A stretch of 64,000 bases of DNA from assembly GCF_001641285.1 (NCBI RefSeq), contig NZ_CP014841.1, positions 1,674,001 to 1,738,000 on the forward strand, read 5' to 3'. Of the stretch, positions 1 through 64,000 are shown in pieces. The stretch is from Dyella thiooxydans. GTDB taxonomy: Bacteria > Pseudomonadota > Gammaproteobacteria > Xanthomonadales > Rhodanobacteraceae. The number at the start of each line of letters is the position of its first letter. Positions within the stretch are counted from its first letter, which is position 1. The notes under the pieces were generated by a model that was not told the DNA's origin, did not search any database, and worked only from the letters and a program-made list of their open reading frames with translations. The position numbers and the translations under genes were made by a program.

Positions 1-758
1 TCGGCGAACGCGCCGAGCGCGGCCAGCGTCGGCGGGTCGATCCCGCTCCAGCCGCCGACGTGGGCAATCTGGACGGGCGTACCGGCCGCGGCCGGCAGCA
101 CTTCGTCGACAAAGCGGCGCACGTCCGCGGCACCGTAATCGCCGCGCTGGGTTCGGAGGTGGATCACGATCGCCCAGTGGTTAGTCGCCGCGGCCGCAAA
201 CACCTTCTTCAGCGCGGCCACATCCCTGTCACGCCGCAGGTCCACACCCGAGCTGGTCAAGTGCAGCTTGAGCCCCGTGACGGCGGAGTTGCCTTTCCAG
301 CGGGCGATCTCCGGCAACGCCGTGGCACGTAGCGGGTCGACCGAAATGAAGGCGCGGAAGCGACCGGGATGGTCGCGCGCGAGCTGGACCGTCCAGTCGT
401 TGGCGGCTCGCATCAGATCGACCGCGTCGGCGCGCGGCGGATTCACCATCGGGCTCTCGGCCAGATACGCGGTCGACAGCACCAGCGCGCGCCGGATGCC
501 CGCCTTGTCCATCGCAGCGAGCAGATCGGCCGGAGTCTGTGGCGTGGTCAACGCCGGATCGCATTTCCCGAAACGCGCCACGCTCCGGCAGAAATCGGGC
601 AGGAACGCCTGGATCGCCGGTGAGTTCAGATGCGTGTGGTGATCCACGCGAACGACCACCGGCGCCGACCCGGAGCTACGGCTCGCGACGGCAAAGGGGG
701 CGGCCGCCAGGCACGCCAGCGCGACGATCGGGGGAAACGTCCTGCTCATCCAACGCAT
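1..758 (-). CDS. Secreted amidohydrolase-family protein, C-terminus cut by window edge
   Basis: The reverse strand reads continuously from an ATG at 758 to the window edge, giving about 252 residues. The start is preceded by AAGAGG about 9 nt upstream; a second ATG lies at 749. The N-terminus is a signal peptide (hydrophobic run ending near AVAS). It is followed by a metal-binding-type motif DHHTHLNS near residues 39-46, then by AMDKAGIRRALVLS and a GLKLH segment, and later AHVGGW, all typical of the amidohydrolase_2 (TIM-barrel, metal-dependent hydrolase) family. The protein is probably periplasmic. The substrate cannot be told. The rest of the barrel lies outside the window. Confidence 0.8.
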   Translation of the reverse strand, partial: MRWMSRTFPPIVALACLAAAPFAVASRSSGSAPVVVRVDHHTHLNSPAIQAFLPDFCRSVARFGKCDPALTTPQTPADLLAAMDKAGIRRALVLSTAYLAESPMVNPPRADAVDLMRAANDWTVQLARDHPGRFRAFISVDPLRATALPEIARWKGNSAVTGLKLHLTSSGVDLRRDRDVAALKKVFAAAATNHWAIVIHLRTQRGDYGAADVRRFVDEVLPAAAGTPVQIAHVGGWSGIDPPTLAALGAFA

Positions 759-1125
759 GGCGGGCGCCTCTTGCGCAGCTGCGGGAAAGCGGTTTCGCGG
801 CAGGGCGCGAATGCGGCGATGAGGATAGCGCAGGCCGCATCACTGGCCGCAGGCGCGATGACCCGGCTCGAATCCGGAACCCCGGGCACCACGCCACGGC
901 CGCGGCCAGCTCCCCCCCAAGATCCTGAGCCGGCGTGGCCATACGCGCACCATCGCGCGAGCTGGGTAAGATGAGCCGTACAAGCTGTGACATCGGGGGA
1001 TGGGGCATGCGAATCGAGATCCAGGGCGGTGACGCGCGGTGGGGGGCTGCGCACCACCGGCCACAGGCCATCCTGTGCGCTACGCGCGGACCGCTACACC
1101 GTCGGATCCACCGGCTGCGCCGCTC
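759..1125. other. Divergent intergenic region
   Basis: About 370 bases lie between the start of the amidohydrolase (minus) and the start of the diguanylate cyclase (plus), so it should contain both promoters. A -10-like TAAGAT lies near 969 on the plus strand without a convincing -35. Open frames here are short or chance antisense frames with no recognisable protein. I see no repeat or hairpin worth naming. Confidence 0.4.
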
Positions 1126-2916
1126 ATGAGGGCGGGCGCCCGGGCGGCGCTCATGGCCACCGTGGGACCTCGCGGCAGCGGGCGACGCCTGGGTATCTGC
1201 TTCGCGGCCATGGCAGCGCTCGGCCTGGGGTCGACGGGGGCGGCCGCGGCCGGCGACGCTGCTGCCCTGCTGGACCAGGCGTACGCCCTCAAGACCACCG
1301 ACCACAGCCGTTTCCTGCAGCTGCTACGGCAACTGCACCAGTCAGATGTGGCGCTGTCGCCCGACCAGCAGTGGCGCCTGCGCTACCTGGATGGCTGGGA
1401 GGGTTCGTTCACCGGCGACTACGCCGCGGCCCAGCCGTTGCTGCGCGATGTCGCCGACCACGCCCCGGACACCGACCTGCAGGCCCTGGCCGCGGGCACC
1501 CTGCTCAACACCCTGGCGATCAGCCATCACTACCAGGAAGCGTTCGAGCGGGCCGACAAGCTGGTGGCGAACCTTCCCCATATCCGCGACCGCAAGGTGA
1601 CCTACGTGGCGCTGTCGCAGCTGTCCCAGCTGATGGCCTCGGCGCAGCAGGTCGAGCCGGCGGTGAGCTATGCCCGGCAGATGCAGCAGCTTGCCGAGCC
1701 CGGGCAATCGCCATGCCGGCCGGACGTCTATCTGTTCGACGCACTGAACGCCGACGGCACCCTGCCTCCGACCGCGCCGATCTTTCGCCAGGCCATCGAC
1801 GCCTGCAAGGCCGCCGGGGAACTGATGTTCGCCGACGCCGTGGAGCTGGACCTGGCACGCCGGCTGGCGGAAACCGGCAAGCCCGGGGCCGCCCTGGTCC
1901 TGCTCGAGCAGATCGCACCGACGATCGATGCGCAAGGGTTCCAGGTACACGCCTACGGGCTTCGCTCCACCCTGGGTTTCGCCTACTGGAAGAGTGGCGA
2001 CGCGGCGAAGGCGAAGCGCTGGGCGCTCGCCGCGCTGGCGATGGATCCGAAGGGCAATTTCGACGGCATGTCGGAATACGTCTACAAGGTGCTGTACGAG
2101 GTGGCGCGCCAGGCCGGCGACGACCGCGCGGCACTGGACTACTACCGTCACTACCGCGACGTGAAGGCGCGTTCGGTCAGCGATGCACAGGCCATCGCGA
2201 TGGCCTACCACTCCGTGCAGCAACAGCTGTCCGTGCACCAGCTGCAGGTGGATGCGCTGGGCAAACAGAACGGCGTACTGGAGCTGCAGCAGGCGCTGGA
2301 CCAGAAGCAGATCGAGACGACCCGGCTGCAGCTCCTGCTGCTGACGACCGTACTGGCGTCGGTGGGGATCTGGCTGGTGCGCACCAAGCGCTCGCAGCTG
2401 CGGTTCCGGCGGCTGGCGCGTCGCGACGGCCTTACCGGCATCCTCAACCACCAGAACTTCCTGGGCGAGGCTGATGCGGCCCTGCGTCAGGCCGATAAAT
2501 CCTCGCGCAGCGCCTGCCTGGCACTGGTCGACCTGGATCACTTCAAACAGGTCAACGATACCTACGGCCACGCCATCGGCGATGCGGCGATCGTCCGGAT
2601 GGTCACGCTGTGCCAGGAGCATCTGCGCTCCTCCGACATTTTCGGCCGGCTGGGCGGTGAGGAGTTCGGCCTCCTGCTGCCGGATTGCCCTCTGGAACAG
2701 GGGCTGGAGCTGCTCGACCGCATCCGCCTGGCCCTGGCCGACACGCCGATCGACGACAGGCACCCCGAGCTCGGCATCTCGGCAAGCTTCGGGCTGGCCT
2801 CGACGGGAACCGGCGGCTACCAACTGTCCGAGCTGATGGCGCAGGCCGATGCTGCGCTCTACCGCGCCAAGCGCGCCGGGCGCAACCGGGTGGAAGCCGT
2901 GACCGAAGGCGGATGA
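1126..2916 (+). CDS. Membrane diguanylate cyclase with periplasmic TPR-like sensor and GGDEF domain
   Basis: A predicted protein of 596 residues that would make cyclic di-GMP from two GTP. The start at 1126 gives a signal peptide or anchor (about 1-35, ending GAAAAG); an ATG at 1153 is possible and neither has a strong ribosome site. Residues about 40-390 are helical, TPR-like repeats expected in the periplasm. A single membrane span follows (about 399-418). The C-terminal GGDEF domain starts at RDGLTGILNHQNF, has the DLDHFKQVND metal/nucleotide motif, and has the active site GGEEF at about 510. RSSD lies exactly five residues before GGEEF, matching the inhibitory I-site RxxD, so product feedback is expected. 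The gene stands alone, followed by a gene remnant. Confidence 0.9.
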   Translation: MRAGARAALMATVGPRGSGRRLGICFAAMAALGLGSTGAAAAGDAAALLDQAYALKTTDHSRFLQLLRQLHQSDVALSPDQQWRLRYLDGWEGSFTGDYAAAQPLLRDVADHAPDTDLQALAAGTLLNTLAISHHYQEAFERADKLVANLPHIRDRKVTYVALSQLSQLMASAQQVEPAVSYARQMQQLAEPGQSPCRPDVYLFDALNADGTLPPTAPIFRQAIDACKAAGELMFADAVELDLARRLAETGKPGAALVLLEQIAPTIDAQGFQVHAYGLRSTLGFAYWKSGDAAKAKRWALAALAMDPKGNFDGMSEYVYKVLYEVARQAGDDRAALDYYRHYRDVKARSVSDAQAIAMAYHSVQQQLSVHQLQVDALGKQNGVLELQQALDQKQIETTRLQLLLLTTVLASVGIWLVRTKRSQLRFRRLARRDGLTGILNHQNFLGEADAALRQADKSSRSACLALVDLDHFKQVNDTYGHAIGDAAIVRMVTLCQEHLRSSDIFGRLGGEEFGLLLPDCPLEQGLELLDRIRLALADTPIDDRHPELGISASFGLASTGTGGYQLSELMAQADAALYRAKRAGRNRVEAVTEGG

Positions 2917-2974
2917 GGCTGTCCCTGCACGCTCGTGGAAGGCCGCGGCCACTTCATCCCCATCATGGGGCGGC

Positions 2975-3142
2975 CAGCCCGGCGTACCCACCACGCCGGC
3001 GCTGACGCACGAGTACCTGGTGCAACCGCAACCGGACCTGCTCGTGCTGTTTCCGTCGTGGATGTGGCACGGCACGCTGCCGTTCCGTGGAGAACCGCAG
3101 GACCGCCACCTGACCATCGCGTTCGACCTGCTGCCGGCCTGA
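2975..3142 (+). pseudogene. 3' remnant of a 2OG-Fe(II) oxygenase-type gene
   Basis: One plus frame ending in TGA at 3140-3142 encodes a tail with EYLVQPQPDLLVLFPSW, then MWHGTLPF and LTIAFDLLPA. This matches the C-terminal end of 2OG-Fe(II) oxygenase-type proteins, including the H-x(n)-R-x-S/T like part of the iron and 2-oxoglutarate site. No start codon, ribosome site or N-terminal three-quarters of such a protein precedes it; the frame dissolves into non-coding sequence just after the diguanylate cyclase stop. I read it as a decayed fragment left by a deletion. From 3143 to 3426 nothing coding is visible; an imperfect GGTG/CACC hairpin lies near 3197-3222. Confidence 0.6.
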
Positions 3143-3426
3143 GCACTCACCACGCCGCTGCCTCGACCTCGCGCGCTCCACTCAGCGGGCTGCGGCCGCC
3201 CCCGGTGCCACACCGGCATGGTGTCACCCACGAGGCGGCGGGCCCGCGACAGCAGTCACGCCGATCAACCGCACGATCGCCAGGACACTGCGGCATCCGG
3301 ACTACCGATAGCCGGTCGGGTCGAATAGTTGCGCCGGCATCGCAACGGACAAGGCGACGTGCCACCCGCGCAAGGAAAGACGGTTACCCTCGCGGCTGAC
3401 GGATCGACCTGGGGGGAATACGTGGC

Positions 3427-4239
3427 ATGAAGGTGGCCGATATCGAGGTACACGTCGAAGGAGAGGGTCCCGCTTCGGTCGTGATGATCCACGGCTGGCC
3501 GGATACGCATCGCCTGTGGGACGCCTCCGTCGATGCCCTGAGCGACCGCTACCGCTGCGTGCGCTTCGACCTGCCCGGCTTCGGCCGGGCCCATCCCCGC
3601 CGCGCCTATGCAATCGACGAGGTCGTCGAGGCGATCCATCGCGTGGTGGTCGAAGCCTGCCCCGGCGAGCGCGTATGCCTGTTGCTGCACGACTGGGGCT
3701 GCTACTTCGGCTACAAGTTCGCGATGCGCCATCCGCACCTGGTCGCGCGGGTGATCGGCGTGGACATCGGCGACGCCGGATCCGTCGACCATCGGCGGGA
3801 ACTGGGACTGTCCGGCATCGCCGCGGTGGTCGCCTATCAGCTGTGGCTCGCCCTGGCCTGGCGCATCGGCGGGCGCATCGGCGATGCGATGGCCCGCGGC
3901 ATGGCCCGCGTACTGCATTGTCCGGGCGATCCCCGCGCCGTGACGGCGCAGATGGGCTACCCGTATGCCGTGTCGTGGTTGGGTGTCGCCGGCGGATCGC
4001 ACGATCGTCGTGTCTTCGCGCCGCACTGCCCGATGCTCTACGTCTACGGCGAGCGCAAGCCGTTCACGCTGCACTCGACCCGCTGGATCGAAGCGATCGC
4101 CGCCTTGCCGGGCAGTCGCGCACTCGGCCTGCCGGGTGGACACTGGGTGATGATCGACTGCAGGCACGCATTCCACGACGCCGTGCGCTCGTGGCTCGCC
4201 ACCACCGATACTTCCGCCGCCGTTTGCGGCAGTGCGTAA
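3427..4239 (+). CDS. Alpha/beta hydrolase of the epoxide hydrolase/dehalogenase type
   Basis: A 270-residue cytoplasmic protein with no signal peptide. It has the oxyanion motif HGWPD at about 22-26 and the nucleophile elbow HDWG at 88-91. The nucleophile position is therefore Asp89, as in epoxide hydrolases and haloalkane dehalogenases, rather than Ser. The catalytic His is probably in GGHW near residue 239. The cap region (about 130-200) is rich in aromatic residues. GGGGGGAA lies about 10 nt before the ATG. It sits 60 nt upstream of the carboxylase gene, but an AT-richer stretch near 4260 suggests that gene has its own promoter. The substrate is unknown; an esterase or C-C hydrolase with an Asp nucleophile is not excluded. 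Confidence 0.82.
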
Positions 4240-4298
4240 TGGGCCGTGCGCGAGGCGACGCTATCATTGCGGTTTTCCCTCGCACGGCAGGCTTTTCC

Positions 4299-5906
4299 AT
4301 GAGCGTGATCGCCTCGCAGATCGACCCCCGGTCACCCGAGTTCCAGGCCAACGCGACGCAATTGCGCGTGGCGGTGGAGGATCTGCACCAGGAACTGGCG
4401 AAGGCGGCCGAGGGCGGCGGCGAGAAGGCGCGCGACAAGCACACCGCTCGCGGCAAGCTGCTGCCGCGCGAGCGCATCCGCGCCCTGCTCGATCCGGGCT
4501 CGCCGTTCCTGGAGCTCTCCGCGCTGGCCGCGCACGGCATGTACGACGATGCCGCGCCCGCGGCGGGGCTGATCACCGGCATCGGCCGCGTCAACGGCAT
4601 CGAGGTGGTAGTGGTGGCCAACGACGCCACGGTGAAGGGGGGGACCTACTTCCCGATGACGGTGAAGAAGCACCTGCGCGCGCAGGAAGTGGCACTGGAG
4701 AATCGCCTGCCCTGCGTCTACCTGGTCGACTCCGGTGGCGCGTTCCTGCCGCTGCAGGACGAGGTGTTTCCGGACAAGGAGCACTTCGGGCGGATCTTCT
4801 ACAACCAGGCGCGGATGTCCTCGCTGGGCATTCCGCAGATCGCCGTGGTGATGGGTTCGTGCACCGCCGGCGGCGCCTACGTGCCGGCGATGAGCGACGA
4901 GACCATCATCGTGCGCGAGCAGGGCACGATCTTCCTCGGCGGCCCGCCGCTGGTGAAGGCCGCCACCGGCGAGGTGGTGGATGCCGAGACGCTGGGCGGT
5001 GCCGACGTGCACACCTCGGTGTCCGGCGTAGCCGACCACTACGCCGAGAACGATGCCCACGCGCTGGCGATCGCCCGCGACATCGTCGGCCACCTCAACC
5101 GCAGGAAGGACATGCCGCTGGCGCTGCGCGCGCCGATCGAGCCGAAGTACCCGGCCGAGGAGCTGTACGGCGTGATCCCGCAGGACACCCGCCGGCCGTT
5201 CGACATCCGCGAGGTGATCGCGCGCATCGTCGACGGCTCGGAGTTCCACGAGTTCAAGGCGCGCTACGGCAAGACCCTGGTCTGCGGCTTCGCGCACATC
5301 CACGGCTACCCGGTGGGCATCGTCGCCAACAACGGCATTCTTTTCGCCGAGAGCGCGCTCAAGGGCGCGCACTTCATCGAGCTGTGCAACCAGCGCAACG
5401 TGCCGCTGGTGTTCCTGCAGAACATCACCGGCTTCATGGTCGGCAAGAAGTACGAGCAGGCGGGCATCGCCAAGGACGGCGCCAAGATGGTGACCGCCGT
5501 GGCCTGCTCGCACGTGCCGAAGTTCACCGTGGTGATCGGCGGCAGCTTCGGCGCCGGCAACTACGCGATGTGCGGCCGCGCCTACGGCGCGCGCTTCCTG
5601 TGGATGTGGCCTAACGCGCGCATCTCGGTGATGGGCGGCGAGCAGGCCGCCAGCGTGCTGGCCACGGTGAAGCGCGACGGCATCGAGGCGGCCGGCAAGA
5701 GCTGGAGCGAGGAGGACGAGGACGCCTTCAAGGCACCGATCCGCGAACAATACGAACGCCAGGGCCACCCCTACTATGCCAGCGCCCGTCTGTGGGACGA
5801 CGGCATCATCGACCCGACCGACACCCGCCGGGTGCTGGGGCTGGCGATCTCCGCCTCGATGAACGCACCGATCGAACCGCAGCGCTACGGCGTGTTCCGC
5901 ATGTAG
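4299..5906 (+). CDS. mccB: Methylcrotonyl-CoA carboxylase carboxyltransferase (beta) subunit
   Basis: A 535-residue protein, the usual length for this subunit. It transfers carboxyl from biotin to 3-methylcrotonyl-CoA, a step of leucine and isovalerate catabolism, in complex with the biotin subunit encoded at 15278-17275. The carboxyltransferase domains are clear: [16 protein letters not shown] in the N-half, and [16 protein letters not shown] plus the acyl-CoA-binding region in the C-half. The start ATGAGCGTG gives the family's typical N-terminus with RSPEF and a conserved [11 protein letters not shown] segment; the open frame upstream belongs to another frame of the hydrolase gene. Propionyl-CoA or geranyl-CoA carboxylase is less likely because hydratase and HMG-CoA lyase genes of the leucine route lie nearby. 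Confidence 0.93.
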
Positions 5907-5925
5907 CGACGAGCGCCGAGCGCGC

Positions 5926-6669
5926 TCAGAAGAACTCGTATTCCAGCTGTGCCACCCAGGTGTGGCGCGGTGCCGCGGCGTTGATGCCCAGCAGCACGCC
6001 GACGCGGTACTCGACATTGCCCATGGTGTGCGGGACATGCCACTCGCCGGCGACCACCGGGCCAGCCTGGTAGGCGTGGTCGTCGGGCCGGCCATAGGCC
6101 TCGATGCCGGGGCGGAACGCCTTGGACACCGCATAGGTGCCGGCGTAGCTGTAGCGGAATTCGGTCTTGGACTCCGCACCCGCGCCGATGTGCCGCTCCC
6201 AGATCAGGTTGACGCGGTGGTCGAAGCGGCCGACGGTCTTCTCGATCAGCGGTCCAACCTCGAGTTCGCCCGGACCGCCGCCCTTCGGGTGGCCGTAGGA
6301 GGCGAGCAGGCCGAGATCGGCCCAGTACTCGCCCGGCTCGGTGAACTGGAAGGTGTTCTCGAATTCGTAGCCGACCAGCTTGCCGCCGGCGCCGGGCTCC
6401 TTCTCGTACTCGGCCAGGTACAGCTCCGGCTTCCACCAGCCGGTGAAGGCGTGCGCCACCGACAGTTCGGCGGCGCGCTCGCCGTCGTATTCGCTGCGGC
6501 CGTCGGTGATGCCGTAGCCGCGCAGCTCGATCTCGCTCTGGCCGGCGATGACGTGCGGCGAGTACACGATGAAGTCGTCCGCGTGTGCGCGGCCGGCGAC
6601 GCCGAAGGCGACTACGGCGAACAGCGTCGCCACAGTGGTGGCGGCGGTGGTTCGGGAGATGAAACGCAT
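5926..6669 (-). CDS. Probable outer-membrane beta-barrel protein of the iron-uptake operon
   Basis: A 247-residue protein with a signal peptide (cleavage near AHA-DD, residue 31). The mature part alternates polar and hydrophobic residues, is rich in Tyr, Trp and Gly, and ends in Phe (YEFF), the usual C-terminal signature of outer-membrane barrels. I do not recognise a named family. It is the last gene of a minus-strand set after the FTR1 permease, 89 nt downstream of it, which suggests a role in letting iron or copper across the outer membrane. The start chosen (MRFISRTT) is directly before the signal peptide; an upstream in-frame ATG at 6711 would add 14 unlikely residues. Confidence 0.7.
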   Translation of the reverse strand: MRFISRTTAATTVATLFAVVAFGVAGRAHADDFIVYSPHVIAGQSEIELRGYGITDGRSEYDGERAAELSVAHAFTGWWKPELYLAEYEKEPGAGGKLVGYEFENTFQFTEPGEYWADLGLLASYGHPKGGGPGELEVGPLIEKTVGRFDHRVNLIWERHIGAGAESKTEFRYSYAGTYAVSKAFRPGIEAYGRPDDHAYQAGPVVAGEWHVPHTMGNVEYRVGVLLGINAAAPRHTWVAQLEYEFF

Positions 6670-6758
6670 GCTCGGACTTCCTCGATATCGTTGTCTGCAG
6701 ACCGCAGGCACCCGTCGCGCGGGCGACAGGCGCCCGGCGACCAGGGAAGGACCTGCGA

Positions 6759-7604
6759 TCAGGATTGCGGGATGGCGGCGGCCGGGGCTTCGCGGCGCGC
6801 GGCAGCCGGCCGCGCCGCCAGCCGCATGCCGCCGATCAGCAACAGCAGCGTCACCGCGTAGAACACCAGCTGGATGCCGGCCGGCGACGCGTCATAACCG
6901 ATGAGGATGCCCAGCGTCTTGCCGGCCAGCGAACCGTTGGAGAGCAGCCACGAGGTGTTCCACAGCTGTTCACCCAGCGCCGGCAGCCGGTTGGCCTGCA
7001 GCAGGAAGCGCGCGGCGGTGGAGGCCAGCCCCGCAGCCAGCAACACCAGCATCACGTTGGTGGCGCCGAAGAAGTGCTTCAGCGGAATGCGCAGCAGACC
7101 GAAGTACAGCGCGAAGCCCAGCGCCACGCCGCCGCCCACGCCCAGCGCGATGCCGCCGATCAGGCCACCGGCGCTGATGCCGCCCATCGCCATCGAGTAC
7201 AGGAACAGCACCACCTCGGAGCCTTCGCGCAGCACCGCCAGCGCGATCACTGCGAGCAGCAGGGTCAGCGAGCTGGAACCAGCCTTCACCGCCTGCCCCA
7301 CCGCGCTCATGTGCTGGGCCAGTTCGCGCGCGTGGCGCGACATCCACACCACGTGCCAGCCGATCATCGCCACCGCCGCCAGCAGCACGCCGGCGTTGAG
7401 CAGTTCCTGCCCCGACCCGCTGGCCAGCCCGGCAATGAAGCCGGCGCCCAGCGCGACCAGCAGCGCGCCGGCCAGGCCCAGGCCGATACCGCCCAGGACG
7501 TACAGCCCGCGCAGGCGCACACCCCGCGTGGCGGCGCAGACGATGGAGACGATCAGGGCCGCCTCCAGCACTTCACGGAACACCAGCAGCGCTACACCGG
7601 GCAT
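6759..7604 (-). CDS. efeU: FTR1-family high-affinity iron permease
   Basis: A 281-residue inner-membrane protein with about seven membrane spans. Two REXXE iron-translocation motifs are visible: REVLE at residues 10-14 and REGSE in the middle (near residue 126). These glutamates carry ferric iron through FTR1/EfeU permeases. It begins 4 nt after the stop of the cupredoxin gene, so the two are almost surely co-transcribed. A multicopper oxidase, EfeO or EfeB partner is not in the window, so it resembles the FtrB-FtrC pair of Bordetella-type systems more than full EfeUOB. Control by Fur is suggested by the box at 7970-7988. Confidence 0.9.
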   Translation of the reverse strand: MPGVALLVFREVLEAALIVSIVCAATRGVRLRGLYVLGGIGLGLAGALLVALGAGFIAGLASGSGQELLNAGVLLAAVAMIGWHVVWMSRHARELAQHMSAVGQAVKAGSSSLTLLLAVIALAVLREGSEVVLFLYSMAMGGISAGGLIGGIALGVGGGVALGFALYFGLLRIPLKHFFGATNVMLVLLAAGLASTAARFLLQANRLPALGEQLWNTSWLLSNGSLAGKTLGILIGYDASPAGIQLVFYAVTLLLLIGGMRLAARPAAARREAPAAAIPQS

Positions 7605-7608
7605 GGCA

Positions 7609-7935
7609 TCACTCCACGATCAGCCGGCCCTGGGCCGTGTCCTGGTGGAAGTCGCCGAAGAACCGGTAGCTGCCCGGCTTCAACGGCCCGACGTAGACGG
7701 TGATCGTGCTGTTCGGCAGCACGATCTTCTCGCGGTTGAACTCGGTGCTCTCGAACTCTTCCGGCGAGGCGTCGCGGTTCTCGATCACCAGCTTCACCTT
7801 GGTCCCGGCCGGCACCTTCAGTTCCGCCGGCTGGTAGGCGTGGTCCTGGATGGCGAGATGGAATTCGGGCACGTCCGTGGCCCGGGCGGCGAAGCTCCAG
7901 AGCAGCAGGACGGCGGCGAGGGCGAGGCGATTCAC
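7609..7935 (-). CDS. Periplasmic cupredoxin-like protein paired with FTR1 permease
   Basis: A 108-residue protein with a signal peptide (ending ARATD, about residue 20) and a single cupredoxin-like beta sandwich (YQPAELKVPAGTKVKLVIEN). The start codon is GTG at 7935. In type-1 copper proteins the C-terminal loop has Cys, His and Met ligands; here the loop reads YRFFGDFHQDTAQG, so the Cys and Met positions are replaced and only His remains. The protein may bind Cu or Fe differently and could hand iron to the permease, as proposed for FtrB-like proteins. It is the first gene of the operon, directly downstream of the Fur-box promoter. Confidence 0.82.
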   Translation of the reverse strand: MNRLALAAVLLLWSFAARATDVPEFHLAIQDHAYQPAELKVPAGTKVKLVIENRDASPEEFESTEFNREKIVLPNSTITVYVGPLKPGSYRFFGDFHQDTAQGRLIVE

Positions 7936-7969
7936 GGCGAGACATCCGGATCAGTTCTTTTGATGCGGA

Positions 7970-7999
7970 TATGATAATTGTTCTCATTAGCAACAGCAA
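7970..7999 (-). promoter_or_regulatory. Promoter with overlapping Fur box for the cupredoxin/FTR1 operon
   Basis: On the minus strand a -35 TTGCTG (7999-7994) and a -10 TATCAT (7976-7971) are separated by 17 nt. The spacer and -10 are covered by TATGATAATTGTTCTCATT (7970-7988, plus orientation), which matches about 15 of 19 positions of an AATGAGAATGATTCTCATT Fur box. Iron-loaded Fur bound here would block RNA polymerase. The -10 is 36 nt upstream of the GTG start. The match was counted by eye. Confidence 0.75.
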
Positions 8000-8292
8000 A
8001 TGAGGCGTGCCGATGCCGGAATGGCTTCGCTAGCCAACCGGCCGGCACCAGGCAAAGGGGGAACGCGCCCGTGGCAACGCGCCGCAGCTCGTACGGTCGG
8101 CTCTACACCATCGGCGCGGGACTGTGGGACCATGAAGGCTTCGATCCGGCCGTAACGCCGGGGACAGGACGCGGCCCTTGTCGCCATGTCCGGGGTCCCA
8201 GTCGAACCGCGGCGCTCCGGCGCCTTCCGCATGGAATCACCGGGCGGCTGACCGCCCGCCCTGGACACGGTCGTTAGGGGGACCGTCACGGA
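8000..8292. other. Intergenic region upstream of hscC
   Basis: Nearly 300 bases without a supported gene. A frame running from 7978 to 8277 has no recognisable protein and no ribosome site. TGGGACC (about 8125) and GGTCCCA (about 8195) form a distant inverted pair of uncertain meaning. AGGGGG about 12 nt before 8293 could serve as the hscC ribosome site. Confidence 0.35.
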
Positions 8293-9981
8293 ATGCTTGT
8301 TGGCATCGATCTCGGCACCACCCACTCGCTGATTGGCCGCTACGGCGACAACGGCCCCACCCTCTTCCCCAACGCGCTCGGCCAGTTGCTCACGCCCTCG
8401 GTGGTGAGCCTGGACGCCGACGGCCACGCGCTGGTCGGACAGGCCGCGCGCGACCGGCTGATCAGCCACCCGGGCAGCAGCGTGGCCAGCTTCAAACGCT
8501 GGATGGGCAGCGACCGCGAGACCCGGCTGGGCCATCGCAGCTTCCGCCCGGAAGAGCTCTCCGCCCTGGTGCTGCGTGCGCTGATCGCCGATGCCGAGGC
8601 GGCCACCGGCGAGACGGTGACCGAGGCGGTGATCAGCGTGCCGGCGTATTTCTCCGACGCACAGCGCAAGGCCACCCAGGCCGCCGGCACGCTGGCCGGG
8701 ATCAAGGTCGAGCGGCTGATCAACGAACCCACCGCGGCGGCACTGGCCTATGGCCTGCAGGAACGTCGCGACGGCTCGCGCTTCCTAGTGTTCGACCTGG
8801 GCGGCGGCACCTTCGACGTGTCGGTGCTGGAGATGTTCGAAGGCGTGGTGGAAGTGCATGCCAGCGCCGGCGACAACTTCCTCGGCGGCGAGGATTTCCT
8901 CGACGTGCTGGAAAAGGCCTGCCTGGCCGACCTGGGGCTGCAGCGATCCAGCCTCGACGCGGCCACCAGTGGCGTGCTGCGCCAGCGGCTGGAGACCGCC
9001 AAGCGCGCGCTCACCGGCCAGGCCTCGGCGACGGTGCAGCTCGCCGTACGCGGCGAAACGCACGAGTGGTCGATCGACGAGACGCGCTTCGCCCAGCTCG
9101 CCGACCCGCTGCTGCAGCGCATGCGCGCACCGCTGGAACGCGCCATGCGCGACGCGCGGCTGCAACCCGAACAGCTCGACGAGATCGTGCTGGTCGGTGG
9201 CGCCAGCCGCATGCCGCTGGTGGCGCGGTTGGTCACCCGCATGTTCGGCAGGCTGCCGCTGCGCCACGTCAACCCGGACCAGGCCATCGCGCTGGGCGCC
9301 TGCGTCGCCTCGGGCCTGAAGTCGCGCGACCAGCGCCTGGACGAAGTGGTGCTGACCGACGTGTGTCCCTACTCGCTGGGCACCGAGGTGGTGCGCCGCG
9401 ACCCCCAGGGCCGGATGCAGGGCGGTTTCTTCGAGCCGATCATCCACCGCAACAGCGTGGTGCCGGTGAGCCGCGAGCAGAGCTTCTTCCCGGTCAATCC
9501 GGGGCAGTCGAAGCTGCGGCTGGACGTGTTCCAGGGCGAGAGCCCGATGGTGGAACGCAACATCAAGCTGGGTGAGCTGGAAGTGGAGATCGACCCGACC
9601 CGCCCGCCGCAGGAGAACGCGGTGAACCTGCGCTTCACCTACGACGTCAACGGCGTACTGCAGGTGGAGGCGAACGTGTCCTCGACCGGCAAGCAGTACG
9701 AGCTGGTGCTGGAACAGAACCCGGGCGTGCTCAGCGCCGAGCAGATCCGCACCCGCCTCGCCGCGCTGGCCGAGATCAAGATCCACCCGCGCAGCAAGCA
9801 GGAGAACCTCGCCCTGCTCGCCCGCGCCGAGCGCATCTACGAGGAACACCTGACGATGCGCGACCAGGTGCAGGCGTGGATCGCACAGTTCCGCGCCGTG
9901 CTGGAAACCCAGGACGAGATGGTGATCCGCGAACACCGACTGGAGCTGGGGCGCGCGCTGGACACGCTGGAATCGACCTGA
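8293..9981 (+). CDS. hscC: Hsp70-family chaperone HscC
   Basis: A 562-residue protein, close to E. coli HscC (about 556) and shorter than DnaK (about 640). The nucleotide-binding domain has GIDLGTTHSLIG at the N-terminus, INEPTAAALAYG, the phosphate-2 motif DLGGGTFDVSVLE and VLVGGASRMPLV. The substrate-binding domain follows (about 370-500) with a short lid and no DnaK-like C-terminal tail. It hydrolyses ATP while binding unfolded protein segments. The stop codon overlaps the start of the J-domain gene by one base (TGATG), which supports the HscC assignment, since HscC works with dedicated membrane J proteins. Confidence 0.9.
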   Translation: MLVGIDLGTTHSLIGRYGDNGPTLFPNALGQLLTPSVVSLDADGHALVGQAARDRLISHPGSSVASFKRWMGSDRETRLGHRSFRPEELSALVLRALIADAEAATGETVTEAVISVPAYFSDAQRKATQAAGTLAGIKVERLINEPTAAALAYGLQERRDGSRFLVFDLGGGTFDVSVLEMFEGVVEVHASAGDNFLGGEDFLDVLEKACLADLGLQRSSLDAATSGVLRQRLETAKRALTGQASATVQLAVRGETHEWSIDETRFAQLADPLLQRMRAPLERAMRDARLQPEQLDEIVLVGGASRMPLVARLVTRMFGRLPLRHVNPDQAIALGACVASGLKSRDQRLDEVVLTDVCPYSLGTEVVRRDPQGRMQGGFFEPIIHRNSVVPVSREQSFFPVNPGQSKLRLDVFQGESPMVERNIKLGELEVEIDPTRPPQENAVNLRFTYDVNGVLQVEANVSSTGKQYELVLEQNPGVLSAEQIRTRLAALAEIKIHPRSKQENLALLARAERIYEEHLTMRDQVQAWIAQFRAVLETQDEMVIREHRLELGRALDTLEST

Positions 9982-11390
9982 TGTGGCCGTACAGCGAGCT
10001 GGGCATCGAGCCTACCGCCGACGAGCGCGCGATCAAGCGCGCCTACGCGGTGAAGCTCAAGCAGAACCGCCCGGACGAAAATCCGGAGGGCTTCCAGCGG
10101 CTGCACGAGGCCTACCAGGCAGCATTGCAGCGCTGCCGGGGTCACGCGCCAGCCCCGCCTGCGGCAGCACCCCCCGCCGCACCGCGCCCGTTGCCTTCGC
10201 CGGTTGTCGCCGCGCCATCGGCAAGCCAACCGGCGTCTTCACCTCCGTCGACGCCGGCACCGGCACCAGTGACGTTCGACGCCAGTGCCTTCCTGCGGGA
10301 AGCGGTGGCGCGTGCCGATGCCAATGAACCTGCCGCGCTGCGCAAATGGCTGGAAAGCCACCAGGCGCTCTGGTCGCTGAGCCTGAAGACGCGCGTCGGC
10401 CAGCACTGGCTGTCGTTCGTCCACCAGGCCGCACCGCCGATGCCGGATGGCTGCTTCGACGAGATGCTGGCGTTCTTCCGGCTGGATCACGCCGGTGCCG
10501 TGCCCGATCCATTGCTCGTGGCACAGCGCCGCCAGCGCATGCACATGGCCTGGCACCTGGCGCCCGCGCGCCGTAATGCGTTGGCCGGCCTGCTCGGCGC
10601 CCGCTCGGTCAGCGCACGCAAGCAGATCACCCGCTCGCTCCGCTGGCTGCAGCAACCTTTCCGCTGGCCGGTCGCGTTGTGGCGCAGTCTGCTGCCGCAG
10701 AACCTTCGCAGCATGAACAACCTGATCCTGCGCCTGGCCGGGCAGCCCCCGGTCGAACTGCCGCCACCCGTGGATCCCCGGCAACAGGCATTCTGGCTGC
10801 AGGCCGCGCACAGCGGACTGTTCAGTCGTGTCGGGGCTGCCATCGTCGGCGCGAGGGTGGCCGGAACGCTGCTGCTCGGGCTGCTTCTGGGCTTGGCGTT
10901 CGGTGCGTTTGCCGGCATGCAGGGCGGGCAGTTCGCCTGGGGCATGGTCGGCTTGCTGGAGGTGATCGCCGGCGGCTTCTGTGGCGTGGCGCTGGCCGTC
11001 ATGGCCTGGTCCGAGCTCACCGGCTGGCAGCGCCGCCCGATGCCGCTGAAAGGCGCAGTCGGATGGCTGCACTTCGCGCTGGTTCCGCTGCTCGCCATCG
11101 GCGCGCTGATTGTCGTCGATGCCACCGACTCGCCGATGGCCGGCTGGATGCTGACCGTACCCGCGCTATGGCTCGCGTTGGCCCGCGTGCTGCACGGGAG
11201 GCAGGTATCGGCTTCGCTGCGCCCATGGCTGCGGCTGGGTATCTTCCTGATCTATCCCGTCGCCAGCCTCGTTGCCAGCGCGGTGCAGGTACCGGTGATC
11301 ATGGGCAACAGCCTGGCCGGCGCGGCCCTGCTGGCCTGGGCGATCGATGCCTGGCGCCGGGTGCCCCGCCGACAGCGCGCGCTGGCCTGA
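9981..11390 (+). CDS. Membrane J-domain protein, likely HscC partner, with RPD in place of HPD
   Basis: A 469-residue protein. The N-terminal 50 residues form a J-like domain (YSELGIEPTADERAIKRAYA) in which the HPD tripeptide is replaced by RPD at residues 30-32 (KQNRPDENPEG). A Pro/Ala-rich linker follows (about 55-95), then a soluble helical part, then about five or six membrane segments from about residue 285 to the C-terminus (GTLLLGLLLGLAFGAF, WGMVGLLEVIAGGFCGVALAV and others). The start overlaps the hscC stop, so the two are translationally coupled. E. coli HscC uses DjlB and DjlC J proteins; this is a likely analogue. Whether the altered tripeptide still stimulates ATPase activity cannot be read from sequence. 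Confidence 0.82.
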   Translation: MWPYSELGIEPTADERAIKRAYAVKLKQNRPDENPEGFQRLHEAYQAALQRCRGHAPAPPAAAPPAAPRPLPSPVVAAPSASQPASSPPSTPAPAPVTFDASAFLREAVARADANEPAALRKWLESHQALWSLSLKTRVGQHWLSFVHQAAPPMPDGCFDEMLAFFRLDHAGAVPDPLLVAQRRQRMHMAWHLAPARRNALAGLLGARSVSARKQITRSLRWLQQPFRWPVALWRSLLPQNLRSMNNLILRLAGQPPVELPPPVDPRQQAFWLQAAHSGLFSRVGAAIVGARVAGTLLLGLLLGLAFGAFAGMQGGQFAWGMVGLLEVIAGGFCGVALAVMAWSELTGWQRRPMPLKGAVGWLHFALVPLLAIGALIVVDATDSPMAGWMLTVPALWLALARVLHGRQVSASLRPWLRLGIFLIYPVASLVASAVQVPVIMGNSLAGAALLAWAIDAWRRVPRRQRALA

Positions 11391-11402
11391 TCCGGAACGC
11401 GC

Positions 11403-11713
11403 TTATTTGCCCCGCGGACGGAAATGCAGCGGCATGGAGCCGTCCGCCGCCGGCGGGTGCGCGGCAGCCGCCGGCTTCGGACCGCAGGCGCCGCAGGTAT
11501 CGCAGCCGTCGCTGCAGTTGCCGCTGGTCTGCTTCGGCTGCAGGCGATGCGCCAGCGCGCGTTTCCAGCCCGGTGCATCGGGCCGGTCCAGCCGCAGCGC
11601 GGCGGCCGCCAGCCAGCGGGCGGTGAGCTTCGGTGCCAGCTTGCGCAGCACCACCAGCACGCTGACCAGCAGGACGACACCGATCACCACGTACTGCACG
11701 AGCAGGCTGGTGC

Positions 11714-11717
<4 letters not shown>
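11403..11717 (-). CDS. Small Cys-rich membrane protein of the feo operon
   Basis: A 104-residue protein starting with GTG, which overlaps the feoB stop in a GTGA arrangement. An N-terminal membrane span (LVQYVVIGVVLLVSVLVVL, about 5-24) is followed by a basic region and a cluster of five cysteines with His nearby (CSDGCDTCGACG, about 75-86), then a Pro/Ala-rich tail. It resembles the FeoB-associated Cys-rich proteins found in place of classical FeoC, whose winged-helix fold is not visible here. The Cys cluster may bind iron or a cluster and tune FeoB. Translation coupling makes a role in ferrous iron uptake likely. Confidence 0.78.
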
Positions 11718-13551
<1,834 letters not shown>

Positions 13552-13555
<4 letters not shown>

Positions 13556-13797
13556 GCCGCCTCCTGCATGCGCACGGTCACCCGCGAAGCCTCGTTGCGC
13601 CGCAGGGCGAACCGGGTCGAGCCGATCTGGATCAGCAGCGGGTCGGCGCCCATCGGTCCGTAGGCCACCAGGCGCACTGGTTCGCCCGCCACGAAACCGA
13701 GGTCGCGCAGGCGCTGCGCGATGACATCGTCGGCGTGGGCATCGTCCACGCGGTCCACCACGGCAGGCGAACCCTTGGGCAGATCGGACAGGCGCAC
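13552..13797 (-). CDS. feoA: Ferrous iron transport protein A
   Basis: An 81-residue cytoplasmic protein with the FeoA SH3-like fold: LSDLPKGSPAVVDRV, QRLRDLGFVAGEPVRL, and a C-terminal FALRRNEASRV segment. FeoA stimulates FeoB. The GTG at 13797 is the best start because it opens the conserved region at once; AGG lies about 10 nt upstream, and the frame upstream of it covers the Fur box and divergent promoter. It is the first gene of feoA-feoB-Cys-rich protein. Confidence 0.9.
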
Positions 13798-13810
13798 AGG
13801 CAAGGACCTA

Positions 13811-13829
13811 AATGGGAATGGTTCGCATT
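13811..13829 (-). promoter_or_regulatory. Fur box upstream of feoA
   Basis: AATGGGAATGGTTCGCATT matches 16 of 19 positions of the AATGAGAATGATTCTCATT palindrome. It lies 14 nt upstream of the feoA start. A -10-like TACAAT on the minus strand abuts it (about 13827-13832). The site lies between the divergent feo operon and the hydratase gene, so it could also affect the latter. Assignment is by eye. Confidence 0.72.
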
Positions 13830-13917
13830 GTATATCGTTCCCTTTCTGCCCGCATTCAAGCCGACCGCCGCGTTTGCCGGCGTTTATCATCGGCGGTCTT
13901 TGCCAGGGAACCCCGCC

Positions 13918-14706
13918 ATGACGAGCCGCCTCTCGATCGCCGACCAGGACCGCGTCCGCCGCATCGCGCTGAACCGCCCGGAGGTGCACAACGCCTTCGA
14001 TGACGCGCTGATCGCGGAACTGACGGCCGCCATCGACGATGCCGGCCGCGACGAAAGCGTGCGCGCGGTGGTACTCACAGGCGAGGGCGAGAGCTTCTCC
14101 GCCGGTGCCGATTTGAACTGGATGCGCGGCATGGCCCAGGCCAGCGAGCAGGAAAACCGCGACGATTCGTCGCGTCTGGCGCGGCTGATGCGCCGGCTGC
14201 AGTTCTGCCCCAAGCCGACCATCGCCCGGGTCAACGGTGCAGCATTCGGCGGGGGCGTGGGGCTGGTCGCCTGTTGCGATATCGCGATCGGCGTCGAGGG
14301 CGCCAAGTTTGGCCTGACCGAGGTGAAACTCGGCTTGGTGCCGGCGGTGATCTCGCCCTACGTGATCGCCGCGATCGGCCTGCGCCAGGCGCGCCGGCTG
14401 TTCCTCACCGGCGAGTTCTTCGATGCGGCGGCCGCGCAGCGCATCGGCCTGCTGCACGAAGCGGTGCCGCGCGAGCAGCTCGACGACGCCGTGCAGCGCG
14501 TGCTCGGCTTCCTCGCCAAGGCCGGCCCGCAGGCGCAGGCCGAGGCCAAGACCCTGGCGCTGGGCATGGCCGGGCTGGACGAAGCAGGCGCCGAGCGGAT
14601 CGACGATGAGAATGCCGCGCTGATCGCGCGGCTGCGCGTGTCGGCCGAGGGGCAGGAGGGGCTGGGAGCGTTTCTGGCCAAGCGTGCGCCGGCGTGGGCG
14701 GGGTAA
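13918..14706 (+). CDS. liuC: Enoyl-CoA hydratase family, probable methylglutaconyl-CoA hydratase
   Basis: A 262-residue crotonase-fold enzyme. The oxyanion-hole segments are visible (GESFSAGADLNWM and NGAAFGGGVGLVACCDIAI), as is the catalytic Glu region FGLTEVKLGLVPAVI. With methylcrotonyl-CoA carboxylase and HMG-CoA lyase genes close by, the likely reaction is hydration of 3-methylglutaconyl-CoA to HMG-CoA in leucine breakdown; a general enoyl-CoA hydratase is the alternative. AGGGA lies 10 nt before the ATG at 13918. It is divergent from feoA. The REP-like repeat array follows its stop. Confidence 0.88.
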   Translation: MTSRLSIADQDRVRRIALNRPEVHNAFDDALIAELTAAIDDAGRDESVRAVVLTGEGESFSAGADLNWMRGMAQASEQENRDDSSRLARLMRRLQFCPKPTIARVNGAAFGGGVGLVACCDIAIGVEGAKFGLTEVKLGLVPAVISPYVIAAIGLRQARRLFLTGEFFDAAAAQRIGLLHEAVPREQLDDAVQRVLGFLAKAGPQAQAEAKTLALGMAGLDEAGAERIDDENAALIARLRVSAEGQEGLGAFLAKRAPAWAG

Positions 14707-14721
14707 CACCATCACGCCGCA

Positions 14722-15141
14722 GCAGGAGCACATCCTATGTGCGAACCCATCCCCTTTCGCGCCACCGCTGTCGCTCACAGGGTGAGCTCCTACACGCGAG
14801 CACCCGGTAGGAGCGCACCCTGTGCGCGAACCCATCCCCTCTCGCGCCACCGCTGTCGCTCACAGGGTGAGCTCCTACACGCGAGCACCCGGTAGGAGCG
14901 CACCCTGTGCGCGAACCCATCCCCTCTCGCGCCACCGCTGTCGCTCACAGGGTGAGCTCCTACACGCAAGCACCCGGTAGGAGCGCACCCTGTGCGCGAA
15001 CCCATCCCCTCTCGCGCCACCGCTGTCGCTTACAGGGTGAGCTCCTACACGCAAGCACCCGGTAGGAGCACACCCTGTGCGCGAACCCACCCCGCCCTCG
15101 AACCACCGCCGTCACCCACACGGTGAGCTCCGACACGTGAC
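14722..15141. repeat. Five tandem 85-bp REP-like units with long hairpins
   Basis: Units begin at 14722, 14807, 14892, 14977 and 15062, exactly 85 bp apart. The three central units are nearly identical; the first and last are degenerate. Each begins GTAGGAGCGCACCCTGTG and, about 30 nt later, has CACAGGGTGAGCTCCTAC, its reverse complement with one mismatch, so each can form an 18-bp stem. The GTAG start is a hallmark of REP elements mobilised by RAYT transposases. No RAYT gene is in the window. The array lies between the hydratase and carboxylase genes (14707-15277, no gene). From 15142 to 15277 I see only the carboxylase leader, with AGGGA before its ATG. Confidence 0.9.
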
Positions 15142-15277
15142 ATGCCGTGCACTGCTCCCGACCCGGCGGCCACGACCGGCCCCGCGTGCCTTGCTGCGCT
15201 GCGCATCGGCTCAAAACCGCCCTTCTGCTACCTTTTCGAGCTTTGCATCGCGGCGCACGCCAGCTTAGGGACTTCGC

Positions 15278-17275
<1,998 letters not shown>

Positions 17276-17280
17276 GGGGC

Positions 17281-17307
17281 GCAAGCGGCGGCGGTGCCGT
17301 CGCTTGC
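17281..17307. terminator. Hairpin between convergent genes
   Basis: GCAAGCGGCGG (17281-17291) pairs with CCGTCGCTTGC (17297-17307), 10 of 11 bp, with a 5-nt loop. It lies between the stop of mccA and the stop of the convergent peptidase, so it can end transcripts from both sides. There is no long T tract, which is common in GC-rich genomes. Confidence 0.6.
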
Positions 17308-17310
17308 CGA

Positions 17311-18492
17311 TCAACGGGTCCGCTCGACTTCCGCCGGTGCCGCATCGCCGGCCGCGCGCGCCAGCGGCAGCGCGTCGTCGACCAGGTGCATCAGGAACCG
17401 CCCCGGCTGCTCCTGCATCATCATGTGTGCCGAATCGGCGAACACGACCAGTCGCTTGGACGGCGCCCGGATGTGCCCGAACCAGGTTTCGGCGAGCTGA
17501 TGCGGCGTGGTGTAGTCATGCGCGCCGACGAACACCAGCACCGGGCAACCGAAGTGCGTGACGTGGTCGAAGTCGACGTCCAGCAGCGGCTTCAGCAGGT
17601 GGTTCAGGGAGAACAGGCTGCCCTTGTCGATGGCGTCGAGGTCCTGCCGGCTGTAGTCGGGCGAGAGCTCCTCGGCATCCACATCGAACTGGTAGTTGGT
17701 GCGCCCCCAGGCCAGGCCGCCGTAATACATCTCCCACTTGCTGCGCACGCCGACACGATCGATGGTGAGTGCCTTGCCGGGATACGGCGCAATGGCCTTC
17801 AGTTCCTTCACCGCCTCCTGGTTGTGGTGCGCGATCGCTTCGCGCAGCGCGAACGCGTAGCCCTCGGCCTCGTTGGCGTGACCATTCACCACCTGCCCCA
17901 CCGAGATGTAGGCGTAGAACCAATCCGGATGACGCTGGGCCAGCTCGACGCCGAGCACCGAGCCCCACGAGTGACCGAGCAGGAAGATCTTCCGCTTGCC
18001 GAAGCGCTGGCGCAGGTACTGCACCACCTGGGCCGCATCGTCGGTCATGCCCCTCACGCTCATCCCCGGCGCCATCGCCTGTTCGGTATTGGCGGCGTAG
18101 GTCTTGCCGGCGCCGCGCTGGTCCCACTGCACCACGGTGAAGTAGTCCTCCCACGGCGTCTGGAAGGTGTACGACTCGGGCATCGCCGGCGAAGCCGGGC
18201 CACCATGCAGGAACAGCAGCACCGGGTTGCGGCGGTCCTTGCCGCGGATCGATATCCACTGGTCGATGCCGTCGATGTGCAGCTTCACCTTCTCGTCCAC
18301 GCCCTGCGGCGAGAGGATCGCCCGGTTGCTGTCGAGGATCGCGGTCACACGGTCGCGGGACATGGTCCAGGCTGGCGCCGCGGTAGCCGATGGGGCAGCG
18401 GCGGCGGACGTATCCGCGGAGGCCGCGAAGCTGTGGCCGGCGCAGCCGATGAAGGTCAGCACGGCGGCAAGGACGGAATGGATCGGTTTCAA
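17311..18492 (-). CDS. Secreted S33-type (prolyl aminopeptidase-like) alpha/beta hydrolase
   Basis: A 393-residue protein. The best start is TTG at 18492, because AGGAGAG lies 6 nt upstream and it opens directly into a signal peptide (ending near GHSFA; a Cys in FIGC makes a lipoprotein possible but the lipobox is weak). The fold signatures are HGGPASP (oxyanion, about 95-100), DQRGAGKTY typical of proline iminopeptidases, the nucleophile elbow GHSWGS (Ser about 174), an Asp in VGAHDYTTP (about 321) and a His in SAHMMMQ (about 353). It probably cleaves N-terminal proline or similar peptides in the periplasm. Substrate specificity is inferred from family only. Confidence 0.87.
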   Translation of the reverse strand: MKPIHSVLAAVLTFIGCAGHSFAASADTSAAAAPSATAAPAWTMSRDRVTAILDSNRAILSPQGVDEKVKLHIDGIDQWISIRGKDRRNPVLLFLHGGPASPAMPESYTFQTPWEDYFTVVQWDQRGAGKTYAANTEQAMAPGMSVRGMTDDAAQVVQYLRQRFGKRKIFLLGHSWGSVLGVELAQRHPDWFYAYISVGQVVNGHANEAEGYAFALREAIAHHNQEAVKELKAIAPYPGKALTIDRVGVRSKWEMYYGGLAWGRTNYQFDVDAEELSPDYSRQDLDAIDKGSLFSLNHLLKPLLDVDFDHVTHFGCPVLVFVGAHDYTTPHQLAETWFGHIRAPSKRLVVFADSAHMMMQEQPGRFLMHLVDDALPLARAAGDAAPAEVERTR

Positions 18493-18761
18493 CGAAGCTC
18501 TCCTGCAACGGATGGACGCCAGCACGCCGCTGGCGCAGAGGACCCGGTGAGGCGGCTGACCCCGACCGGGACGATGCAGGCCACTCAGCAATCGCCGTGC
18601 CAGCACCCTCCCGCCCGCGCGGACCGCACCAGGGCGCGGTTTCCTGCCCACCCGTCGAAGATCCCGTCCGTCCGCGGACAATGCGCCGGACGTCCGCCCC
18701 ATGCGCGGGCCGGACATCGGGCGCGGTACCCTGTGGCTCTTTGGCTGTCAGCGCATCCGTC

Positions 18762-19673
18762 ATGAACACTCCCAGCTCCGCCGCCAATCACGTCCGCATC
18801 GTCGAAGTCGGCGCGCGCGACGGCCTGCAGAACGAGAAGACCCTGCTGCCGGCCGACGTGAAGATCGCGCTGATCGACCGGCTGTCCTCCACTGGCCTCA
18901 CCACCATCGAGGCGACTAGCTTTGTCAGCCCGAAGTGGGTGCCGCAGCTGGCCGATGCGGCCGAGGTGTTCGCCGGCATCCGCAAGGTGCCGGGAGTGAG
19001 CTACCCGGTGCTGGTGCCGAACCTGCAGGGCTACGAGCGGGCACGGGCGGTCGGCGCCACCGAGGTGGCGGTGTTCTCCGCCGCCAGCGAGGCGTTCAAC
19101 CGCAAGAACATCAACGCCTCGATCGATGAATCGATCGAGCGCTTCCTGCCCGTGCTGGAACGTGCCTCGGCCGATGGCGTGAAGGTGCGCGGCTATGTCT
19201 CCACCGTGCTCGGCTGTCCCTACCAGGGCGACGTGCCGGTGGCCGACGTGGTGCGCGTGGCGCAGCGGCTGCACGCGGCCGGCTGCTACGAAATCTCGCT
19301 GGGCGACACCATCGGCGTCGGCACGCCGGCGAAGGCGCGCGCCATGCTGCGCGCGGTCGCCGCCGAAGTGCCGATGGGCGCGCTGGCGGTGCATTTCCAC
19401 GACACCTACGGGCAGGCGCTGGCCAACATCCTGGCCTGCCTGGAGGAAGGCGTGCGCGTGGTCGACAGCGCCGTTTCCGGCACCGGCGGCTGCCCTTACG
19501 CGAAGGGCGCGACCGGCAACGTGGCCAGCGAGGACGTGGTGTACATGCTGCACGGCATGGGCATGCACACCGGCGTGGATCTCGATCTGCTGGTCGCCAC
19601 CGGCGCCTGGCTCGCCGCGCAGCTGCACAAGGAAACCGCCAGCCGGGTGACCCGCGCGCGCACCGCGGCCTGA
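18762..19673 (+). CDS. mvaB: Hydroxymethylglutaryl-CoA lyase
   Basis: A 303-residue enzyme that splits HMG-CoA into acetyl-CoA and acetoacetate, the last step of leucine catabolism. Visible are VEVGARDGLQNEK with catalytic Arg/Asp, the metal-binding HFHDTYGQ region, and the signature VSGTGGCPYAKGATGN with the catalytic Cys near residue 244. Length is that of bacterial lyases. The start MNTPSSAANHVRIVEVG fits family N-termini. Its final 62 bp lie inside a 292-bp tandem duplication, so a broken copy of its C-terminus follows it. Confidence 0.94.
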   Translation: MNTPSSAANHVRIVEVGARDGLQNEKTLLPADVKIALIDRLSSTGLTTIEATSFVSPKWVPQLADAAEVFAGIRKVPGVSYPVLVPNLQGYERARAVGATEVAVFSAASEAFNRKNINASIDESIERFLPVLERASADGVKVRGYVSTVLGCPYQGDVPVADVVRVAQRLHAAGCYEISLGDTIGVGTPAKARAMLRAVAAEVPMGALAVHFHDTYGQALANILACLEEGVRVVDSAVSGTGGCPYAKGATGNVASEDVVYMLHGMGMHTGVDLDLLVATGAWLAAQLHKETASRVTRARTAA

Positions 19674-19756
19674 GCCCCTGCGTTCGCGGGATTGACCCCG
19701 GAATCGGCGTCCGCGAAGAACATCGCTGCGCCGACCATCACAACCTGGAACGTCCT

Positions 19757-19831
19757 GTAGGAGCGCACCCTGTGCGCGACCGGCGAGCCGCTTTGTCGTC
19801 ACTCTTTGTCGCCCACAAGGTGGGCTCCTAC
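19757..19831. repeat. REP-like hairpin, first copy
   Basis: It begins GTAGGAGCGCACCCTGTG and ends in CACAAGGTGGGCTCCTAC, forming an imperfect stem with a central loop of about 40 nt. It is the same family as the units at 14722-15141, although the loop differs. Confidence 0.8.
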
Positions 19832-19902
19832 AGGGCACGCCGTAGGATTCGATTCGAAACATCGCGGCCTCGCTGCGGCCACCGCCAGAATCGATGAGGC
19901 GT

Positions 19903-19964
19903 CTCGCCACACAGCTGCACAAGGAAACCACCAGCCGGTGACCCGCGCGCGCACCGCGGCCTGA
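19903..19964 (+). pseudogene. Duplicated 3' fragment of the HMG-CoA lyase gene
   Basis: This stretch repeats the last 62 bp of mvaB, including its stop region, but a 1-bp deletion puts it out of frame. It has no start or promoter of its own. It is a by-product of the tandem duplication and is not expected to make protein. Confidence 0.85.
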
Positions 19965-20047
19965 GCCCCTGCGTTCGCGGGATTGACGCCGGAATCGGCG
20001 TCCGCGAAGAACATCGCTGCGCCAATCATCACAACCAGGAACGCCCT

Positions 20048-20122
20048 GTAGGAGCGCACCCTGTGCGCGACCGGCGAGCCGCTTCGTCGTCACCCTTTGT
20101 CGCCCACAAGGTGGGCTCCTAC
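20048..20122. repeat. REP-like hairpin, second copy
   Basis: Near-identical to the hairpin at 19757-19831, carried in the second duplication unit. The outer stem GTAGGAGC/GCTCCTAC is perfect. Confidence 0.8.
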
Positions 20123-20228
20123 AGGGCACGCCGCAGGATTCGATTCGAAACATCGCGGCCTCGCTGCGGCCACCGCTAGAATCGATGAGGCGTGATGCCT
20201 TGCCCGCCTTTGTCTCGAGGGGAGTCCA

Positions 20229-21533
20229 ATGCGTATAAGTCACGGGATCTGGTCTGCGGTCTTCGCCGCGTTGCTGTCCATCGCGCCACTGGCTGCTGCC
20301 GCCGATGCAGCAAGCAAAGACACCCTGCTGCTGCCCGACCGCGTGTGGACCGCCGACGGCGACGCCGCACACGCTGGATGGGTCGTGCTGGTGCACGAGG
20401 GCAAGGTCGCTGCCGTGGGCCCGGCCGACAGCATCAAGGCACCCGCCAATGCCGAACGCATCGCCCTGCCCGGCACCACGCTCACGCCCGGCCTGATCGA
20501 CCTGCATTCGCACCTGTTCCTGCATCCGTACAACGAGACGCTGTGGAACGACCAGGTGCTCACGGAGCCGCAGGACTACCGCACGCTGGAAGCCGCTGCC
20601 CATGCCAGGGCCACCCTGCTGGCCGGCTTCACCGTGCTGCGCGACCTCGGCACCGAGGGCGCCGGCTTCGCCGACGTGTCGATCAAGCGGGCCATCGACG
20701 AGGGGCTGATCCCGGGGCCGCGGATGTTCGTCGCTACCCGCGCCATCGTCGCCACCGCCAGCTATGGACCCGGTCCGCGCGGCTTCCGCCCCGACCTGGA
20801 TCTGCCGCAGGGCGCGCAGCCGGTCACCGGCGTGGACGCGGCTGTCGCAGCCGTGCGCGAGCAGGCCGCGCGCGGTGCGGACTGGATCAAGCTCTACGCC
20901 GACTACCGCGTGGGCGACCACGGCGAGACCATGCCGACGCTGTCGCCGGCCGAGATCAAGGCGATCGTCGACGCCGCCCACCAGATCGGTCGTCCGGTCG
21001 CCGCGCATGCCGCCAGCGAGGCCGGCGTGCGCAACGCGGTGGAGGCCGGCGTGGACACCATCGAGCACGGCTATGGCACCGACGAGGCGACCTTCCGCCT
21101 GATGAAGCAGAAGGGCATCGCCTACGAGCCCACGCTCACCGCGGTGGAGGCCACCTCGGAGTACTTCCAGCATTACGTGCCCGGAAAGTCCGAACCGACA
21201 CCGTCGATGAAGCAGGCCGAGCATGCCTTCCGCACCGCGCTGAAGGTCGGCGTCACCATCGGCAACGGCAGCGACGTGGGCGTCTTCGCGCACGGCGAGA
21301 ACTGGCGCGAACCGGCGATGATGGTGGCCGACGGCATGACGCCGGTGCAGGCACTGCACGCCGCCACCAATGTCGCTGCGCACATCCTGCGCGCCGATGG
21401 CCAGTTCGGCCGGATCGCTCCGGGCGCGTTCGCCGACATGGCCGCTTTCGCCGGCGACCCCAGCCGCGACATCCAGGCGCTGCAGCATCCAGTGTTCGTG
21501 ATGAAGGACGGCGTGGTCTACCGCCAGCCCTGA
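20229..21533 (+). CDS. Secreted metal-dependent amidohydrolase (imidazolonepropionase/Xaa-Pro dipeptidase-like)
   Basis: A 434-residue protein with a signal peptide (ending AAADAAS, about residue 24). The active-site ladder of subtype-I amidohydrolases is present: HSHLFLH (His about 93 and 95), a Lys in DWIKLYADYR (about 221) that is probably carbamylated, a His in VAAHAASE (about 258), a His in IEHGYGTDE (about 279) and an Asp in NGSDVGVFAH (about 346). Two metal ions are expected. Related enzymes cleave Xaa-Pro dipeptides or similar amides; the substrate cannot be fixed. GAGGGGAG precedes the ATG. It converges on the Nudix gene, with 4 nt between stops. Confidence 0.87.
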   Translation: MRISHGIWSAVFAALLSIAPLAAAADAASKDTLLLPDRVWTADGDAAHAGWVVLVHEGKVAAVGPADSIKAPANAERIALPGTTLTPGLIDLHSHLFLHPYNETLWNDQVLTEPQDYRTLEAAAHARATLLAGFTVLRDLGTEGAGFADVSIKRAIDEGLIPGPRMFVATRAIVATASYGPGPRGFRPDLDLPQGAQPVTGVDAAVAAVREQAARGADWIKLYADYRVGDHGETMPTLSPAEIKAIVDAAHQIGRPVAAHAASEAGVRNAVEAGVDTIEHGYGTDEATFRLMKQKGIAYEPTLTAVEATSEYFQHYVPGKSEPTPSMKQAEHAFRTALKVGVTIGNGSDVGVFAHGENWREPAMMVADGMTPVQALHAATNVAAHILRADGQFGRIAPGAFADMAAFAGDPSRDIQALQHPVFVMKDGVVYRQP

Positions 21534-21537
21534 GCGC

Positions 21538-22026
21538 TCAGTCCAGCCCGATGCGCAGCGCCTCGGACGGCGTGCGCTCGACGAACTCGCGACGGACGTG
21601 GGCCAGCAGGTCGCGCTGGCTGCCGAACGGCAGCCGCGCGGCGGCCTCGTCCAGATCCACCCAGCACGACGCCGAGTGCTCGTGGTTGAGCCGCACCGCG
21701 GCGTGCTCGTCCACGCGCGCCACGAAGGCCGGCACGATCTCGACGCCTTCCGGCTGCGCCCGGTAGAACTGCTCGCAGAAGCCGGTGGCGTAGAGCGCCT
21801 CCGGCACCAGTCCGGTTTCCTCGAACAACTCGCGGCGCGCCGCCTGCCAGCCGGTCTCGCCCTCCTGCACGTGGCCGGCGATGTAGCTCCAGACACCGTC
21901 GAGCCAGGCCCCGGAACGGCGCGCCAGCAGCATCCGGGTGGCCGTGCCCGCACCACGCAGCACCACCACGGAAACGATGCCGCAGCGGATCGGCAGGCCG
22001 GTGGCACGGACGGGCGGGTTCATCAT
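21538..22026 (-). CDS. Nudix hydrolase
   Basis: A 162-residue cytoplasmic protein. The Nudix box is complete (GHVQEGETGWQAARRELFEETGL, written here as G-x5-E-x7-REL-x-EE-x-G), so pyrophosphate-bond hydrolysis of a nucleoside diphosphate derivative is expected. Two adjacent ATG codons start it (22026 and 22023), with AGGGAG 7 nt upstream. The C-terminal half has the usual Nudix beta strands and WVDLDEA. The substrate is unknown; dihydroneopterin triphosphate or dATP-type Nudix enzymes are of similar size. Divergent from the acetyltransferase gene. Confidence 0.85.
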   Translation of the reverse strand: MMNPPVRATGLPIRCGIVSVVVLRGAGTATRMLLARRSGAWLDGVWSYIAGHVQEGETGWQAARRELFEETGLVPEALYATGFCEQFYRAQPEGVEIVPAFVARVDEHAAVRLNHEHSASCWVDLDEAAARLPFGSQRDLLAHVRREFVERTPSEALRIGLD

Positions 22027-22178
22027 CGCAGGCTCCCTGGCGGACCCGACCGACTCTGCACCGGTGCGGCCAGCCCCCACAAGCGGCGGCCGGGCTCTGT
22101 GACGAAAGGCGGCTTTTCCTCGCCGCCGCGGTTACTGCAGACTGTCGGCTCCGTTCCCCGACCCACCCGACGCACGCC

Positions 22179-22667
22179 ATGCCCTCCGGTTTCCTGATCC
22201 GCCCCATCACTCCCGAAGACAATCCGGCGGTGGCCGCGATCATCCGCACCGTCATGCCCGAGTTCGGCGCCGACGGCCCCGGCTTCGCGATCCACGATCC
22301 CGAAGTGGACACGATGTACCAGGCCTACGCGCAACCGCGCAGCAGCTACTTCGTGGTGGAGCGCGACGGCCGGGTGATCGGCGGCGCCGGCATCGCGCCA
22401 CTCGAAGGTGGCGAGGCGGACGTCTGCGAGCTGCGCAAGATGTACTTCCTGCCCGAGGCCCGCGGCATCGGCGCCGGCACGGCGATGATGCAGCGTTGCC
22501 TGGACGCGGCCCGCGGGCACGGCTTCGCCCGCTGCTACCTGGAAACGCTCACCGGCATGGACGAGGCGCAGGCGCTGTATCTGCGCAGCGGCTTCAAGGC
22601 CTTGTGCGCGCCGCTCGGCGGCACCGGCCATTTCAGCTGCGACCGCTTCTTCCTGCGGGAACTCTAG
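22179..22667 (+). CDS. GNAT family N-acetyltransferase
   Basis: A 162-residue protein with the GNAT fold: FLIRPITPEDN at the N-terminus, a central VIGGAGIAPL strand, and the acetyl-CoA pyrophosphate loop LPEARGIGAGTAMM (Q/RxxGxG/A type). The C-terminal CYLETL and ALYLRSGFKAL segments are typical. It is closest in style to small-molecule or amino-acid acetyltransferases. A start codon directly before the fold was chosen. It is 13 nt upstream of the YdeI-like gene and probably co-transcribed with it and the next two acetyltransferase genes. Confidence 0.82.
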   Translation: MPSGFLIRPITPEDNPAVAAIIRTVMPEFGADGPGFAIHDPEVDTMYQAYAQPRSSYFVVERDGRVIGGAGIAPLEGGEADVCELRKMYFLPEARGIGAGTAMMQRCLDAARGHGFARCYLETLTGMDEAQALYLRSGFKALCAPLGGTGHFSCDRFFLREL

Positions 22668-22680
22668 ACGGAGGCACGCC

Positions 22681-23280
22681 ATGGACACCGATCCCCGTGT
22701 TGACGACTACATCGCCGACGCCGCCCCGTTCGCGCGGCCGGTGCTCGAACACCTTCGATCGGTGGTGCATGCCGCCTGCCCCGAGGCAACCGAGACGCTG
22801 AAGTGGCGCATGCCGTTCTTCGAGTACCGCGGGCGACCGCTGTGCATGATGGCGGCGTTCAAGCAGCACTGCAGCTTCGGCTTCTGGCAAGCGCGGGCGG
22901 AAGCCGGCGCGGACGGCAGCGACGGCATGGGCCAGTACGGCAAGCTCACCGCGGTCGGCGACCTGCCGCCGAAGCGCGCGCTGGCCGCTGCGGTGAAAGC
23001 GGCCGCGCAGCGGATCGACGACGGTGCAGCCGCGCCGCCGGCGAAGACGCCCAAAGCCAAGGCGCCGCCTGCGATACCGGACGACCTGGCCACCGCGCTT
23101 GCGCTGAAGAAGCACGCCGCGGCGAAGAAGCACTTCGATGCGTTCAGCCCCAGCGCAAAGCGCGAGTACACCGACTGGATCACCGGCGCGAAAACCGACG
23201 CCACCCGCAGCAAGCGCCTTGCCACCACGCTGGAGTGGCTGGCCGAAGGCAAGCACCGCAACTGGAAATACATGAAGTGA
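22681..23280 (+). CDS. DUF1801/YdeI-like protein
   Basis: A 199-residue cytoplasmic protein. The N-terminal about 110 residues resemble DUF1801 (an SCP/YdhG-like fold): LKWRMPFFEYRGRPLCMMAAFKQHCSFGFW. A basic Ala/Lys/Pro linker follows (about 115-135). The C-terminal part (KKHFDAFSPSAKREYTDWI, TRSKRLATTLEWLAEGKHRNWKYMK) resembles the YdeI/OmdA bacteriocin-protection domain. GGAGG lies 8 nt before the ATG. Its biochemical role is not established. The stop overlaps the GTG start of the next gene. Confidence 0.8.
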   Translation: MDTDPRVDDYIADAAPFARPVLEHLRSVVHAACPEATETLKWRMPFFEYRGRPLCMMAAFKQHCSFGFWQARAEAGADGSDGMGQYGKLTAVGDLPPKRALAAAVKAAAQRIDDGAAAPPAKTPKAKAPPAIPDDLATALALKKHAAAKKHFDAFSPSAKREYTDWITGAKTDATRSKRLATTLEWLAEGKHRNWKYMK

Positions 23281-23753
23281 GCGACGAATCCCTGCCGCCC
23301 CGCCTCGAATTCCGCGTCGACGATCCGAGCCTGCCCGAGCTGCGCCCGCTGATCGAACCGACCGACGGCTACCTTGCCGAACTGCACCCCACCGGCAACA
23401 TCGAGCCGGTGTCGCTGGCCGCACTGCAACGTCCCGGGGTGAGTCTGCTCACCGCGCGGGTGGACGGCGAGCCGGTGGCCTGCGGCGCCTGCATCGACGG
23501 CGGCGACTACATGGAGGTCAAGCGCATGTACGTGCTGCCGGCCTGTCGCGGGCTGGGTCTGGGCAAGCAGCTGCTGGAGGCGATCGAACACCACATCCGC
23601 CGCCTCGGTGGCCGGCTGGTCCGACTGGAAGCGGGCACCGCGCAGGCCGAGGCGCTGGAGCTCTACGAGCGCGCCGGCTACCGCCGCTGCCCGCCGTTCG
23701 GCGAACACCACGCCAACCCGCGCAGCGTCTGCATGGAAAAGGCACTGGCATGA
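23277..23753 (+). CDS. GNAT family N-acetyltransferase
   Basis: A 158-residue protein starting with GTG in a GTGA overlap with the preceding stop. The acetyl-CoA loop reads VLPACRGLGLGKQLL (R-G-x-G-x-G/A pattern), preceded by YMEVKRMYV and followed by VRLEAGTAQAEALELYERAGY and a CMEKAL end. This pattern resembles PA4866/YjgM-type amino-acid or antibiotic acetyltransferases. The substrate is unknown. It is the second of three acetyltransferases in the cluster and is distinct in sequence from the others. Confidence 0.82.
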   Translation: MSDESLPPRLEFRVDDPSLPELRPLIEPTDGYLAELHPTGNIEPVSLAALQRPGVSLLTARVDGEPVACGACIDGGDYMEVKRMYVLPACRGLGLGKQLLEAIEHHIRRLGGRLVRLEAGTAQAEALELYERAGYRRCPPFGEHHANPRSVCMEKALA

Positions 23754-24322
23754 TCCGCATCGCCACCGGCGCCGATGCCGACGCCTTCCACGCCATCTAC
23801 GCCCCGCACGTGCTCGAGGGCGTGGCCACGTTCGAGACCGTGCCGCCAGGCGTCACGGCCATGCGCGAGCGCGTGCTGGGGCGGCTGGAGCAGTATCCCT
23901 GGCTGGTCTGGGAGGAGGCGGGAGAGGTGCTCGCCTACGCCTACGCCAGCCGCTTCCGCGAGCGCGCCGCCTACGACTGGATTGCCGAGACCTCGATCTA
24001 TGTGCGCAGCGATGCGCAGCGCCGCGGCATCGCCCGGAAGCTCTACGGCACCCTGCTCGACGCGCTGCGCCTGCAGGGCATCTTCCAGGCGGTGGGCGTG
24101 ATCACCCTACCCGGCACGACCAGCGTCGCCGCGCACGAGGCGATGGGATTCACGCCCGCCGGCGTGTGGCGGCAGGCCGGCTACAAGCTGGGGCAATGGT
24201 GGGACGTGGGCGTGTGGCAGAAGACACTCGCCGAGCCGGCCAATCCGCCGGTGCCGGTGCTGCGGTTCCGCGAGCTGCGCGAACTGCCGGCCTGGCGGAC
24301 CCTGCTGGCCCGCACGGGTTGA
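23750..24322 (+). CDS. GNAT acetyltransferase of the phosphinothricin/methionine sulfoximine type
   Basis: A 190-residue protein starting with ATG in an ATGA overlap with the previous gene. IRIATGADADAFHAIYAPHVLEG, SRFRERAAYDWIAETSIYV, the CoA loop (QRRGIARKLYGTLLDAL) and ALGF-like EAMGFTPAGVWRQAGYKLGQWWDVGVWQK are highly characteristic of the Pat/YncA group, which acetylates phosphinothricin, methionine sulfoximine or related amino-acid analogues. The C-terminal 25 residues are an extension beyond the usual domain. Whether it detoxifies an antimetabolite or acts on an internal amino acid is not decidable from sequence. Confidence 0.85.
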   Translation: MIRIATGADADAFHAIYAPHVLEGVATFETVPPGVTAMRERVLGRLEQYPWLVWEEAGEVLAYAYASRFRERAAYDWIAETSIYVRSDAQRRGIARKLYGTLLDALRLQGIFQAVGVITLPGTTSVAAHEAMGFTPAGVWRQAGYKLGQWWDVGVWQKTLAEPANPPVPVLRFRELRELPAWRTLLARTG

Positions 24323-24430
24323 CGCGGCCAGCGGCCATCAAGGCCGCATGCCACGCCTCAACGGCGCCCATGGCTGGTGCCCCGGCCGCTCGGCTAAAAT
24401 CGCGGTTTTCCAACGCTTCGGGACATCTCC

Positions 24431-25198
24431 ATGCAGCTCGATCAGGTCAAGGCCGTCATCACCGGCGGCGCCTCCGGACTCGGCCACGCCGTCGCCCAGC
24501 ACCTCGTCGCGCACGGCGCGCAGGTCGCACTGTTCGACGTCAACGAGGACAAGGGCCAGCAGGCCGCACAGGCGCTGGGCAACGGCGCGCGCTTCTACCG
24601 CACCGACGTCACCAGCGAGGACGGCGTGGCCGCCAACGTGGCCGCCGCCCGCGAGGCGATGGATGGCCTGAACATGGTGATGAACTGCGCCGGCATCCTC
24701 GGCGCCGGCCGCGTGCTGGGCAAGGAAGGCCCGATGGCGCTGTCGCAGTTCCAGACCACGGTGATGGTCAACCTGGTCGGCAGCTTCAACGTGGCCAAGG
24801 CCGCCGCGGCGCTGATGCAGGGCAACGAGGCGGGCGAGGACGGCGAGCGCGGCGTGATCATCAACACCGCCAGCGTGGCCGCCTACGAGGGCCAGATCGG
24901 CCAGGCCGCGTACTCGGCCTCCAAGGGTGGCGTGGTCGGCATGACCCTGCCGATGGCGCGCGAGCTGGCCCGCTTCGGCATCCGCGTGGCGACCATCGCC
25001 CCGGGCATCTTCTGGACCCCGATGGTCGACGGCATGCCGCCGGCGGTGCAGGAGTCGCTGTCCGCCTCGATCCCGTTCCCCTCGCGTCTGGGCAAGCCGG
25101 AGGAATTCGCCGCCACGGTCGCCTTCATCCTCACCAACCGCTACATCAATGGCGAGACCATCCGCCTGGATGGCGCGGTGCGGCTGCAGCCGAAATGA
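24431..25198 (+). CDS. Short-chain dehydrogenase, probable 3-hydroxyacyl-CoA dehydrogenase type 2
   Basis: A 255-residue Rossmann-fold oxidoreductase. The nucleotide loop is TGGASGLG (about 11-18), with a downstream acidic LFDVNED that favours NAD(H). The motif NCAGILG, catalytic Ser in NTASVAAYEG and YSASK are present. The C-terminal RLGKPEEFAATVAFILTNRYINGETIRLDGA closely follows the HSD17B10 / 2-methyl-3-hydroxybutyryl-CoA dehydrogenase group. It may act in branched-chain amino-acid or fatty-acid breakdown beside the leucine genes of this window. It has 108 nt of upstream space and probably its own promoter. Confidence 0.85.
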   Translation: MQLDQVKAVITGGASGLGHAVAQHLVAHGAQVALFDVNEDKGQQAAQALGNGARFYRTDVTSEDGVAANVAAAREAMDGLNMVMNCAGILGAGRVLGKEGPMALSQFQTTVMVNLVGSFNVAKAAAALMQGNEAGEDGERGVIINTASVAAYEGQIGQAAYSASKGGVVGMTLPMARELARFGIRVATIAPGIFWTPMVDGMPPAVQESLSASIPFPSRLGKPEEFAATVAFILTNRYINGETIRLDGAVRLQPK

Positions 25199-25201
25199 GC
25201 G

Positions 25202-25305
25202 AGGAGTGAGTGGAGAGGAGTGAGGAGTGAGAGAAAGCTCGCTCCTCCCCACCCCGCGCAGCTCCCAGCCCTTCTCTCACTTCTCACTACTCAACACTCA
25301 CTCCT
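25202..25305. repeat. Long imperfect inverted repeat abutting the efpL start
   Basis: Arm 1 is 25202-25235 and arm 2 is 25272-25305, 34 nt each, pairing at 30 of 34 positions, with a 36-nt loop. The arms are built of GAGTGAG-like purine runs and their complement. Arm 2 ends 5 nt before the efpL ATG (25311). Arm 1 begins just after the dehydrogenase stop. In RNA it could terminate the upstream message or hide the efpL start; as DNA it looks like a small mobile or REP-like palindrome. Confidence 0.8.
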
Positions 25306-25310
25306 GACCT

Positions 25311-25874
25311 ATGAAAGCTTCCGACGTCAAGAAAGGCAACGTGGTCGAGCACGACGGCACCGTCTACCAGGTGCGCGACATCGAGCGCAGCTCGCCCACC
25401 GCGCGTGGCGGCAACGTCACCTTCCGTTTCACCATGTATTCGATTCCCGGCGGTCGCAAGTTCGACCTCAGCCTGCGTGCCGACGACGACCTGAAGGAGA
25501 TGGACCTGGTGCGCCGCGCCGCCACCTTCTCCTACATGGACGGCGAGGCCTTCGTGTTCATGGACACTGAGGACTACACCCAGTACCTGCTCAGCCCCGA
25601 GCTGGTCGGCGACAACGCCGGCTACATCGTCGAGGAGCTCGAGGGCTACTACGTGCAGCTGATCGACGACGCGCCGGTCGGCCTGCAGGTGCCCACCAGC
25701 GTGATGCTGACCGTGGTCGACACCGCCCCGGAACTGAAGGGCGCCAGCGCCACCAAGCGCACCAAGCCGGCCAAGCTCAACACCGGCATCGAGATCCAGG
25801 TGCCCGAGTACATCACCAACGACGAGAAGGTGTGGGTCAACACCACCACCGGCGAGTTCGGCGGCCGCGCCTGA
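25311..25874 (+). CDS. efpL: Elongation factor P-like protein
   Basis: A 187-residue three-domain EF-P paralog. The tip loop that holds the modified Lys in EF-P reads SSPTARGGN here (about 27-35), as in YeiP/EfpL (SPTARG), so an Arg sits at the tip. [36 protein letters not shown] and [17 protein letters not shown] are typical. EF-P relatives enter the ribosomal E site and relieve stalling at proline runs. No Shine-Dalgarno lies in the few bases before ATG because they are occupied by the CTCACTCCT end of the inverted repeat. A perfect hairpin follows the gene. Confidence 0.92.
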
Positions 25875-25887
25875 GCGTCCGCTGACG

Positions 25888-25914
25888 CGGTCGCGGCGCA
25901 AATCGCCGCGACCG
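25888..25914 (+). terminator. Terminator-like hairpin after efpL
   Basis: CGGTCGCGGCG (25888-25898) pairs perfectly with CGCCGCGACCG (25904-25914) around a 5-nt AT-rich loop. It lies 14 nt after the efpL stop. There is no T run, so factor-dependent or hairpin-only termination is assumed. Confidence 0.6.
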
Positions 25915-25975
25915 TGCCGCATGGACCGGGGCTGGTGCAGAATCAGGGCGACTCCGCCGACGGACCGGAAGCGGC

Positions 25976-28099
25976 ATGACCGCCCGCAGCTACTCGCTTC
26001 GCGCCACACTCATCGACAGCCTGACCCGCACCCGGCGTCCGGACGTGCCGTTGCGGGTGGTGCTGCGCAATACCGCGGCAGTGATCCTGCCGCTGGCCGC
26101 CGGCATGGCCACCGGCCATACCGAGATCGGCCTCGGCGTCGGTGCCGGCGCGCTCAACACGATGTTTTCCGACCAGCCTGGGCCTTACCGGCAGCGCATG
26201 TGGCGCCTGCTGATGGCTGCGCTGGCGGCCGCGTTCGCCTCGCTGCTGGGCATGCTGGTCGGCGGCGAGTTCTGGCCGATGCTCGCCGCCATCGTCGGCA
26301 CCGGCTTCTTCGGCGGGCTGCTGGTGGTGTTCGGGGTGGACATCGCCCGCGTCGGCATGACCAGCATCATCCTGCTGGTGGTCACCGCTTCGACGCCCGT
26401 TGCCCAGGCCTCGCAGGCACTGGGGGCTGCGGCCCTGATCTTCGCCGGCGGTCTGCTGCTCGGTCTGTTCTCGATCGCTGCCTGGCCGCTGCAGCGCTAC
26501 CGGCCCGAACGCCAGGCGCTGGCCGGGGTCTACCGCGGGCTGGCGAAACTGGCGCGACAGCAGGCCCATGACGACGCCGACGTACCGGCACTCACCGAGG
26601 CGATGACCACGCTGCAGACCACCCTGCTCGGCCGCCATCACGCCCGGGGACGGGCGATGGAGGCGTTCGGGGTGCTGCTGGAGCTGGCCGAGCGGATCCG
26701 CCTGGAACTCACCGCGATAGCCGAGCTGCGTAGCCACCCGGCGATGCATGCGATCTTCCGCGAGGACGCGGCCCTGGTGCTGGCCGCCATTGCCGAGGCG
26801 CTGGAAACCGGCAATGCCCCGGAGCGCGCCGAGCAGTCGCTCAAGGGTTTGCGTGCCAGCGAACGCACCCTGCTCGACGACGAGCGCGCCAGCGACGGCC
26901 TTACCGTGCACATCCACGCCCTGGCCGGCCAGTTGGCCGCCGCGGTGCGCAACGCCCACTGGGCCGGCAGCCGCGGCGAGCTGCGCGCGGCTGCCGCAGA
27001 AACGCCGCTGCCGGCCGCGCTACGCGGGCACTCGCCGCTGGCCACCCTGCGTGCCAACCTCACCCCGCACTCGGTGGCCTTCCGCCATGCCGTGCGCAGC
27101 GCCGCCTGCCTGGGCGTGGCCTGGGCGGTCGCACGCCACATGCATCTGCCGCACGGCTACTGGGTGCCGATGACCGCGGCGATCGTGCTGCGCCCGGACT
27201 TCGCCGCCACCTTCAACTTCGGCCTGCTGCGGGTGGTCGGCACGGTGCTCGGCCTGCTGCTGACCACCGCGCTGCTGTGGCTGGCGCCGAACGAACCGTG
27301 GGCGCACCTGGCGCTGATGGCGGTGCTGTGCATGGGCTTCCGCTACCTGGCCACCGCCCACTACGGGGCGGCGGTGGCAGCGCTCACCGGCACGGTGGTG
27401 ATCCTGCTGTCGTTCGAGGGCGTCAGCCCGGCCGATGCGGTGATCGACCGCGTGATCAACACCGCGCTGGGCAGCGCGATGGCCCTGCTCGCCTACGTGC
27501 TCTGGCCGACCTGGGAGCGCGCCCGCGCCCGTGCCGCCCTGGCCGAGATGCTGGGCGCCTACGCCAACTACCTGCGTGCGCTGGCCGCGACCGAGCAACA
27601 TGACGCGCATCGCGAGGCACGCACGGCCGCGCGCATGGCACGCACCAACGCGCAGGCCTCGATCGAACGCATGCGCGGCGAGCCCGGTACGCCGGCGACG
27701 CTGCTGGAGCTGGCCGAATCGCTGTTCGCCAACGGCAACCGGCTGGCGCGCACCGCGATGTCGCTGGAAGCGCTGATCGACAACCGCGCCGCCCTGCCCG
27801 AGCAGATCGAGGTGTCGGGCTTCGTCGGCCAGACCGCCGATGCCCTGCACGCGATCGCGGTGGGCCTGCGCGAGCAGCGACCGGTGAAGGCGCTGCCGCC
27901 GCTGCGCGACCTGCAACGCAGCTTCGCCGCCCTGCTGGAACTGAGCGACGATGCCGCGACGGCCGAGCTGCTGGCGCGGCTGTCCGACCGCCTGGTCGAC
28001 AACGTGAACACCCTGGCCCACGTGGTCGAACGCAGCCGCTACCCGCTGCCCGGGCCGACCCCGGACGAACACCGGCTGCCGCAGGACTGGGCCTCCTGA
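25976..28099 (+). CDS. FUSC/YccS-family inner-membrane protein (putative aromatic acid exporter type)
   Basis: A 707-residue membrane protein with two similar halves. Membrane helices cluster at about 35-170 (AVILPLAAGMATGHTEIGLG, LLMAALAAAFASLLGMLVGG) and again at about 370-510 (WVPMTAAIVLRPDFAATFNFGLLRVVGTVLGLLLT, with the conserved motif). Each is followed by a long helical cytoplasmic part. This layout is that of FUSC/YccS/AaeB-like proteins, some of which export aromatic acids. The substrate is unknown. GGAAG precedes the ATG. The next gene, tssA, is separated by 91 nt and is not functionally related by sequence. Confidence 0.85.
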   Translation: MTARSYSLRATLIDSLTRTRRPDVPLRVVLRNTAAVILPLAAGMATGHTEIGLGVGAGALNTMFSDQPGPYRQRMWRLLMAALAAAFASLLGMLVGGEFWPMLAAIVGTGFFGGLLVVFGVDIARVGMTSIILLVVTASTPVAQASQALGAAALIFAGGLLLGLFSIAAWPLQRYRPERQALAGVYRGLAKLARQQAHDDADVPALTEAMTTLQTTLLGRHHARGRAMEAFGVLLELAERIRLELTAIAELRSHPAMHAIFREDAALVLAAIAEALETGNAPERAEQSLKGLRASERTLLDDERASDGLTVHIHALAGQLAAAVRNAHWAGSRGELRAAAAETPLPAALRGHSPLATLRANLTPHSVAFRHAVRSAACLGVAWAVARHMHLPHGYWVPMTAAIVLRPDFAATFNFGLLRVVGTVLGLLLTTALLWLAPNEPWAHLALMAVLCMGFRYLATAHYGAAVAALTGTVVILLSFEGVSPADAVIDRVINTALGSAMALLAYVLWPTWERARARAALAEMLGAYANYLRALAATEQHDAHREARTAARMARTNAQASIERMRGEPGTPATLLELAESLFANGNRLARTAMSLEALIDNRAALPEQIEVSGFVGQTADALHAIAVGLREQRPVKALPPLRDLQRSFAALLELSDDAATAELLARLSDRLVDNVNTLAHVVERSRYPLPGPTPDEHRLPQDWAS

Positions 28100-28190
28100 C
28101 CGGATCGGGCGTGTTTTTGCGCACTACAGAGGGAGACGTCCGTCCCGACTGGCCGGACGACGCCATGGCCCACCCTCGACGAGTCCGCCC

Positions 28191-29237
28191 ATGTCCGACG
28201 ACCTGCTGACGTCCTACCTCTCGCCGCTGGGCGAGGACGCCCCCTGCGGCACCGACCTGGAATACGACGCCGACTTCATGGCGCTGGAACGCGCCGCCGC
28301 GCCGCGCGCCGAGCGCGCCATGGGCGATTCGGTGAAAGCCGCCGAAGAGCCCGAGTGGGACAAGGTGATCGCCTTGTCCAACGGCCTGTTCGAACGCACC
28401 CGCGACCTCCGCGTGGCCACCTACCTTTCCACCGCCTGGCTGCGCACCGAGGGCCTGGCCGGCCTCGCCCGCGGGCTGGGCCTGGTGCACGGCCTGCTCG
28501 AGAACTTCTGGGACGCGGTGCACCCGCAGCTCGATGCCGAGGACGACAACGATCCCACCGCGCGCGTCAACGCGGTGGTGCCGCTGGGCGATCCGCTGGC
28601 CGTGCTGGCCTACCTGCGCAACACCCCGTTCGTCGCCTCGCCGCGGATCGGCCGCTTCTCGCTGCGCGACCTGCGGGTGGCGCAGGGCACGCTGAAGGTC
28701 CCCGGCAACGAGAATGGCGAGGGCCTGCCGTCGATGACCGACATCGAGGCCTGCTGCCTGGACTGCGACGAAGGCCAGCTCACCGGCTCGCTGGAGGCGG
28801 CAGCGCAGATCCTCGACCTGGGCAAGGCGATCGACACCCTGTTCACCGACCGCATCGGCACGCTCGGACCGGACCTCAAGCCGCTGCTCACCGACGCCTA
28901 CGAACTGAAGAAATTCCTCGACGCGCAGGTCGCCCTGCGCACGCCCGAAGCGGCGGCTCCCGGCGAGGAAGGCGTGGCCGGCGACGAAACGGGTGGAGCG
29001 CCGGCCGCGGGTGGCGTGGCGGTCGCGGCCGGTCGCATCCAGAGCCCGGAGGACGTGCGTCGCCGGCTGGACGAGTTGTGCGAGTACTACGCCCGGTACG
29101 AGCCGGCCAGCCCGCTGCCGATCCTGCTGCGCCGCGCCCAGCGACTGGTCGGACTGAGCTTTCCGGAGCTGCTGCAGGACCTGGCCCCCGGTGGCCTCAG
29201 CGAGCTGCGCACGATCTCCGGCACCGACGAGTTCTGA
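28191..29237 (+). CDS. tssA: Type VI secretion protein TssA
   Basis: A 348-residue cytoplasmic protein. The N-terminal ImpA_N domain spans about 8-130 (YLSPLGEDAPCGTDLEYD and VATYLSTAWLRTEGLAGLARGL). The C-terminal motif (RRRLDELCEYYARYEPASPLP, then LLRRAQRLVGLSFPELLQDLAP) is that of TssA proteins of the P. aeruginosa TssA1 type. TssA caps the growing sheath and links it to the baseplate. It stands alone on the plus strand; the rest of the secretion genes are on the minus strand beyond the two-partner secretion genes. A small CGCCGC/GCGGCG hairpin follows at 29244-29259. Confidence 0.92.
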   Translation: MSDDLLTSYLSPLGEDAPCGTDLEYDADFMALERAAAPRAERAMGDSVKAAEEPEWDKVIALSNGLFERTRDLRVATYLSTAWLRTEGLAGLARGLGLVHGLLENFWDAVHPQLDAEDDNDPTARVNAVVPLGDPLAVLAYLRNTPFVASPRIGRFSLRDLRVAQGTLKVPGNENGEGLPSMTDIEACCLDCDEGQLTGSLEAAAQILDLGKAIDTLFTDRIGTLGPDLKPLLTDAYELKKFLDAQVALRTPEAAAPGEEGVAGDETGGAPAAGGVAVAAGRIQSPEDVRRRLDELCEYYARYEPASPLPILLRRAQRLVGLSFPELLQDLAPGGLSELRTISGTDEF

Positions 29238-29264
29238 GCTGCGCGCCGCCCTTGCGGCGGAACG

Positions 29265-30374
29265 CTAGCGCACGCCCTTGCAGGTGTTCGCTCCGGCACG
29301 GACGAACACCGACTGCACGGAAGGATCCCAGCTCAACGTCAATCCGCCGGGCAACCCGGCGGTGATCGATGCCTGCGCGGACTGGGTGAAAGGCCCGGCC
29401 GGAGACGGCGCGCCGCCCGACGCGCTGACCGAGGCGCTGAGGCGATAGGCCGCCGGCTCCGCACACGCGGTGGTCGGCACGTTCTGCGCGGCGCTCGCGC
29501 CGCCGCCGGCCAGCTCCAGCGTGCCCTTGCCCAGCGCAACCACGCGGTTGGCGTCACCCGGCGCCGGGCAGATCGCCTCCAGGGCGTAGTCGACGCGGTA
29601 ATGCGTTGCCGGCACCACCGCGATCACGGCCGTGGCCTCGGGCAGGGCCTGACAGCCGAGCAGGAATACCTTGCGCTGCGCGACCACGTGCAGGACCACG
29701 GGGCCGACCGGCACCTGGCCGACATCCGCCCACTTCAGTTCCAGTCGCGCCGGCGAGGCGCCGGTGAGGATCGGCTGGTTGGCCAGCGCGGTGCCGCCGG
29801 CGTCGGTGACACTGACCCGCGGAGACGGACACTGGCTGTCGAACAGGTCGCTGCCGGTCAGGGCGAACGCCAAGGGACCGCCGCCCGCGCGGATCGCGAA
29901 CAGCGACCCCGGCACCGGCATCGACTGCACGTCCTCGACCGCCGGGATCGCCCTGGCACCGCCGTCGGCCGCGGCCAGCAGTTTCACGCTCTCGGCCAGC
30001 GCCGACTGCATCGCCGTGCGGTCCGCGCCCTGGCAGTCGGCCATGGTCTTCAGGTAGGCCTGCACCCGGGTCGCCGCTGCGTGCGCCCGCACGATGCGAC
30101 CGCGCAGCGCATCGCCGACCAGGTCGGCCGGCTTGTCCGCATCCTTGCCCGCGTCCTGGCGCAGTTCGTCGGCCATGCCCTGCAGCTGCGATCGCAGGGA
30201 GGCCAGCGCCGGGTCCGCCGGCAACGCGGCGGTCGCGGTCGACAACTCGTCCAGCGACACCTGCGCGCTCAGCCTGGGGGCCAGTTGCGCGTGCAGCGGC
30301 GCCGGCGTGGCAGCGAGCATCCAGGCTGCCGCAAGCGGCACGCACCAGGCCGATCGGCTGAGGCTACTGGTCAC
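29265..30374 (-). CDS. Unknown secreted protein of the two-partner secretion operon
   Basis: A 369-residue protein with a signal peptide (ending PLHAQ, about residue 30). The start is GTG at 30374 with GGAGG 6 nt upstream, and it overlaps the end of the adhesin gene by 11 nt. Residues about 40-140 are helical. The rest is beta-rich with six dispersed cysteines (near DCQG, SQCPS, LGCQA, AICPA, TACAE and NTCKG), consistent with disulfide-bonded, Ig-like periplasmic or surface domains. I do not recognise a family. Its position as third gene after TpsB and TpsA suggests it helps anchor, protect or mature the adhesin. Confidence 0.75.
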   Translation of the reverse strand: MTSSLSRSAWCVPLAAAWMLAATPAPLHAQLAPRLSAQVSLDELSTATAALPADPALASLRSQLQGMADELRQDAGKDADKPADLVGDALRGRIVRAHAAATRVQAYLKTMADCQGADRTAMQSALAESVKLLAAADGGARAIPAVEDVQSMPVPGSLFAIRAGGGPLAFALTGSDLFDSQCPSPRVSVTDAGGTALANQPILTGASPARLELKWADVGQVPVGPVVLHVVAQRKVFLLGCQALPEATAVIAVVPATHYRVDYALEAICPAPGDANRVVALGKGTLELAGGGASAAQNVPTTACAEPAAYRLSASVSASGGAPSPAGPFTQSAQASITAGLPGGLTLSWDPSVQSVFVRAGANTCKGVR

Positions 30375-33300
30375 CGCAATCCTCCGCTCCCGGGTCGCAG
30401 GCCTGCTGGTCGGCCGGCAGCAGGATGCCCGAGGGCACGATGCCGAACGACCGGTAGTTGGCCGAGATCACGCTGGGATCGATGTAGGCATCGCCCCGGC
30501 CGTTGCCGTTCTGCGCCTTGCCGAAGAACAGCGAGGTCGGCACGTTGAAGCTGAGCTCGCCGGTCAGCGGCAGGATGTTGCCCTGGCGGTCCACCGCGTA
30601 GAAGTACGCCGGGGCCTCGCCGACGTGCGCGACCAGCTGCGCACCGTCGCCGATCACGTAGATCGGCGACGAACCGGAGCCCATGTGGCCGGCCGAGGCG
30701 AACGTGCCGGTACCGTCGTAGAGCGGGGTCTTGCCCTGCTCCAGCAGGTCGCCCTGGGTCACCCCAAGGTACAGCTCGGCATGCCCGGCATCGACGGTGA
30801 ACGCGCTGTTGTCCACCGAGGCCAGGGTCAGCGTCTTGCCGTTGGTCAGGCTGAAGCCGGCGGTGGACGAGAAGTTGCCCAGCGTGTCGATCTGGTTGCC
30901 GATGGCCTGCGACTGGGTGCCCAGCGTGGTGAGTCCGGCGGACTGGCCGCTGAGCGTGCCGGCGGTGATCACCCCGCCGCTGCCTTCGGTGATCGCACCG
31001 GCCGACTGCAGCCATACCGCGGTGGCGCCCAGCTGCCCGTCCACGGCGAGATCGCCGGAGGTCGTGGTGAGCGACGCGCTGGCGCCGCCGTTGACGGGCC
31101 CGCCGACGCTCAACGCCTTGCCATTGGTCAGGCTCAGGCCGTCGGCGGAGAAGCTGCCGAGCGTATCGATGCTGTTGCTGCCGCCGAGCGTGGTGGCGCC
31201 GCCGGACTGGCCCGCAAGCGTACCCGCCACGAGCCGGCCCGCGGAGCCTTCGGTGATCGCGCCGGCCGACACCAGGGTGGTGGTGGTTCCGCTGACCTGT
31301 CCGTTGATCGCCAGGTCGCCGGACGTGGTGGCCAGCCGCGTCGAACTGCCACCGTCGATCGCGCCGGCCACGTCGAGTGCGCCGGCGTTGGTGAAGCGGA
31401 GACCGGCCGCGCTGAAGCTGCCCAGCGACCCGACGTGATTGGCGCCATCCAGCGTGGTGCTGCCGCCTGAGGTGCCGGTCAGGCTGCTGGCGGTGATCGC
31501 ACCGCCGGACTGGGTGATGGCGCCCGCCGCCTCCAGGGCGAGCGTGCTGGCGGACACGGTGCCGTCGATGGCCAGGGCGGAGGCGGAGGTCAGCCCGACC
31601 GCGCCACCCGTGACTGCGCCGGTCAGCCGCAGGTTGCCCGCCGTGGTCGACAGGTCCAGTGCACCGCTGCCGGTGCTTACCTGCCCCCCGACCACCAGCG
31701 CGCCGGCATTGCCGAAGGTGAGGCTGCCGGCACTGAAGTCGCCCAGGCTCGCGACGTGGTTGCTGCTGCCCAGCTGCGCCTGTCCTCCCGCACTGCCGGT
31801 CAGGGTCGTGGCAGTGATGCCCGACGAGCTGGTGAGGTTGCGCCCGGCGGTGAGCGTGACCGTACCGCCGGCCAGGCCGGTACCGAGGATCAGGTCCGAG
31901 CTGGCCCCGTTCGCCGTCAGGCTGAGGTTGCCGCTGCCACCATGGACATCGAGCGGACTGTTCACGGTCAGGGTGCGCGCGTCGCGGAAACTGAAGTCGC
32001 CGCCCGTGGTGAAGTTGCCCAGGGTCACCACCTGGTTGGCGCCCCCGAGCACGGTGCTGCCGCTCGATGTGCCGGAGAGGCTGCCTGCGGTGAGCACGCC
32101 CGCGCTGCCTTCGCTGATCCCGCCGGCGGCGGACGCCAGCGTGATGTCGCCGGTGCCGGCGTTCACCGCACCGTCGATCGCCAGCCCGCCCTGCCCGGCC
32201 AGCGCGATCGAGCTGCCACCGATGCTGCCGCTGGTGGTCAGGCTGCCGGAGGTGGTGGTGAGGCTGGTCGCGCTGCCGCCGTTCACCGTGCCGCCGACAG
32301 TCAGTGCCTGGGCGTTGCTGATGCTCAGCCCGTTGCTCGCGCTGAAATTGCCCAGCGTGCCGATCTTGTTGGCCTTCGCCAGTGTCGTGCCACCGCCGGC
32401 CTGCCCAGTCAGCGTGCCGGCCTGGATGACGCCCGCGCTCTGTGCGATGTCGCCACCGGACACCAGGTCGACCGAACTCCCGACCAGGTTGCCGGCCAGC
32501 GAGAGGTTGCCCGCCGAGTCCAGTGTGATGGCCCCGCCGTTGAGATCGTGCTGGACGGTCAGGCCGCCGCTGGTGGTGGTCAGCGCGATCGTTCCGGTGC
32601 CGCCGCCGACCACCAGGTTGCTGCCGATGGTCAGTGCCTGGGCGTTGGTGAGCGTGAAGTCCGCGGCGCTGAAGGTACCCAGCGTACCGACGTGGTTTGC
32701 CTTGCCCAGCGTGGTATCGCCGGCCGAGCTGCCCGTGAGCGTGCCGGCAGTCAGCACGCCGCCGGTCTGGCTGATCGCGCCATGGCTGCTGGTCAGCGTC
32801 ACCGTGCCGGCACTGGTCAGGTTGCTGCCCAGGGTGATCCCGTCGCGACCGCTCAGCGTCACGTTCGCGCCGCTCAGCGCTCCGGGCATCACCAGCGCGC
32901 CGCCGTTCGCCGCCAGCGTCAGGTTCGCCGTGCCGGTGTCGATCCCCAGCGCGGGCAGCGTCAGCGAACCGTTTGCCGTGAGGTTCACCGTGCCGTTGGT
33001 GCCGCTGCTCAGCGAAGTGACCGTCAGGTTGCCCCCATCCACCAGCGACACGCCCTGCCCGGCGGCGGTCACCGCACCGGCGAAGTGGTTGCTGCCGTCG
33101 GTCAGCGTGATCCCGCCGGTGCCGGCCTGCAGGTTGCTGGTGCCTGTCACCTGCACCCCGCCGCTGCCCTCGCTGATCGTGCCGTTGTTGCTGGTGGCGA
33201 CCAGGTTCCCGCCGATGCCGCCGTGACCCAGATTCAGCGTTCCCGCGCTGGTCGCCGTCAGCCCACCGATGGACAGCGTGCCCAGGGTCAGCGCGTTCTG

Positions 33301-36300
33301 GTCGGTGATCTGCGTCGTGCCGCCGGTGAGGTTCACCGTGCCGCCGAAGTCGTTGCCGTTGCCGCCCAGGGCGATCGTGTTGCTGCCCGCATTCACCGTG
33401 GTGGTGCCGGTGACCGTCAGCGACGCCCCCACACCCTGGCTGATCGCACCACCAGAGGTCAGCGACAACGTGGTTGCACCGATGTTGTTGGCCAGGGACA
33501 GCGTCGCGGCCGAACTCAGGCTCACTGTCGTCGCCGACAGGTCGGTGGCGAGACTGAGCCCGCCGGCCGTCGTGGTCAGGCTGAGGGTGCCCGGCACGCT
33601 CAGCGGACCATTCACGGCCAGCGCCTGCGCATTGGTCAACGCCAGGTTGGCTGCGGCGAAGCTGCCCAGCGTGGTCAGCCGGTTGCTGCCGCCGAGCGTG
33701 GTATTGCCGGTGCTGCTGCCACTGAGCTGGTTGGCGGTGATCACGCTGCCGCCGGACTGGGTCAGGTTGCCGGTGACCGTCAGCATCACGTCGTTGCCGC
33801 TGGCGTTGCCGACGTCGATCGCACCGGCCAGGTTCAGGCCGCTGGCGTTGGTGAAGGACAACCCGCCGCTGCCGGTATTGGTCACCGCGCCCAGGTTGGT
33901 GACCAGATTGTTGTCGGCGAGGCTGGCACCACCGGCCGAGCCGAGGTTCAGCGTGGTGGCCGTGACGATGCCGGCGGTCTGGTCGATCGTGCCGACGGCG
34001 CTCAAGGTCGTGGTGGTGCCGCTGACGTTGCCGCCCAGGCTCAGGTTGCCGGCGGTGTCGATCGTGGTGCTGCTGCCGCCACTCACTGCCCCGTTGACGG
34101 TCAGCGCCTGCGCATTGGTCAGGCTGAAGCCGGCCGCGCTGAAGCTGCCCAGCGCCGTGATCAGGTTGGCATCGCCCAGCGTGGTCGCGCCGGCCGAGCT
34201 GCCGGTGAGGGTACCGGCAGTGAGCACGCCGCTGGTCTGGCTGATCGCGCCGCCACTGCTGGTCAGGGTCACCGTGCCGGCACTGGTCAGGTTGCTGCCC
34301 AGGGTGATCCCGTCGCGACCGCTCAGGGTCACGTTCGCGCCGCTCAGCGCTCCGGGCATCACCAGCGCGCCGCCGTTCGCCGCCAGCGTCAGGTTCGCCG
34401 TGCCGGTGTCGATCCCCAGCGCGGGCAGCGTCAGCGAACCGTTTGCCGTGAGGTTCACCGTGCCGTTGGTGCCGCTGCTCAGCGAAGTGACCGTCAGGTT
34501 GCCCCCATCCACCAGCGACACGCCCTGACCCGCGACCGTCACTGCTCCGGTGAAATGGTTGCTGCCGTCGGTCAGCGTGATCCCGCCGGTGCCGGCCTGC
34601 AGGTTGCTGGTGCCTGTCACCTGCACCCCGCCGCTGCCCTCGGTGATCGTGCCGTTGTTGCTGGTGGCGACCAGGTTCCCGCCGATGCCGCCGTGACCCA
34701 GGTTCAGCGTTCCCGTGCTGGTCGCCGTCAGCCCACCGATGGACAGCGTGCCCAGCGTCAGCGCGTTCTGGTCGGTGATCTGCGTCGTGCCGCCGGTGAG
34801 GTTTACCGTGCCGCCGAAGTCGTTGCCGTTGCCGCCCAGGGCGATCGTGTTGCTGCCCGCATTCACCGTGGTGGTGCCGGTGACCGTCAGTGCACCACTC
34901 TGCAGCACCGCCCCGCTGGCGTTGATGGTCAGATCCGTACCGGTCGAGAGCGTGCCGAGCGTGGTGGTGGCGCCGGTACCGGTGTTGGTGATGCCCAGCG
35001 AACCAGCGGTGGTGCCGCTGACCGCGAGGTTGCTGTCCGCGGTGATCGAGGCGAGGCCGCTGACCGTGCCACCGACGCCGGTGCTGCCGGCGCCGGACAG
35101 GTTGACGTTCACCGGCGTCGTGTAGCCGGTGTAGTCGATGCTGCCGCCGGAGCCGGCGTCCAGGTTGCCGGAGATGTCGCCATCGGCCCCCGAGTGCATC
35201 AGGAACGAGCCGGTGCCGGTGTCGATCAGGTTGCCGATGCCACTGAACGCGCCGGACAGGTCGGTCACGCTGCCCTGGTTGTGCCCGGTGAGGCTCCAGC
35301 TCTGGCTGGCCGCCTGCAGCGTGCCGGTGCCGCTGTCGGCGATGTTCTCGAACGAGCTCCAGCTGACCGTGCCGTTGTTGCCGGCATTGGCACCGGTCAG
35401 CGTATAGGTCTGGTTGCTGCCGGCGATGGTGTCTCCCGCGCTGCTGCCGGTGACCGAGGTCACGCCGCTCCAGCTGCCGCCGATGCCCGTCGTCGTGCTG
35501 CTGGTGGCGGACAGGTCGAAGTTCACCGCGCTGCCGTAGCCGCTGTAATCCAGCGCCTGGACGGTGGCGTTGCCGCTCAGGCTGCCACCCGCGTCGAAAG
35601 CCACCGTACCGGCGGTGGTGTCGTCGATGTTCTCGAACGACGTCCAGCTCACCGTACCGTTGTTGCCGGCATTGGCACCGGTCAGCGTGTAGGTCTGGTT
35701 GCTGCCGGCGATGGTGTCTCCCGCGCTGCTGCCGGTGACCGAGGTCACACCGCTCCAGCTGCCACCGATGCCCGTCGTCGTGCCGCTGCCGGCGGACAGG
35801 TCGAAGTTCACCACGCTGCCGTAGCTGCCGTAGTCCAGCGTCTTGGCCGTGACGTTGCCGCTGACGCCGCCGCCGGTACCGAAGACCACGCTGCCGTTGG
35901 CGTCGTCGAGGTTGCCGATACCGCTGAAGCCTCCGGGCAGCAGGGTGGTCACCGTGCCCGAGTTGCCGCCGCTGAGGTTGAAGGTCGCCCCGGTTGCCTG
36001 CAGCGTACCGGTGCCGCTGTCGGCGATGTTCTCGAACGAGGTCCAGCTCACCGTACCGTTGTTGCCCGCGTTGGCGCCGGTCAGCGTATAGGTCTGGTTG
36101 CTGCCGGCGATGGTGTCTCCCGCGCTGCTGCCGATGACCGAGGTCACACCGTTCCAGTTGCCGCCGATGCCCGTCGTCGCGCCGACGCCGGCGGACAGGT
36201 CGAAGTTCACCGCGCTGCCGTAGCTGCCGTAGTCCAGCGTCTTGGCCGTGACGTTGCCGCTGACATTGCCGCCGGTACCGAAGACCACGGTGCCGGTGGT

Positions 36301-39300
36301 GTCCTGGATGTTGCCGAACCCGGTCCAGCCGATTCCGCCGCTGCCTCCCTTGTTGGCGACGGCGTTGTCCAGCGTATAGGTCTGCCCCGAACCGGTGATC
36401 GTCGCGCTGCCGCCGTTGCCGACTACCGAGGTGACACCGCCCCAGCTACCGCCGATGCCGGTGGTGTTGCCTGCGCCGTTGGACAGGTCGAAGCCCACCG
36501 CGCCGACATAGCTGCCGTAGTCCAGCGTCTGCGCCGTGATATTGCCGCTGACCCTGCCGCCGGTGCCGAAGGCCACCGTGCCGGTGCTGTCGTCGATGTT
36601 GCCGAAGCCAGTCCAGCCGATTCCGCCGCTGCTGCCCTTGTCGACGATCGCATTGTCCAGGGTATAGGTCTGGCCCGAACCGGTGATCGTACCCCCGCCG
36701 TTGCCTGCCACCGTGCCGAGATTGAAACCACTGTAATCGAGGCCTGAAGATGCGGAGACCTTGGTGCCGAGGTCGAAGTTGCCCGCCACACCGGTCACCA
36801 CGCCACCGCTGCCGGCAACCGAGCCGAAGCCCGCGTAGACGATGCCGGTCGCTGACGAGGTCAGCGCGTCATCGGCAAAACTGCCGGTGACGTTGGAGAT
36901 CGCTCCCGTTCCCGCCACATGAGTGGCAAGGGCGAAGGTCATGCCTTCGCTGCTCCGGTTGCCGTCATCGAAGCCCGCCGCTCCGCTGACATGCGTGGTA
37001 TCGGCCGCGGTGAATCCGCTGAAGGTGATCCCACCAAGCGTGCCGGTGGTCATGCCCGTCAGATTGAACGAGGTGTTGCCCAGGCCGCTGATCGCGCCCG
37101 TGCCGGAGATGCTGCCACTGCCGGAAAGGCTTGGCGTGGTGAATACCGCATCGCTCAGGCCGGAAAGTGCACCGTTGGCGGTGATCGACGTAGTGGCGGT
37201 GGCATCCAGCTTGCCGCCAACCGTGCCGCTACCCAGTGCCAGCGCTCCGCCGCTGCTTACCGTCAGGTCCCCGGTGGTCAGCGTGCCCAGGATCAGATCC
37301 GTCTGGTCGGACAACTGTGTGGTGCCGCCGGTGAGGCTGACCGCACCGCTGAAGTCGTTGCCCGAATCGATCAATGAGATCGCGTTGGCACCTGCATCGA
37401 AGGACGAGGTACCGCCGACGACGAACGCTCCGCTTTGCCCGATTCCACTCGCCGTCGTCGTCAGCGAAAGGTTGCCGGTGACGTCGATGCTGCCGATGCT
37501 CAGCGAGCCACTCGTCGTACTCAGGCCACTGAGTGCCTGGGACCCTCCCACTGCACCATCCAGCATCAGCGCGCCGCCGGTCGTGACGGTCAGCTGCTGC
37601 GGGCCGTCCAGGGTCGAGAGGAAGTGAATGTCGCCACTGCCCGTACTGGACAAAGTCACGTTCGCGCCCAGGGTCACGGCGCCGTTGTAGGTCTGACTGC
37701 CGCCGGTGGTGACGTTGGCACCCAACGTGAGCGTGCCCGGGCCGGTCTGGCTGAAGCTGCCGCTACCGGAAACCGCCTGGCCCACGGTGACGTTGGTGCC
37801 GCTGTCGGTCTGCAACGTGCCGCCGCCAGCTCCCAGGGTAATGGCCCGGTTGAGGACGAGGGTCGCCGTACTCTCCAGCGTGCCGCCATCGAGGGTCAGG
37901 CCGGCGCCGGCGCCACCGAGATTCCCGTCGCTCGATACCGCCAGGGTGCCGCCGCTGATCGTCGTTCCGCCCGTGTACGTGTTCGTGCCCGAGAGCGTCT
38001 GCGCGCCGCCAGCCAGGGTGAGCCCGCCGGTGCCGCCGATGACACCGGAGAACGTGCCGGCGGCATTGGACAGTGTCAGCCCCTGCGTGCCTAGCGTCAC
38101 GGTGCCATTGCCGGACAGGCTCTTGATCGAGGCACCGCTGCTCGTCCCCGAAATATCCAGCGTGCCGTTGGCGGTCACGCCGCTCGATGCGGCCACGCTG
38201 CCGCTGCCGCTCAGCGCGAGCGTGGCGGCATTGATCGACGTCGCACCGGTATAGGTGTTCACACCCGAGAGTGTCTGTGAGCCACCGGTCAGGGTGAGAC
38301 CGCCGGTGCCGCTGACGACACCGGAGAACGTGCCTGCGGCATTGGACAACGTCAGCGTATGGCTGCCGAGGTTGACCGTGCCCGAGCCGGTGAGCCGGGG
38401 CATGCCGAGCCCCGCAGTCAAGCCGGAAATATTCAGCGAGCCGTTGTCGACCAGCCCGCCATTGAGCGTCATCGTACCGGTGCCGGCCAGCGACAGCGAA
38501 CCGGAGCCGGAGATGATGTTTGCGCCGGTCCCTACGGCGGCGTCACCGCCGTTGGCCGTGGCCGGGTTCAGCACCAGGCCGGCGCTTCCGGTGGCCGACA
38601 TGGACGCGTTGATGTTGACATTGTTTGCTGCGGTCAGCGTGAGCGTGTTCGCGCTCCAGCTGATGGCGTCGTTGACGTTGATGTTGCCGGTGCCGGGGCT
38701 GCCGCCATCGGAGGAGTGGATGGTGAGGTTGCTCGACTGCAGGAGTGTGCCCACGTCCGAGCCAGTGAGGCCATCCGAACCGGCGGCGTCGATCGTGAAG
38801 TCGAACGGATCGATCAGCCAGTTGCCGGTCTGTCCGAACGGCGCCGATGTATCCACCTGGGTGCCGTGGGCGATCCTCACGTGGTCGGCCGATGTCTCGA
38901 TGAAGCCGCCGTCCCCGCCTTGTGCGCCTCCTCGCGCACTCATGCGTCCATCCACCTGGGTCGATTGCTGGCCGAGGACGACGATCGAGCCGCCACGACC
39001 CTGGATCGTCGCGTCGGCATTCAGCAAGGTGCCGGTACCGAGTGTGACGCTCTGTGCGACCGTGCCTCCTGCGGCACTACTGCCGAGGCGGATGCTGCCA
39101 CCGCCGTTCACACCAGAAGCGTCGATGCTCCCCGTCACGCCCACGTTGGCATCGGACAACACCTGTGCGGTGCCACCGTGCACGCCGGACACGTTGATGC
39201 TGCCGCTGTTGATCGCGTTGCCGCCGGAGGCGACCAGCCGCACGGTGCCGCCGTCGGTGCGGATACCGCCGGCGCTGATCACGCCGGAGTTGTTCACCGC

Positions 39301-40167
39301 GTCGGTGAACAGGTCCTTCGCGGCCGAGGCCTGCAGCACCACGGTGCCACCGTCGGCCTCGAGGGTTCCGCTGTTGGACACCGCGGCGCGGTCGTCCAGG
39401 CGCTGCTTGAGCGCGCCGGTGACCTCGACCGTGATCAGTCCGTTGCCGTCGAAATCCAGCACCGCACGGTCGGCGCCATCGAGGTTGATGTTGCCGTAGT
39501 TGGCCAGGATCAGGCCATCGTTCGCCACGCTGCCGCCGACCAGGCTCACCGAGCCGCCGCTGGCCGCGGCGATGGTGCCGTGGTTGACCACGCCGGCGCT
39601 GCCGCCGTGTGCGTCGAGGTTGAAATGGTTGGCGAGGAAGTCGCTGGGCGTGAGGTCCAGCGTGCTGGCGACCAGGCCGCCGACGTTCACCTGGGCGCTG
39701 GTGCCGAAGATGATGCCGTGGGTGTTGATCAGGAACACCTGGCCGTTCGAATTGATGCGGCCGAAGATCTGGCTGGGGTTCTGGTCGAGGATGCGGTTCA
39801 GCGCCACCGCGGTGAACGACGGCTGCTTGAACAGCACCGTGGCGTCCTTGCCCACGTTGAAGGTCTGCCAGTCCAGCGCCAGCTTGTTCGACAGCTGGTT
39901 GATCACCGTGGTGCCGCCGCTCTGGGTGATCGAGCCGGTACCGCCCACCACGGTGCCGCCGGTGGGCGAGGTCAACGCGGTGACCGAGACCGTTCCGGCA
40001 TTCGCGCCGGGCGCCACGCTGCCGGCGCGAACGCCTGGCGCCACCAGCACACCGGCGGCCAGTGCCATGGACAGGCAAGTCGGCAGCAGCTTGCGGCGGG
40101 GACGGGTCGCCACCGAGCCGTTGCGGCAGCGTGACGGACGATGCGGATACTCAGTGTGGTTATGCAT
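30364..40167 (-). CDS. Giant two-partner secretion adhesin (TpsA, filamentous haemagglutinin/HMW type)
   Basis: A 3267-residue exoprotein. A long basic leader and hydrophobic core make an extended signal peptide (about 1-48, ending GVRA). The TPS secretion domain follows (about 50-290), with WQTFNVGKDATVLFKQPS, NRILDQNPSQIFGRINSNG and VFLINTHGIIFGTSAQVN (the family's NPNGI appears as NTHGI). The remainder is Gly/Ser/Thr-rich beta-helix repeats, including near-identical blocks at about 1760-1993 and 2250-2483. The only cysteines of the mature protein seem to be a pair eight residues from each other at the extreme C-terminus (ACDPGAEDC), resembling the anchoring loop of HMW1. It begins 12 nt after the tpsB stop. 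Confidence 0.92.
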   Translation of the reverse strand: MHNHTEYPHRPSRCRNGSVATRPRRKLLPTCLSMALAAGVLVAPGVRAGSVAPGANAGTVSVTALTSPTGGTVVGGTGSITQSGGTTVINQLSNKLALDWQTFNVGKDATVLFKQPSFTAVALNRILDQNPSQIFGRINSNGQVFLINTHGIIFGTSAQVNVGGLVASTLDLTPSDFLANHFNLDAHGGSAGVVNHGTIAAASGGSVSLVGGSVANDGLILANYGNINLDGADRAVLDFDGNGLITVEVTGALKQRLDDRAAVSNSGTLEADGGTVVLQASAAKDLFTDAVNNSGVISAGGIRTDGGTVRLVASGGNAINSGSINVSGVHGGTAQVLSDANVGVTGSIDASGVNGGGSIRLGSSAAGGTVAQSVTLGTGTLLNADATIQGRGGSIVVLGQQSTQVDGRMSARGGAQGGDGGFIETSADHVRIAHGTQVDTSAPFGQTGNWLIDPFDFTIDAAGSDGLTGSDVGTLLQSSNLTIHSSDGGSPGTGNINVNDAISWSANTLTLTAANNVNINASMSATGSAGLVLNPATANGGDAAVGTGANIISGSGSLSLAGTGTMTLNGGLVDNGSLNISGLTAGLGMPRLTGSGTVNLGSHTLTLSNAAGTFSGVVSGTGGLTLTGGSQTLSGVNTYTGATSINAATLALSGSGSVAASSGVTANGTLDISGTSSGASIKSLSGNGTVTLGTQGLTLSNAAGTFSGVIGGTGGLTLAGGAQTLSGTNTYTGGTTISGGTLAVSSDGNLGGAGAGLTLDGGTLESTATLVLNRAITLGAGGGTLQTDSGTNVTVGQAVSGSGSFSQTGPGTLTLGANVTTGGSQTYNGAVTLGANVTLSSTGSGDIHFLSTLDGPQQLTVTTGGALMLDGAVGGSQALSGLSTTSGSLSIGSIDVTGNLSLTTTASGIGQSGAFVVGGTSSFDAGANAISLIDSGNDFSGAVSLTGGTTQLSDQTDLILGTLTTGDLTVSSGGALALGSGTVGGKLDATATTSITANGALSGLSDAVFTTPSLSGSGSISGTGAISGLGNTSFNLTGMTTGTLGGITFSGFTAADTTHVSGAAGFDDGNRSSEGMTFALATHVAGTGAISNVTGSFADDALTSSATGIVYAGFGSVAGSGGVVTGVAGNFDLGTKVSASSGLDYSGFNLGTVAGNGGGTITGSGQTYTLDNAIVDKGSSGGIGWTGFGNIDDSTGTVAFGTGGRVSGNITAQTLDYGSYVGAVGFDLSNGAGNTTGIGGSWGGVTSVVGNGGSATITGSGQTYTLDNAVANKGGSGGIGWTGFGNIQDTTGTVVFGTGGNVSGNVTAKTLDYGSYGSAVNFDLSAGVGATTGIGGNWNGVTSVIGSSAGDTIAGSNQTYTLTGANAGNNGTVSWTSFENIADSGTGTLQATGATFNLSGGNSGTVTTLLPGGFSGIGNLDDANGSVVFGTGGGVSGNVTAKTLDYGSYGSVVNFDLSAGSGTTTGIGGSWSGVTSVTGSSAGDTIAGSNQTYTLTGANAGNNGTVSWTSFENIDDTTAGTVAFDAGGSLSGNATVQALDYSGYGSAVNFDLSATSSTTTGIGGSWSGVTSVTGSSAGDTIAGSNQTYTLTGANAGNNGTVSWSSFENIADSGTGTLQAASQSWSLTGHNQGSVTDLSGAFSGIGNLIDTGTGSFLMHSGADGDISGNLDAGSGGSIDYTGYTTPVNVNLSGAGSTGVGGTVSGLASITADSNLAVSGTTAGSLGITNTGTGATTTLGTLSTGTDLTINASGAVLQSGALTVTGTTTVNAGSNTIALGGNGNDFGGTVNLTGGTTQITDQNALTLGTLSIGGLTATSTGTLNLGHGGIGGNLVATSNNGTITEGSGGVQVTGTSNLQAGTGGITLTDGSNHFTGAVTVAGQGVSLVDGGNLTVTSLSSGTNGTVNLTANGSLTLPALGIDTGTANLTLAANGGALVMPGALSGANVTLSGRDGITLGSNLTSAGTVTLTSSGGAISQTSGVLTAGTLTGSSAGATTLGDANLITALGSFSAAGFSLTNAQALTVNGAVSGGSSTTIDTAGNLSLGGNVSGTTTTLSAVGTIDQTAGIVTATTLNLGSAGGASLADNNLVTNLGAVTNTGSGGLSFTNASGLNLAGAIDVGNASGNDVMLTVTGNLTQSGGSVITANQLSGSSTGNTTLGGSNRLTTLGSFAAANLALTNAQALAVNGPLSVPGTLSLTTTAGGLSLATDLSATTVSLSSAATLSLANNIGATTLSLTSGGAISQGVGASLTVTGTTTVNAGSNTIALGGNGNDFGGTVNLTGGTTQITDQNALTLGTLSIGGLTATSAGTLNLGHGGIGGNLVATSNNGTISEGSGGVQVTGTSNLQAGTGGITLTDGSNHFAGAVTAAGQGVSLVDGGNLTVTSLSSGTNGTVNLTANGSLTLPALGIDTGTANLTLAANGGALVMPGALSGANVTLSGRDGITLGSNLTSAGTVTLTSSHGAISQTGGVLTAGTLTGSSAGDTTLGKANHVGTLGTFSAADFTLTNAQALTIGSNLVVGGGTGTIALTTTSGGLTVQHDLNGGAITLDSAGNLSLAGNLVGSSVDLVSGGDIAQSAGVIQAGTLTGQAGGGTTLAKANKIGTLGNFSASNGLSISNAQALTVGGTVNGGSATSLTTTSGSLTTSGSIGGSSIALAGQGGLAIDGAVNAGTGDITLASAAGGISEGSAGVLTAGSLSGTSSGSTVLGGANQVVTLGNFTTGGDFSFRDARTLTVNSPLDVHGGSGNLSLTANGASSDLILGTGLAGGTVTLTAGRNLTSSSGITATTLTGSAGGQAQLGSSNHVASLGDFSAGSLTFGNAGALVVGGQVSTGSGALDLSTTAGNLRLTGAVTGGAVGLTSASALAIDGTVSASTLALEAAGAITQSGGAITASSLTGTSGGSTTLDGANHVGSLGSFSAAGLRFTNAGALDVAGAIDGGSSTRLATTSGDLAINGQVSGTTTTLVSAGAITEGSAGRLVAGTLAGQSGGATTLGGSNSIDTLGSFSADGLSLTNGKALSVGGPVNGGASASLTTTSGDLAVDGQLGATAVWLQSAGAITEGSGGVITAGTLSGQSAGLTTLGTQSQAIGNQIDTLGNFSSTAGFSLTNGKTLTLASVDNSAFTVDAGHAELYLGVTQGDLLEQGKTPLYDGTGTFASAGHMGSGSSPIYVIGDGAQLVAHVGEAPAYFYAVDRQGNILPLTGELSFNVPTSLFFGKAQNGNGRGDAYIDPSVISANYRSFGIVPSGILLPADQQACDPGAEDCGDQ
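32721..34890 (-). repeat. Near-identical 700-bp blocks within the adhesin gene
   Basis: The segment 34191-34890 is repeated at 32721-33420, offset by exactly 1470 bp (490 codons). Runs of over 100 bp are identical; only scattered changes are seen. The reading frame is preserved. Such direct repeats allow length variation by recombination and can confuse short-read assembly. Confidence 0.88.
35341..36147 (-). repeat. Three 123-bp direct repeats within the adhesin gene
   Basis: Copies lie at about 35341-35463, 35626-35748 and 36025-36147. Each encodes a block with AGDTIAGSNQTYTLTGANAG and a NNGTVSW-x-SFENI tail. Spacing is irregular but in frame. Related, more diverged blocks (SGQTYTLDNA type) continue to about 36700. 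Confidence 0.82.
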
Positions 40168-40179
40168 GGTCGTTGCCTG

Positions 40180-42249
40180 TCAGAACGTGAAGCCGAACCG
40201 CGCGTACACGTGGTAGCCCTTCTTGTCCGAGGCCTGCGGCCCGCCGATCGGCACCGCGCCGTCGAGGTGGAACTCGAAGCGGTGGAACCGCGGCAGGCGG
40301 AAGATGAAGCCCGCGCCGACGCCCTTGAAGGTCAGCGCGCTCGAGCTCGCCCGGTCGGCTCCGGCCGGCATGCCGCGGGCGTAGTCGATGAACGCCTCCA
40401 GCTCCAGCAACTCGCGCCAGGGCCGCGCGTAGAACGGCGAGATCTTGTTGCCGAAGCCCGGCGCATCGACGTGGTATTCCAGCGAGGCGTAGTAGCCGCG
40501 GTCGGTCAGGCCATCGGCGATCGGATAGGCGCGCACGCTGTCCGGACCGCCGATCACGAACTGCTCCAGCGGCGCCAGCGCGGCGTTGGTCCACTGCCCC
40601 GCCAGCTTGAAATAGGCGCGCTGCGACTTGGTCAGGAACTGCAGGCGCGTGTAGGAGAAGCGCAGGCTGGTGAAGCTGCTGGCGTGGTTCGGGCTGACCA
40701 GGTCCGGCTCGCGCGAGCGGTCCTTGATCGACTTGCGCAGGCTCACCTGCAGCAGGTCGATGCCGTGCAGGCGCTGGTCGGTGCGGTTCATCGCCCAGCC
40801 CAGCTCGGCCACGTCGAAGCTCTCGTCCGACAGCGGAATGCCGAGGCTGGTCAGGCGCGACTTCTCGCGGATGTAGTGCAGCGTGGCCTGCATCTGCATC
40901 GTGTCGGTATTGACGAACTTCCAGTCGGCGCCGCCGTACTGCGAGGAACTCGGTCCCTTCACGTCCAGCGCGGCGAGCTGGGTGGAATTGAGCTGCAGCT
41001 CGCTGCGGGTGGCACCGATCACGCCGCTGAGGCCCGGCACCACCACCGTCGGCGCGCGGTACACCAGCGAGCCGTAGACGTTGTTGCGCGGATCCATCGC
41101 GTAGTCGACGTTGGCGGCGAAGGTGTCGCCGATGCCCAGCGGGCTGTTCCAGCTGAAGCCCAGCTGGGCGCGGTAGCGGCCGGTGAGATCGGTGCCGTAG
41201 TTGTTCGCGCCGGTGGTGATCGTGTAAGGCCGCTTCGCCTCGTTGGCCACCATCAGCAGGTCGGTCTGGCCGGTCTTCTCGCCGGGCTGGAAGGTCGAAC
41301 TCACCGACACGCCGGGCAGATCGCGGGCGTAGAGCAGCGCCGAATCGACATCGCCCTTGCGCAGCACCTTGCCCTTCAGCGGTTCCACCGACGCAGCGAT
41401 CGCGCTGGCACGGTAGCGCTTGTTGCCCTTGACGATGACACGCCCCAGCGTGCCCTCCAGCACCTGGATGCTGACCACGTGGTCCTGGCCGATGGTCTGC
41501 GCCGGCAGGAACGCGGTGCCGAAGATGAAGCCCGCCTTGCGGTAGGTCTCAGTGAGTGCGTCGGCCACCTGCTGCAGCTGGGTGAAGGCAAGCTGCGCCG
41601 GCTGGCCCGGGCCGCCGCCGAGCTTGCGCAACTGCGCGTCGGCCAGCGCCTGCATCGAGGTCGGGGTGATCCCGGCATCCGGGTGCGAACCCACGCCCTG
41701 CACGCGGAACGCGCTGACCGCCACGGTCTGCGCCGGGGCCTGGTCGCGTTCGCGTACCGGCGGCACCACGTTGTCGGGTGCCATCGGCTTGGGCGCCGGA
41801 GCCGGAACGGGGGCCGCGGCCACGACCGCGGGCGGCATCTGCGCCGGAGTCTGCTGGGCGACCTCGCCGGTCGGGGTGGCTGGCGTGTCCTGCACGGTGA
41901 AGGCCATCACCTGCTCGGCCAGGTAGGCTCGTGCGTCCTTGAAGCCGGCCTTCTGCAACGCCGCCGTGATGGCGTCGGCCGCGGCCTGCCACTGCGCCGG
42001 ACTCAGGCTCGCCGGATGACCGGCGGCCGCCATCGCCTGGCGGTAGCCGGCCTGCACGATCGCCTGCACCGAGGCCGCGTCGCTGCCGGCGGGAATGCCG
42101 CTGACCAGGATCCGCTGCGAGGGGACCGCCACCGGGGCCGGTGAAGCTCCCGGGGCGGACGATGCCGGAGGGGTCGGGTTGTCTTGCGCCCACGCCTGGC
42201 TGCCAGCCAACGCCAGCGCCAGGGCTGCTGCCAGAGAAGCCATCCGCAC
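40180..42249 (-). CDS. Two-partner secretion outer-membrane transporter (TpsB/FhaC type)
   Basis: A 689-residue outer-membrane protein. The start is probably GTG at 42249, since AAGGGG lies 9 nt upstream; ATG at 42243 is the alternative. Both give a signal peptide ending SQAWAQ. An unusually long N-terminal part (about 25-210) with a Pro/Ala linker precedes the POTRA domains (RVQGVGSHPD, VSIQVLEGTLGRVIVKGNKRY). The C-terminal about 350 residues form a 16-strand barrel with the conserved loop motif GGPDSVRAYP (VRGY class) and a final FGFTF. It secretes the adhesin encoded directly downstream. Confidence 0.92.
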   Translation of the reverse strand: MRMASLAAALALALAGSQAWAQDNPTPPASSAPGASPAPVAVPSQRILVSGIPAGSDAASVQAIVQAGYRQAMAAAGHPASLSPAQWQAAADAITAALQKAGFKDARAYLAEQVMAFTVQDTPATPTGEVAQQTPAQMPPAVVAAAPVPAPAPKPMAPDNVVPPVRERDQAPAQTVAVSAFRVQGVGSHPDAGITPTSMQALADAQLRKLGGGPGQPAQLAFTQLQQVADALTETYRKAGFIFGTAFLPAQTIGQDHVVSIQVLEGTLGRVIVKGNKRYRASAIAASVEPLKGKVLRKGDVDSALLYARDLPGVSVSSTFQPGEKTGQTDLLMVANEAKRPYTITTGANNYGTDLTGRYRAQLGFSWNSPLGIGDTFAANVDYAMDPRNNVYGSLVYRAPTVVVPGLSGVIGATRSELQLNSTQLAALDVKGPSSSQYGGADWKFVNTDTMQMQATLHYIREKSRLTSLGIPLSDESFDVAELGWAMNRTDQRLHGIDLLQVSLRKSIKDRSREPDLVSPNHASSFTSLRFSYTRLQFLTKSQRAYFKLAGQWTNAALAPLEQFVIGGPDSVRAYPIADGLTDRGYYASLEYHVDAPGFGNKISPFYARPWRELLELEAFIDYARGMPAGADRASSSALTFKGVGAGFIFRLPRFHRFEFHLDGAVPIGGPQASDKKGYHVYARFGFTF

Positions 42250-42407
42250 GACATCTGTCCCCTTGCAATGAGGCTGCCCGCGACATGGACGGTGGATCCG
42301 CCATGCCCGCAAGCGGAGTGCGCGCGCAGCCCCCGGGAACGGCACCCCTCCTGAGTAATGCGCAACTGCGTCACAAATCTGGTCAGTCGCCGGCGATTCC
42401 TTGCGAC
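42250..42407 (-). promoter_or_regulatory. Probable promoter region of the two-partner secretion operon
   Basis: The 158-nt gap between the end of the T6SS gene run and tpsB is the only long non-coding stretch before tpsB. On the minus strand it holds a TTGTGACGCAG-like AT-richer patch near 42368-42385 that could carry a promoter. No convincing -35/-10 pair or terminator hairpin was found, so read-through from the T6SS genes is also possible. Confidence 0.35.
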
Positions 42408-42752
42408 TCAGCTCCCGCCCAGCTGCACCACCCCGTAGATCAGCAGCAGCGCCAGGGCCAGCCCGGCCACGGCCAGCAGCCAGGTCTGCACCATCCGGCG
42501 CCGGCGGTCGGGAAACAGCGCGCCGGCCATGTCGGCGCTCGGCAGGGCCTGCCGCCGGGCGCCGTCCCCTCGTCCTCCCCCCGGGGCGGGCGGGGCGATC
42601 GCGTTGCGCGCGGTCACGCCATCGCTGTCGTTCAGTCCCTGCAGCAGCGCGCGCCGCCGGGCGCGGTAGTCCTCGCGGCCGAGCCGGCCAAGCCGGTGTG
42701 CCTCGTCCAGTGCCCGCAACCCCACATTGATGCGACGCTCCTGCTCGTTCAT
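42408..42752 (-). CDS. Small tail-anchored membrane protein at the end of the T6SS gene run
   Basis: A 114-residue protein starting with ATG in an ATGA overlap with the stop of the kinase/FGE gene. The N-terminal about 40 residues are charged and helical (RALDEAHRLGRLGREDYRAR, SHOCT-like in style). A Pro/Gly-rich middle follows. The C-terminus is a single membrane span (TWLLAVAGLALALLLIYGVV, about 88-108) with only a few residues outside. I do not recognise the family. Coupled translation with the kinase gene suggests it assists or regulates that membrane kinase. Confidence 0.72.
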   Translation of the reverse strand: MNEQERRINVGLRALDEAHRLGRLGREDYRARRRALLQGLNDSDGVTARNAIAPPAPGGGRGDGARRQALPSADMAGALFPDRRRRMVQTWLLAVAGLALALLLIYGVVQLGGS

Positions 42753-45700
42753 TTGAGCTCCCTCAGCACGCGGAATCCGACGTCGTTCTGGGCGCTGCCG
42801 CTGTCGGCGCGATGCGCATCGACCGTGCAGTCCGACCAGTAGCTGGTGTAGCTGGCCCCGCGCACGCCCACCTGGCCGCCGCTGACCACCCACTCCCACA
42901 CATTGCCGGTGAGGTTCACCAGCCCCCAGGGATTCGGGCTGCGTCCCAGCGGCGAGATCGGCGCGCCGCTGCCGTCGTCGCCGTTGGCGTTGGGCGGCAC
43001 GCAGTTGCTGTCCGGCGACTGCTTCCAGCCGCCGCCCGCCTTCGCCGCATGCAGCCATTCGGCATCGGTGGGCAGGCGGTAGGTGAACCCGCTGCCCTTG
43101 CTCAGCCATGCGGTGTACGACCGAGCCAGCGACAGCGGAATGTTGCTGATCGGCTGGGTCGCGGTCAGCCGGTCGCCCGCCGGCCGTGGCGCGCACTGCC
43201 CGGTGGCACTGCAGAAGCGGTTGAACTCGCTGACGCTGATCTCGGTACGCGACATCGCATACGCCCGCCCGCCGGCCAGGCCGGGAATCACCACCAGCGG
43301 CGGGCCGCGCTTGCCGGCCACTTCATCGGCACAGATCCGGCCCTTGCCGACCAACGCCGGATCGCCGCAGGGATCGTTGCCGGCCGGTGCCGTGCCATTG
43401 CCGGATGTTGCCGATACCGGTTTGCCGCTGGCGGCGACCGGATGCGACGGCGTGGTTGCGCCACCGGGACGCGCGGGGGTGCCGGCAGGTGTCACCGCCG
43501 GGGCACCCGGGGCAGCGGCCGCGGGCGCCGCCACGGTGGCAGGCGCCGCTGGCGCAACGGTCGCCTGACTGGGCTTGAGGCTGTCCAGCAGTGCCGACAG
43601 GTTCCCCTGGGGCAGTTGCCCGCGCAGCTTGAGGTCGGACTCGAGCGCCTTCAGGGCATCGGGATCATCCTTCTGCACGCGCGCCAGTTGCAGACGCAGG
43701 CGCGACAACTCGGCGGAGGACACGCCGCTGGCGCGGGCTTTCATCGCATCGGCCACCAGGTCGTAGCGGGCCTTGGCCTGGCGCAGGTCGTCGCGGTTGC
43801 CCAGCGCCTTGAGTCCGCGCGCCAGGGTGTCCGCGGCCGACTGGAACCGGCCACGTCGCATCGCATCGGTCGCCTGGCCGAGGTAGGCATTGGCCAGCAG
43901 TTGCGGGCCCGTGCCGGCAAGGAAGGGGTTGTCCGGCTGCAGCGTGCGGATGCGCGCCAGGGCTTCCTGCGCCTTGGCCACATCGTTGGCGGCGGCGGCG
44001 CGCTTCATCGATTCGATGCGCGAGGTGACCTCGGCGGCGGCGCTCTCCTGCGCCAGTTGCGCCTGCACCTGCTGCTGCAGCGTATCGATGCGGCTGCGCT
44101 GGGCCAGCAGGGGTGCCGACTTCGGTGCGTAATGCAGACCCAGGTCGATCGCCCGCGAAGCCTGCGGCAGCTGCGACGGATCGTTCTGCGAGGCGACCGC
44201 GGTTGCGATCGCCGTCGCCAGCGCCTCGACCTGCTTCGGCGTCTGCGCATCGTGGGCGGTCGCGAGCGTGCTCATCGCCCGGGCCACCGCCGCCTGCCAA
44301 TCGTTGTCCAGGGTCGGCCGGGCGATCAGCGCGGCCAGTGCCGCGTGCGTCTGTGGAACGCTCTGCGTGGTCGCCGGGGCGGCGCGGGCCAGTGCCGGCG
44401 CGGCCATCTGCGCCAGCTCGTTCGCACGCTGTTTCAGTCGCGCCGAATCCGGGAACACCGCCTGCGCCTGCTTCAGCTGCGCACGGGCCTCGTCCACGTG
44501 GTTCGCCGCCAGCGACTGGCCGATCGCGATGTCGTACTTCAGCTCCAGCTCGGCGTTCTTCAGCAGCCCGCTGGTAGGATCGATGGCGCGGATCGTGGCC
44601 AGGATCTGTACCGCGTTGTCCGGCTGGTCGGCGAAGATCGCGCCGTTCTCGATCGCCTTGCTCAGGCGCGTGTCGAGCTGGTTGAGCAGGTCGTTGCGCT
44701 CCTGCTCGATCGCGCTGCGTTTGAGGTCGAGCTTGGGCGAGAACAGCTTGAGCTGGTCGCGCAGGGCGAACACGTGCTGCGCACCGGCATAGTCGTAACG
44801 CTTCTTGGCCGGATTCCAGTACGCATCGACGCGATCGAGCAGGAAGGTCTGGATCACATCGCTCTGGTCGACCACCACGCGCGTACGCTGGTCGGCACCC
44901 AATGCATCGAGCGCGCCGTAGGCCTGGTCTTCGGTGGTGTAGTGCTGCGGATCGGTCGGCGAGAAGCGCGCCACCACCTCGTTCACCTCGCGCTGCTGCA
45001 GGTAATGGCGCGCGCCCCAGCCGCCGGCGACGAGGATCACCACGCCGATCGCACCGACCACCACGAACGGCCCGGCGCGCTCGCGCAGGCTGATGTCGCG
45101 CAGGCCCTCGACCAGGTCCGCGGCGTTCTTCAGGCGCTTGTCGCTGGTGAAGGCGATCGCATCGCACAGGGTCTGGTACTGGCGCTTGGTCAGGCCCGGC
45201 ACCGGTGGCGGCTTGCGCCCCTCGCGCATCGCCACCTCGGCGCTGACCTTGTCGAACGGGTGCTTGCCGGTGAGCAGCTCGAACGCCACGCAGCCGAGCG
45301 CATAGATGTCGTCGCTGGGCGTGGGCTCCTTGCCCTCGATCATCTCCAGGCTGGCGTAGGCCGGGGTCAGCGCGCCTAGCGTGCCGGCATCGAACACGGT
45401 CTGCTCGCCGGTCGCCTCGCCCAGATGCTTGCCGGCGCGGGCGATGCCGAAGTCGAACACCTTCGGCATGCCGTCGCGGGTGACCATGACGTTGCCCGGC
45501 TTGAAGTCCGAGTGCACCACGCCCGCCGCATGCGCGCGCTTGAGCGCCCAGGCCATGCCCTCGATCAGCGGCCGCGCCCTGGCCAGCGGCATGCCGTTGT
45601 AGGCCTTCTCGCGGATCAGCGTCTTGAGGTCGGAGCCGTCCACATACTCCATCGTCATGAAGACGATGGTGCCGTCCTTGTCGAAGTCGTAGACGCGCAC

Positions 45701-46471
45701 GATGTTGTCGTGCGCCAGCGACTGCGAGCGGCGCGCCTCGCGCTGCAGCGCGATCAGCGAGTCGGGATGGCGACGGAATTCGTCGTTCAGCACCTTCACC
45801 GCGACGTAGGGATCGCGGTCGCGCGCCTCCACCTTGCGTTCGTCCAGCGCCAGAAACACCACACCCATGCCGCCGCGGCCGATCTCCTTCTCCAGGTGGA
45901 AGCGGCCCTTGAGCACGCTGCCGACCGCCGCGTAGTCGCTGCCCTCGACGGACGCCATGCGTTGCCAGCTGTCGGAATTGAAGGTGCTGCTGGTGCCCGT
46001 ACCGGTGGCGCTGCCGGTCACGCTGGTGGCCTGGGCATCACGCGGAACGGGCGTCGAGGCCGGCTTGACCTGGGTCGCCTCGTCGTCCGCATGCGAGGGG
46101 CCCGAGGCCGGCTGCACCACGGTGGCATCGCCGTCGTGCGCGGCCGGCGCCATCGACGTCCCGCCCGGCTGGACCACGGTCGGATCGTCCGCGGCCGGCC
46201 GATGCGAGGACTGGACCACGGTGGCGTCCTCGCCCGTGACCGGCGCCGCCGCCGCCGCCGCGGCATCCTGCAGCGATCGCAGCACCCCCAGCAGCGCCGC
46301 CGCCGTGTCCGGCGTCAACGCACCCTCGGCCGCGAGCCGCTCGACCGTCGCCACCTCCTCGCGATGCACCTCGGCGGGCTGGGCGCCACGCGAGCGCAAT
46401 ACGTCGAGCAGGGTCGACAACTGCAGCTTGTCGGCCTGAAAAGCGGCGATCAGTTCGTTGAGGAAATTCAT
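42749..46471 (-). CDS. ppkA: T6SS threonine kinase fused to a periplasmic formylglycine-enzyme-like domain
   Basis: A 1240-residue inner-membrane protein. The order is: helical N-terminus (1-75); disordered tail with four repeats of a D-A-T-V-V-type motif (Thr 84, 98, 117 and variant 133); kinase domain (about 190-450) with GRGGMG, VAVKVL, catalytic loop HSDFKPGN (non-RD, about 318) and DFGIARAG; one membrane span (about 467-488); a long helical periplasmic region; and a C-terminal SUMF1/FGE-sulfatase-like domain (about 1050-1240, YAMSRTEISVSEFNRFC, RLPTDAEWLHAA, GNVWEWV). In Pseudomonas a separate FGE-like protein, TagR, activates PpkA. Here the two appear joined. It probably phosphorylates T6SS parts to trigger assembly. 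Confidence 0.9.
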   Translation of the reverse strand: MNFLNELIAAFQADKLQLSTLLDVLRSRGAQPAEVHREEVATVERLAAEGALTPDTAAALLGVLRSLQDAAAAAAAPVTGEDATVVQSSHRPAADDPTVVQPGGTSMAPAAHDGDATVVQPASGPSHADDEATQVKPASTPVPRDAQATSVTGSATGTGTSSTFNSDSWQRMASVEGSDYAAVGSVLKGRFHLEKEIGRGGMGVVFLALDERKVEARDRDPYVAVKVLNDEFRRHPDSLIALQREARRSQSLAHDNIVRVYDFDKDGTIVFMTMEYVDGSDLKTLIREKAYNGMPLARARPLIEGMAWALKRAHAAGVVHSDFKPGNVMVTRDGMPKVFDFGIARAGKHLGEATGEQTVFDAGTLGALTPAYASLEMIEGKEPTPSDDIYALGCVAFELLTGKHPFDKVSAEVAMREGRKPPPVPGLTKRQYQTLCDAIAFTSDKRLKNAADLVEGLRDISLRERAGPFVVVGAIGVVILVAGGWGARHYLQQREVNEVVARFSPTDPQHYTTEDQAYGALDALGADQRTRVVVDQSDVIQTFLLDRVDAYWNPAKKRYDYAGAQHVFALRDQLKLFSPKLDLKRSAIEQERNDLLNQLDTRLSKAIENGAIFADQPDNAVQILATIRAIDPTSGLLKNAELELKYDIAIGQSLAANHVDEARAQLKQAQAVFPDSARLKQRANELAQMAAPALARAAPATTQSVPQTHAALAALIARPTLDNDWQAAVARAMSTLATAHDAQTPKQVEALATAIATAVASQNDPSQLPQASRAIDLGLHYAPKSAPLLAQRSRIDTLQQQVQAQLAQESAAAEVTSRIESMKRAAAANDVAKAQEALARIRTLQPDNPFLAGTGPQLLANAYLGQATDAMRRGRFQSAADTLARGLKALGNRDDLRQAKARYDLVADAMKARASGVSSAELSRLRLQLARVQKDDPDALKALESDLKLRGQLPQGNLSALLDSLKPSQATVAPAAPATVAAPAAAAPGAPAVTPAGTPARPGGATTPSHPVAASGKPVSATSGNGTAPAGNDPCGDPALVGKGRICADEVAGKRGPPLVVIPGLAGGRAYAMSRTEISVSEFNRFCSATGQCAPRPAGDRLTATQPISNIPLSLARSYTAWLSKGSGFTYRLPTDAEWLHAAKAGGGWKQSPDSNCVPPNANGDDGSGAPISPLGRSPNPWGLVNLTGNVWEWVVSGGQVGVRGASYTSYWSDCTVDAHRADSGSAQNDVGFRVLRELK

Positions 46472-46631
46472 GAAGTGAGGGTCTTGGTCAATCCGGAAGC
46501 CGTACCGGGACGGCGAAGAAGTGCTCGCGGGCGTCGGGGATCAAGCCCGTTCGGTTCTGTCCGACGCCCGTGCGCCGCGATCGAGGCGACGCGGAAAAGG
46601 GGCCGGCGCAGTCGCCTGCGCCGGCGTGGAT

Positions 46632-47312
46632 TCAGCTCACCACCAGCATCGGCACCTCGTTGGTACGTACCTGCTTGCCGTCCATGAACAGGGTCGAGCG
46701 CATGGTGTAACGCCCTTCCTCGATGCCCTTGGGCAGGTTGAAGTTGAAGTTCGTTTCGTACTCGCCGGTGCCATCGACGGCGGTGGCCGGCTTGCTCACC
46801 GTGGACAGCACCTTGCCTTCGGGCGAGTAGAGCGTGAGCTCTTCCTTCAGCTGCGGCGTCGCGTCGTGGGTTCCACTGATCACGGTGACCCGCGACTGCA
46901 TCTGCGCGGAGGTTCCCGAGCGCACCGTGTTCGACGGCGTCAGCTCGCTGCGGTAGTCGGCCACGGTGTTGCTGGCCGGTAGCGCGCCGCGCTGGCGCGC
47001 GTACTCCTGCTCCACCGCCTTGGCGTCACGCACCTTGCGGACGTGGTAGTTGTAGGCGATGCACGCGAACGCGCCGATGCCGGCGCCGATCGCCGCCCCC
47101 GCCAGATGCCCCTTGCCCTTGCCGAACATGGCGCCGGCAAGCGCGCCGAGGGCACCGCCCACCACCGGATTGCACGAGCCGGCGGAGCTCCCGGAGCCCG
47201 CCGAGGTATCGCCCGATCCACTCTGGCTGGGCATCTGGGCGCAGCCCGCGGTGACGGTCAGCACCAGGCTGGCCAGCGCGAGGCTGGTCGCACGAAATCC
47301 ACCTGTGTTCAT
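46632..47312 (-). CDS. Lipoprotein between two T6SS kinases
   Basis: A 226-residue protein with a lipoprotein signal peptide (lipobox VTAGC, Cys about 24). The chosen ATG at 47312 has GAGGG 8 nt upstream; an ATG at 47327 overlaps the kinase 2 stop (ATGA). After a Ser/Gly linker comes a glycine-zipper-like stretch (GGALGALAGAMFGKGKGHLAGAA, cited here by position about 40-75), then a beta-rich C-terminal half (about 130-226; KEELTLYSPEGK and LPKGIEEGRYTMRSTLF). Outer- or inner-membrane anchoring cannot be told; no Asp follows the Cys. It may be a sensor part of the kinase pathway, comparable in position to TagQ, without clear sequence identity. Confidence 0.78.
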   Translation of the reverse strand: MNTGGFRATSLALASLVLTVTAGCAQMPSQSGSGDTSAGSGSSAGSCNPVVGGALGALAGAMFGKGKGHLAGAAIGAGIGAFACIAYNYHVRKVRDAKAVEQEYARQRGALPASNTVADYRSELTPSNTVRSGTSAQMQSRVTVISGTHDATPQLKEELTLYSPEGKVLSTVSKPATAVDGTGEYETNFNFNLPKGIEEGRYTMRSTLFMDGKQVRTNEVPMLVVS

Positions 47313-47323
47313 GTCCATGGCCC

Positions 47324-49459
47324 TCATTGGATGGAAATGCTGTTCATGGCCTGCCTCTGGGCCCGCTTGGCCTTGTCCAGCAGGCGTTGCGCCCGGGCGT
47401 CCCCCGGCTTCACCGCGAGTGCCGCCTGGGCATTGGCAATCGCCGCCGAATAGTTCTGCCGCGCGAAGTTGCGCTCCCCTTCACTGGTCAGCTTGAGCGC
47501 GACATCCTGCAGATGGCCGGAATCCACCGCCGGCGCGGGCGCGGGCGCGGGGCTGCGACGGTCGCCCGGCTCGCGGTCCGTCGCCAAAGCCACGCAGCGA
47601 CCGTCCTGCGGCGCCGTTCCCGCCGGACAGGCGGGTGGTCCGGCTTGCGCACCCGTGTCGGTGGCCGGGGCATTTGCGGCAGCCGTCTTCTTCTCCGCCG
47701 CCAGCTGGCGCTCGGCCCGTTCCTTCTCGATCGCCGCCCGCCGGAGGTCCACCTGCGGCAGGTAGAGCTGCAGGCGCTCGCGCAACGCGAACAGGTGCTG
47801 CACCCGCGGGTAGTCGTAGAGGCCCTTGGCCGGGTTCCAGTACGCGTCCAGCCGGGCCAGCAGGTAACGCTGGATCACGTCGCCGTGGGCCAGCATCAGC
47901 TGCTGGCGGTCGGACTCGTCCAGACTGCCGAGCGCGCCCAGTGCCAGGTCCTCATTGCCGTAATGGTGCGGGTCATCGAGGTTGAAGCGGGCGACGATCT
48001 GGTTCACGTGCCGGGCGTGCAGGTAGCGCATACCGGCGAAGGCACCGATGGCCAGCACGGCGACCGCCAGCGCGCCGTAGGCCAGCAGCGGACCGAAGCG
48101 TTCGCGCAGGGTGATCTCGCGAAGCCCCTCCAGCAGCTGGTCGGCGCTCTTCAGGCGCCCCTCCCCGCTGAATGCCACCGCATCGTTCAGCGCCTGGCAC
48201 TGCCGCTTGGTCAGGCCCGGCACCGATGGCGGCTTGCGCCCCTGCTTCATCGCCACTTCGGCGCTGACCTTGTCGAACGGATGCTTGCCGGTGAGCAGCT
48301 CGAACGTCACGCAGCCGAGCGCGTAGATGTCGTCGCTGGGGGTGGGCTCCTTGCCACGGATCATCTCCAGGCTGGCATAGGCCGGGGTCAGCGCACCGAG
48401 CGTGCCGGCATCGAACACGGTCTGCTCGCCAACCTGGTCGCCCATGTGCTTGCCGGCACGGGCGATGCCGAAATCGAACACCTTCGGCATCCCGGTGCGG
48501 GTGACCATGACGTTGCCCGGCTTGAAGTCCGAGTGCACCACACCGGCGTCGTGCGCGCGCTTGAGCGCCAGCGCCATGCCCTCGATCAGCGGCCATGCCT
48601 GCCGGAGCGGCATGCCGCCATAGGCGCGCTCGCGGATCAGCGTCTTCAGATCACAGCCATCGACGTACTCCATGGTCATGAAGACCGTGGCGCCGTCCTT
48701 GTCGAAATCGTAGACGCGCACGATGTTGTCGTGCGCCAGCGACTGCGAGCGGCGCGACTCGCGCTGCAGCGCGATCAGCGAATCGGGATGGCGACGGAAC
48801 TCGTCGTTCAGCACCTTCACCGCCACATAGGGATCGCGGTCGCGCGCCTCCACCTTGCGTTCGTCGCGGGCCAGGAACACCACGCCCATGCCGCCACGAC
48901 CGATCTCCTTCTCCAGCAGGAAGCGCCCTTTCAGCATGCGGCCGACTGCGACCTGGTCGGCCGGCCCGGCCTCCGCCACCCGCTTCCAGCTGTCTGCGCT
49001 GTCGCTCTGCGAGAGCGTCGGCTGGACGGTGCCGGTCCGTTCCGGCGCCGATGACGGCGATGACGAAGCGCGGGGCTGCACGCGGGTGACGTCCTCGTCG
49101 CCGGGCGCGCCCGGTTGAGGACCCGGCTGCACCACGGTGGCGTCAGGATCGCGCCCGGCAGCTGCAGGCGAGCACGTGGAAGTGTGCAGCGGGTGCACCA
49201 CGGTGGCGTCATCCGGGTCGTCCACCTGCGCGTCCTGCAGCTCGCGCAGGCGGGCCACCAGCAGATCCGCCAACGACGCCGCGAGCCGTCCATCCGCGAC
49301 CCACCCGGCAATCGCCGCCAGCTCCTGCTGGTGGGCGTCCGCGGGGCGGGCGCCCCGCGCAGCCAGCGCGTCGAGCACCGCCTCCGGTGCGGTCTCGCCC
49401 GCCTGCAACGCCGCGGCGGCGTGCTCGAGCTCGCGCATGGGAGCGGCGGCCGGGTTCAC
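47324..49459 (-). CDS. Second T6SS-linked serine/threonine kinase
   Basis: A 711-residue membrane kinase starting with GTG in a GTGA overlap with the phosphatase stop. The N-terminal helical part (1-78) is followed by a tail with the D-A-T-V-V motif (Thr 86, 108 and variant 125). The kinase domain (about 178-440) is nearly identical to that of the neighbouring kinase, with GRGGMG, HSDFKPGN (about 308) and DFGIARAG. A membrane span lies at about 455-480. The C-terminal periplasmic part (about 500-711) is Lys/Glu/Ala-rich, has CPAGTAPQDGRC and ends in a TPR-like segment. There is no FGE domain. It is a paralog from tandem duplication with a diverged sensor. Confidence 0.9.
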   Translation of the reverse strand: MNPAAAPMRELEHAAAALQAGETAPEAVLDALAARGARPADAHQQELAAIAGWVADGRLAASLADLLVARLRELQDAQVDDPDDATVVHPLHTSTCSPAAAGRDPDATVVQPGPQPGAPGDEDVTRVQPRASSSPSSAPERTGTVQPTLSQSDSADSWKRVAEAGPADQVAVGRMLKGRFLLEKEIGRGGMGVVFLARDERKVEARDRDPYVAVKVLNDEFRRHPDSLIALQRESRRSQSLAHDNIVRVYDFDKDGATVFMTMEYVDGCDLKTLIRERAYGGMPLRQAWPLIEGMALALKRAHDAGVVHSDFKPGNVMVTRTGMPKVFDFGIARAGKHMGDQVGEQTVFDAGTLGALTPAYASLEMIRGKEPTPSDDIYALGCVTFELLTGKHPFDKVSAEVAMKQGRKPPSVPGLTKRQCQALNDAVAFSGEGRLKSADQLLEGLREITLRERFGPLLAYGALAVAVLAIGAFAGMRYLHARHVNQIVARFNLDDPHHYGNEDLALGALGSLDESDRQQLMLAHGDVIQRYLLARLDAYWNPAKGLYDYPRVQHLFALRERLQLYLPQVDLRRAAIEKERAERQLAAEKKTAAANAPATDTGAQAGPPACPAGTAPQDGRCVALATDREPGDRRSPAPAPAPAVDSGHLQDVALKLTSEGERNFARQNYSAAIANAQAALAVKPGDARAQRLLDKAKRAQRQAMNSISIQ

Positions 49460-50175
49460 GGCTGCAACTGCACGACTACGGCGGACACGTTGTCCCGCGC
49501 CGCCCGGCCGAGGGCCAGTGCGAACAACCCTTCCAGCAGCTCCTGCGGCGCGCCCCGCTGCCGGCACTCCGCCTCCAGCTCGGCGTCGGTCATCTCCTTG
49601 TTGACGCCATCGGAGCACAGCACGAACTGCATGCCGGGCCGTCCGCCGGCCACCTGCCAGTCGACGAACAGCCGGTCTTCTGCGCCGATCGCGCGGGTCA
49701 GCACGCCGGCACCCGGCGACGGGGCCGCGGGCGCACCGCCGAACTGGGTGACGTCGTCCTTGGTGCCGTGCACGTGGTCGCGGGTCACCTGCTCGAGCAC
49801 GCCGCCTTCGATGCAGTAGGCGCGGCTGTCACCGACCCAGCCGCACAGCATGTAGTCGTGGTGGTGCACCAGCACCACCACGGTGGAGCCGATGATGTCC
49901 ACGCCGCGCGCACGCGCCATCGCGACCAGATCGGTGTTGACCTGCTCGAGCGCATCCTCGATCGCCTCGATGAAGTCGAAGACGCTGCCGTTGCGGGTCA
50001 GTGCGCCGAGTCGCTGCGCGATCAGCGCGCTCGCATAGTCGCCAGCCGAATGGCCGCCCATGCCGTCGGCCACCACCCAGAGTCCGAGGTCGTCGCGCAC
50101 CAGGATGGCGTCCTCGTTGTGGCGCCGGACCTTGCCGGTCACCGTGAGTCCCGCCGAAACGTAACGATCGGTCAT
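49456..50175 (-). CDS. pppA: PP2C-type protein phosphatase (PppA)
   Basis: A 239-residue cytoplasmic phosphatase. Metal-binding motifs are complete: NEDAILV, VVADGMGGHSAG, CGWVGDSRAY, VLCSDGVNKEM and RDNVSAVVV. It removes phosphate from threonine of T6SS targets and counteracts the kinases. It starts with ATG in an ATGA overlap with tagF and its stop overlaps the kinase 2 start, so phosphatase and kinase are made together. Confidence 0.93.
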   Translation of the reverse strand: MTDRYVSAGLTVTGKVRRHNEDAILVRDDLGLWVVADGMGGHSAGDYASALIAQRLGALTRNGSVFDFIEAIEDALEQVNTDLVAMARARGVDIIGSTVVVLVHHHDYMLCGWVGDSRAYCIEGGVLEQVTRDHVHGTKDDVTQFGGAPAAPSPGAGVLTRAIGAEDRLFVDWQVAGGRPGMQFVLCSDGVNKEMTDAELEAECRQRGAPQELLEGLFALALGRAARDNVSAVVVQLQP

Positions 50176-51809
50176 GCTGCCACCTCGATGACGGCCAGCG
50201 GCCAGGGCGCGGGGTCGGTGCCGAGCGCCGCGGCCTGTGCGATGAGGGCGCGCGCATGCGACGGGTCGGGAATCGCCAGCGCCTGGGCGAGCAGCGCCTG
50301 GTCCAGCCCCATCAGCCGTCGCGTGGCGAGCAGCAGGAAGCGGTCGCCCGGCTCCACCGCGCAGACGATGTCCTCCGATTCCGGTGCGCCGGAACCGCCC
50401 AGCCCCACGGCAACGGCACCGCGACGGGCGCCGAGCAGGGTATCGACGCCGGCGCCGGCCGACGCGGCATCGCCGGCGAACACCGGGCGCATCTGCCCGC
50501 GACGCCACTGCCAGACCTCGGCGGTGCCCATGCGCAGCACCGCCGCCCAGCGGCCGGTGGTGTGGAGCGCGACCACGGCGGCATCCTCCATCACCGGGTC
50601 GATCAGGTCCTCGCTCGACGCCTGCAGCGCCGGATGTCGTGCCAGCAGCCGCTCGCGCAGCAGGTGCATGCCGCCGGAGAACTCGCCCGGCGCCATCGAC
50701 GCTGCGACCGCCTGCGCCGTGGCGGCAGCGCGGCAGCGGGCGTCGTGCGCGCCGTCGTCGGCGGCCAGCACGGTCAGTGCACCGTCCATGCTGCGATACA
50801 CCGCGCAGCGCGCCGGTGCGGTCGCCGACACCGGCGACTCGATGGCCGGCGCAGGTGCAGCCTCCGGCGTGCCGCGGCCGAAGCCGGGCACGGTCACGTC
50901 GTCGGGCACCGGCGCGGCGCCACCGGCCAGCGCACGCGACGCCGTGGTATCACCGTCGACGTGCACCGGCGTGCCGGGTGGGGGCGACGGCGGCGTCATG
51001 GCCGGCGCGGGTGCCGGTGCGGCCGGTGCAGGCGCCGCGGCAACGCCCGCATTTCCGCCCGGTGCGAACGAGCGCAGGGTCCGCCAGCCCTCCTCGCCCT
51101 GCCCCGCGTCGAGGAACGCTGCGAAGCCCGACGGCGCCGGCAGCCCCTGGGTGGCCATCGCGCTGGCCGGCACCATCGCGGCTCCGTGGGTCCACCACAG
51201 GCACCACGATGGACCGGAGGCCGCCAGTTGCGACCACAGCACCTCGAGGAAACGCTCGTCGTGGCCGTGCACCCGCAACGGCATCCGCCACTGCGGGGCA
51301 CCGCGCCAGTCGATCCCCGCGAGCGCGGCGGACGGATCGCTGCGGGTGACCTCCTGCGGTCCCGGCAGCGCGGCCAGGCGGGCGTCGAACGCATCCGCAC
51401 CCCACGCCTGCCGACGCGCTTCGGCATGCGCCACCTCGAGCACGTCGAACCAGCGCTGCGCCTCGCGCAGCGTGCGCGTGCAGGCTGCCGGATCCCGGCC
51501 CAGCGGTGCGGCCATCACCATCGGAAAACAGCGACCGACCCGGTCGGCCGCCGGCGCCATGACGCCGGCCCAGGCCGACTCGCCGCACACGCCCGGCGCC
51601 AGCACGAAGCGCCACGCCGGACTGGCGAACCAGCGTTCCTGCCAACTGGCGCCGAGCCGTTCGCGGCTGGCCGCCACCGCATGCTCGAAGTGCCGGTCCC
51701 AGCGTTCGACGAAATCGCCGGGCAACCGCCGCTGCACGAAATCCCCGGCGCCAGCCAGCTTGCCGAAGAATCCCACCGATGCCGTCATCCCCCCTGTCGG
51801 ATTCGGCAT
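50172..51809 (-). CDS. tagF: TagF with an added degenerate PP2C-like domain
   Basis: A 545-residue protein. The N-terminal about 250 residues are TagF (VGFFGKLAGAGDFVQRRLP, APGVCGESAWAGVMAPAADRVGR), a post-translational repressor of T6SS. A Pro/Ala linker (about 255-330) contains PVPDDVTVPG with Thr306. The C-terminal about 210 residues follow the strand order of PP2C phosphatases (GALTVLAADDGAHD, RWAAVLRMGTAEVWQWRRGQ, GDRFLLLATRRLMG), but the metal ligands are missing (DGMGG and SDG are not kept). It is probably an inactive binding domain. TagF-PppA fusions are known, and this looks like one that lost activity. The start at 51809 follows the tssM stop by 4 nt; ATG at 51788 is an alternative. 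Confidence 0.88.
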   Translation of the reverse strand: MPNPTGGMTASVGFFGKLAGAGDFVQRRLPGDFVERWDRHFEHAVAASRERLGASWQERWFASPAWRFVLAPGVCGESAWAGVMAPAADRVGRCFPMVMAAPLGRDPAACTRTLREAQRWFDVLEVAHAEARRQAWGADAFDARLAALPGPQEVTRSDPSAALAGIDWRGAPQWRMPLRVHGHDERFLEVLWSQLAASGPSWCLWWTHGAAMVPASAMATQGLPAPSGFAAFLDAGQGEEGWRTLRSFAPGGNAGVAAAPAPAAPAPAPAMTPPSPPPGTPVHVDGDTTASRALAGGAAPVPDDVTVPGFGRGTPEAAPAPAIESPVSATAPARCAVYRSMDGALTVLAADDGAHDARCRAAATAQAVAASMAPGEFSGGMHLLRERLLARHPALQASSEDLIDPVMEDAAVVALHTTGRWAAVLRMGTAEVWQWRRGQMRPVFAGDAASAGAGVDTLLGARRGAVAVGLGGSGAPESEDIVCAVEPGDRFLLLATRRLMGLDQALLAQALAIPDPSHARALIAQAAALGTDPAPWPLAVIEVAA

Positions 51810-51813
51810 GGCT

Positions 51814-54800
51814 TCAACCCCCGCAGCGGAAGCGCTGTACGTCGGAATCGAGGAACGGGTTCTTCAGGTTGGCCGCCTGCAGCGTCACGCGGGCGCTCTG
51901 GCTGCCGAAGCGGAAGGTCGCGGTGTAGCGCAGGTCCGACTGCTTCGTCAGATGCGCCGCCTGCAGCGCGCGGAAGAACGCCCAGTCGCCCTGGTAGTCC
52001 ACGCTGCTGATCAGGTTGCCGGCGGTGTCGTAGGCGCTCACCGAGACCTGCCCCGGCTGCGGCCCCGGCCACTTCATCGCGGCGCTGGTGGGGCCACCGG
52101 GCGCGTACTCGAACTTCTGCCCGTCGACCTGGATCACCAGCTTGCCGATGCCCGCGTCGAGCTGCGGCGCCATCCAGGTGAAACCGACCTCGGGCGTCGG
52201 ACTACCGTTGCGGAAGAATGACTGCTTGATCGAGTCGGCCAGCTGCATCTGCGCCAGCATGCCGGGCGGACCACTGACCGCGCCCGGACCGTCCTTCCAC
52301 TTCCAGGTGCGCCCGCTGGCATCGACCAGCTTCTCCAGCGTCTGCTTGTAGAAACTGTCGAACTCGCCGCCGTAGCCGAACAGCTCGGAGAAGTTCTGGA
52401 TCGGGATCTCCGAGCGGCCGTTCGCCGCGAACGGATAGCGCCCGCGGGTGAAGTCGGCGCAGTCCTTGGCCACCGCCTGCTGGAACTGGTCGCCCAGCGC
52501 ACCCTTGGTACCGCTGGCCACCAGCGCCTCGCTCTTGCCGGTGAGCGCAGCGACCCAGCCGGACACCGGCGGCGGCAATTGCGCCGCGGCCTGCTGCGCC
52601 AGCAGCAACTGCGGATTGGGCTGACCGGCGGCATTGCTGAAGTCGGTCATCGTCAGCAGGGTCTTGCTCAGCTGGTCGAGCACGCCCAGCGTCTGGTCGA
52701 TCGGTGCCGCGCCTGGAGCTCCCTCGCTGAGCTTGTCGAGCGTGTCGAAATGCTCGCTGATCGCGTCGCCCGGCCTGGCGGTCGGCGCGGCCGGCGCCGA
52801 GCCCGCCGCCGCGGCCAGCGCCCGGCTCAGCGCGCTCTGCGTGGCCTTCTTCTCGGCCGCCTTCTTCGCCGCCGCCAGCGCCTTGTCGGCACCGTCCTCG
52901 GGCGGCGCACGCAGCAGGTCGTGGGTGTTGTCGCGCACCACGCCGAGCAGCGCCTTCAGCGGCGAGCTGGGACCGGCCAGCTTGGCGGCGATCGCGCTGG
53001 CGTCCTGGATGCTGGCGATCGGCTGCAGTTCCAGGTCGTTGAGCAGGTCGTCCCAGGCCTTGATGTAGTCGGTCTGGTACAGACCCAGCACCTGCTGCTG
53101 CAGGCGCGCCTTGCCGATCGCGTCGATGCCGCTGGCACCGAACACCCAGTCGTCCTTGGCGAAGTTGTCCACCGCCTGGGCGACCCCCTTGTTCACCTCC
53201 TCGGCGAATACCGACTGGGTGAACAGCGCCGGCAGCGGCGCCGACAGCGGCGTGCCGCTCCGCCGACGGAACACGTTGCCGAGCAGGCCCAGCGCCTTGT
53301 CCAGCTGCAGCGGCGGCGCATCGGAGGCGGTGGCCGACAGCTTCATGCTGCCGTACACCAGCGACGACAGATCGGCCGTGCGCAGGGTCGCCCGCGCCTG
53401 TTCGACCAGGCCCTTGTCCAGTCCGATGGCGCGCATCCGGTCCGGTTCGCCCACCAGCGCCTTGAAGTGCTTGGCGATCGCGTCCTGCAGCACGGTATCG
53501 CCGGGGAACACCTTCGGCCACTCCAGGTCGGTCAGCGCGACCAGCTGGCCGGGGTCGCGATGCTTCGGCTCGCCGAGCATCAGGTAACCCTTGAGGTAGT
53601 AGTACAGCGCCTGCGGGTCGCCGGCACTGGCGCTGAGCCCGGCGCGGAACTGCGAGGCCACCCCGGGCAGCAGCAGGCCGTTGAGTTCGCGCAGGTAGGC
53701 GTCGTGCACTTCGCCGCCGACGGCATGCCCCTGGTACAGCCCGAAACGCATCAGCCACGGCACGTGGCTGCGGTACTGCTCGGCCACGCCGCTGACCGCA
53801 CCGAGTCCCTCCAGTCGTTCGAGCACCAGCGCGAAATAGGCCTTCTGGGTCGGCGCGTCGTCCAGCGAGGTCTTCGCCGGATAGGCGGCCAGCGCCTTCT
53901 GCACGTTGTCCAGGTAGGTGCGGTTGCGGCCGTAGCTGATCGCCATGCCGGCGAACAGCAGGCCGGTGAGCAGCAGCACGCCGGTATACGCCGCCGCCTG
54001 CAGCAGGATCTTCTGGCGCTCCAGCTTGGGGTTGGTCCCGGCGAAGCCGGACTCCTTGAACAGCACGTCCTTGAGCAGCCGCTCGACGAAGAAGGTGCGC
54101 TGCTGCGCCCCCTTGGCCTGCACGCGCGCCGCGTCCACGCCGAACGTGCGCGCCACCGCGCTCATCATGCGGTCGATCGGCGTGCCTTCCTGCGTGCCGG
54201 AGGTGAGGTAGACGCCACGCAGCAGGGTCGGGCTGCCGTAGGGATTCGGCGCGAACACGCCCTCGACGAAATGCCGGGCGACGTCGCGCAGTGCCGCCAG
54301 CTGCTGCGGGAACGACAGGATCGCGGCGCGGCGCATGCGGTCGGGCTCGGCATGCACGCGCTCGAGCACCCGCGTGTTGAGCCGGTCGAGCAGCCGCTGG
54401 AACTCGTCGGCGAACGCCTTGGCGGCGCTGCCGTCCATGGTCTTGGCGACCGGGAAGGACATGCCCCAGACCTGGCTGCGCAGCTCCGGCGAGAAGTCGT
54501 CGAAGAACTCGCTGAAGCCGGCCACCAGGTCGCACTTGGTCAGCACCAGGTACACCGGTACGCCGATGCGCAGGTGCTCGGCCAGTTCGTCCAGGCGCCG
54601 ACGCACGGCCTGCACGTGTTCCTGCCGGGCGTTCTCGTCCAGCACCAGCAGGTCGGACATGCTCATCGCGATCAGCACGCCGTTGATCGGCCGGCGCTTG
54701 CGGTACTTGCGCAGCAGCTTGAGGAACTCGCCCCAGGCCGAGGCATCGGCCTGGCGATCGGAATCCTGCGTGGTGTAACGCCCGGCGGTGTCGAGGAACA

Positions 54801-55344
54801 CCGCTTCCTCGGTGAACCACCAGTCGCAGTTGCGGGTGCCGCCGATGCCGCGCAGCGCTTCCTTGCCGAAGCGGTCGGACAACGGGAAGTTCAGGCCCGA
54901 GTTCTGCAGCAGCGTGCTCTTGCCCGAGCCGGGGGGACCGATCACCACGTACCACGGCAGCGTGTACAGGTTGCCGCCGCCATGGCGGCGCTTGCGCAGC
55001 GTGTCCACCGCCTCCTGGAAGCGCGAGGCCAGCTGGGCGCGCTCGCTGGCGCTGCGGTCGTCACCGGCCGGCGCCGGCGCGGCGGCACCGCCGTCCTGCT
55101 GGGCGAGGTCGCCGGACATCTGCGCGGTCTTGCTGCGCAGGCGCATCTGCTGGATCTGCAGCACCACGCCCCAGATCACCAGCAGCACGATGATCACCAC
55201 CAGCCGGGTCACCGGGCTGGCCAGCGGCTGGCTGTCGCCGATGCCGAGGTATGGACCGCCGAGCCAGATCAGCAGCGACAGCAGCAGCAGGCCGACCAGG
55301 GCGATGAACCAGCCGGACTTGAGCAGGGAAAGCACCTTCTTCAC
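51814..55344 (-). CDS. tssM: Type VI secretion inner-membrane protein TssM
   Basis: A 1176-residue IcmF-like protein starting with GTG. Membrane spans lie at about 11-30 and 46-64, and a third at about 448-466. Between them is the cytoplasmic NTPase-like domain with Walker A GPPGSGKS at 137-144. The C-terminal about 700 residues are periplasmic, with the IcmF-related domain and a final beta-rich TssJ-binding part (VQRFRCGG end). TssM with TssL and TssJ forms the envelope complex. Length matches family norms. tssL ends 4 nt upstream. No tssJ gene is in the window. Confidence 0.95.
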   Translation of the reverse strand: MKKVLSLLKSGWFIALVGLLLLSLLIWLGGPYLGIGDSQPLASPVTRLVVIIVLLVIWGVVLQIQQMRLRSKTAQMSGDLAQQDGGAAAPAPAGDDRSASERAQLASRFQEAVDTLRKRRHGGGNLYTLPWYVVIGPPGSGKSTLLQNSGLNFPLSDRFGKEALRGIGGTRNCDWWFTEEAVFLDTAGRYTTQDSDRQADASAWGEFLKLLRKYRKRRPINGVLIAMSMSDLLVLDENARQEHVQAVRRRLDELAEHLRIGVPVYLVLTKCDLVAGFSEFFDDFSPELRSQVWGMSFPVAKTMDGSAAKAFADEFQRLLDRLNTRVLERVHAEPDRMRRAAILSFPQQLAALRDVARHFVEGVFAPNPYGSPTLLRGVYLTSGTQEGTPIDRMMSAVARTFGVDAARVQAKGAQQRTFFVERLLKDVLFKESGFAGTNPKLERQKILLQAAAYTGVLLLTGLLFAGMAISYGRNRTYLDNVQKALAAYPAKTSLDDAPTQKAYFALVLERLEGLGAVSGVAEQYRSHVPWLMRFGLYQGHAVGGEVHDAYLRELNGLLLPGVASQFRAGLSASAGDPQALYYYLKGYLMLGEPKHRDPGQLVALTDLEWPKVFPGDTVLQDAIAKHFKALVGEPDRMRAIGLDKGLVEQARATLRTADLSSLVYGSMKLSATASDAPPLQLDKALGLLGNVFRRRSGTPLSAPLPALFTQSVFAEEVNKGVAQAVDNFAKDDWVFGASGIDAIGKARLQQQVLGLYQTDYIKAWDDLLNDLELQPIASIQDASAIAAKLAGPSSPLKALLGVVRDNTHDLLRAPPEDGADKALAAAKKAAEKKATQSALSRALAAAAGSAPAAPTARPGDAISEHFDTLDKLSEGAPGAAPIDQTLGVLDQLSKTLLTMTDFSNAAGQPNPQLLLAQQAAAQLPPPVSGWVAALTGKSEALVASGTKGALGDQFQQAVAKDCADFTRGRYPFAANGRSEIPIQNFSELFGYGGEFDSFYKQTLEKLVDASGRTWKWKDGPGAVSGPPGMLAQMQLADSIKQSFFRNGSPTPEVGFTWMAPQLDAGIGKLVIQVDGQKFEYAPGGPTSAAMKWPGPQPGQVSVSAYDTAGNLISSVDYQGDWAFFRALQAAHLTKQSDLRYTATFRFGSQSARVTLQAANLKNPFLDSDVQRFRCGG

Positions 55345-55348
55345 GAGC

Positions 55349-56713
55349 TCAGCCCTCCGGGATGTACTTGATTTCCACGCGGCGATTGCGCGTGCGGTTG
55401 GCCGGCAGGTTCGGCGGCAGTGCGATCGGCTGCGACGAGCCGGCGCCGCTGGATTCCAGTCGCGCCGGGTTGTCCAGCCCCTGGGCCAGGATCTGCACCA
55501 CCGCGCGGGCGCGCGCCGCGGACAGCTCGAAGTTGTCCTTGAAACGCAGCGAGTGGATCGGCTGGTCGTCGGTGTGGCCGACCACGATCACCCGCCCCGG
55601 CACCTGGTTCAGCGCGGCGGTGATCTGGTGCAGCAGCGGGATCTCCGCGGCGCTCACGTCCACACCGCCGGAGGCGAACATGTCCGAGCCGCTCAACCGC
55701 ACCAGCTCGCTGCCGTCGCTCTGGTCGATCACCTCGAGCCGGCCGGCCTGCGCCTCCGGTGCGAGCAGTTCCTTCAGCGTCTTGTGCGGCGCCGGCGGCG
55801 TGGCCTGGTTCAGCCGCGTGGTGTCTGGCGGCGTGGCGCTCTCCAGACCGATCTGCGCGATCTGCGCGCTGGCCGGCGCGGACAGCGTGTTGAGCCGCGT
55901 GTAGAAGAACAGGAACGCCACCAGCAGCACGCAGGCAGCCGCGGCCGCGATCACCCACAGCGGCACGTAGCGGATCAGCGGATTGCGCCGGTCCTCGATG
56001 CCGCGCCAGTGCGGCGCCAGTTCGTCGGCGGCCGGTGCGCGCTGCGCCTTGATCCGGCGGTAGAGGTCTTCCTGGATGTCGGCCAGCCTGGCGCGCCCGC
56101 CCGCCTCGATCTGGTAGCGCCCGCCGAAGCCCAGCGCCAGACACAGGTACATCAGTTCGATCAGGTCGATGTGGCGGCTGAAGTCGGCGCACAGGCGTTC
56201 CAGGATCTGGAAGAACTTGGCGCCGCCGTACGATTCGCCGTGGAAGGTCACCAGCAGGGTCTTCTGCGCCCAGCCGCTCTGCTCGCCCCACGGCGCATTG
56301 AGCACCGACTCGTCGAGCATCGCGCACAGCACGTAGCGCGCGGCGGTGACCGTCTGCACCGGCAGGCCGGCGGCATTGGCATGGCTCTCGAAGCGGCGCA
56401 CCTGGGTGGTCACCTGCTCGCGCAGGCGCGTGGCATCGGGCGGCGACACGCTGTGGCGCAGCTGCACGCCCAGCAGCAACAGCGGCGCGGCCGCCTGCAC
56501 CAGCGGATTCATGCCGCCACCGAGGAACTCGCTGATGTCGGCCCGCGGTGCCGGTGCGGCCGGTGCAGGCGCGTATGCGGGCGCTGCCGGCGGCGGCGCA
56601 TGCGATGCAGGTGCCGGAGCGGCGGGCTGGGTGCCGCGCGGACGCACGATGGTGGCGTCGTCGGGCACCGGCGGATAACCGGGAGGATGACCGGGGCCGT
56701 TCGGCGTGTTCAT
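55349..56713 (-). CDS. tssL: TssL (DotU) with C-terminal OmpA-like peptidoglycan-binding domain
   Basis: A 454-residue protein. The N-terminal about 70 residues are Pro-rich and disordered and include PDDATIVRPRGT with Thr21. The DotU domain follows (about 75-245; RYVLCAMLDESVLNAPWG and FHGESYGGAKFFQIL), then one membrane span (about 251-280). The periplasmic C-terminus is an OmpA-like domain (VIVVGHTDDQP, NFELSAARARAVVQ, NRRVEIKYIPEG). The start MNTPNGPG is chosen over an in-frame ATG at 56749. In Agrobacterium, PpkA phosphorylates Thr14 of TssL and Fha binds it; Thr21 is in an equivalent place. Confidence 0.93.
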   Translation of the reverse strand: MNTPNGPGHPPGYPPVPDDATIVRPRGTQPAAPAPASHAPPPAAPAYAPAPAAPAPRADISEFLGGGMNPLVQAAAPLLLLGVQLRHSVSPPDATRLREQVTTQVRRFESHANAAGLPVQTVTAARYVLCAMLDESVLNAPWGEQSGWAQKTLLVTFHGESYGGAKFFQILERLCADFSRHIDLIELMYLCLALGFGGRYQIEAGGRARLADIQEDLYRRIKAQRAPAADELAPHWRGIEDRRNPLIRYVPLWVIAAAAACVLLVAFLFFYTRLNTLSAPASAQIAQIGLESATPPDTTRLNQATPPAPHKTLKELLAPEAQAGRLEVIDQSDGSELVRLSGSDMFASGGVDVSAAEIPLLHQITAALNQVPGRVIVVGHTDDQPIHSLRFKDNFELSAARARAVVQILAQGLDNPARLESSGAGSSQPIALPPNLPANRTRNRRVEIKYIPEG

Positions 56714-56879
56714 GGCTGGGCCTGCGGGTGTCTTGCGGATGCGCCGCACCGCGGGTGGCGGGCGCGTGCATCCATGAAGGGGAATGACATGACGGGGCGT
56801 ACGAGCGGAGGCCGCTCCATGACCGCGGGATCGGGGTCGCTCGACGGCAACGCAGTACTGAAGGAAGCCATGGTCCGCC

Positions 56880-58220
56880 TCACCCTCCCCGGATCGCCCA
56901 GAGTTGCAGATCGAGCCCGGCGAACTCGCTGCCGAAATGGAACGCGATGCCGCCGGAAGTCTTCAGCTCACGCCACATCGGCGAGTGCCGGTCGAACTCG
57001 AAGTACAGGTAGCCCGCGTTGTAGGGAATCTGCCGCGGTGCCACCGGCATCGGCGCCAGCCCGATGCCCGGCAGCTGCAGGTTCACCAGGTCGCGGATCT
57101 TCTCCACCGGGCCGATCTTGGAGACCGCCGGCAACTGCCGGCGCAGCTCCTCGGACTTCAGGTCGGCCTTGGCCGCCAGCACGAAGGCGGCGGTGTCCAG
57201 CAGCGAGAGATCCGGCACCACCGCCACCCACACGCCGAACTTGCGCTGTTGCAGCGGGATCGCCAGCGCGGTCTGTTCCATCACCGCGCTCAGGCTGGCG
57301 CGCAGCGCGGCGATCACCGGCTCGAAGCTCTCGCGCAGCGCCTCGTGGCGATAGGCCGGGAACGCCGGCGGCCGCTTGCCCGGCGCAGTGAACGTGGCCA
57401 GCTCGCCGGCCATCGCCACCATCAGCCGGTACAACTCCTCCGGATGCGCCAGCGGCGCCTCGGCCAGGTGGGCGACCAGCGGCTGGTAGCGGTTGACCAC
57501 CTGCAGCAGCAGGAAGTCGGCGATCTCGGCGGCGCCGCCGCGATCGGTCAGCGCCACGCGGCTGGCCAGCGCCTCGCCACGCTGGTGCAGCAGGCCGAGC
57601 AGCTCGGTGAGGAAGGTCACCAGCCGCGGTACCGCCTCGCAGCGCAGGCCGGTCGGCATGAAACCCTCGTCAAGCATCACCCGGCGGTCGGAGCGGCACT
57701 CCACCACCCGCGCCAGCGGCAGCCGGGTCAGCCCCTCCAGCGGTTGCGACTCGGGCAGCAGCCGGCTGGTCATGCCGCCGACTTCCAGCACCGCGGTGCC
57801 GTCGGTGCTGCCGGAGGCGTCGCGCACCTCGGCCTCACGCACGCGGAAGCGGAACAGCTTCTCCGCCGGCGCCTCGGGCCGGCCGCTGTCCGGCTGGGTC
57901 GGCGAGCGCAGCGGCAGGGTCAGGTAGATGGTCTGGTCGCGCCAGTTGGCATCCACGTCCAGCGGCGGCGGCAGCGGGTCGTCGGACGGCATCGCGAACG
58001 GCGTGCCGTCGGGCAGCACGCCCCGCGCCCGCTTGATGCCCAGCTTGCCCACCGCCAACAGGTCGGCCTCCAGCTCCAGCTCGGTGAAGCCGAAGCTGTA
58101 CGGCCGCAGCGCACCGGCACGCAGCTCGACGAAGCGCTCCAGGTAGCGCTCGTTCTGCTGCAGGTGCTGCGGCCGCAGGAACAGGCCTTCGCTCCAAACC
58201 ACTTTGTTGTTTTGCGTCAT
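56880..58220 (-). CDS. tssK: Type VI secretion baseplate protein TssK
   Basis: A 446-residue protein with the clear TssK start (NNKVVWSEGLFLRPQHLQQNERYLE) and C-terminal GYLYFEFDRHSPMW plus FHFGSEFAGLDLQLWAI. TssK trimers connect the baseplate to the TssL-TssM complex. Length is normal. 25 nt separate it from the upstream FHA gene; 166 nt separate it from tssL downstream, a stretch with no gene that may contain an internal promoter. Confidence 0.95.
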   Translation of the reverse strand: MTQNNKVVWSEGLFLRPQHLQQNERYLERFVELRAGALRPYSFGFTELELEADLLAVGKLGIKRARGVLPDGTPFAMPSDDPLPPPLDVDANWRDQTIYLTLPLRSPTQPDSGRPEAPAEKLFRFRVREAEVRDASGSTDGTAVLEVGGMTSRLLPESQPLEGLTRLPLARVVECRSDRRVMLDEGFMPTGLRCEAVPRLVTFLTELLGLLHQRGEALASRVALTDRGGAAEIADFLLLQVVNRYQPLVAHLAEAPLAHPEELYRLMVAMAGELATFTAPGKRPPAFPAYRHEALRESFEPVIAALRASLSAVMEQTALAIPLQQRKFGVWVAVVPDLSLLDTAAFVLAAKADLKSEELRRQLPAVSKIGPVEKIRDLVNLQLPGIGLAPMPVAPRQIPYNAGYLYFEFDRHSPMWRELKTSGGIAFHFGSEFAGLDLQLWAIRGG

Positions 58221-58245
58221 CGGATCGATGCCCGTGTCTGAAATG

Positions 58246-59577
58246 TCATCGCCGCGCGGCGTTGCGGCGCGCCGACTTCAGGCGCGCCAGCTGTTCTTCG
58301 TAGGCCCGCGCGAACTCGTCGCCGAACAGCCGGCGGAAGCATTCGTCGGGGTTCTTCGCCAGCCCTTCGAAGTGCTCGCGGTACTTTTCCCAGTAGCGTC
58401 CCTTGCCGGCGAACGCCGAGCGCTTGCCGCCGTCGGCCTCCTGCTCGAAGCGGTCGGGGTTGAAGTGCGCCAGCAGCGATTCGAACGCGGCGCGCACGCC
58501 GGCGAGCATCGCCATCTGGTGGCAGCGGATATCGTCGAATGCGTCGTCGAACGCGGAAGGCCCGGACAGGAAGGCCGCGTTCGGTGGCGAGAGGATCTTC
58601 TGCAGCGCTTCCTCCGCGTTCGGCGCGAACTTCAGCGGGTTGTTCTCCGAGCGCTGGATGATCGTCACCGGCAGGCGGAAGGTGTTCTTGATCTCCGCGC
58701 GTGCGCGCAGCACATCCATCACGCCGTCGACCACGATCGACAGCATCTGCTCGATATCCGCCGGCATCGCAGCACCGGCCGGCGCGGGCGCGGGAGCCGG
58801 TGCCGGCGGCGTCCAGGCGGCCGGCGGCGGGGCCGGCGCCGGGACGGGCGCCGGAGCGGGAGCCGGCGTCGATGCCGCCGGCGCACCGAAATCGCCCACG
58901 GTCAGGTCCCAGTTTTCCGGCAGCATCTGGGCGGCCCGCTGGCCTTCCTGCAACGGCGGACGGAAGTGGTCGGAGACGCCCGGCGTGTGGTTCCAGTCCG
59001 GCGACGGTGCGGCGGGAGACGGCGACGGCGCGAACGGCTCGTCGAGGAAACTCAACGGATCGAGCGAACCCCCGGCCGGCGCCACCGGATCGGGGATCAG
59101 CCCGGCATCGGCCGGCGGCCGGGATGCCGGGCCCAGGTCGAGGAAGTCGTCCAGCGGATCGCGCGCCATCGGCATCGGGGCGGCCGCCGGCAGCGGCGAC
59201 GTGGAGAACACGTCCTGCGGCGCCGGGGGCGCAGGCGGAACGGCCGCCGCGCCGGCCACCTGCACGCTCACCGATACCTCGAAGGTATCGATCTGCAGGC
59301 GGTCGCCATGCTTGAGCGCCGACGGGTCGCCCTTCACCAGCGGCACGCCGTTGAGCAGCATGCCGTTGGTGCTGCGGTCCTCGATGAAATAGATGCCGTT
59401 GAGGCAGCGGATCATCGCGTGCACCCGCGACACGCCGGACGCGCTGAGCACCCAGTCGCAATCCTCCGAGCGACCGATGCTGCCATCGCGCCCCTCGAAG
59501 GCCTTCTGCCCGCGCGCGCCGAACTGCGCCGCGTGCACGCCGGTGACCGCCAGGACCAGGGTGGGAATCGACGACAC
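58246..59577 (-). CDS. tagH: FHA-domain T6SS regulator (TagH/Fha)
   Basis: A 443-residue cytoplasmic protein starting with GTG at 59577; AAGAGGAG lies 8 nt upstream. The N-terminal FHA domain (about 1-105) has the phosphothreonine-binding residues in GRSEDCDW, GVSRVHAMI and DRSTNGMLLNG. A long Pro/Ala-rich linker follows (about 115-280). The C-terminal TagH/ImpI domain (about 285-443; IEQMLSIVVDGVMDVLRARAE, FDDIRCHQMAMLAGVRAAFE) is typical of T6SS FHA proteins. It should read threonine phosphorylation made by the kinases, possibly on the DATVV motifs described for the kinases and TssL. Confidence 0.92.
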   Translation of the reverse strand: MSSIPTLVLAVTGVHAAQFGARGQKAFEGRDGSIGRSEDCDWVLSASGVSRVHAMIRCLNGIYFIEDRSTNGMLLNGVPLVKGDPSALKHGDRLQIDTFEVSVSVQVAGAAAVPPAPPAPQDVFSTSPLPAAAPMPMARDPLDDFLDLGPASRPPADAGLIPDPVAPAGGSLDPLSFLDEPFAPSPSPAAPSPDWNHTPGVSDHFRPPLQEGQRAAQMLPENWDLTVGDFGAPAASTPAPAPAPVPAPAPPPAAWTPPAPAPAPAPAGAAMPADIEQMLSIVVDGVMDVLRARAEIKNTFRLPVTIIQRSENNPLKFAPNAEEALQKILSPPNAAFLSGPSAFDDAFDDIRCHQMAMLAGVRAAFESLLAHFNPDRFEQEADGGKRSAFAGKGRYWEKYREHFEGLAKNPDECFRRLFGDEFARAYEEQLARLKSARRNAARR

Positions 59578-59579
59578 GC

Positions 59580-59639
59580 TCAGCGCTCCTCTTCGTGGCG
59601 GAAGTCGGACCGGCGCGGGTGGACGGGGCAGCGGATCAT
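59580..59639 (-). CDS. Possible 19-residue coupling peptide before tagH
   Basis: An ATG at 59639 overlaps the stop of the upstream gene (ATGA) and GGGGAGG lies a few nt before it. The frame encodes MIRCPVHPRRSDFRHEEER and stops 2 nt before the tagH GTG. It carries the tagH ribosome site within it. It may be a chance frame or a short leader that couples translation; no similarity is recognised. Confidence 0.3.
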   Translation of the reverse strand: MIRCPVHPRRSDFRHEEER

Positions 59640-60175
59640 GCCTCCCCTCCTCCGGCCTGCAGCAGGCTGGTCGCGCGCTCGATGAAGGCCTTGCGCCGGG
59701 CATCGAACTCGGCCGGCTCCAGCGCCGCCAGCAGGTTGATCGCCGCCACGGTGGCACGCGCGGTGAGATGCTCGGGCGGCGGCACCGGCGTCTCCTGCGT
59801 GGCCGGCGCCAGGCTGCCGCCGGACCAGCCGGCCGAGGCGGCGATCCACGCGCCCAGCGATCTGTAGCCGCCGGCGTGGGCGAACTCGAACGCGGCGCGC
59901 CGATTGCTCTCGCTGGGCTCGCGCACCCACTGCTCGGCCAGCGAGGCGCCGGCGCGGTCTTCCTGGGTGAGCGCCTGCTCGCGCGCGCACTGGCACACCC
60001 AGGCCACCGCGTAGCGCTTGGGCAGCAGGCGGGCCAGCAGGGTGAGCGCGTCCTGCGGGCGACCGGCGGCGAGCAGCGCCTGCACGGCCACCTGCGGAGT
60101 CATCTCCGCGCGAAGCACCGCATTGGCTTCCGCGGGAAGCTCCATCTGCACCGAGGCGTGAATGACTGCCGACAT
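59636..60175 (-). CDS. T6SS-linked small protein of unknown function (DUF6931-like)
   Basis: A 179-residue cytoplasmic protein, largely helical, with no signal peptide or membrane span. WVCQCAREQALTQEDRAG, WVREPSESNRRAAFEFA and AAINLLAALEPAEFDARRK are visible; the pattern recalls the DUF6931 group, a recollection I cannot check. It lies 11 nt after vgrG and is coupled to the following genes, so it probably assists VgrG delivery, an effector, or the FHA protein. The Ala/Arg-rich helical make-up is compatible with an adaptor. Confidence 0.75.
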   Translation of the reverse strand: MSAVIHASVQMELPAEANAVLRAEMTPQVAVQALLAAGRPQDALTLLARLLPKRYAVAWVCQCAREQALTQEDRAGASLAEQWVREPSESNRRAAFEFAHAGGYRSLGAWIAASAGWSGGSLAPATQETPVPPPEHLTARATVAAINLLAALEPAEFDARRKAFIERATSLLQAGGGEA

Positions 60176-60186
60176 GTGCGTCCCCG

Positions 60187-62220
60187 TCAGCCGATCATGA
60201 TGATGGCGCCGGAGACCTGGGTCATCGCGTCGCCCTTGATGGTGGTCATCGCTCCCTTGACCGTGGTCATCGCGCTGCCGGCTACCTCCAGCATCGCGTC
60301 CGAATGCGCCTTCAGGCTGGCGCCGGCGCCGATGTCCATGGTGGCGCCCGCCTTGATGCCGACCTCGACCTGCCCTTCGATCTTCACCCCGACATCGCCG
60401 GTGATCTTGATGTTGACGCCCTTGATCTCGATGGTGCCGTCGCTCTTCATGGTGATGCTGGACGCACCGGTCACCAGCTCGATCTCGGTGCCCGCGCTGA
60501 GCTTGAACTTCTGCCCGATGCTGGTGGTGCCGTTGGCGGTGACGTCGAGGGTGTCGTCGTTCTGCACGGTGACCTTGCGGTCGTGCTTGACCGTCTCGGT
60601 CTGGTCGTTGCCGACCTCCAGCGTCTGGTCGTTCTTGATCGTGACCTTCTCGTCGTGGTCGATGGTGACCGTGTGGTCGTTCTCGACCTCCTCGAGCATG
60701 TCCTTCTGCGCGTGCATGAAGAACTGCTCGGAGCCCTTCTTGTCCTCGAAGCGCAGCTCGTTGGCGTCGTCGGCACCGCCGAGCAGGCTGCGCGACTTCA
60801 CGCCGGACTGGGTCTTGTTGTCCGGCAGCGAATACGGCGGCATGTTGTCGGCGTTGTAGACGCTGCCGATGATCAGCGGCCGATCGGGATCGCCTTCCAG
60901 GAAACTCACCACCACCTCCTGGCCGACGCGCGGAATGCTGACCGCGCCCCAGGTCTTGCCGGCCCACGGCGAGGCTACGCGCACCGGACAGGAGCTCTTG
61001 GCGTTGGGCTTGTCCGGCTTGTTCCAGGGAAAGGTCACCTGCACGCGGCCGTACTTGTCGACTGCGATGTCTTCGTCGGTGTCGCTGCCGCAGACCACCG
61101 CGGTCTGCAGGCCGGCGATGCGCGGCTTGGCCGCGGTGGCCAGGCTGCGGAAAGGCTGGCTGCTGGGGATCGCCTGCAGGTCGCAGCGGAACGGCTCCTG
61201 GCCCGCATCCGCGCCGCCGTAGTAGCCGGGGTCGCACAGCTCGATGCGGGTGCTGGTGACCAGGTACTCCCGGTTGAGCGCCTGCAGCGGAAAGTCCTGC
61301 AGCGTGAACAGCGCGCCGCAGGCGATGCCGAAGGCGTCGGTCTGCCCGTGGCAGGCCTTGTGCAGCGCGTTGCGCGCCTCGACCTGCACCTGCGCGTAGC
61401 GGTTGCCGTCCGCCGCGGTCTCGTGCGGGCCGGGATAGTCGAACACGTCCAGGCCGCCGACGCCGTGGTATTCCGAGCCGCTCAGCGTCGCAGTGCCCAG
61501 CAGCGAGGTCTTCGGCGTGAGCGGGTTGTAGTCGGTGAGCTGCACCTTCAGCGAACGCACCTGCTCGGCGGTGCGCCACTGGGTCATCGAGCCGGCCTGC
61601 CGCCCGCCGCGCTGGGTCGGCGGGCAGTACGGCACGTGCTCGAAGCCGCTGGTGGCCGCATGGGCGCCCAGCGCATCGGCCAGCACCAGGGTGTGCGCGT
61701 TGGCCGCATGGGTGAAGAAGTAGTAGATGCCCTCCTGCTCCAGCAGCCGGCTGATGAAGTTCAGGCCGCTCTCGCGGTACTGCACGCAGTAGTCGCGCTG
61801 CGGGTAGTTGCCGGTGAGGCTGAGCTTGACGTCGGCGTAGCCGATGTCGCCGAGCACCGCCTTGACGATCGACGGCACGTCCATCTCGGTGTAGATGCGG
61901 CAGTCGATCTTCTGCGACAGCAGCCAGGGCTTGGGCACCAGCTGCACGCGGTAGCCGGCGTAGCGCACCTTGGAGATCGTCTCGAAGCCGGTCTGCTCGG
62001 CCTCCGCCACGATGCCGTGGAAGTAGCGCGTGGTGCCGTCCTCGTCGACCAGCTTCACCGCCATCGGCGTGCCGAGCAGCTTGCGCAGGTCGACTTCGGC
62101 GTTCTCGCTGAGCAGGTGCAGCTCGAACGAGAACAGCTGCCCGAGTCCCTCGGTCGCACTCATGCGCACGAACAGGAGGGTGCTCTCGGCGTCGCTGGTT
62201 ACGGTGATCGCGTGTGCCAT
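60187..62220 (-). CDS. vgrG: Type VI secretion spike protein VgrG
   Basis: A 677-residue protein. The start MAHAITVTSDAESTLLFVRM opens the gp27-like part (LFSFELHLLSENAEVDLRKLLG, FISRLLEQEGIYYFF). The gp5 OB-fold region has DEDIAVDKYGRVQVTFPW, ASPWAGKTWG, IPRVGQEVVVSFLEGDPDRP and IIGSVYNADN. The C-terminal needle has T-V-x-N/H-D-type beta-helix repeats (DHTVTIDHDEKVTIKNDQ) and ends in SGAIIMIG. There is no extra C-terminal effector domain, so cargo must be carried by partners such as PAAR. Open sequence upstream in the same frame is not part of the protein. Confidence 0.95.
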   Translation of the reverse strand: MAHAITVTSDAESTLLFVRMSATEGLGQLFSFELHLLSENAEVDLRKLLGTPMAVKLVDEDGTTRYFHGIVAEAEQTGFETISKVRYAGYRVQLVPKPWLLSQKIDCRIYTEMDVPSIVKAVLGDIGYADVKLSLTGNYPQRDYCVQYRESGLNFISRLLEQEGIYYFFTHAANAHTLVLADALGAHAATSGFEHVPYCPPTQRGGRQAGSMTQWRTAEQVRSLKVQLTDYNPLTPKTSLLGTATLSGSEYHGVGGLDVFDYPGPHETAADGNRYAQVQVEARNALHKACHGQTDAFGIACGALFTLQDFPLQALNREYLVTSTRIELCDPGYYGGADAGQEPFRCDLQAIPSSQPFRSLATAAKPRIAGLQTAVVCGSDTDEDIAVDKYGRVQVTFPWNKPDKPNAKSSCPVRVASPWAGKTWGAVSIPRVGQEVVVSFLEGDPDRPLIIGSVYNADNMPPYSLPDNKTQSGVKSRSLLGGADDANELRFEDKKGSEQFFMHAQKDMLEEVENDHTVTIDHDEKVTIKNDQTLEVGNDQTETVKHDRKVTVQNDDTLDVTANGTTSIGQKFKLSAGTEIELVTGASSITMKSDGTIEIKGVNIKITGDVGVKIEGQVEVGIKAGATMDIGAGASLKAHSDAMLEVAGSAMTTVKGAMTTIKGDAMTQVSGAIIMIG

Positions 62221-62243
62221 GGGCGGGGTCCGTCGTAGTGCGC

Positions 62244-63632
62244 TCAGGCGCCGTCGGGTGAGTGGCTGCGGCGCGCCCGGACGACCCAGCCGTGCACGGG
62301 CTTGCCCGCTTCGCGACGCAGGGTGTCGCCGCGCACGACGACGGCGTCGAACCCGCTGGCCGCGAGCAGGTGTTCCACGTAGGAGCGGGAGTGGCGGTAG
62401 CGGCCGCTGGAGGTGAGTTCGGCCACCTCGCCGTCGCCCTCGACCGCCTCCAGGGTGAAACCCAGCCAGCCACCGGGGCGCAGCGCCCCGGCCGCGGCGG
62501 CGAGCACCGGGCCGAGCTGGCCGAAGTACACCAGCGTGTCGGCCGAGACGATCAGGTCGAATGCCTGCGGATGCGCCTCCAGCCAGGCGGTGAGTTCGGC
62601 CACTTCCAGCGCGTCGTAGCCTCCCCGCAACCGGGCCTTGTCGACCATGCCACCGGACAGGTCCACCCCGACCAGCCGGCGCGCGCGCTCGCGCAGCAGC
62701 GGCGCGCACAGGCCGGTGCCGCAGCCGGCGTCGAGCACGTCGAGCGAGGCGCCGTCGGCAGGCGTCACCTCATCCAGCATGCCCACCAGCACCTCCGGCG
62801 CCCGGTAGCCGAGATTCTGGATCAGCTGTTCGTCGAAGCTCTCGGCGAAGCCGTCGAAGACATCGCGCACATAGTCGTCGGCCGCGCGCGGCGGCGCCTC
62901 GGTGGCGCCGCAGGAGGCGAGCATGTGGCGCGGCACCGGGTTGTCCGGCTCGCGCTCCAGCCACTGGCGATAGACATCGGCGGCCTCGTCATGCCGATGG
63001 AGCATGTACAGCGCCACGCCCACCCCTTCGAGCGCGCGCACGTTGGCCGGGTCGTGCTCGTACGACTGGCGGAAGCACTCGGCCGACTGCTCCAGGTGCT
63101 CCTCGTTCTGCGCGTAGTTGCGCAGGAACAGGCCGAGCCGGTGGTAGCCGTGGGCGTAGGTCGGCGCCTGCTGGATAAGCTTCGAGTAGGCCTCGAACGC
63201 CTCGTCCAGCCGCTCCTGCGCCTCCAGCACCACGGCGAGATTGCTTTGCGCCTGGTAGTGCTCCGGTGCACAGGCCAGCGCCCTGCGGTAGCAGCGCTCG
63301 GCATCGGCCAGCCGGCCGCACTCCTTGTGCACGTTGCCCAGGTTGTTGTGCGCGTCCGGGTGCTTCGGAATGATCTTCAGCGCCGAGCTGATCAGCAGCA
63401 CCGCCTCGTCGCTGCGCCCGCGCTGATGCGCCAGCACGCCGAGGAAGTGCAGCGCATCGGGCTGCGCCGCATGCAGCTCGAGCACCTCTCCGTACAGGCG
63501 CTCGGCCGCGTCCAGGTCGCCGGCCTGGTGTACCCGCATGGCTTCCTGCAGCTGGCTCGCAAATGCCCGGCCCGCTGGGGAGAGCGGCGGGGCCTTGCGA
63601 CGGGAAGGGATCGAGCGGGTCGCGGATCGCAT
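62244..63632 (-). CDS. TPR protein with C-terminal SAM methyltransferase domain between PAAR and vgrG
   Basis: A 462-residue cytoplasmic protein. Residues about 25-245 are six or so TPR repeats (DALHFLGVLAHQRGRSDEAV, PDAHNNLGNVHKECGRLADA). The C-terminal half is a class I methyltransferase with LDVLDAGCGTGLCAPLL (SAM motif I), VGVDLSGGMVDKA (motif post I) and FDLIVSADTLVYFG. RDVFDGFAESFDEQL just before resembles the start of such domains in TPR-methyltransferase proteins. It starts 10 nt after the PAAR stop and ends 23 nt before vgrG. In this position T6SS loci often have an effector or adaptor; here the target of methylation is unknown. Confidence 0.85.
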   Translation of the reverse strand: MRSATRSIPSRRKAPPLSPAGRAFASQLQEAMRVHQAGDLDAAERLYGEVLELHAAQPDALHFLGVLAHQRGRSDEAVLLISSALKIIPKHPDAHNNLGNVHKECGRLADAERCYRRALACAPEHYQAQSNLAVVLEAQERLDEAFEAYSKLIQQAPTYAHGYHRLGLFLRNYAQNEEHLEQSAECFRQSYEHDPANVRALEGVGVALYMLHRHDEAADVYRQWLEREPDNPVPRHMLASCGATEAPPRAADDYVRDVFDGFAESFDEQLIQNLGYRAPEVLVGMLDEVTPADGASLDVLDAGCGTGLCAPLLRERARRLVGVDLSGGMVDKARLRGGYDALEVAELTAWLEAHPQAFDLIVSADTLVYFGQLGPVLAAAAGALRPGGWLGFTLEAVEGDGEVAELTSSGRYRHSRSYVEHLLAASGFDAVVVRGDTLRREAGKPVHGWVVRARRSHSPDGA

Positions 63633-63642
63633 GGAATCCCCC

Positions 63643-63933
63643 TCAACCGATCAGCACGGTGAAACAGCCCAGCACGATGGTGCCGCCATGCGAGCAGGTG
63701 TCACCCATCCGCGCGGCGGGCTGACCGCCGATCAGCACGGTCGGCGCCCCCATCACGATGGTGTCCGGCGGCCCGACGCAGATCGCCATGTCGCCCATCC
63801 GGGCGGCGGGCAGACCGCCGATCAGCACGGTCGGCTTGCCGGGCGGGCTGACCGGACCACCGACGTGCGGCACCACACCCGTCACCATCGGGCAGACGTG
63901 CATATCGCTCACGCGGGCTGCAGGCTGCGGCAT
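63643..63933 (-). CDS. PAAR-repeat spike-tip protein
   Basis: A 96-residue protein of the PAAR family: PAARVSDMHVC at the N-terminus, two nearly identical PTVLIGG-x-PAARMGD repeats, and a final GTIVLGCFTVLIG. His and Cys residues that bind zinc at the tip are present (HVCP, HVGG, CSHGG). It sharpens the VgrG spike. It has no effector extension. It starts 3 nt after the stop of the preceding gene. Confidence 0.93.
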   Translation of the reverse strand: MPQPAARVSDMHVCPMVTGVVPHVGGPVSPPGKPTVLIGGLPAARMGDMAICVGPPDTIVMGAPTVLIGGQPAARMGDTCSHGGTIVLGCFTVLIG

Positions 63934-63936
63934 GGC

Positions 63937-64000
63937 TCAGCGCCCCGCATCCGCGGCACGACGCGCGGCGAATGCAAGCAAACGGCATGACTGGAACATC
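63937..64000 (-). CDS. C-terminal end of an upstream gene, cut by window edge
   Basis: A minus frame open from the window edge ends in TGA at 63939-63937, reading ...FQSCRLLAFAARRAADAGR. It is 3 nt from the PAAR start, as expected for a gene of the same run. Too little is present to name it. An ATG at 63999 could also make this a short frame by chance. Confidence 0.4.
   Translation of the reverse strand, partial: MFQSCRLLAFAARRAADAGR

Follow-up and report, generated by a model that had tools for sequence, protein, structure and literature searches.

Three consecutive genes on one strand of the window, a stretch of 64,000 nucleotides from Dyella thiooxydans, encode a two-partner secretion (TPS) transporter, TpsB, its adhesin, TpsA, and a third protein with an export signal that we call P3. 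The tpsB-tpsA-P3 trio is embedded in a type VI secretion (T6SS) cluster, flanked by a Ser/Thr kinase gene and by tssA (Table 1). Across the 197 family genomes sampled, 36 of the 37 that carry both tssA and the adhesin also have P3; P3 is found in none of the 42 with tssA only, the 2 with the adhesin only and the 116 with neither, counts that ignore shared ancestry. P3 very probably belongs to this T6SS/adhesin module. For its role we tentatively favour a soluble periplasmic accessory or adaptor that would act at TpsB and its adhesin, the latter probably dedicated to the T6SS.

Table 1. Positions in the window of the tpsB-tpsA-P3 trio, its parts and the surrounding T6SS genes.
Feature	Position	Strand	Basis or remark
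tssA (ImpA_N)	28191..29237	+	convergent with P3; Pfam
P3 (third gene)	29265..30374	-	GTG start; 369 aa, mature ~340 aa
P3 signal peptide, residues 1-29	30288..30374	-	presumed cut before Q30; by motif
Overlap of adhesin stop with P3 start	30364..30374	-	11 nt
GGAGGA ahead of P3 start	30380-30385	-	5 nt upstream of GTG
TpsA adhesin	30364..40167	-	3267 aa; TIGR01901 E 1.4e-22, PF05860 E 5.7e-33
Conserved adhesin tail	30367..30684	-	106 aa; Cys pair; ends PADQQACDPGAEDCGDQ
TpsB transporter	40180..42345	-	POTRA_2 E 2.1e-13, ShlB E 6.2e-20
Ser/Thr protein kinase with FGE-sulfatase domain	42749..46471	-	Pfam
Glycine-zipper protein	46632-47327	-	weak sub-cut-off Pfam matches; between two T6SS kinases
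Second Ser/Thr kinase	47324-49618	-	Pfam
tssM (IcmF)	51814..55344	-	Pfam
tssL (DotU + OmpA)	55349..56749	-	Pfam
tssK	56880..58220	-	Pfam

With dN/dS values of 0.24, 0.29 and 0.24 against three close relatives and a GC3 of 0.90, P3 is a real gene, and purifying selection acts on it. It has one match in the 4.2 Mb genome; among named relatives, Dyella lutea (94%) and Dyella ginsengisoli (92%) come closest at this gene. The original prediction, made from the sequence of the window, described a GTG start with a strong GGAGG site inside the end of the adhesin gene. This is indeed how the two genes lie: the TAG stop of the adhesin ORF falls within the P3 ORF. Of the 36 loci, 31 have a candidate P3 start that overlaps the adhesin stop, in varied registers (-4, -8, -11 and others); at two loci (L058 and L063) the overlapping start is a doubtful TTG or GTG only. 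Non-overlapping starts lie 1-13 nt downstream of the adhesin stop in three cases, and 38 and 126 nt downstream in two. Since a GGAGG sequence occurs within 20 nt upstream of the used start in 8 of 36 loci only, confined to two genera, the conserved feature is the overlap rather than the ribosome-site motif GGAGG. Overlap in differing registers suggests that the coupling of P3 to tpsA is maintained by selection. Sigma-70-type promoter and intrinsic-terminator patterns were searched for between positions 29100 and 30700, and none was seen.

The predicted export of P3 is upheld by motif. Its hydrophobic N-terminus ends at A29/Q30, with A29 present in 34 and Q30 in all 36 aligned rows; the signal end reads L-H-A/Q in the window protein and A-x-A/Q in many relatives. 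The precursor contains seven cysteines, one of them within the signal peptide. The other six, at positions 114, 182, 241, 269, 304 and 365, correspond to the six dispersed cysteines noticed at the outset and are invariant in the mature part of all 36 homologues, even where identity to the window protein drops as low as 36%.

A Kyte-Doolittle scan covering 7 of the 36 P3 proteins scored the signal region of the window protein at 1.33 and its residues 236-254 at 1.87; in the six others the maxima of the mature part range from 1.08 to 1.57. Because the AlphaFold model predicts strands at residues 236-254, we read mature P3 as soluble, this stretch being a putative buried strand. Alternatively, it may be a membrane segment. 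That it is more hydrophobic than the signal lowers our confidence in a mechanism based on a periplasmic adaptor.

Searches for known relatives of P3 gave little. The window protein has no match in Pfam or NCBIfam at E<=1, and Pfam searches with the 36 members, as well as searches of PHROGs and profile searches of the PDB, returned nothing coherent, with isolated or very weak matches; FlgD_ig matched the middle domain in 1 of 22 members (Pfam, E 8.8e-5). A tblastn search of plasmids with P3 yielded no match, and from viral contigs came seven candidates, none of which was confirmed. Across 299 genomes of the order the P3 profile matched 20, of which 19 belong to the family and one (G358) gave a partial match at E 5.9e-4 and was set aside; across 369 genomes of the class it matched one, the window's own. 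The order and class searches scored five or six candidates per genome, so distant relatives may escape them; within this scope, P3 appears to have no sure relative outside the family.

Two AlphaFold models of P3, built with only four close sequences, are of low confidence (mean pLDDT 54.8 and 57.8). They lay out helices in the first third of the protein and beta strands after it; residues 260-359 contain blocks at 67-90 in the second model and are low in the first. Compared with known structures for a possible Ig-like/TIG fold, these low-confidence models gave no Foldseek match with E<=0.001. What Foldseek and VIA-align brought up were generic sandwiches only (best Z 5.6), which we do not take as functional evidence.

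The two genes upstream have the make-up of a two-partner secretion (type Vb) system: TpsB combines POTRA with a ShlB/FhaC barrel, and TpsA carries an N-terminal TPS domain, the single PF05860 match in the genome. The tail of the adhesin has a mean column identity of 59% (25 rows). Exactly two cysteines fall within the last 125 aa of the adhesin at all 46 loci compared, from which the locus L118 was left out for its Cys-less tail, and both are invariant across the P3-bearing loci. L118 itself, from a genome of the same class and another family (G470), holds at ~2673-2888 a related adhesin tail (LPADQ) with an acidic end in place of the Cys pair. At seven loci (L043, L044, L046, L047, L048, L050 and L051) the adhesin extends ~15-25 residues beyond the pair. 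Two further observations concern the ORFs of the window. In TpsB, ~245 residues precede the POTRA_2 match, which in some relatives begins near residue 177: the GTG start may lie too far upstream, or the protein may have an extra N-terminal part. On the + strand, several long high-GC3 ORFs run antisense to the adhesin repeats (31439-39499); most likely they are shadows of the repeats, not genes.

The distribution of P3 in the family follows both neighbouring systems. P3 was found in 36 of the 197 genomes, the window's own included, the adhesin tail in 39 and tssA in 79; T6SS stands in this tally for an ImpA_N (tssA) match, and VipB was checked in 8 genomes. All 35 other P3 loci were fetched, 10 of which are cut by contig ends. 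The adhesin tail lies directly upstream of P3 in each of the 35, so homologues standing apart from TPS genes, which would have spoken against the original prediction, were not what we found. Further upstream, all 25 loci that reach that far have the TPS domain, then TpsB, and a kinase homologue upstream of tpsB. On the other side, tssA is convergent at 32 of 35 loci and no more than 2.6 kb from where P3 starts; among the remaining three it is ~5.6 kb off in two and on another contig in one. At three loci of one genus (L060, L062 and L064) we noticed by eye a convergent sensor/EAL-like (c-di-GMP) gene directly behind P3, in the place of tssA.

Of the 13 genomes that have the adhesin but no P3, we compared 10, leaving out G470 with its locus L118 (weak partial tail match), G343 and G377. 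Two of them, the adhesin-only genomes G013 and G186, have retained TpsB/TpsA and have no ImpA_N, no VipB/TssC and no P3; no P3 remnant was detected at E 0.1 in the 4.5 kb behind their adhesins. In a tree of TpsB they branch apart from each other within a genus that carries P3, and their union in one clade is rejected (AU p 0.00032, from a 13-row tree, the pair having been chosen after a first tree). This parallel absence provides a natural control. The absence of P3 where the T6SS was lost hints at an adhesin module serving the T6SS; the same pattern would be expected had tpsBA moved to a site apart from the T6SS.

The adhesin tails of these two genomes have changed as well. Residues Q58, Y77, R78 and Q93 (A2 numbering), which sit in the motifs AQN (Q), ANYR (Y, R) and LPxDQ (Q), are altered in both G013 and G186; they are kept in 36 of 36 P3-bearing and 8 of 8 P3-less T6SS-linked adhesins. 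The tail Cys pair is present at all 10 P3-less loci compared, those of G013 and G186 included. Altogether, this is suggestive of a tail motif that follows the T6SS, a P3 that follows the T6SS together with the adhesin, and a Cys pair that follows neither. As the pair survives the absence of P3, it does not require P3, which weakens the idea that P3 binds it. There are only two losses, each of several things at once, and they therefore do not fix order and cause.

The eight other P3-less adhesins compared are those of one genome of the family (G061) and of seven loci outside it (L117 and L119-L124): here the adhesin is T6SS-linked, tssA follows it on the same strand, and P3 is absent. P3 is therefore dispensable for a T6SS-linked adhesin as such. 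In the tssA tree, the 33 P3-bearing rows make up one side of a branch (100/99). The simplest history would start with a T6SS-linked adhesin, continue with a single gain of P3 and the turning of tssA, and end with losses; because the root of the tree is not fixed, we infer gain and loss rather than read them off it.

How could P3 work? In the adaptor mechanism that we tentatively favour, TpsB would export the adhesin, which would then stay attached to the cell surface through a disulfide hook at its C-terminus, like HMW1 or CdrA. P3 would fold with three disulfides, a helical first third being followed by beta-sandwich-like parts, and dock from the periplasm onto the complex of TpsB and adhesin. 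Once docked, it would hold, gate or position TpsB and the adhesin relative to the T6SS, and the adhesin would thereby bring target cells within T6SS reach. The partial distance correlations of P3 are 0.61 with TpsB, 0.62 with TssA and -0.18 with the adhesin tail, weak evidence from 24 taxa (24 of the 36 P3-bearing loci, shared ancestry ignored); that the value for TssA equals the one for TpsB counts against the adaptor, as do the poor models and the T6SS-linked adhesins that have no P3. A more elaborate version, a contact-guided T6SS, seems doubtful: the TPS adhesin would reach and hold the target, and P3 would link the anchored adhesin and TpsB in the periplasm with either the envelope complex of the T6SS or its kinase pathway, such that contact at the surface sets the place or time of firing.

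Equally doubtful is a role that leaves the T6SS aside, with P3 as a periplasmic chaperone or secretion factor that keeps the 3267-aa adhesin competent for secretion or helps it to enter TpsB. The start of P3 overlapping tpsA, the strict adjacency of the two genes and the partial rate correlation with TpsB all agree with such a factor, but adhesins with like tails do without P3, their frames open over 1926-3391 aa at nine of ten loci and truncated by a contig end at the remaining one, and P3 is missing where the T6SS is missing, yet tpsBA stays.

In the reverse case, P3 would serve the envelope machine of the T6SS, lie behind tpsA by chance and make no contact with the adhesin. This is unlikely: P3 and the T6SS are missing together from two relatives, as separate events, and the rate of P3 correlates with that of TssA, but none of the 42 sampled genomes of the family with tssA and without this adhesin has P3, and the gene it overlaps is tpsA, not a tss gene.

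The original prediction had suggested, as one example, that P3 may bind or bridge the C-terminal Cys pair of the adhesin. As a disulfide partner of the tail, P3 would form mixed disulfides with this pair or clamp it. The tail pair and the six P3 cysteines are all invariant in P3-bearing loci and would meet in the periplasm; nevertheless, the pair is kept where P3 is absent, six is an even number that suffices for three internal disulfides, the partial rate correlation between P3 and the tail is absent, and the two tail cysteines of HMW1 reportedly bond to each other (PMC3983070). We regard this role as quite unlikely. Of the broader proposal, a new kind of TPS partner, the association with TPS genes has stood and the Cys-pair role has found no support, and the T6SS setting had been overlooked.

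Least likely is a role outside the cell, where P3, secreted as a co-adhesin or cap, would act on the fibre of the adhesin or on the target: P3 is an exported protein with weak Ig-like signs (the single FlgD_ig match and the sandwiches at Z<=5.6), but no second export route for it is seen in the locus, and it is conserved across genera, where receptor-binding parts are often variable.

Among described TPS systems, the third genes listed are HMWC, HxuC and the extra genes of Cdi/Bcp loci (PMC5422565). The HMW1/HMW2 loci of Haemophilus resemble ours in having tpsA, tpsB and a third gene and a C-terminal Cys pair, which anchors the HMW adhesins (PMC3983070, PMC5422565) and would do so for the present one, where it lies near the end; HMW1 is said to stay on the surface through its 20 C-terminal residues, with two cysteines joined by a disulfide (PMC3983070). 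In contrast, our locus sits in a T6SS cluster, and HMWC is a cytoplasmic glycosyltransferase, whereas P3 has a signal-like N-terminus by motif, six cysteines and no match to a glycosyltransferase or any other Pfam or NCBIfam family. An HMWC-like enzyme was accordingly dropped as a candidate, in line with the original prediction, which had set P3 apart from HMWC.

CdrA of Pseudomonas aeruginosa is likewise a large TPS adhesin, and a C-terminal cysteine hook keeps it in its transporter, CdrB (PMC7616799). It differs in that the parts of PMC7616799 and PMC5422565 available to us describe neither a third exported gene nor T6SS linkage for it, and in that c-di-GMP controls its release by LapG (PMC5422565). 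For cysteine-hook adhesins, we found no description of an exported third partner like P3. The bcpAIOB locus offers a TPS system with an accessory of unknown function, BcpO, that its TpsA needs; BcpO, however, is predicted to be either a lipoprotein of the periplasm or a cytoplasmic protein, and it is part of a toxin/immunity system (PMC5422565). Here, both the adhesin tail and the third gene are conserved, where CDI/BcpAIOB systems have a variable C-terminal toxin and an immunity gene, and P3 has no Cys at its presumed cut. An immunity protein was thus dropped for the conservation of P3 and the lack of a variable toxin tip on the adhesin.

Little is known of how T6SSs find their targets and keep hold of them; one example is TasL. 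This T6SS-encoded surface protein of Vibrio fischeri T6SS2 makes contact for T6SS killing (PMC9040878), and the likeness is one of functional analogy only: TasL is one large lipoprotein, and the candidate contact factor here is a TPS adhesin accompanied by a third protein. P3 itself was dropped as a lipoprotein, TasL-like or other, since all 36 rows have Q30, and none a lipobox Cys, at the presumed cut. Large predicted lipoproteins are also named in the T6SS clusters of Xanthomonas citri and of Dyella thiooxydans (PMC9040878). A TPS adhesin within a T6SS cluster, with an exported third component found only with both, makes a compact and testable module in environmental bacteria.

In the open-access literature, judged by title and the start of the abstract, a T6SS and a TPS system in one cluster are not described among the matches listed; nor does the part of PMC10778856 available to us describe a shared T5SS-T6SS cluster. 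By its features rather than by tree position, the present cluster is like the Group 3 T6SS of Xanthomonadales, which has a Ser/Thr kinase pathway, a variable region between the core halves and, in a subgroup, a changed orientation of tssA (PMC6653060). The difference is the tpsBA-P3 insert, not described in the available text of that paper: there the terms 'two-partner' and 'hemagglutinin' occur 0 times, and 'adhesin' once, in a table, for a predicted effector of X. citri 306. Beyond the core genes of Table 1, tssC lies ~13 kb past the window end (G000:C1:1751427), and PppA-, TagF- and FHA-like ORFs were recognized in the cluster by eye only. By the same means we saw a TPR + methyltransferase-like ORF (62244-63632) that overlaps the start of a VgrG-like ORF (60187-62709).
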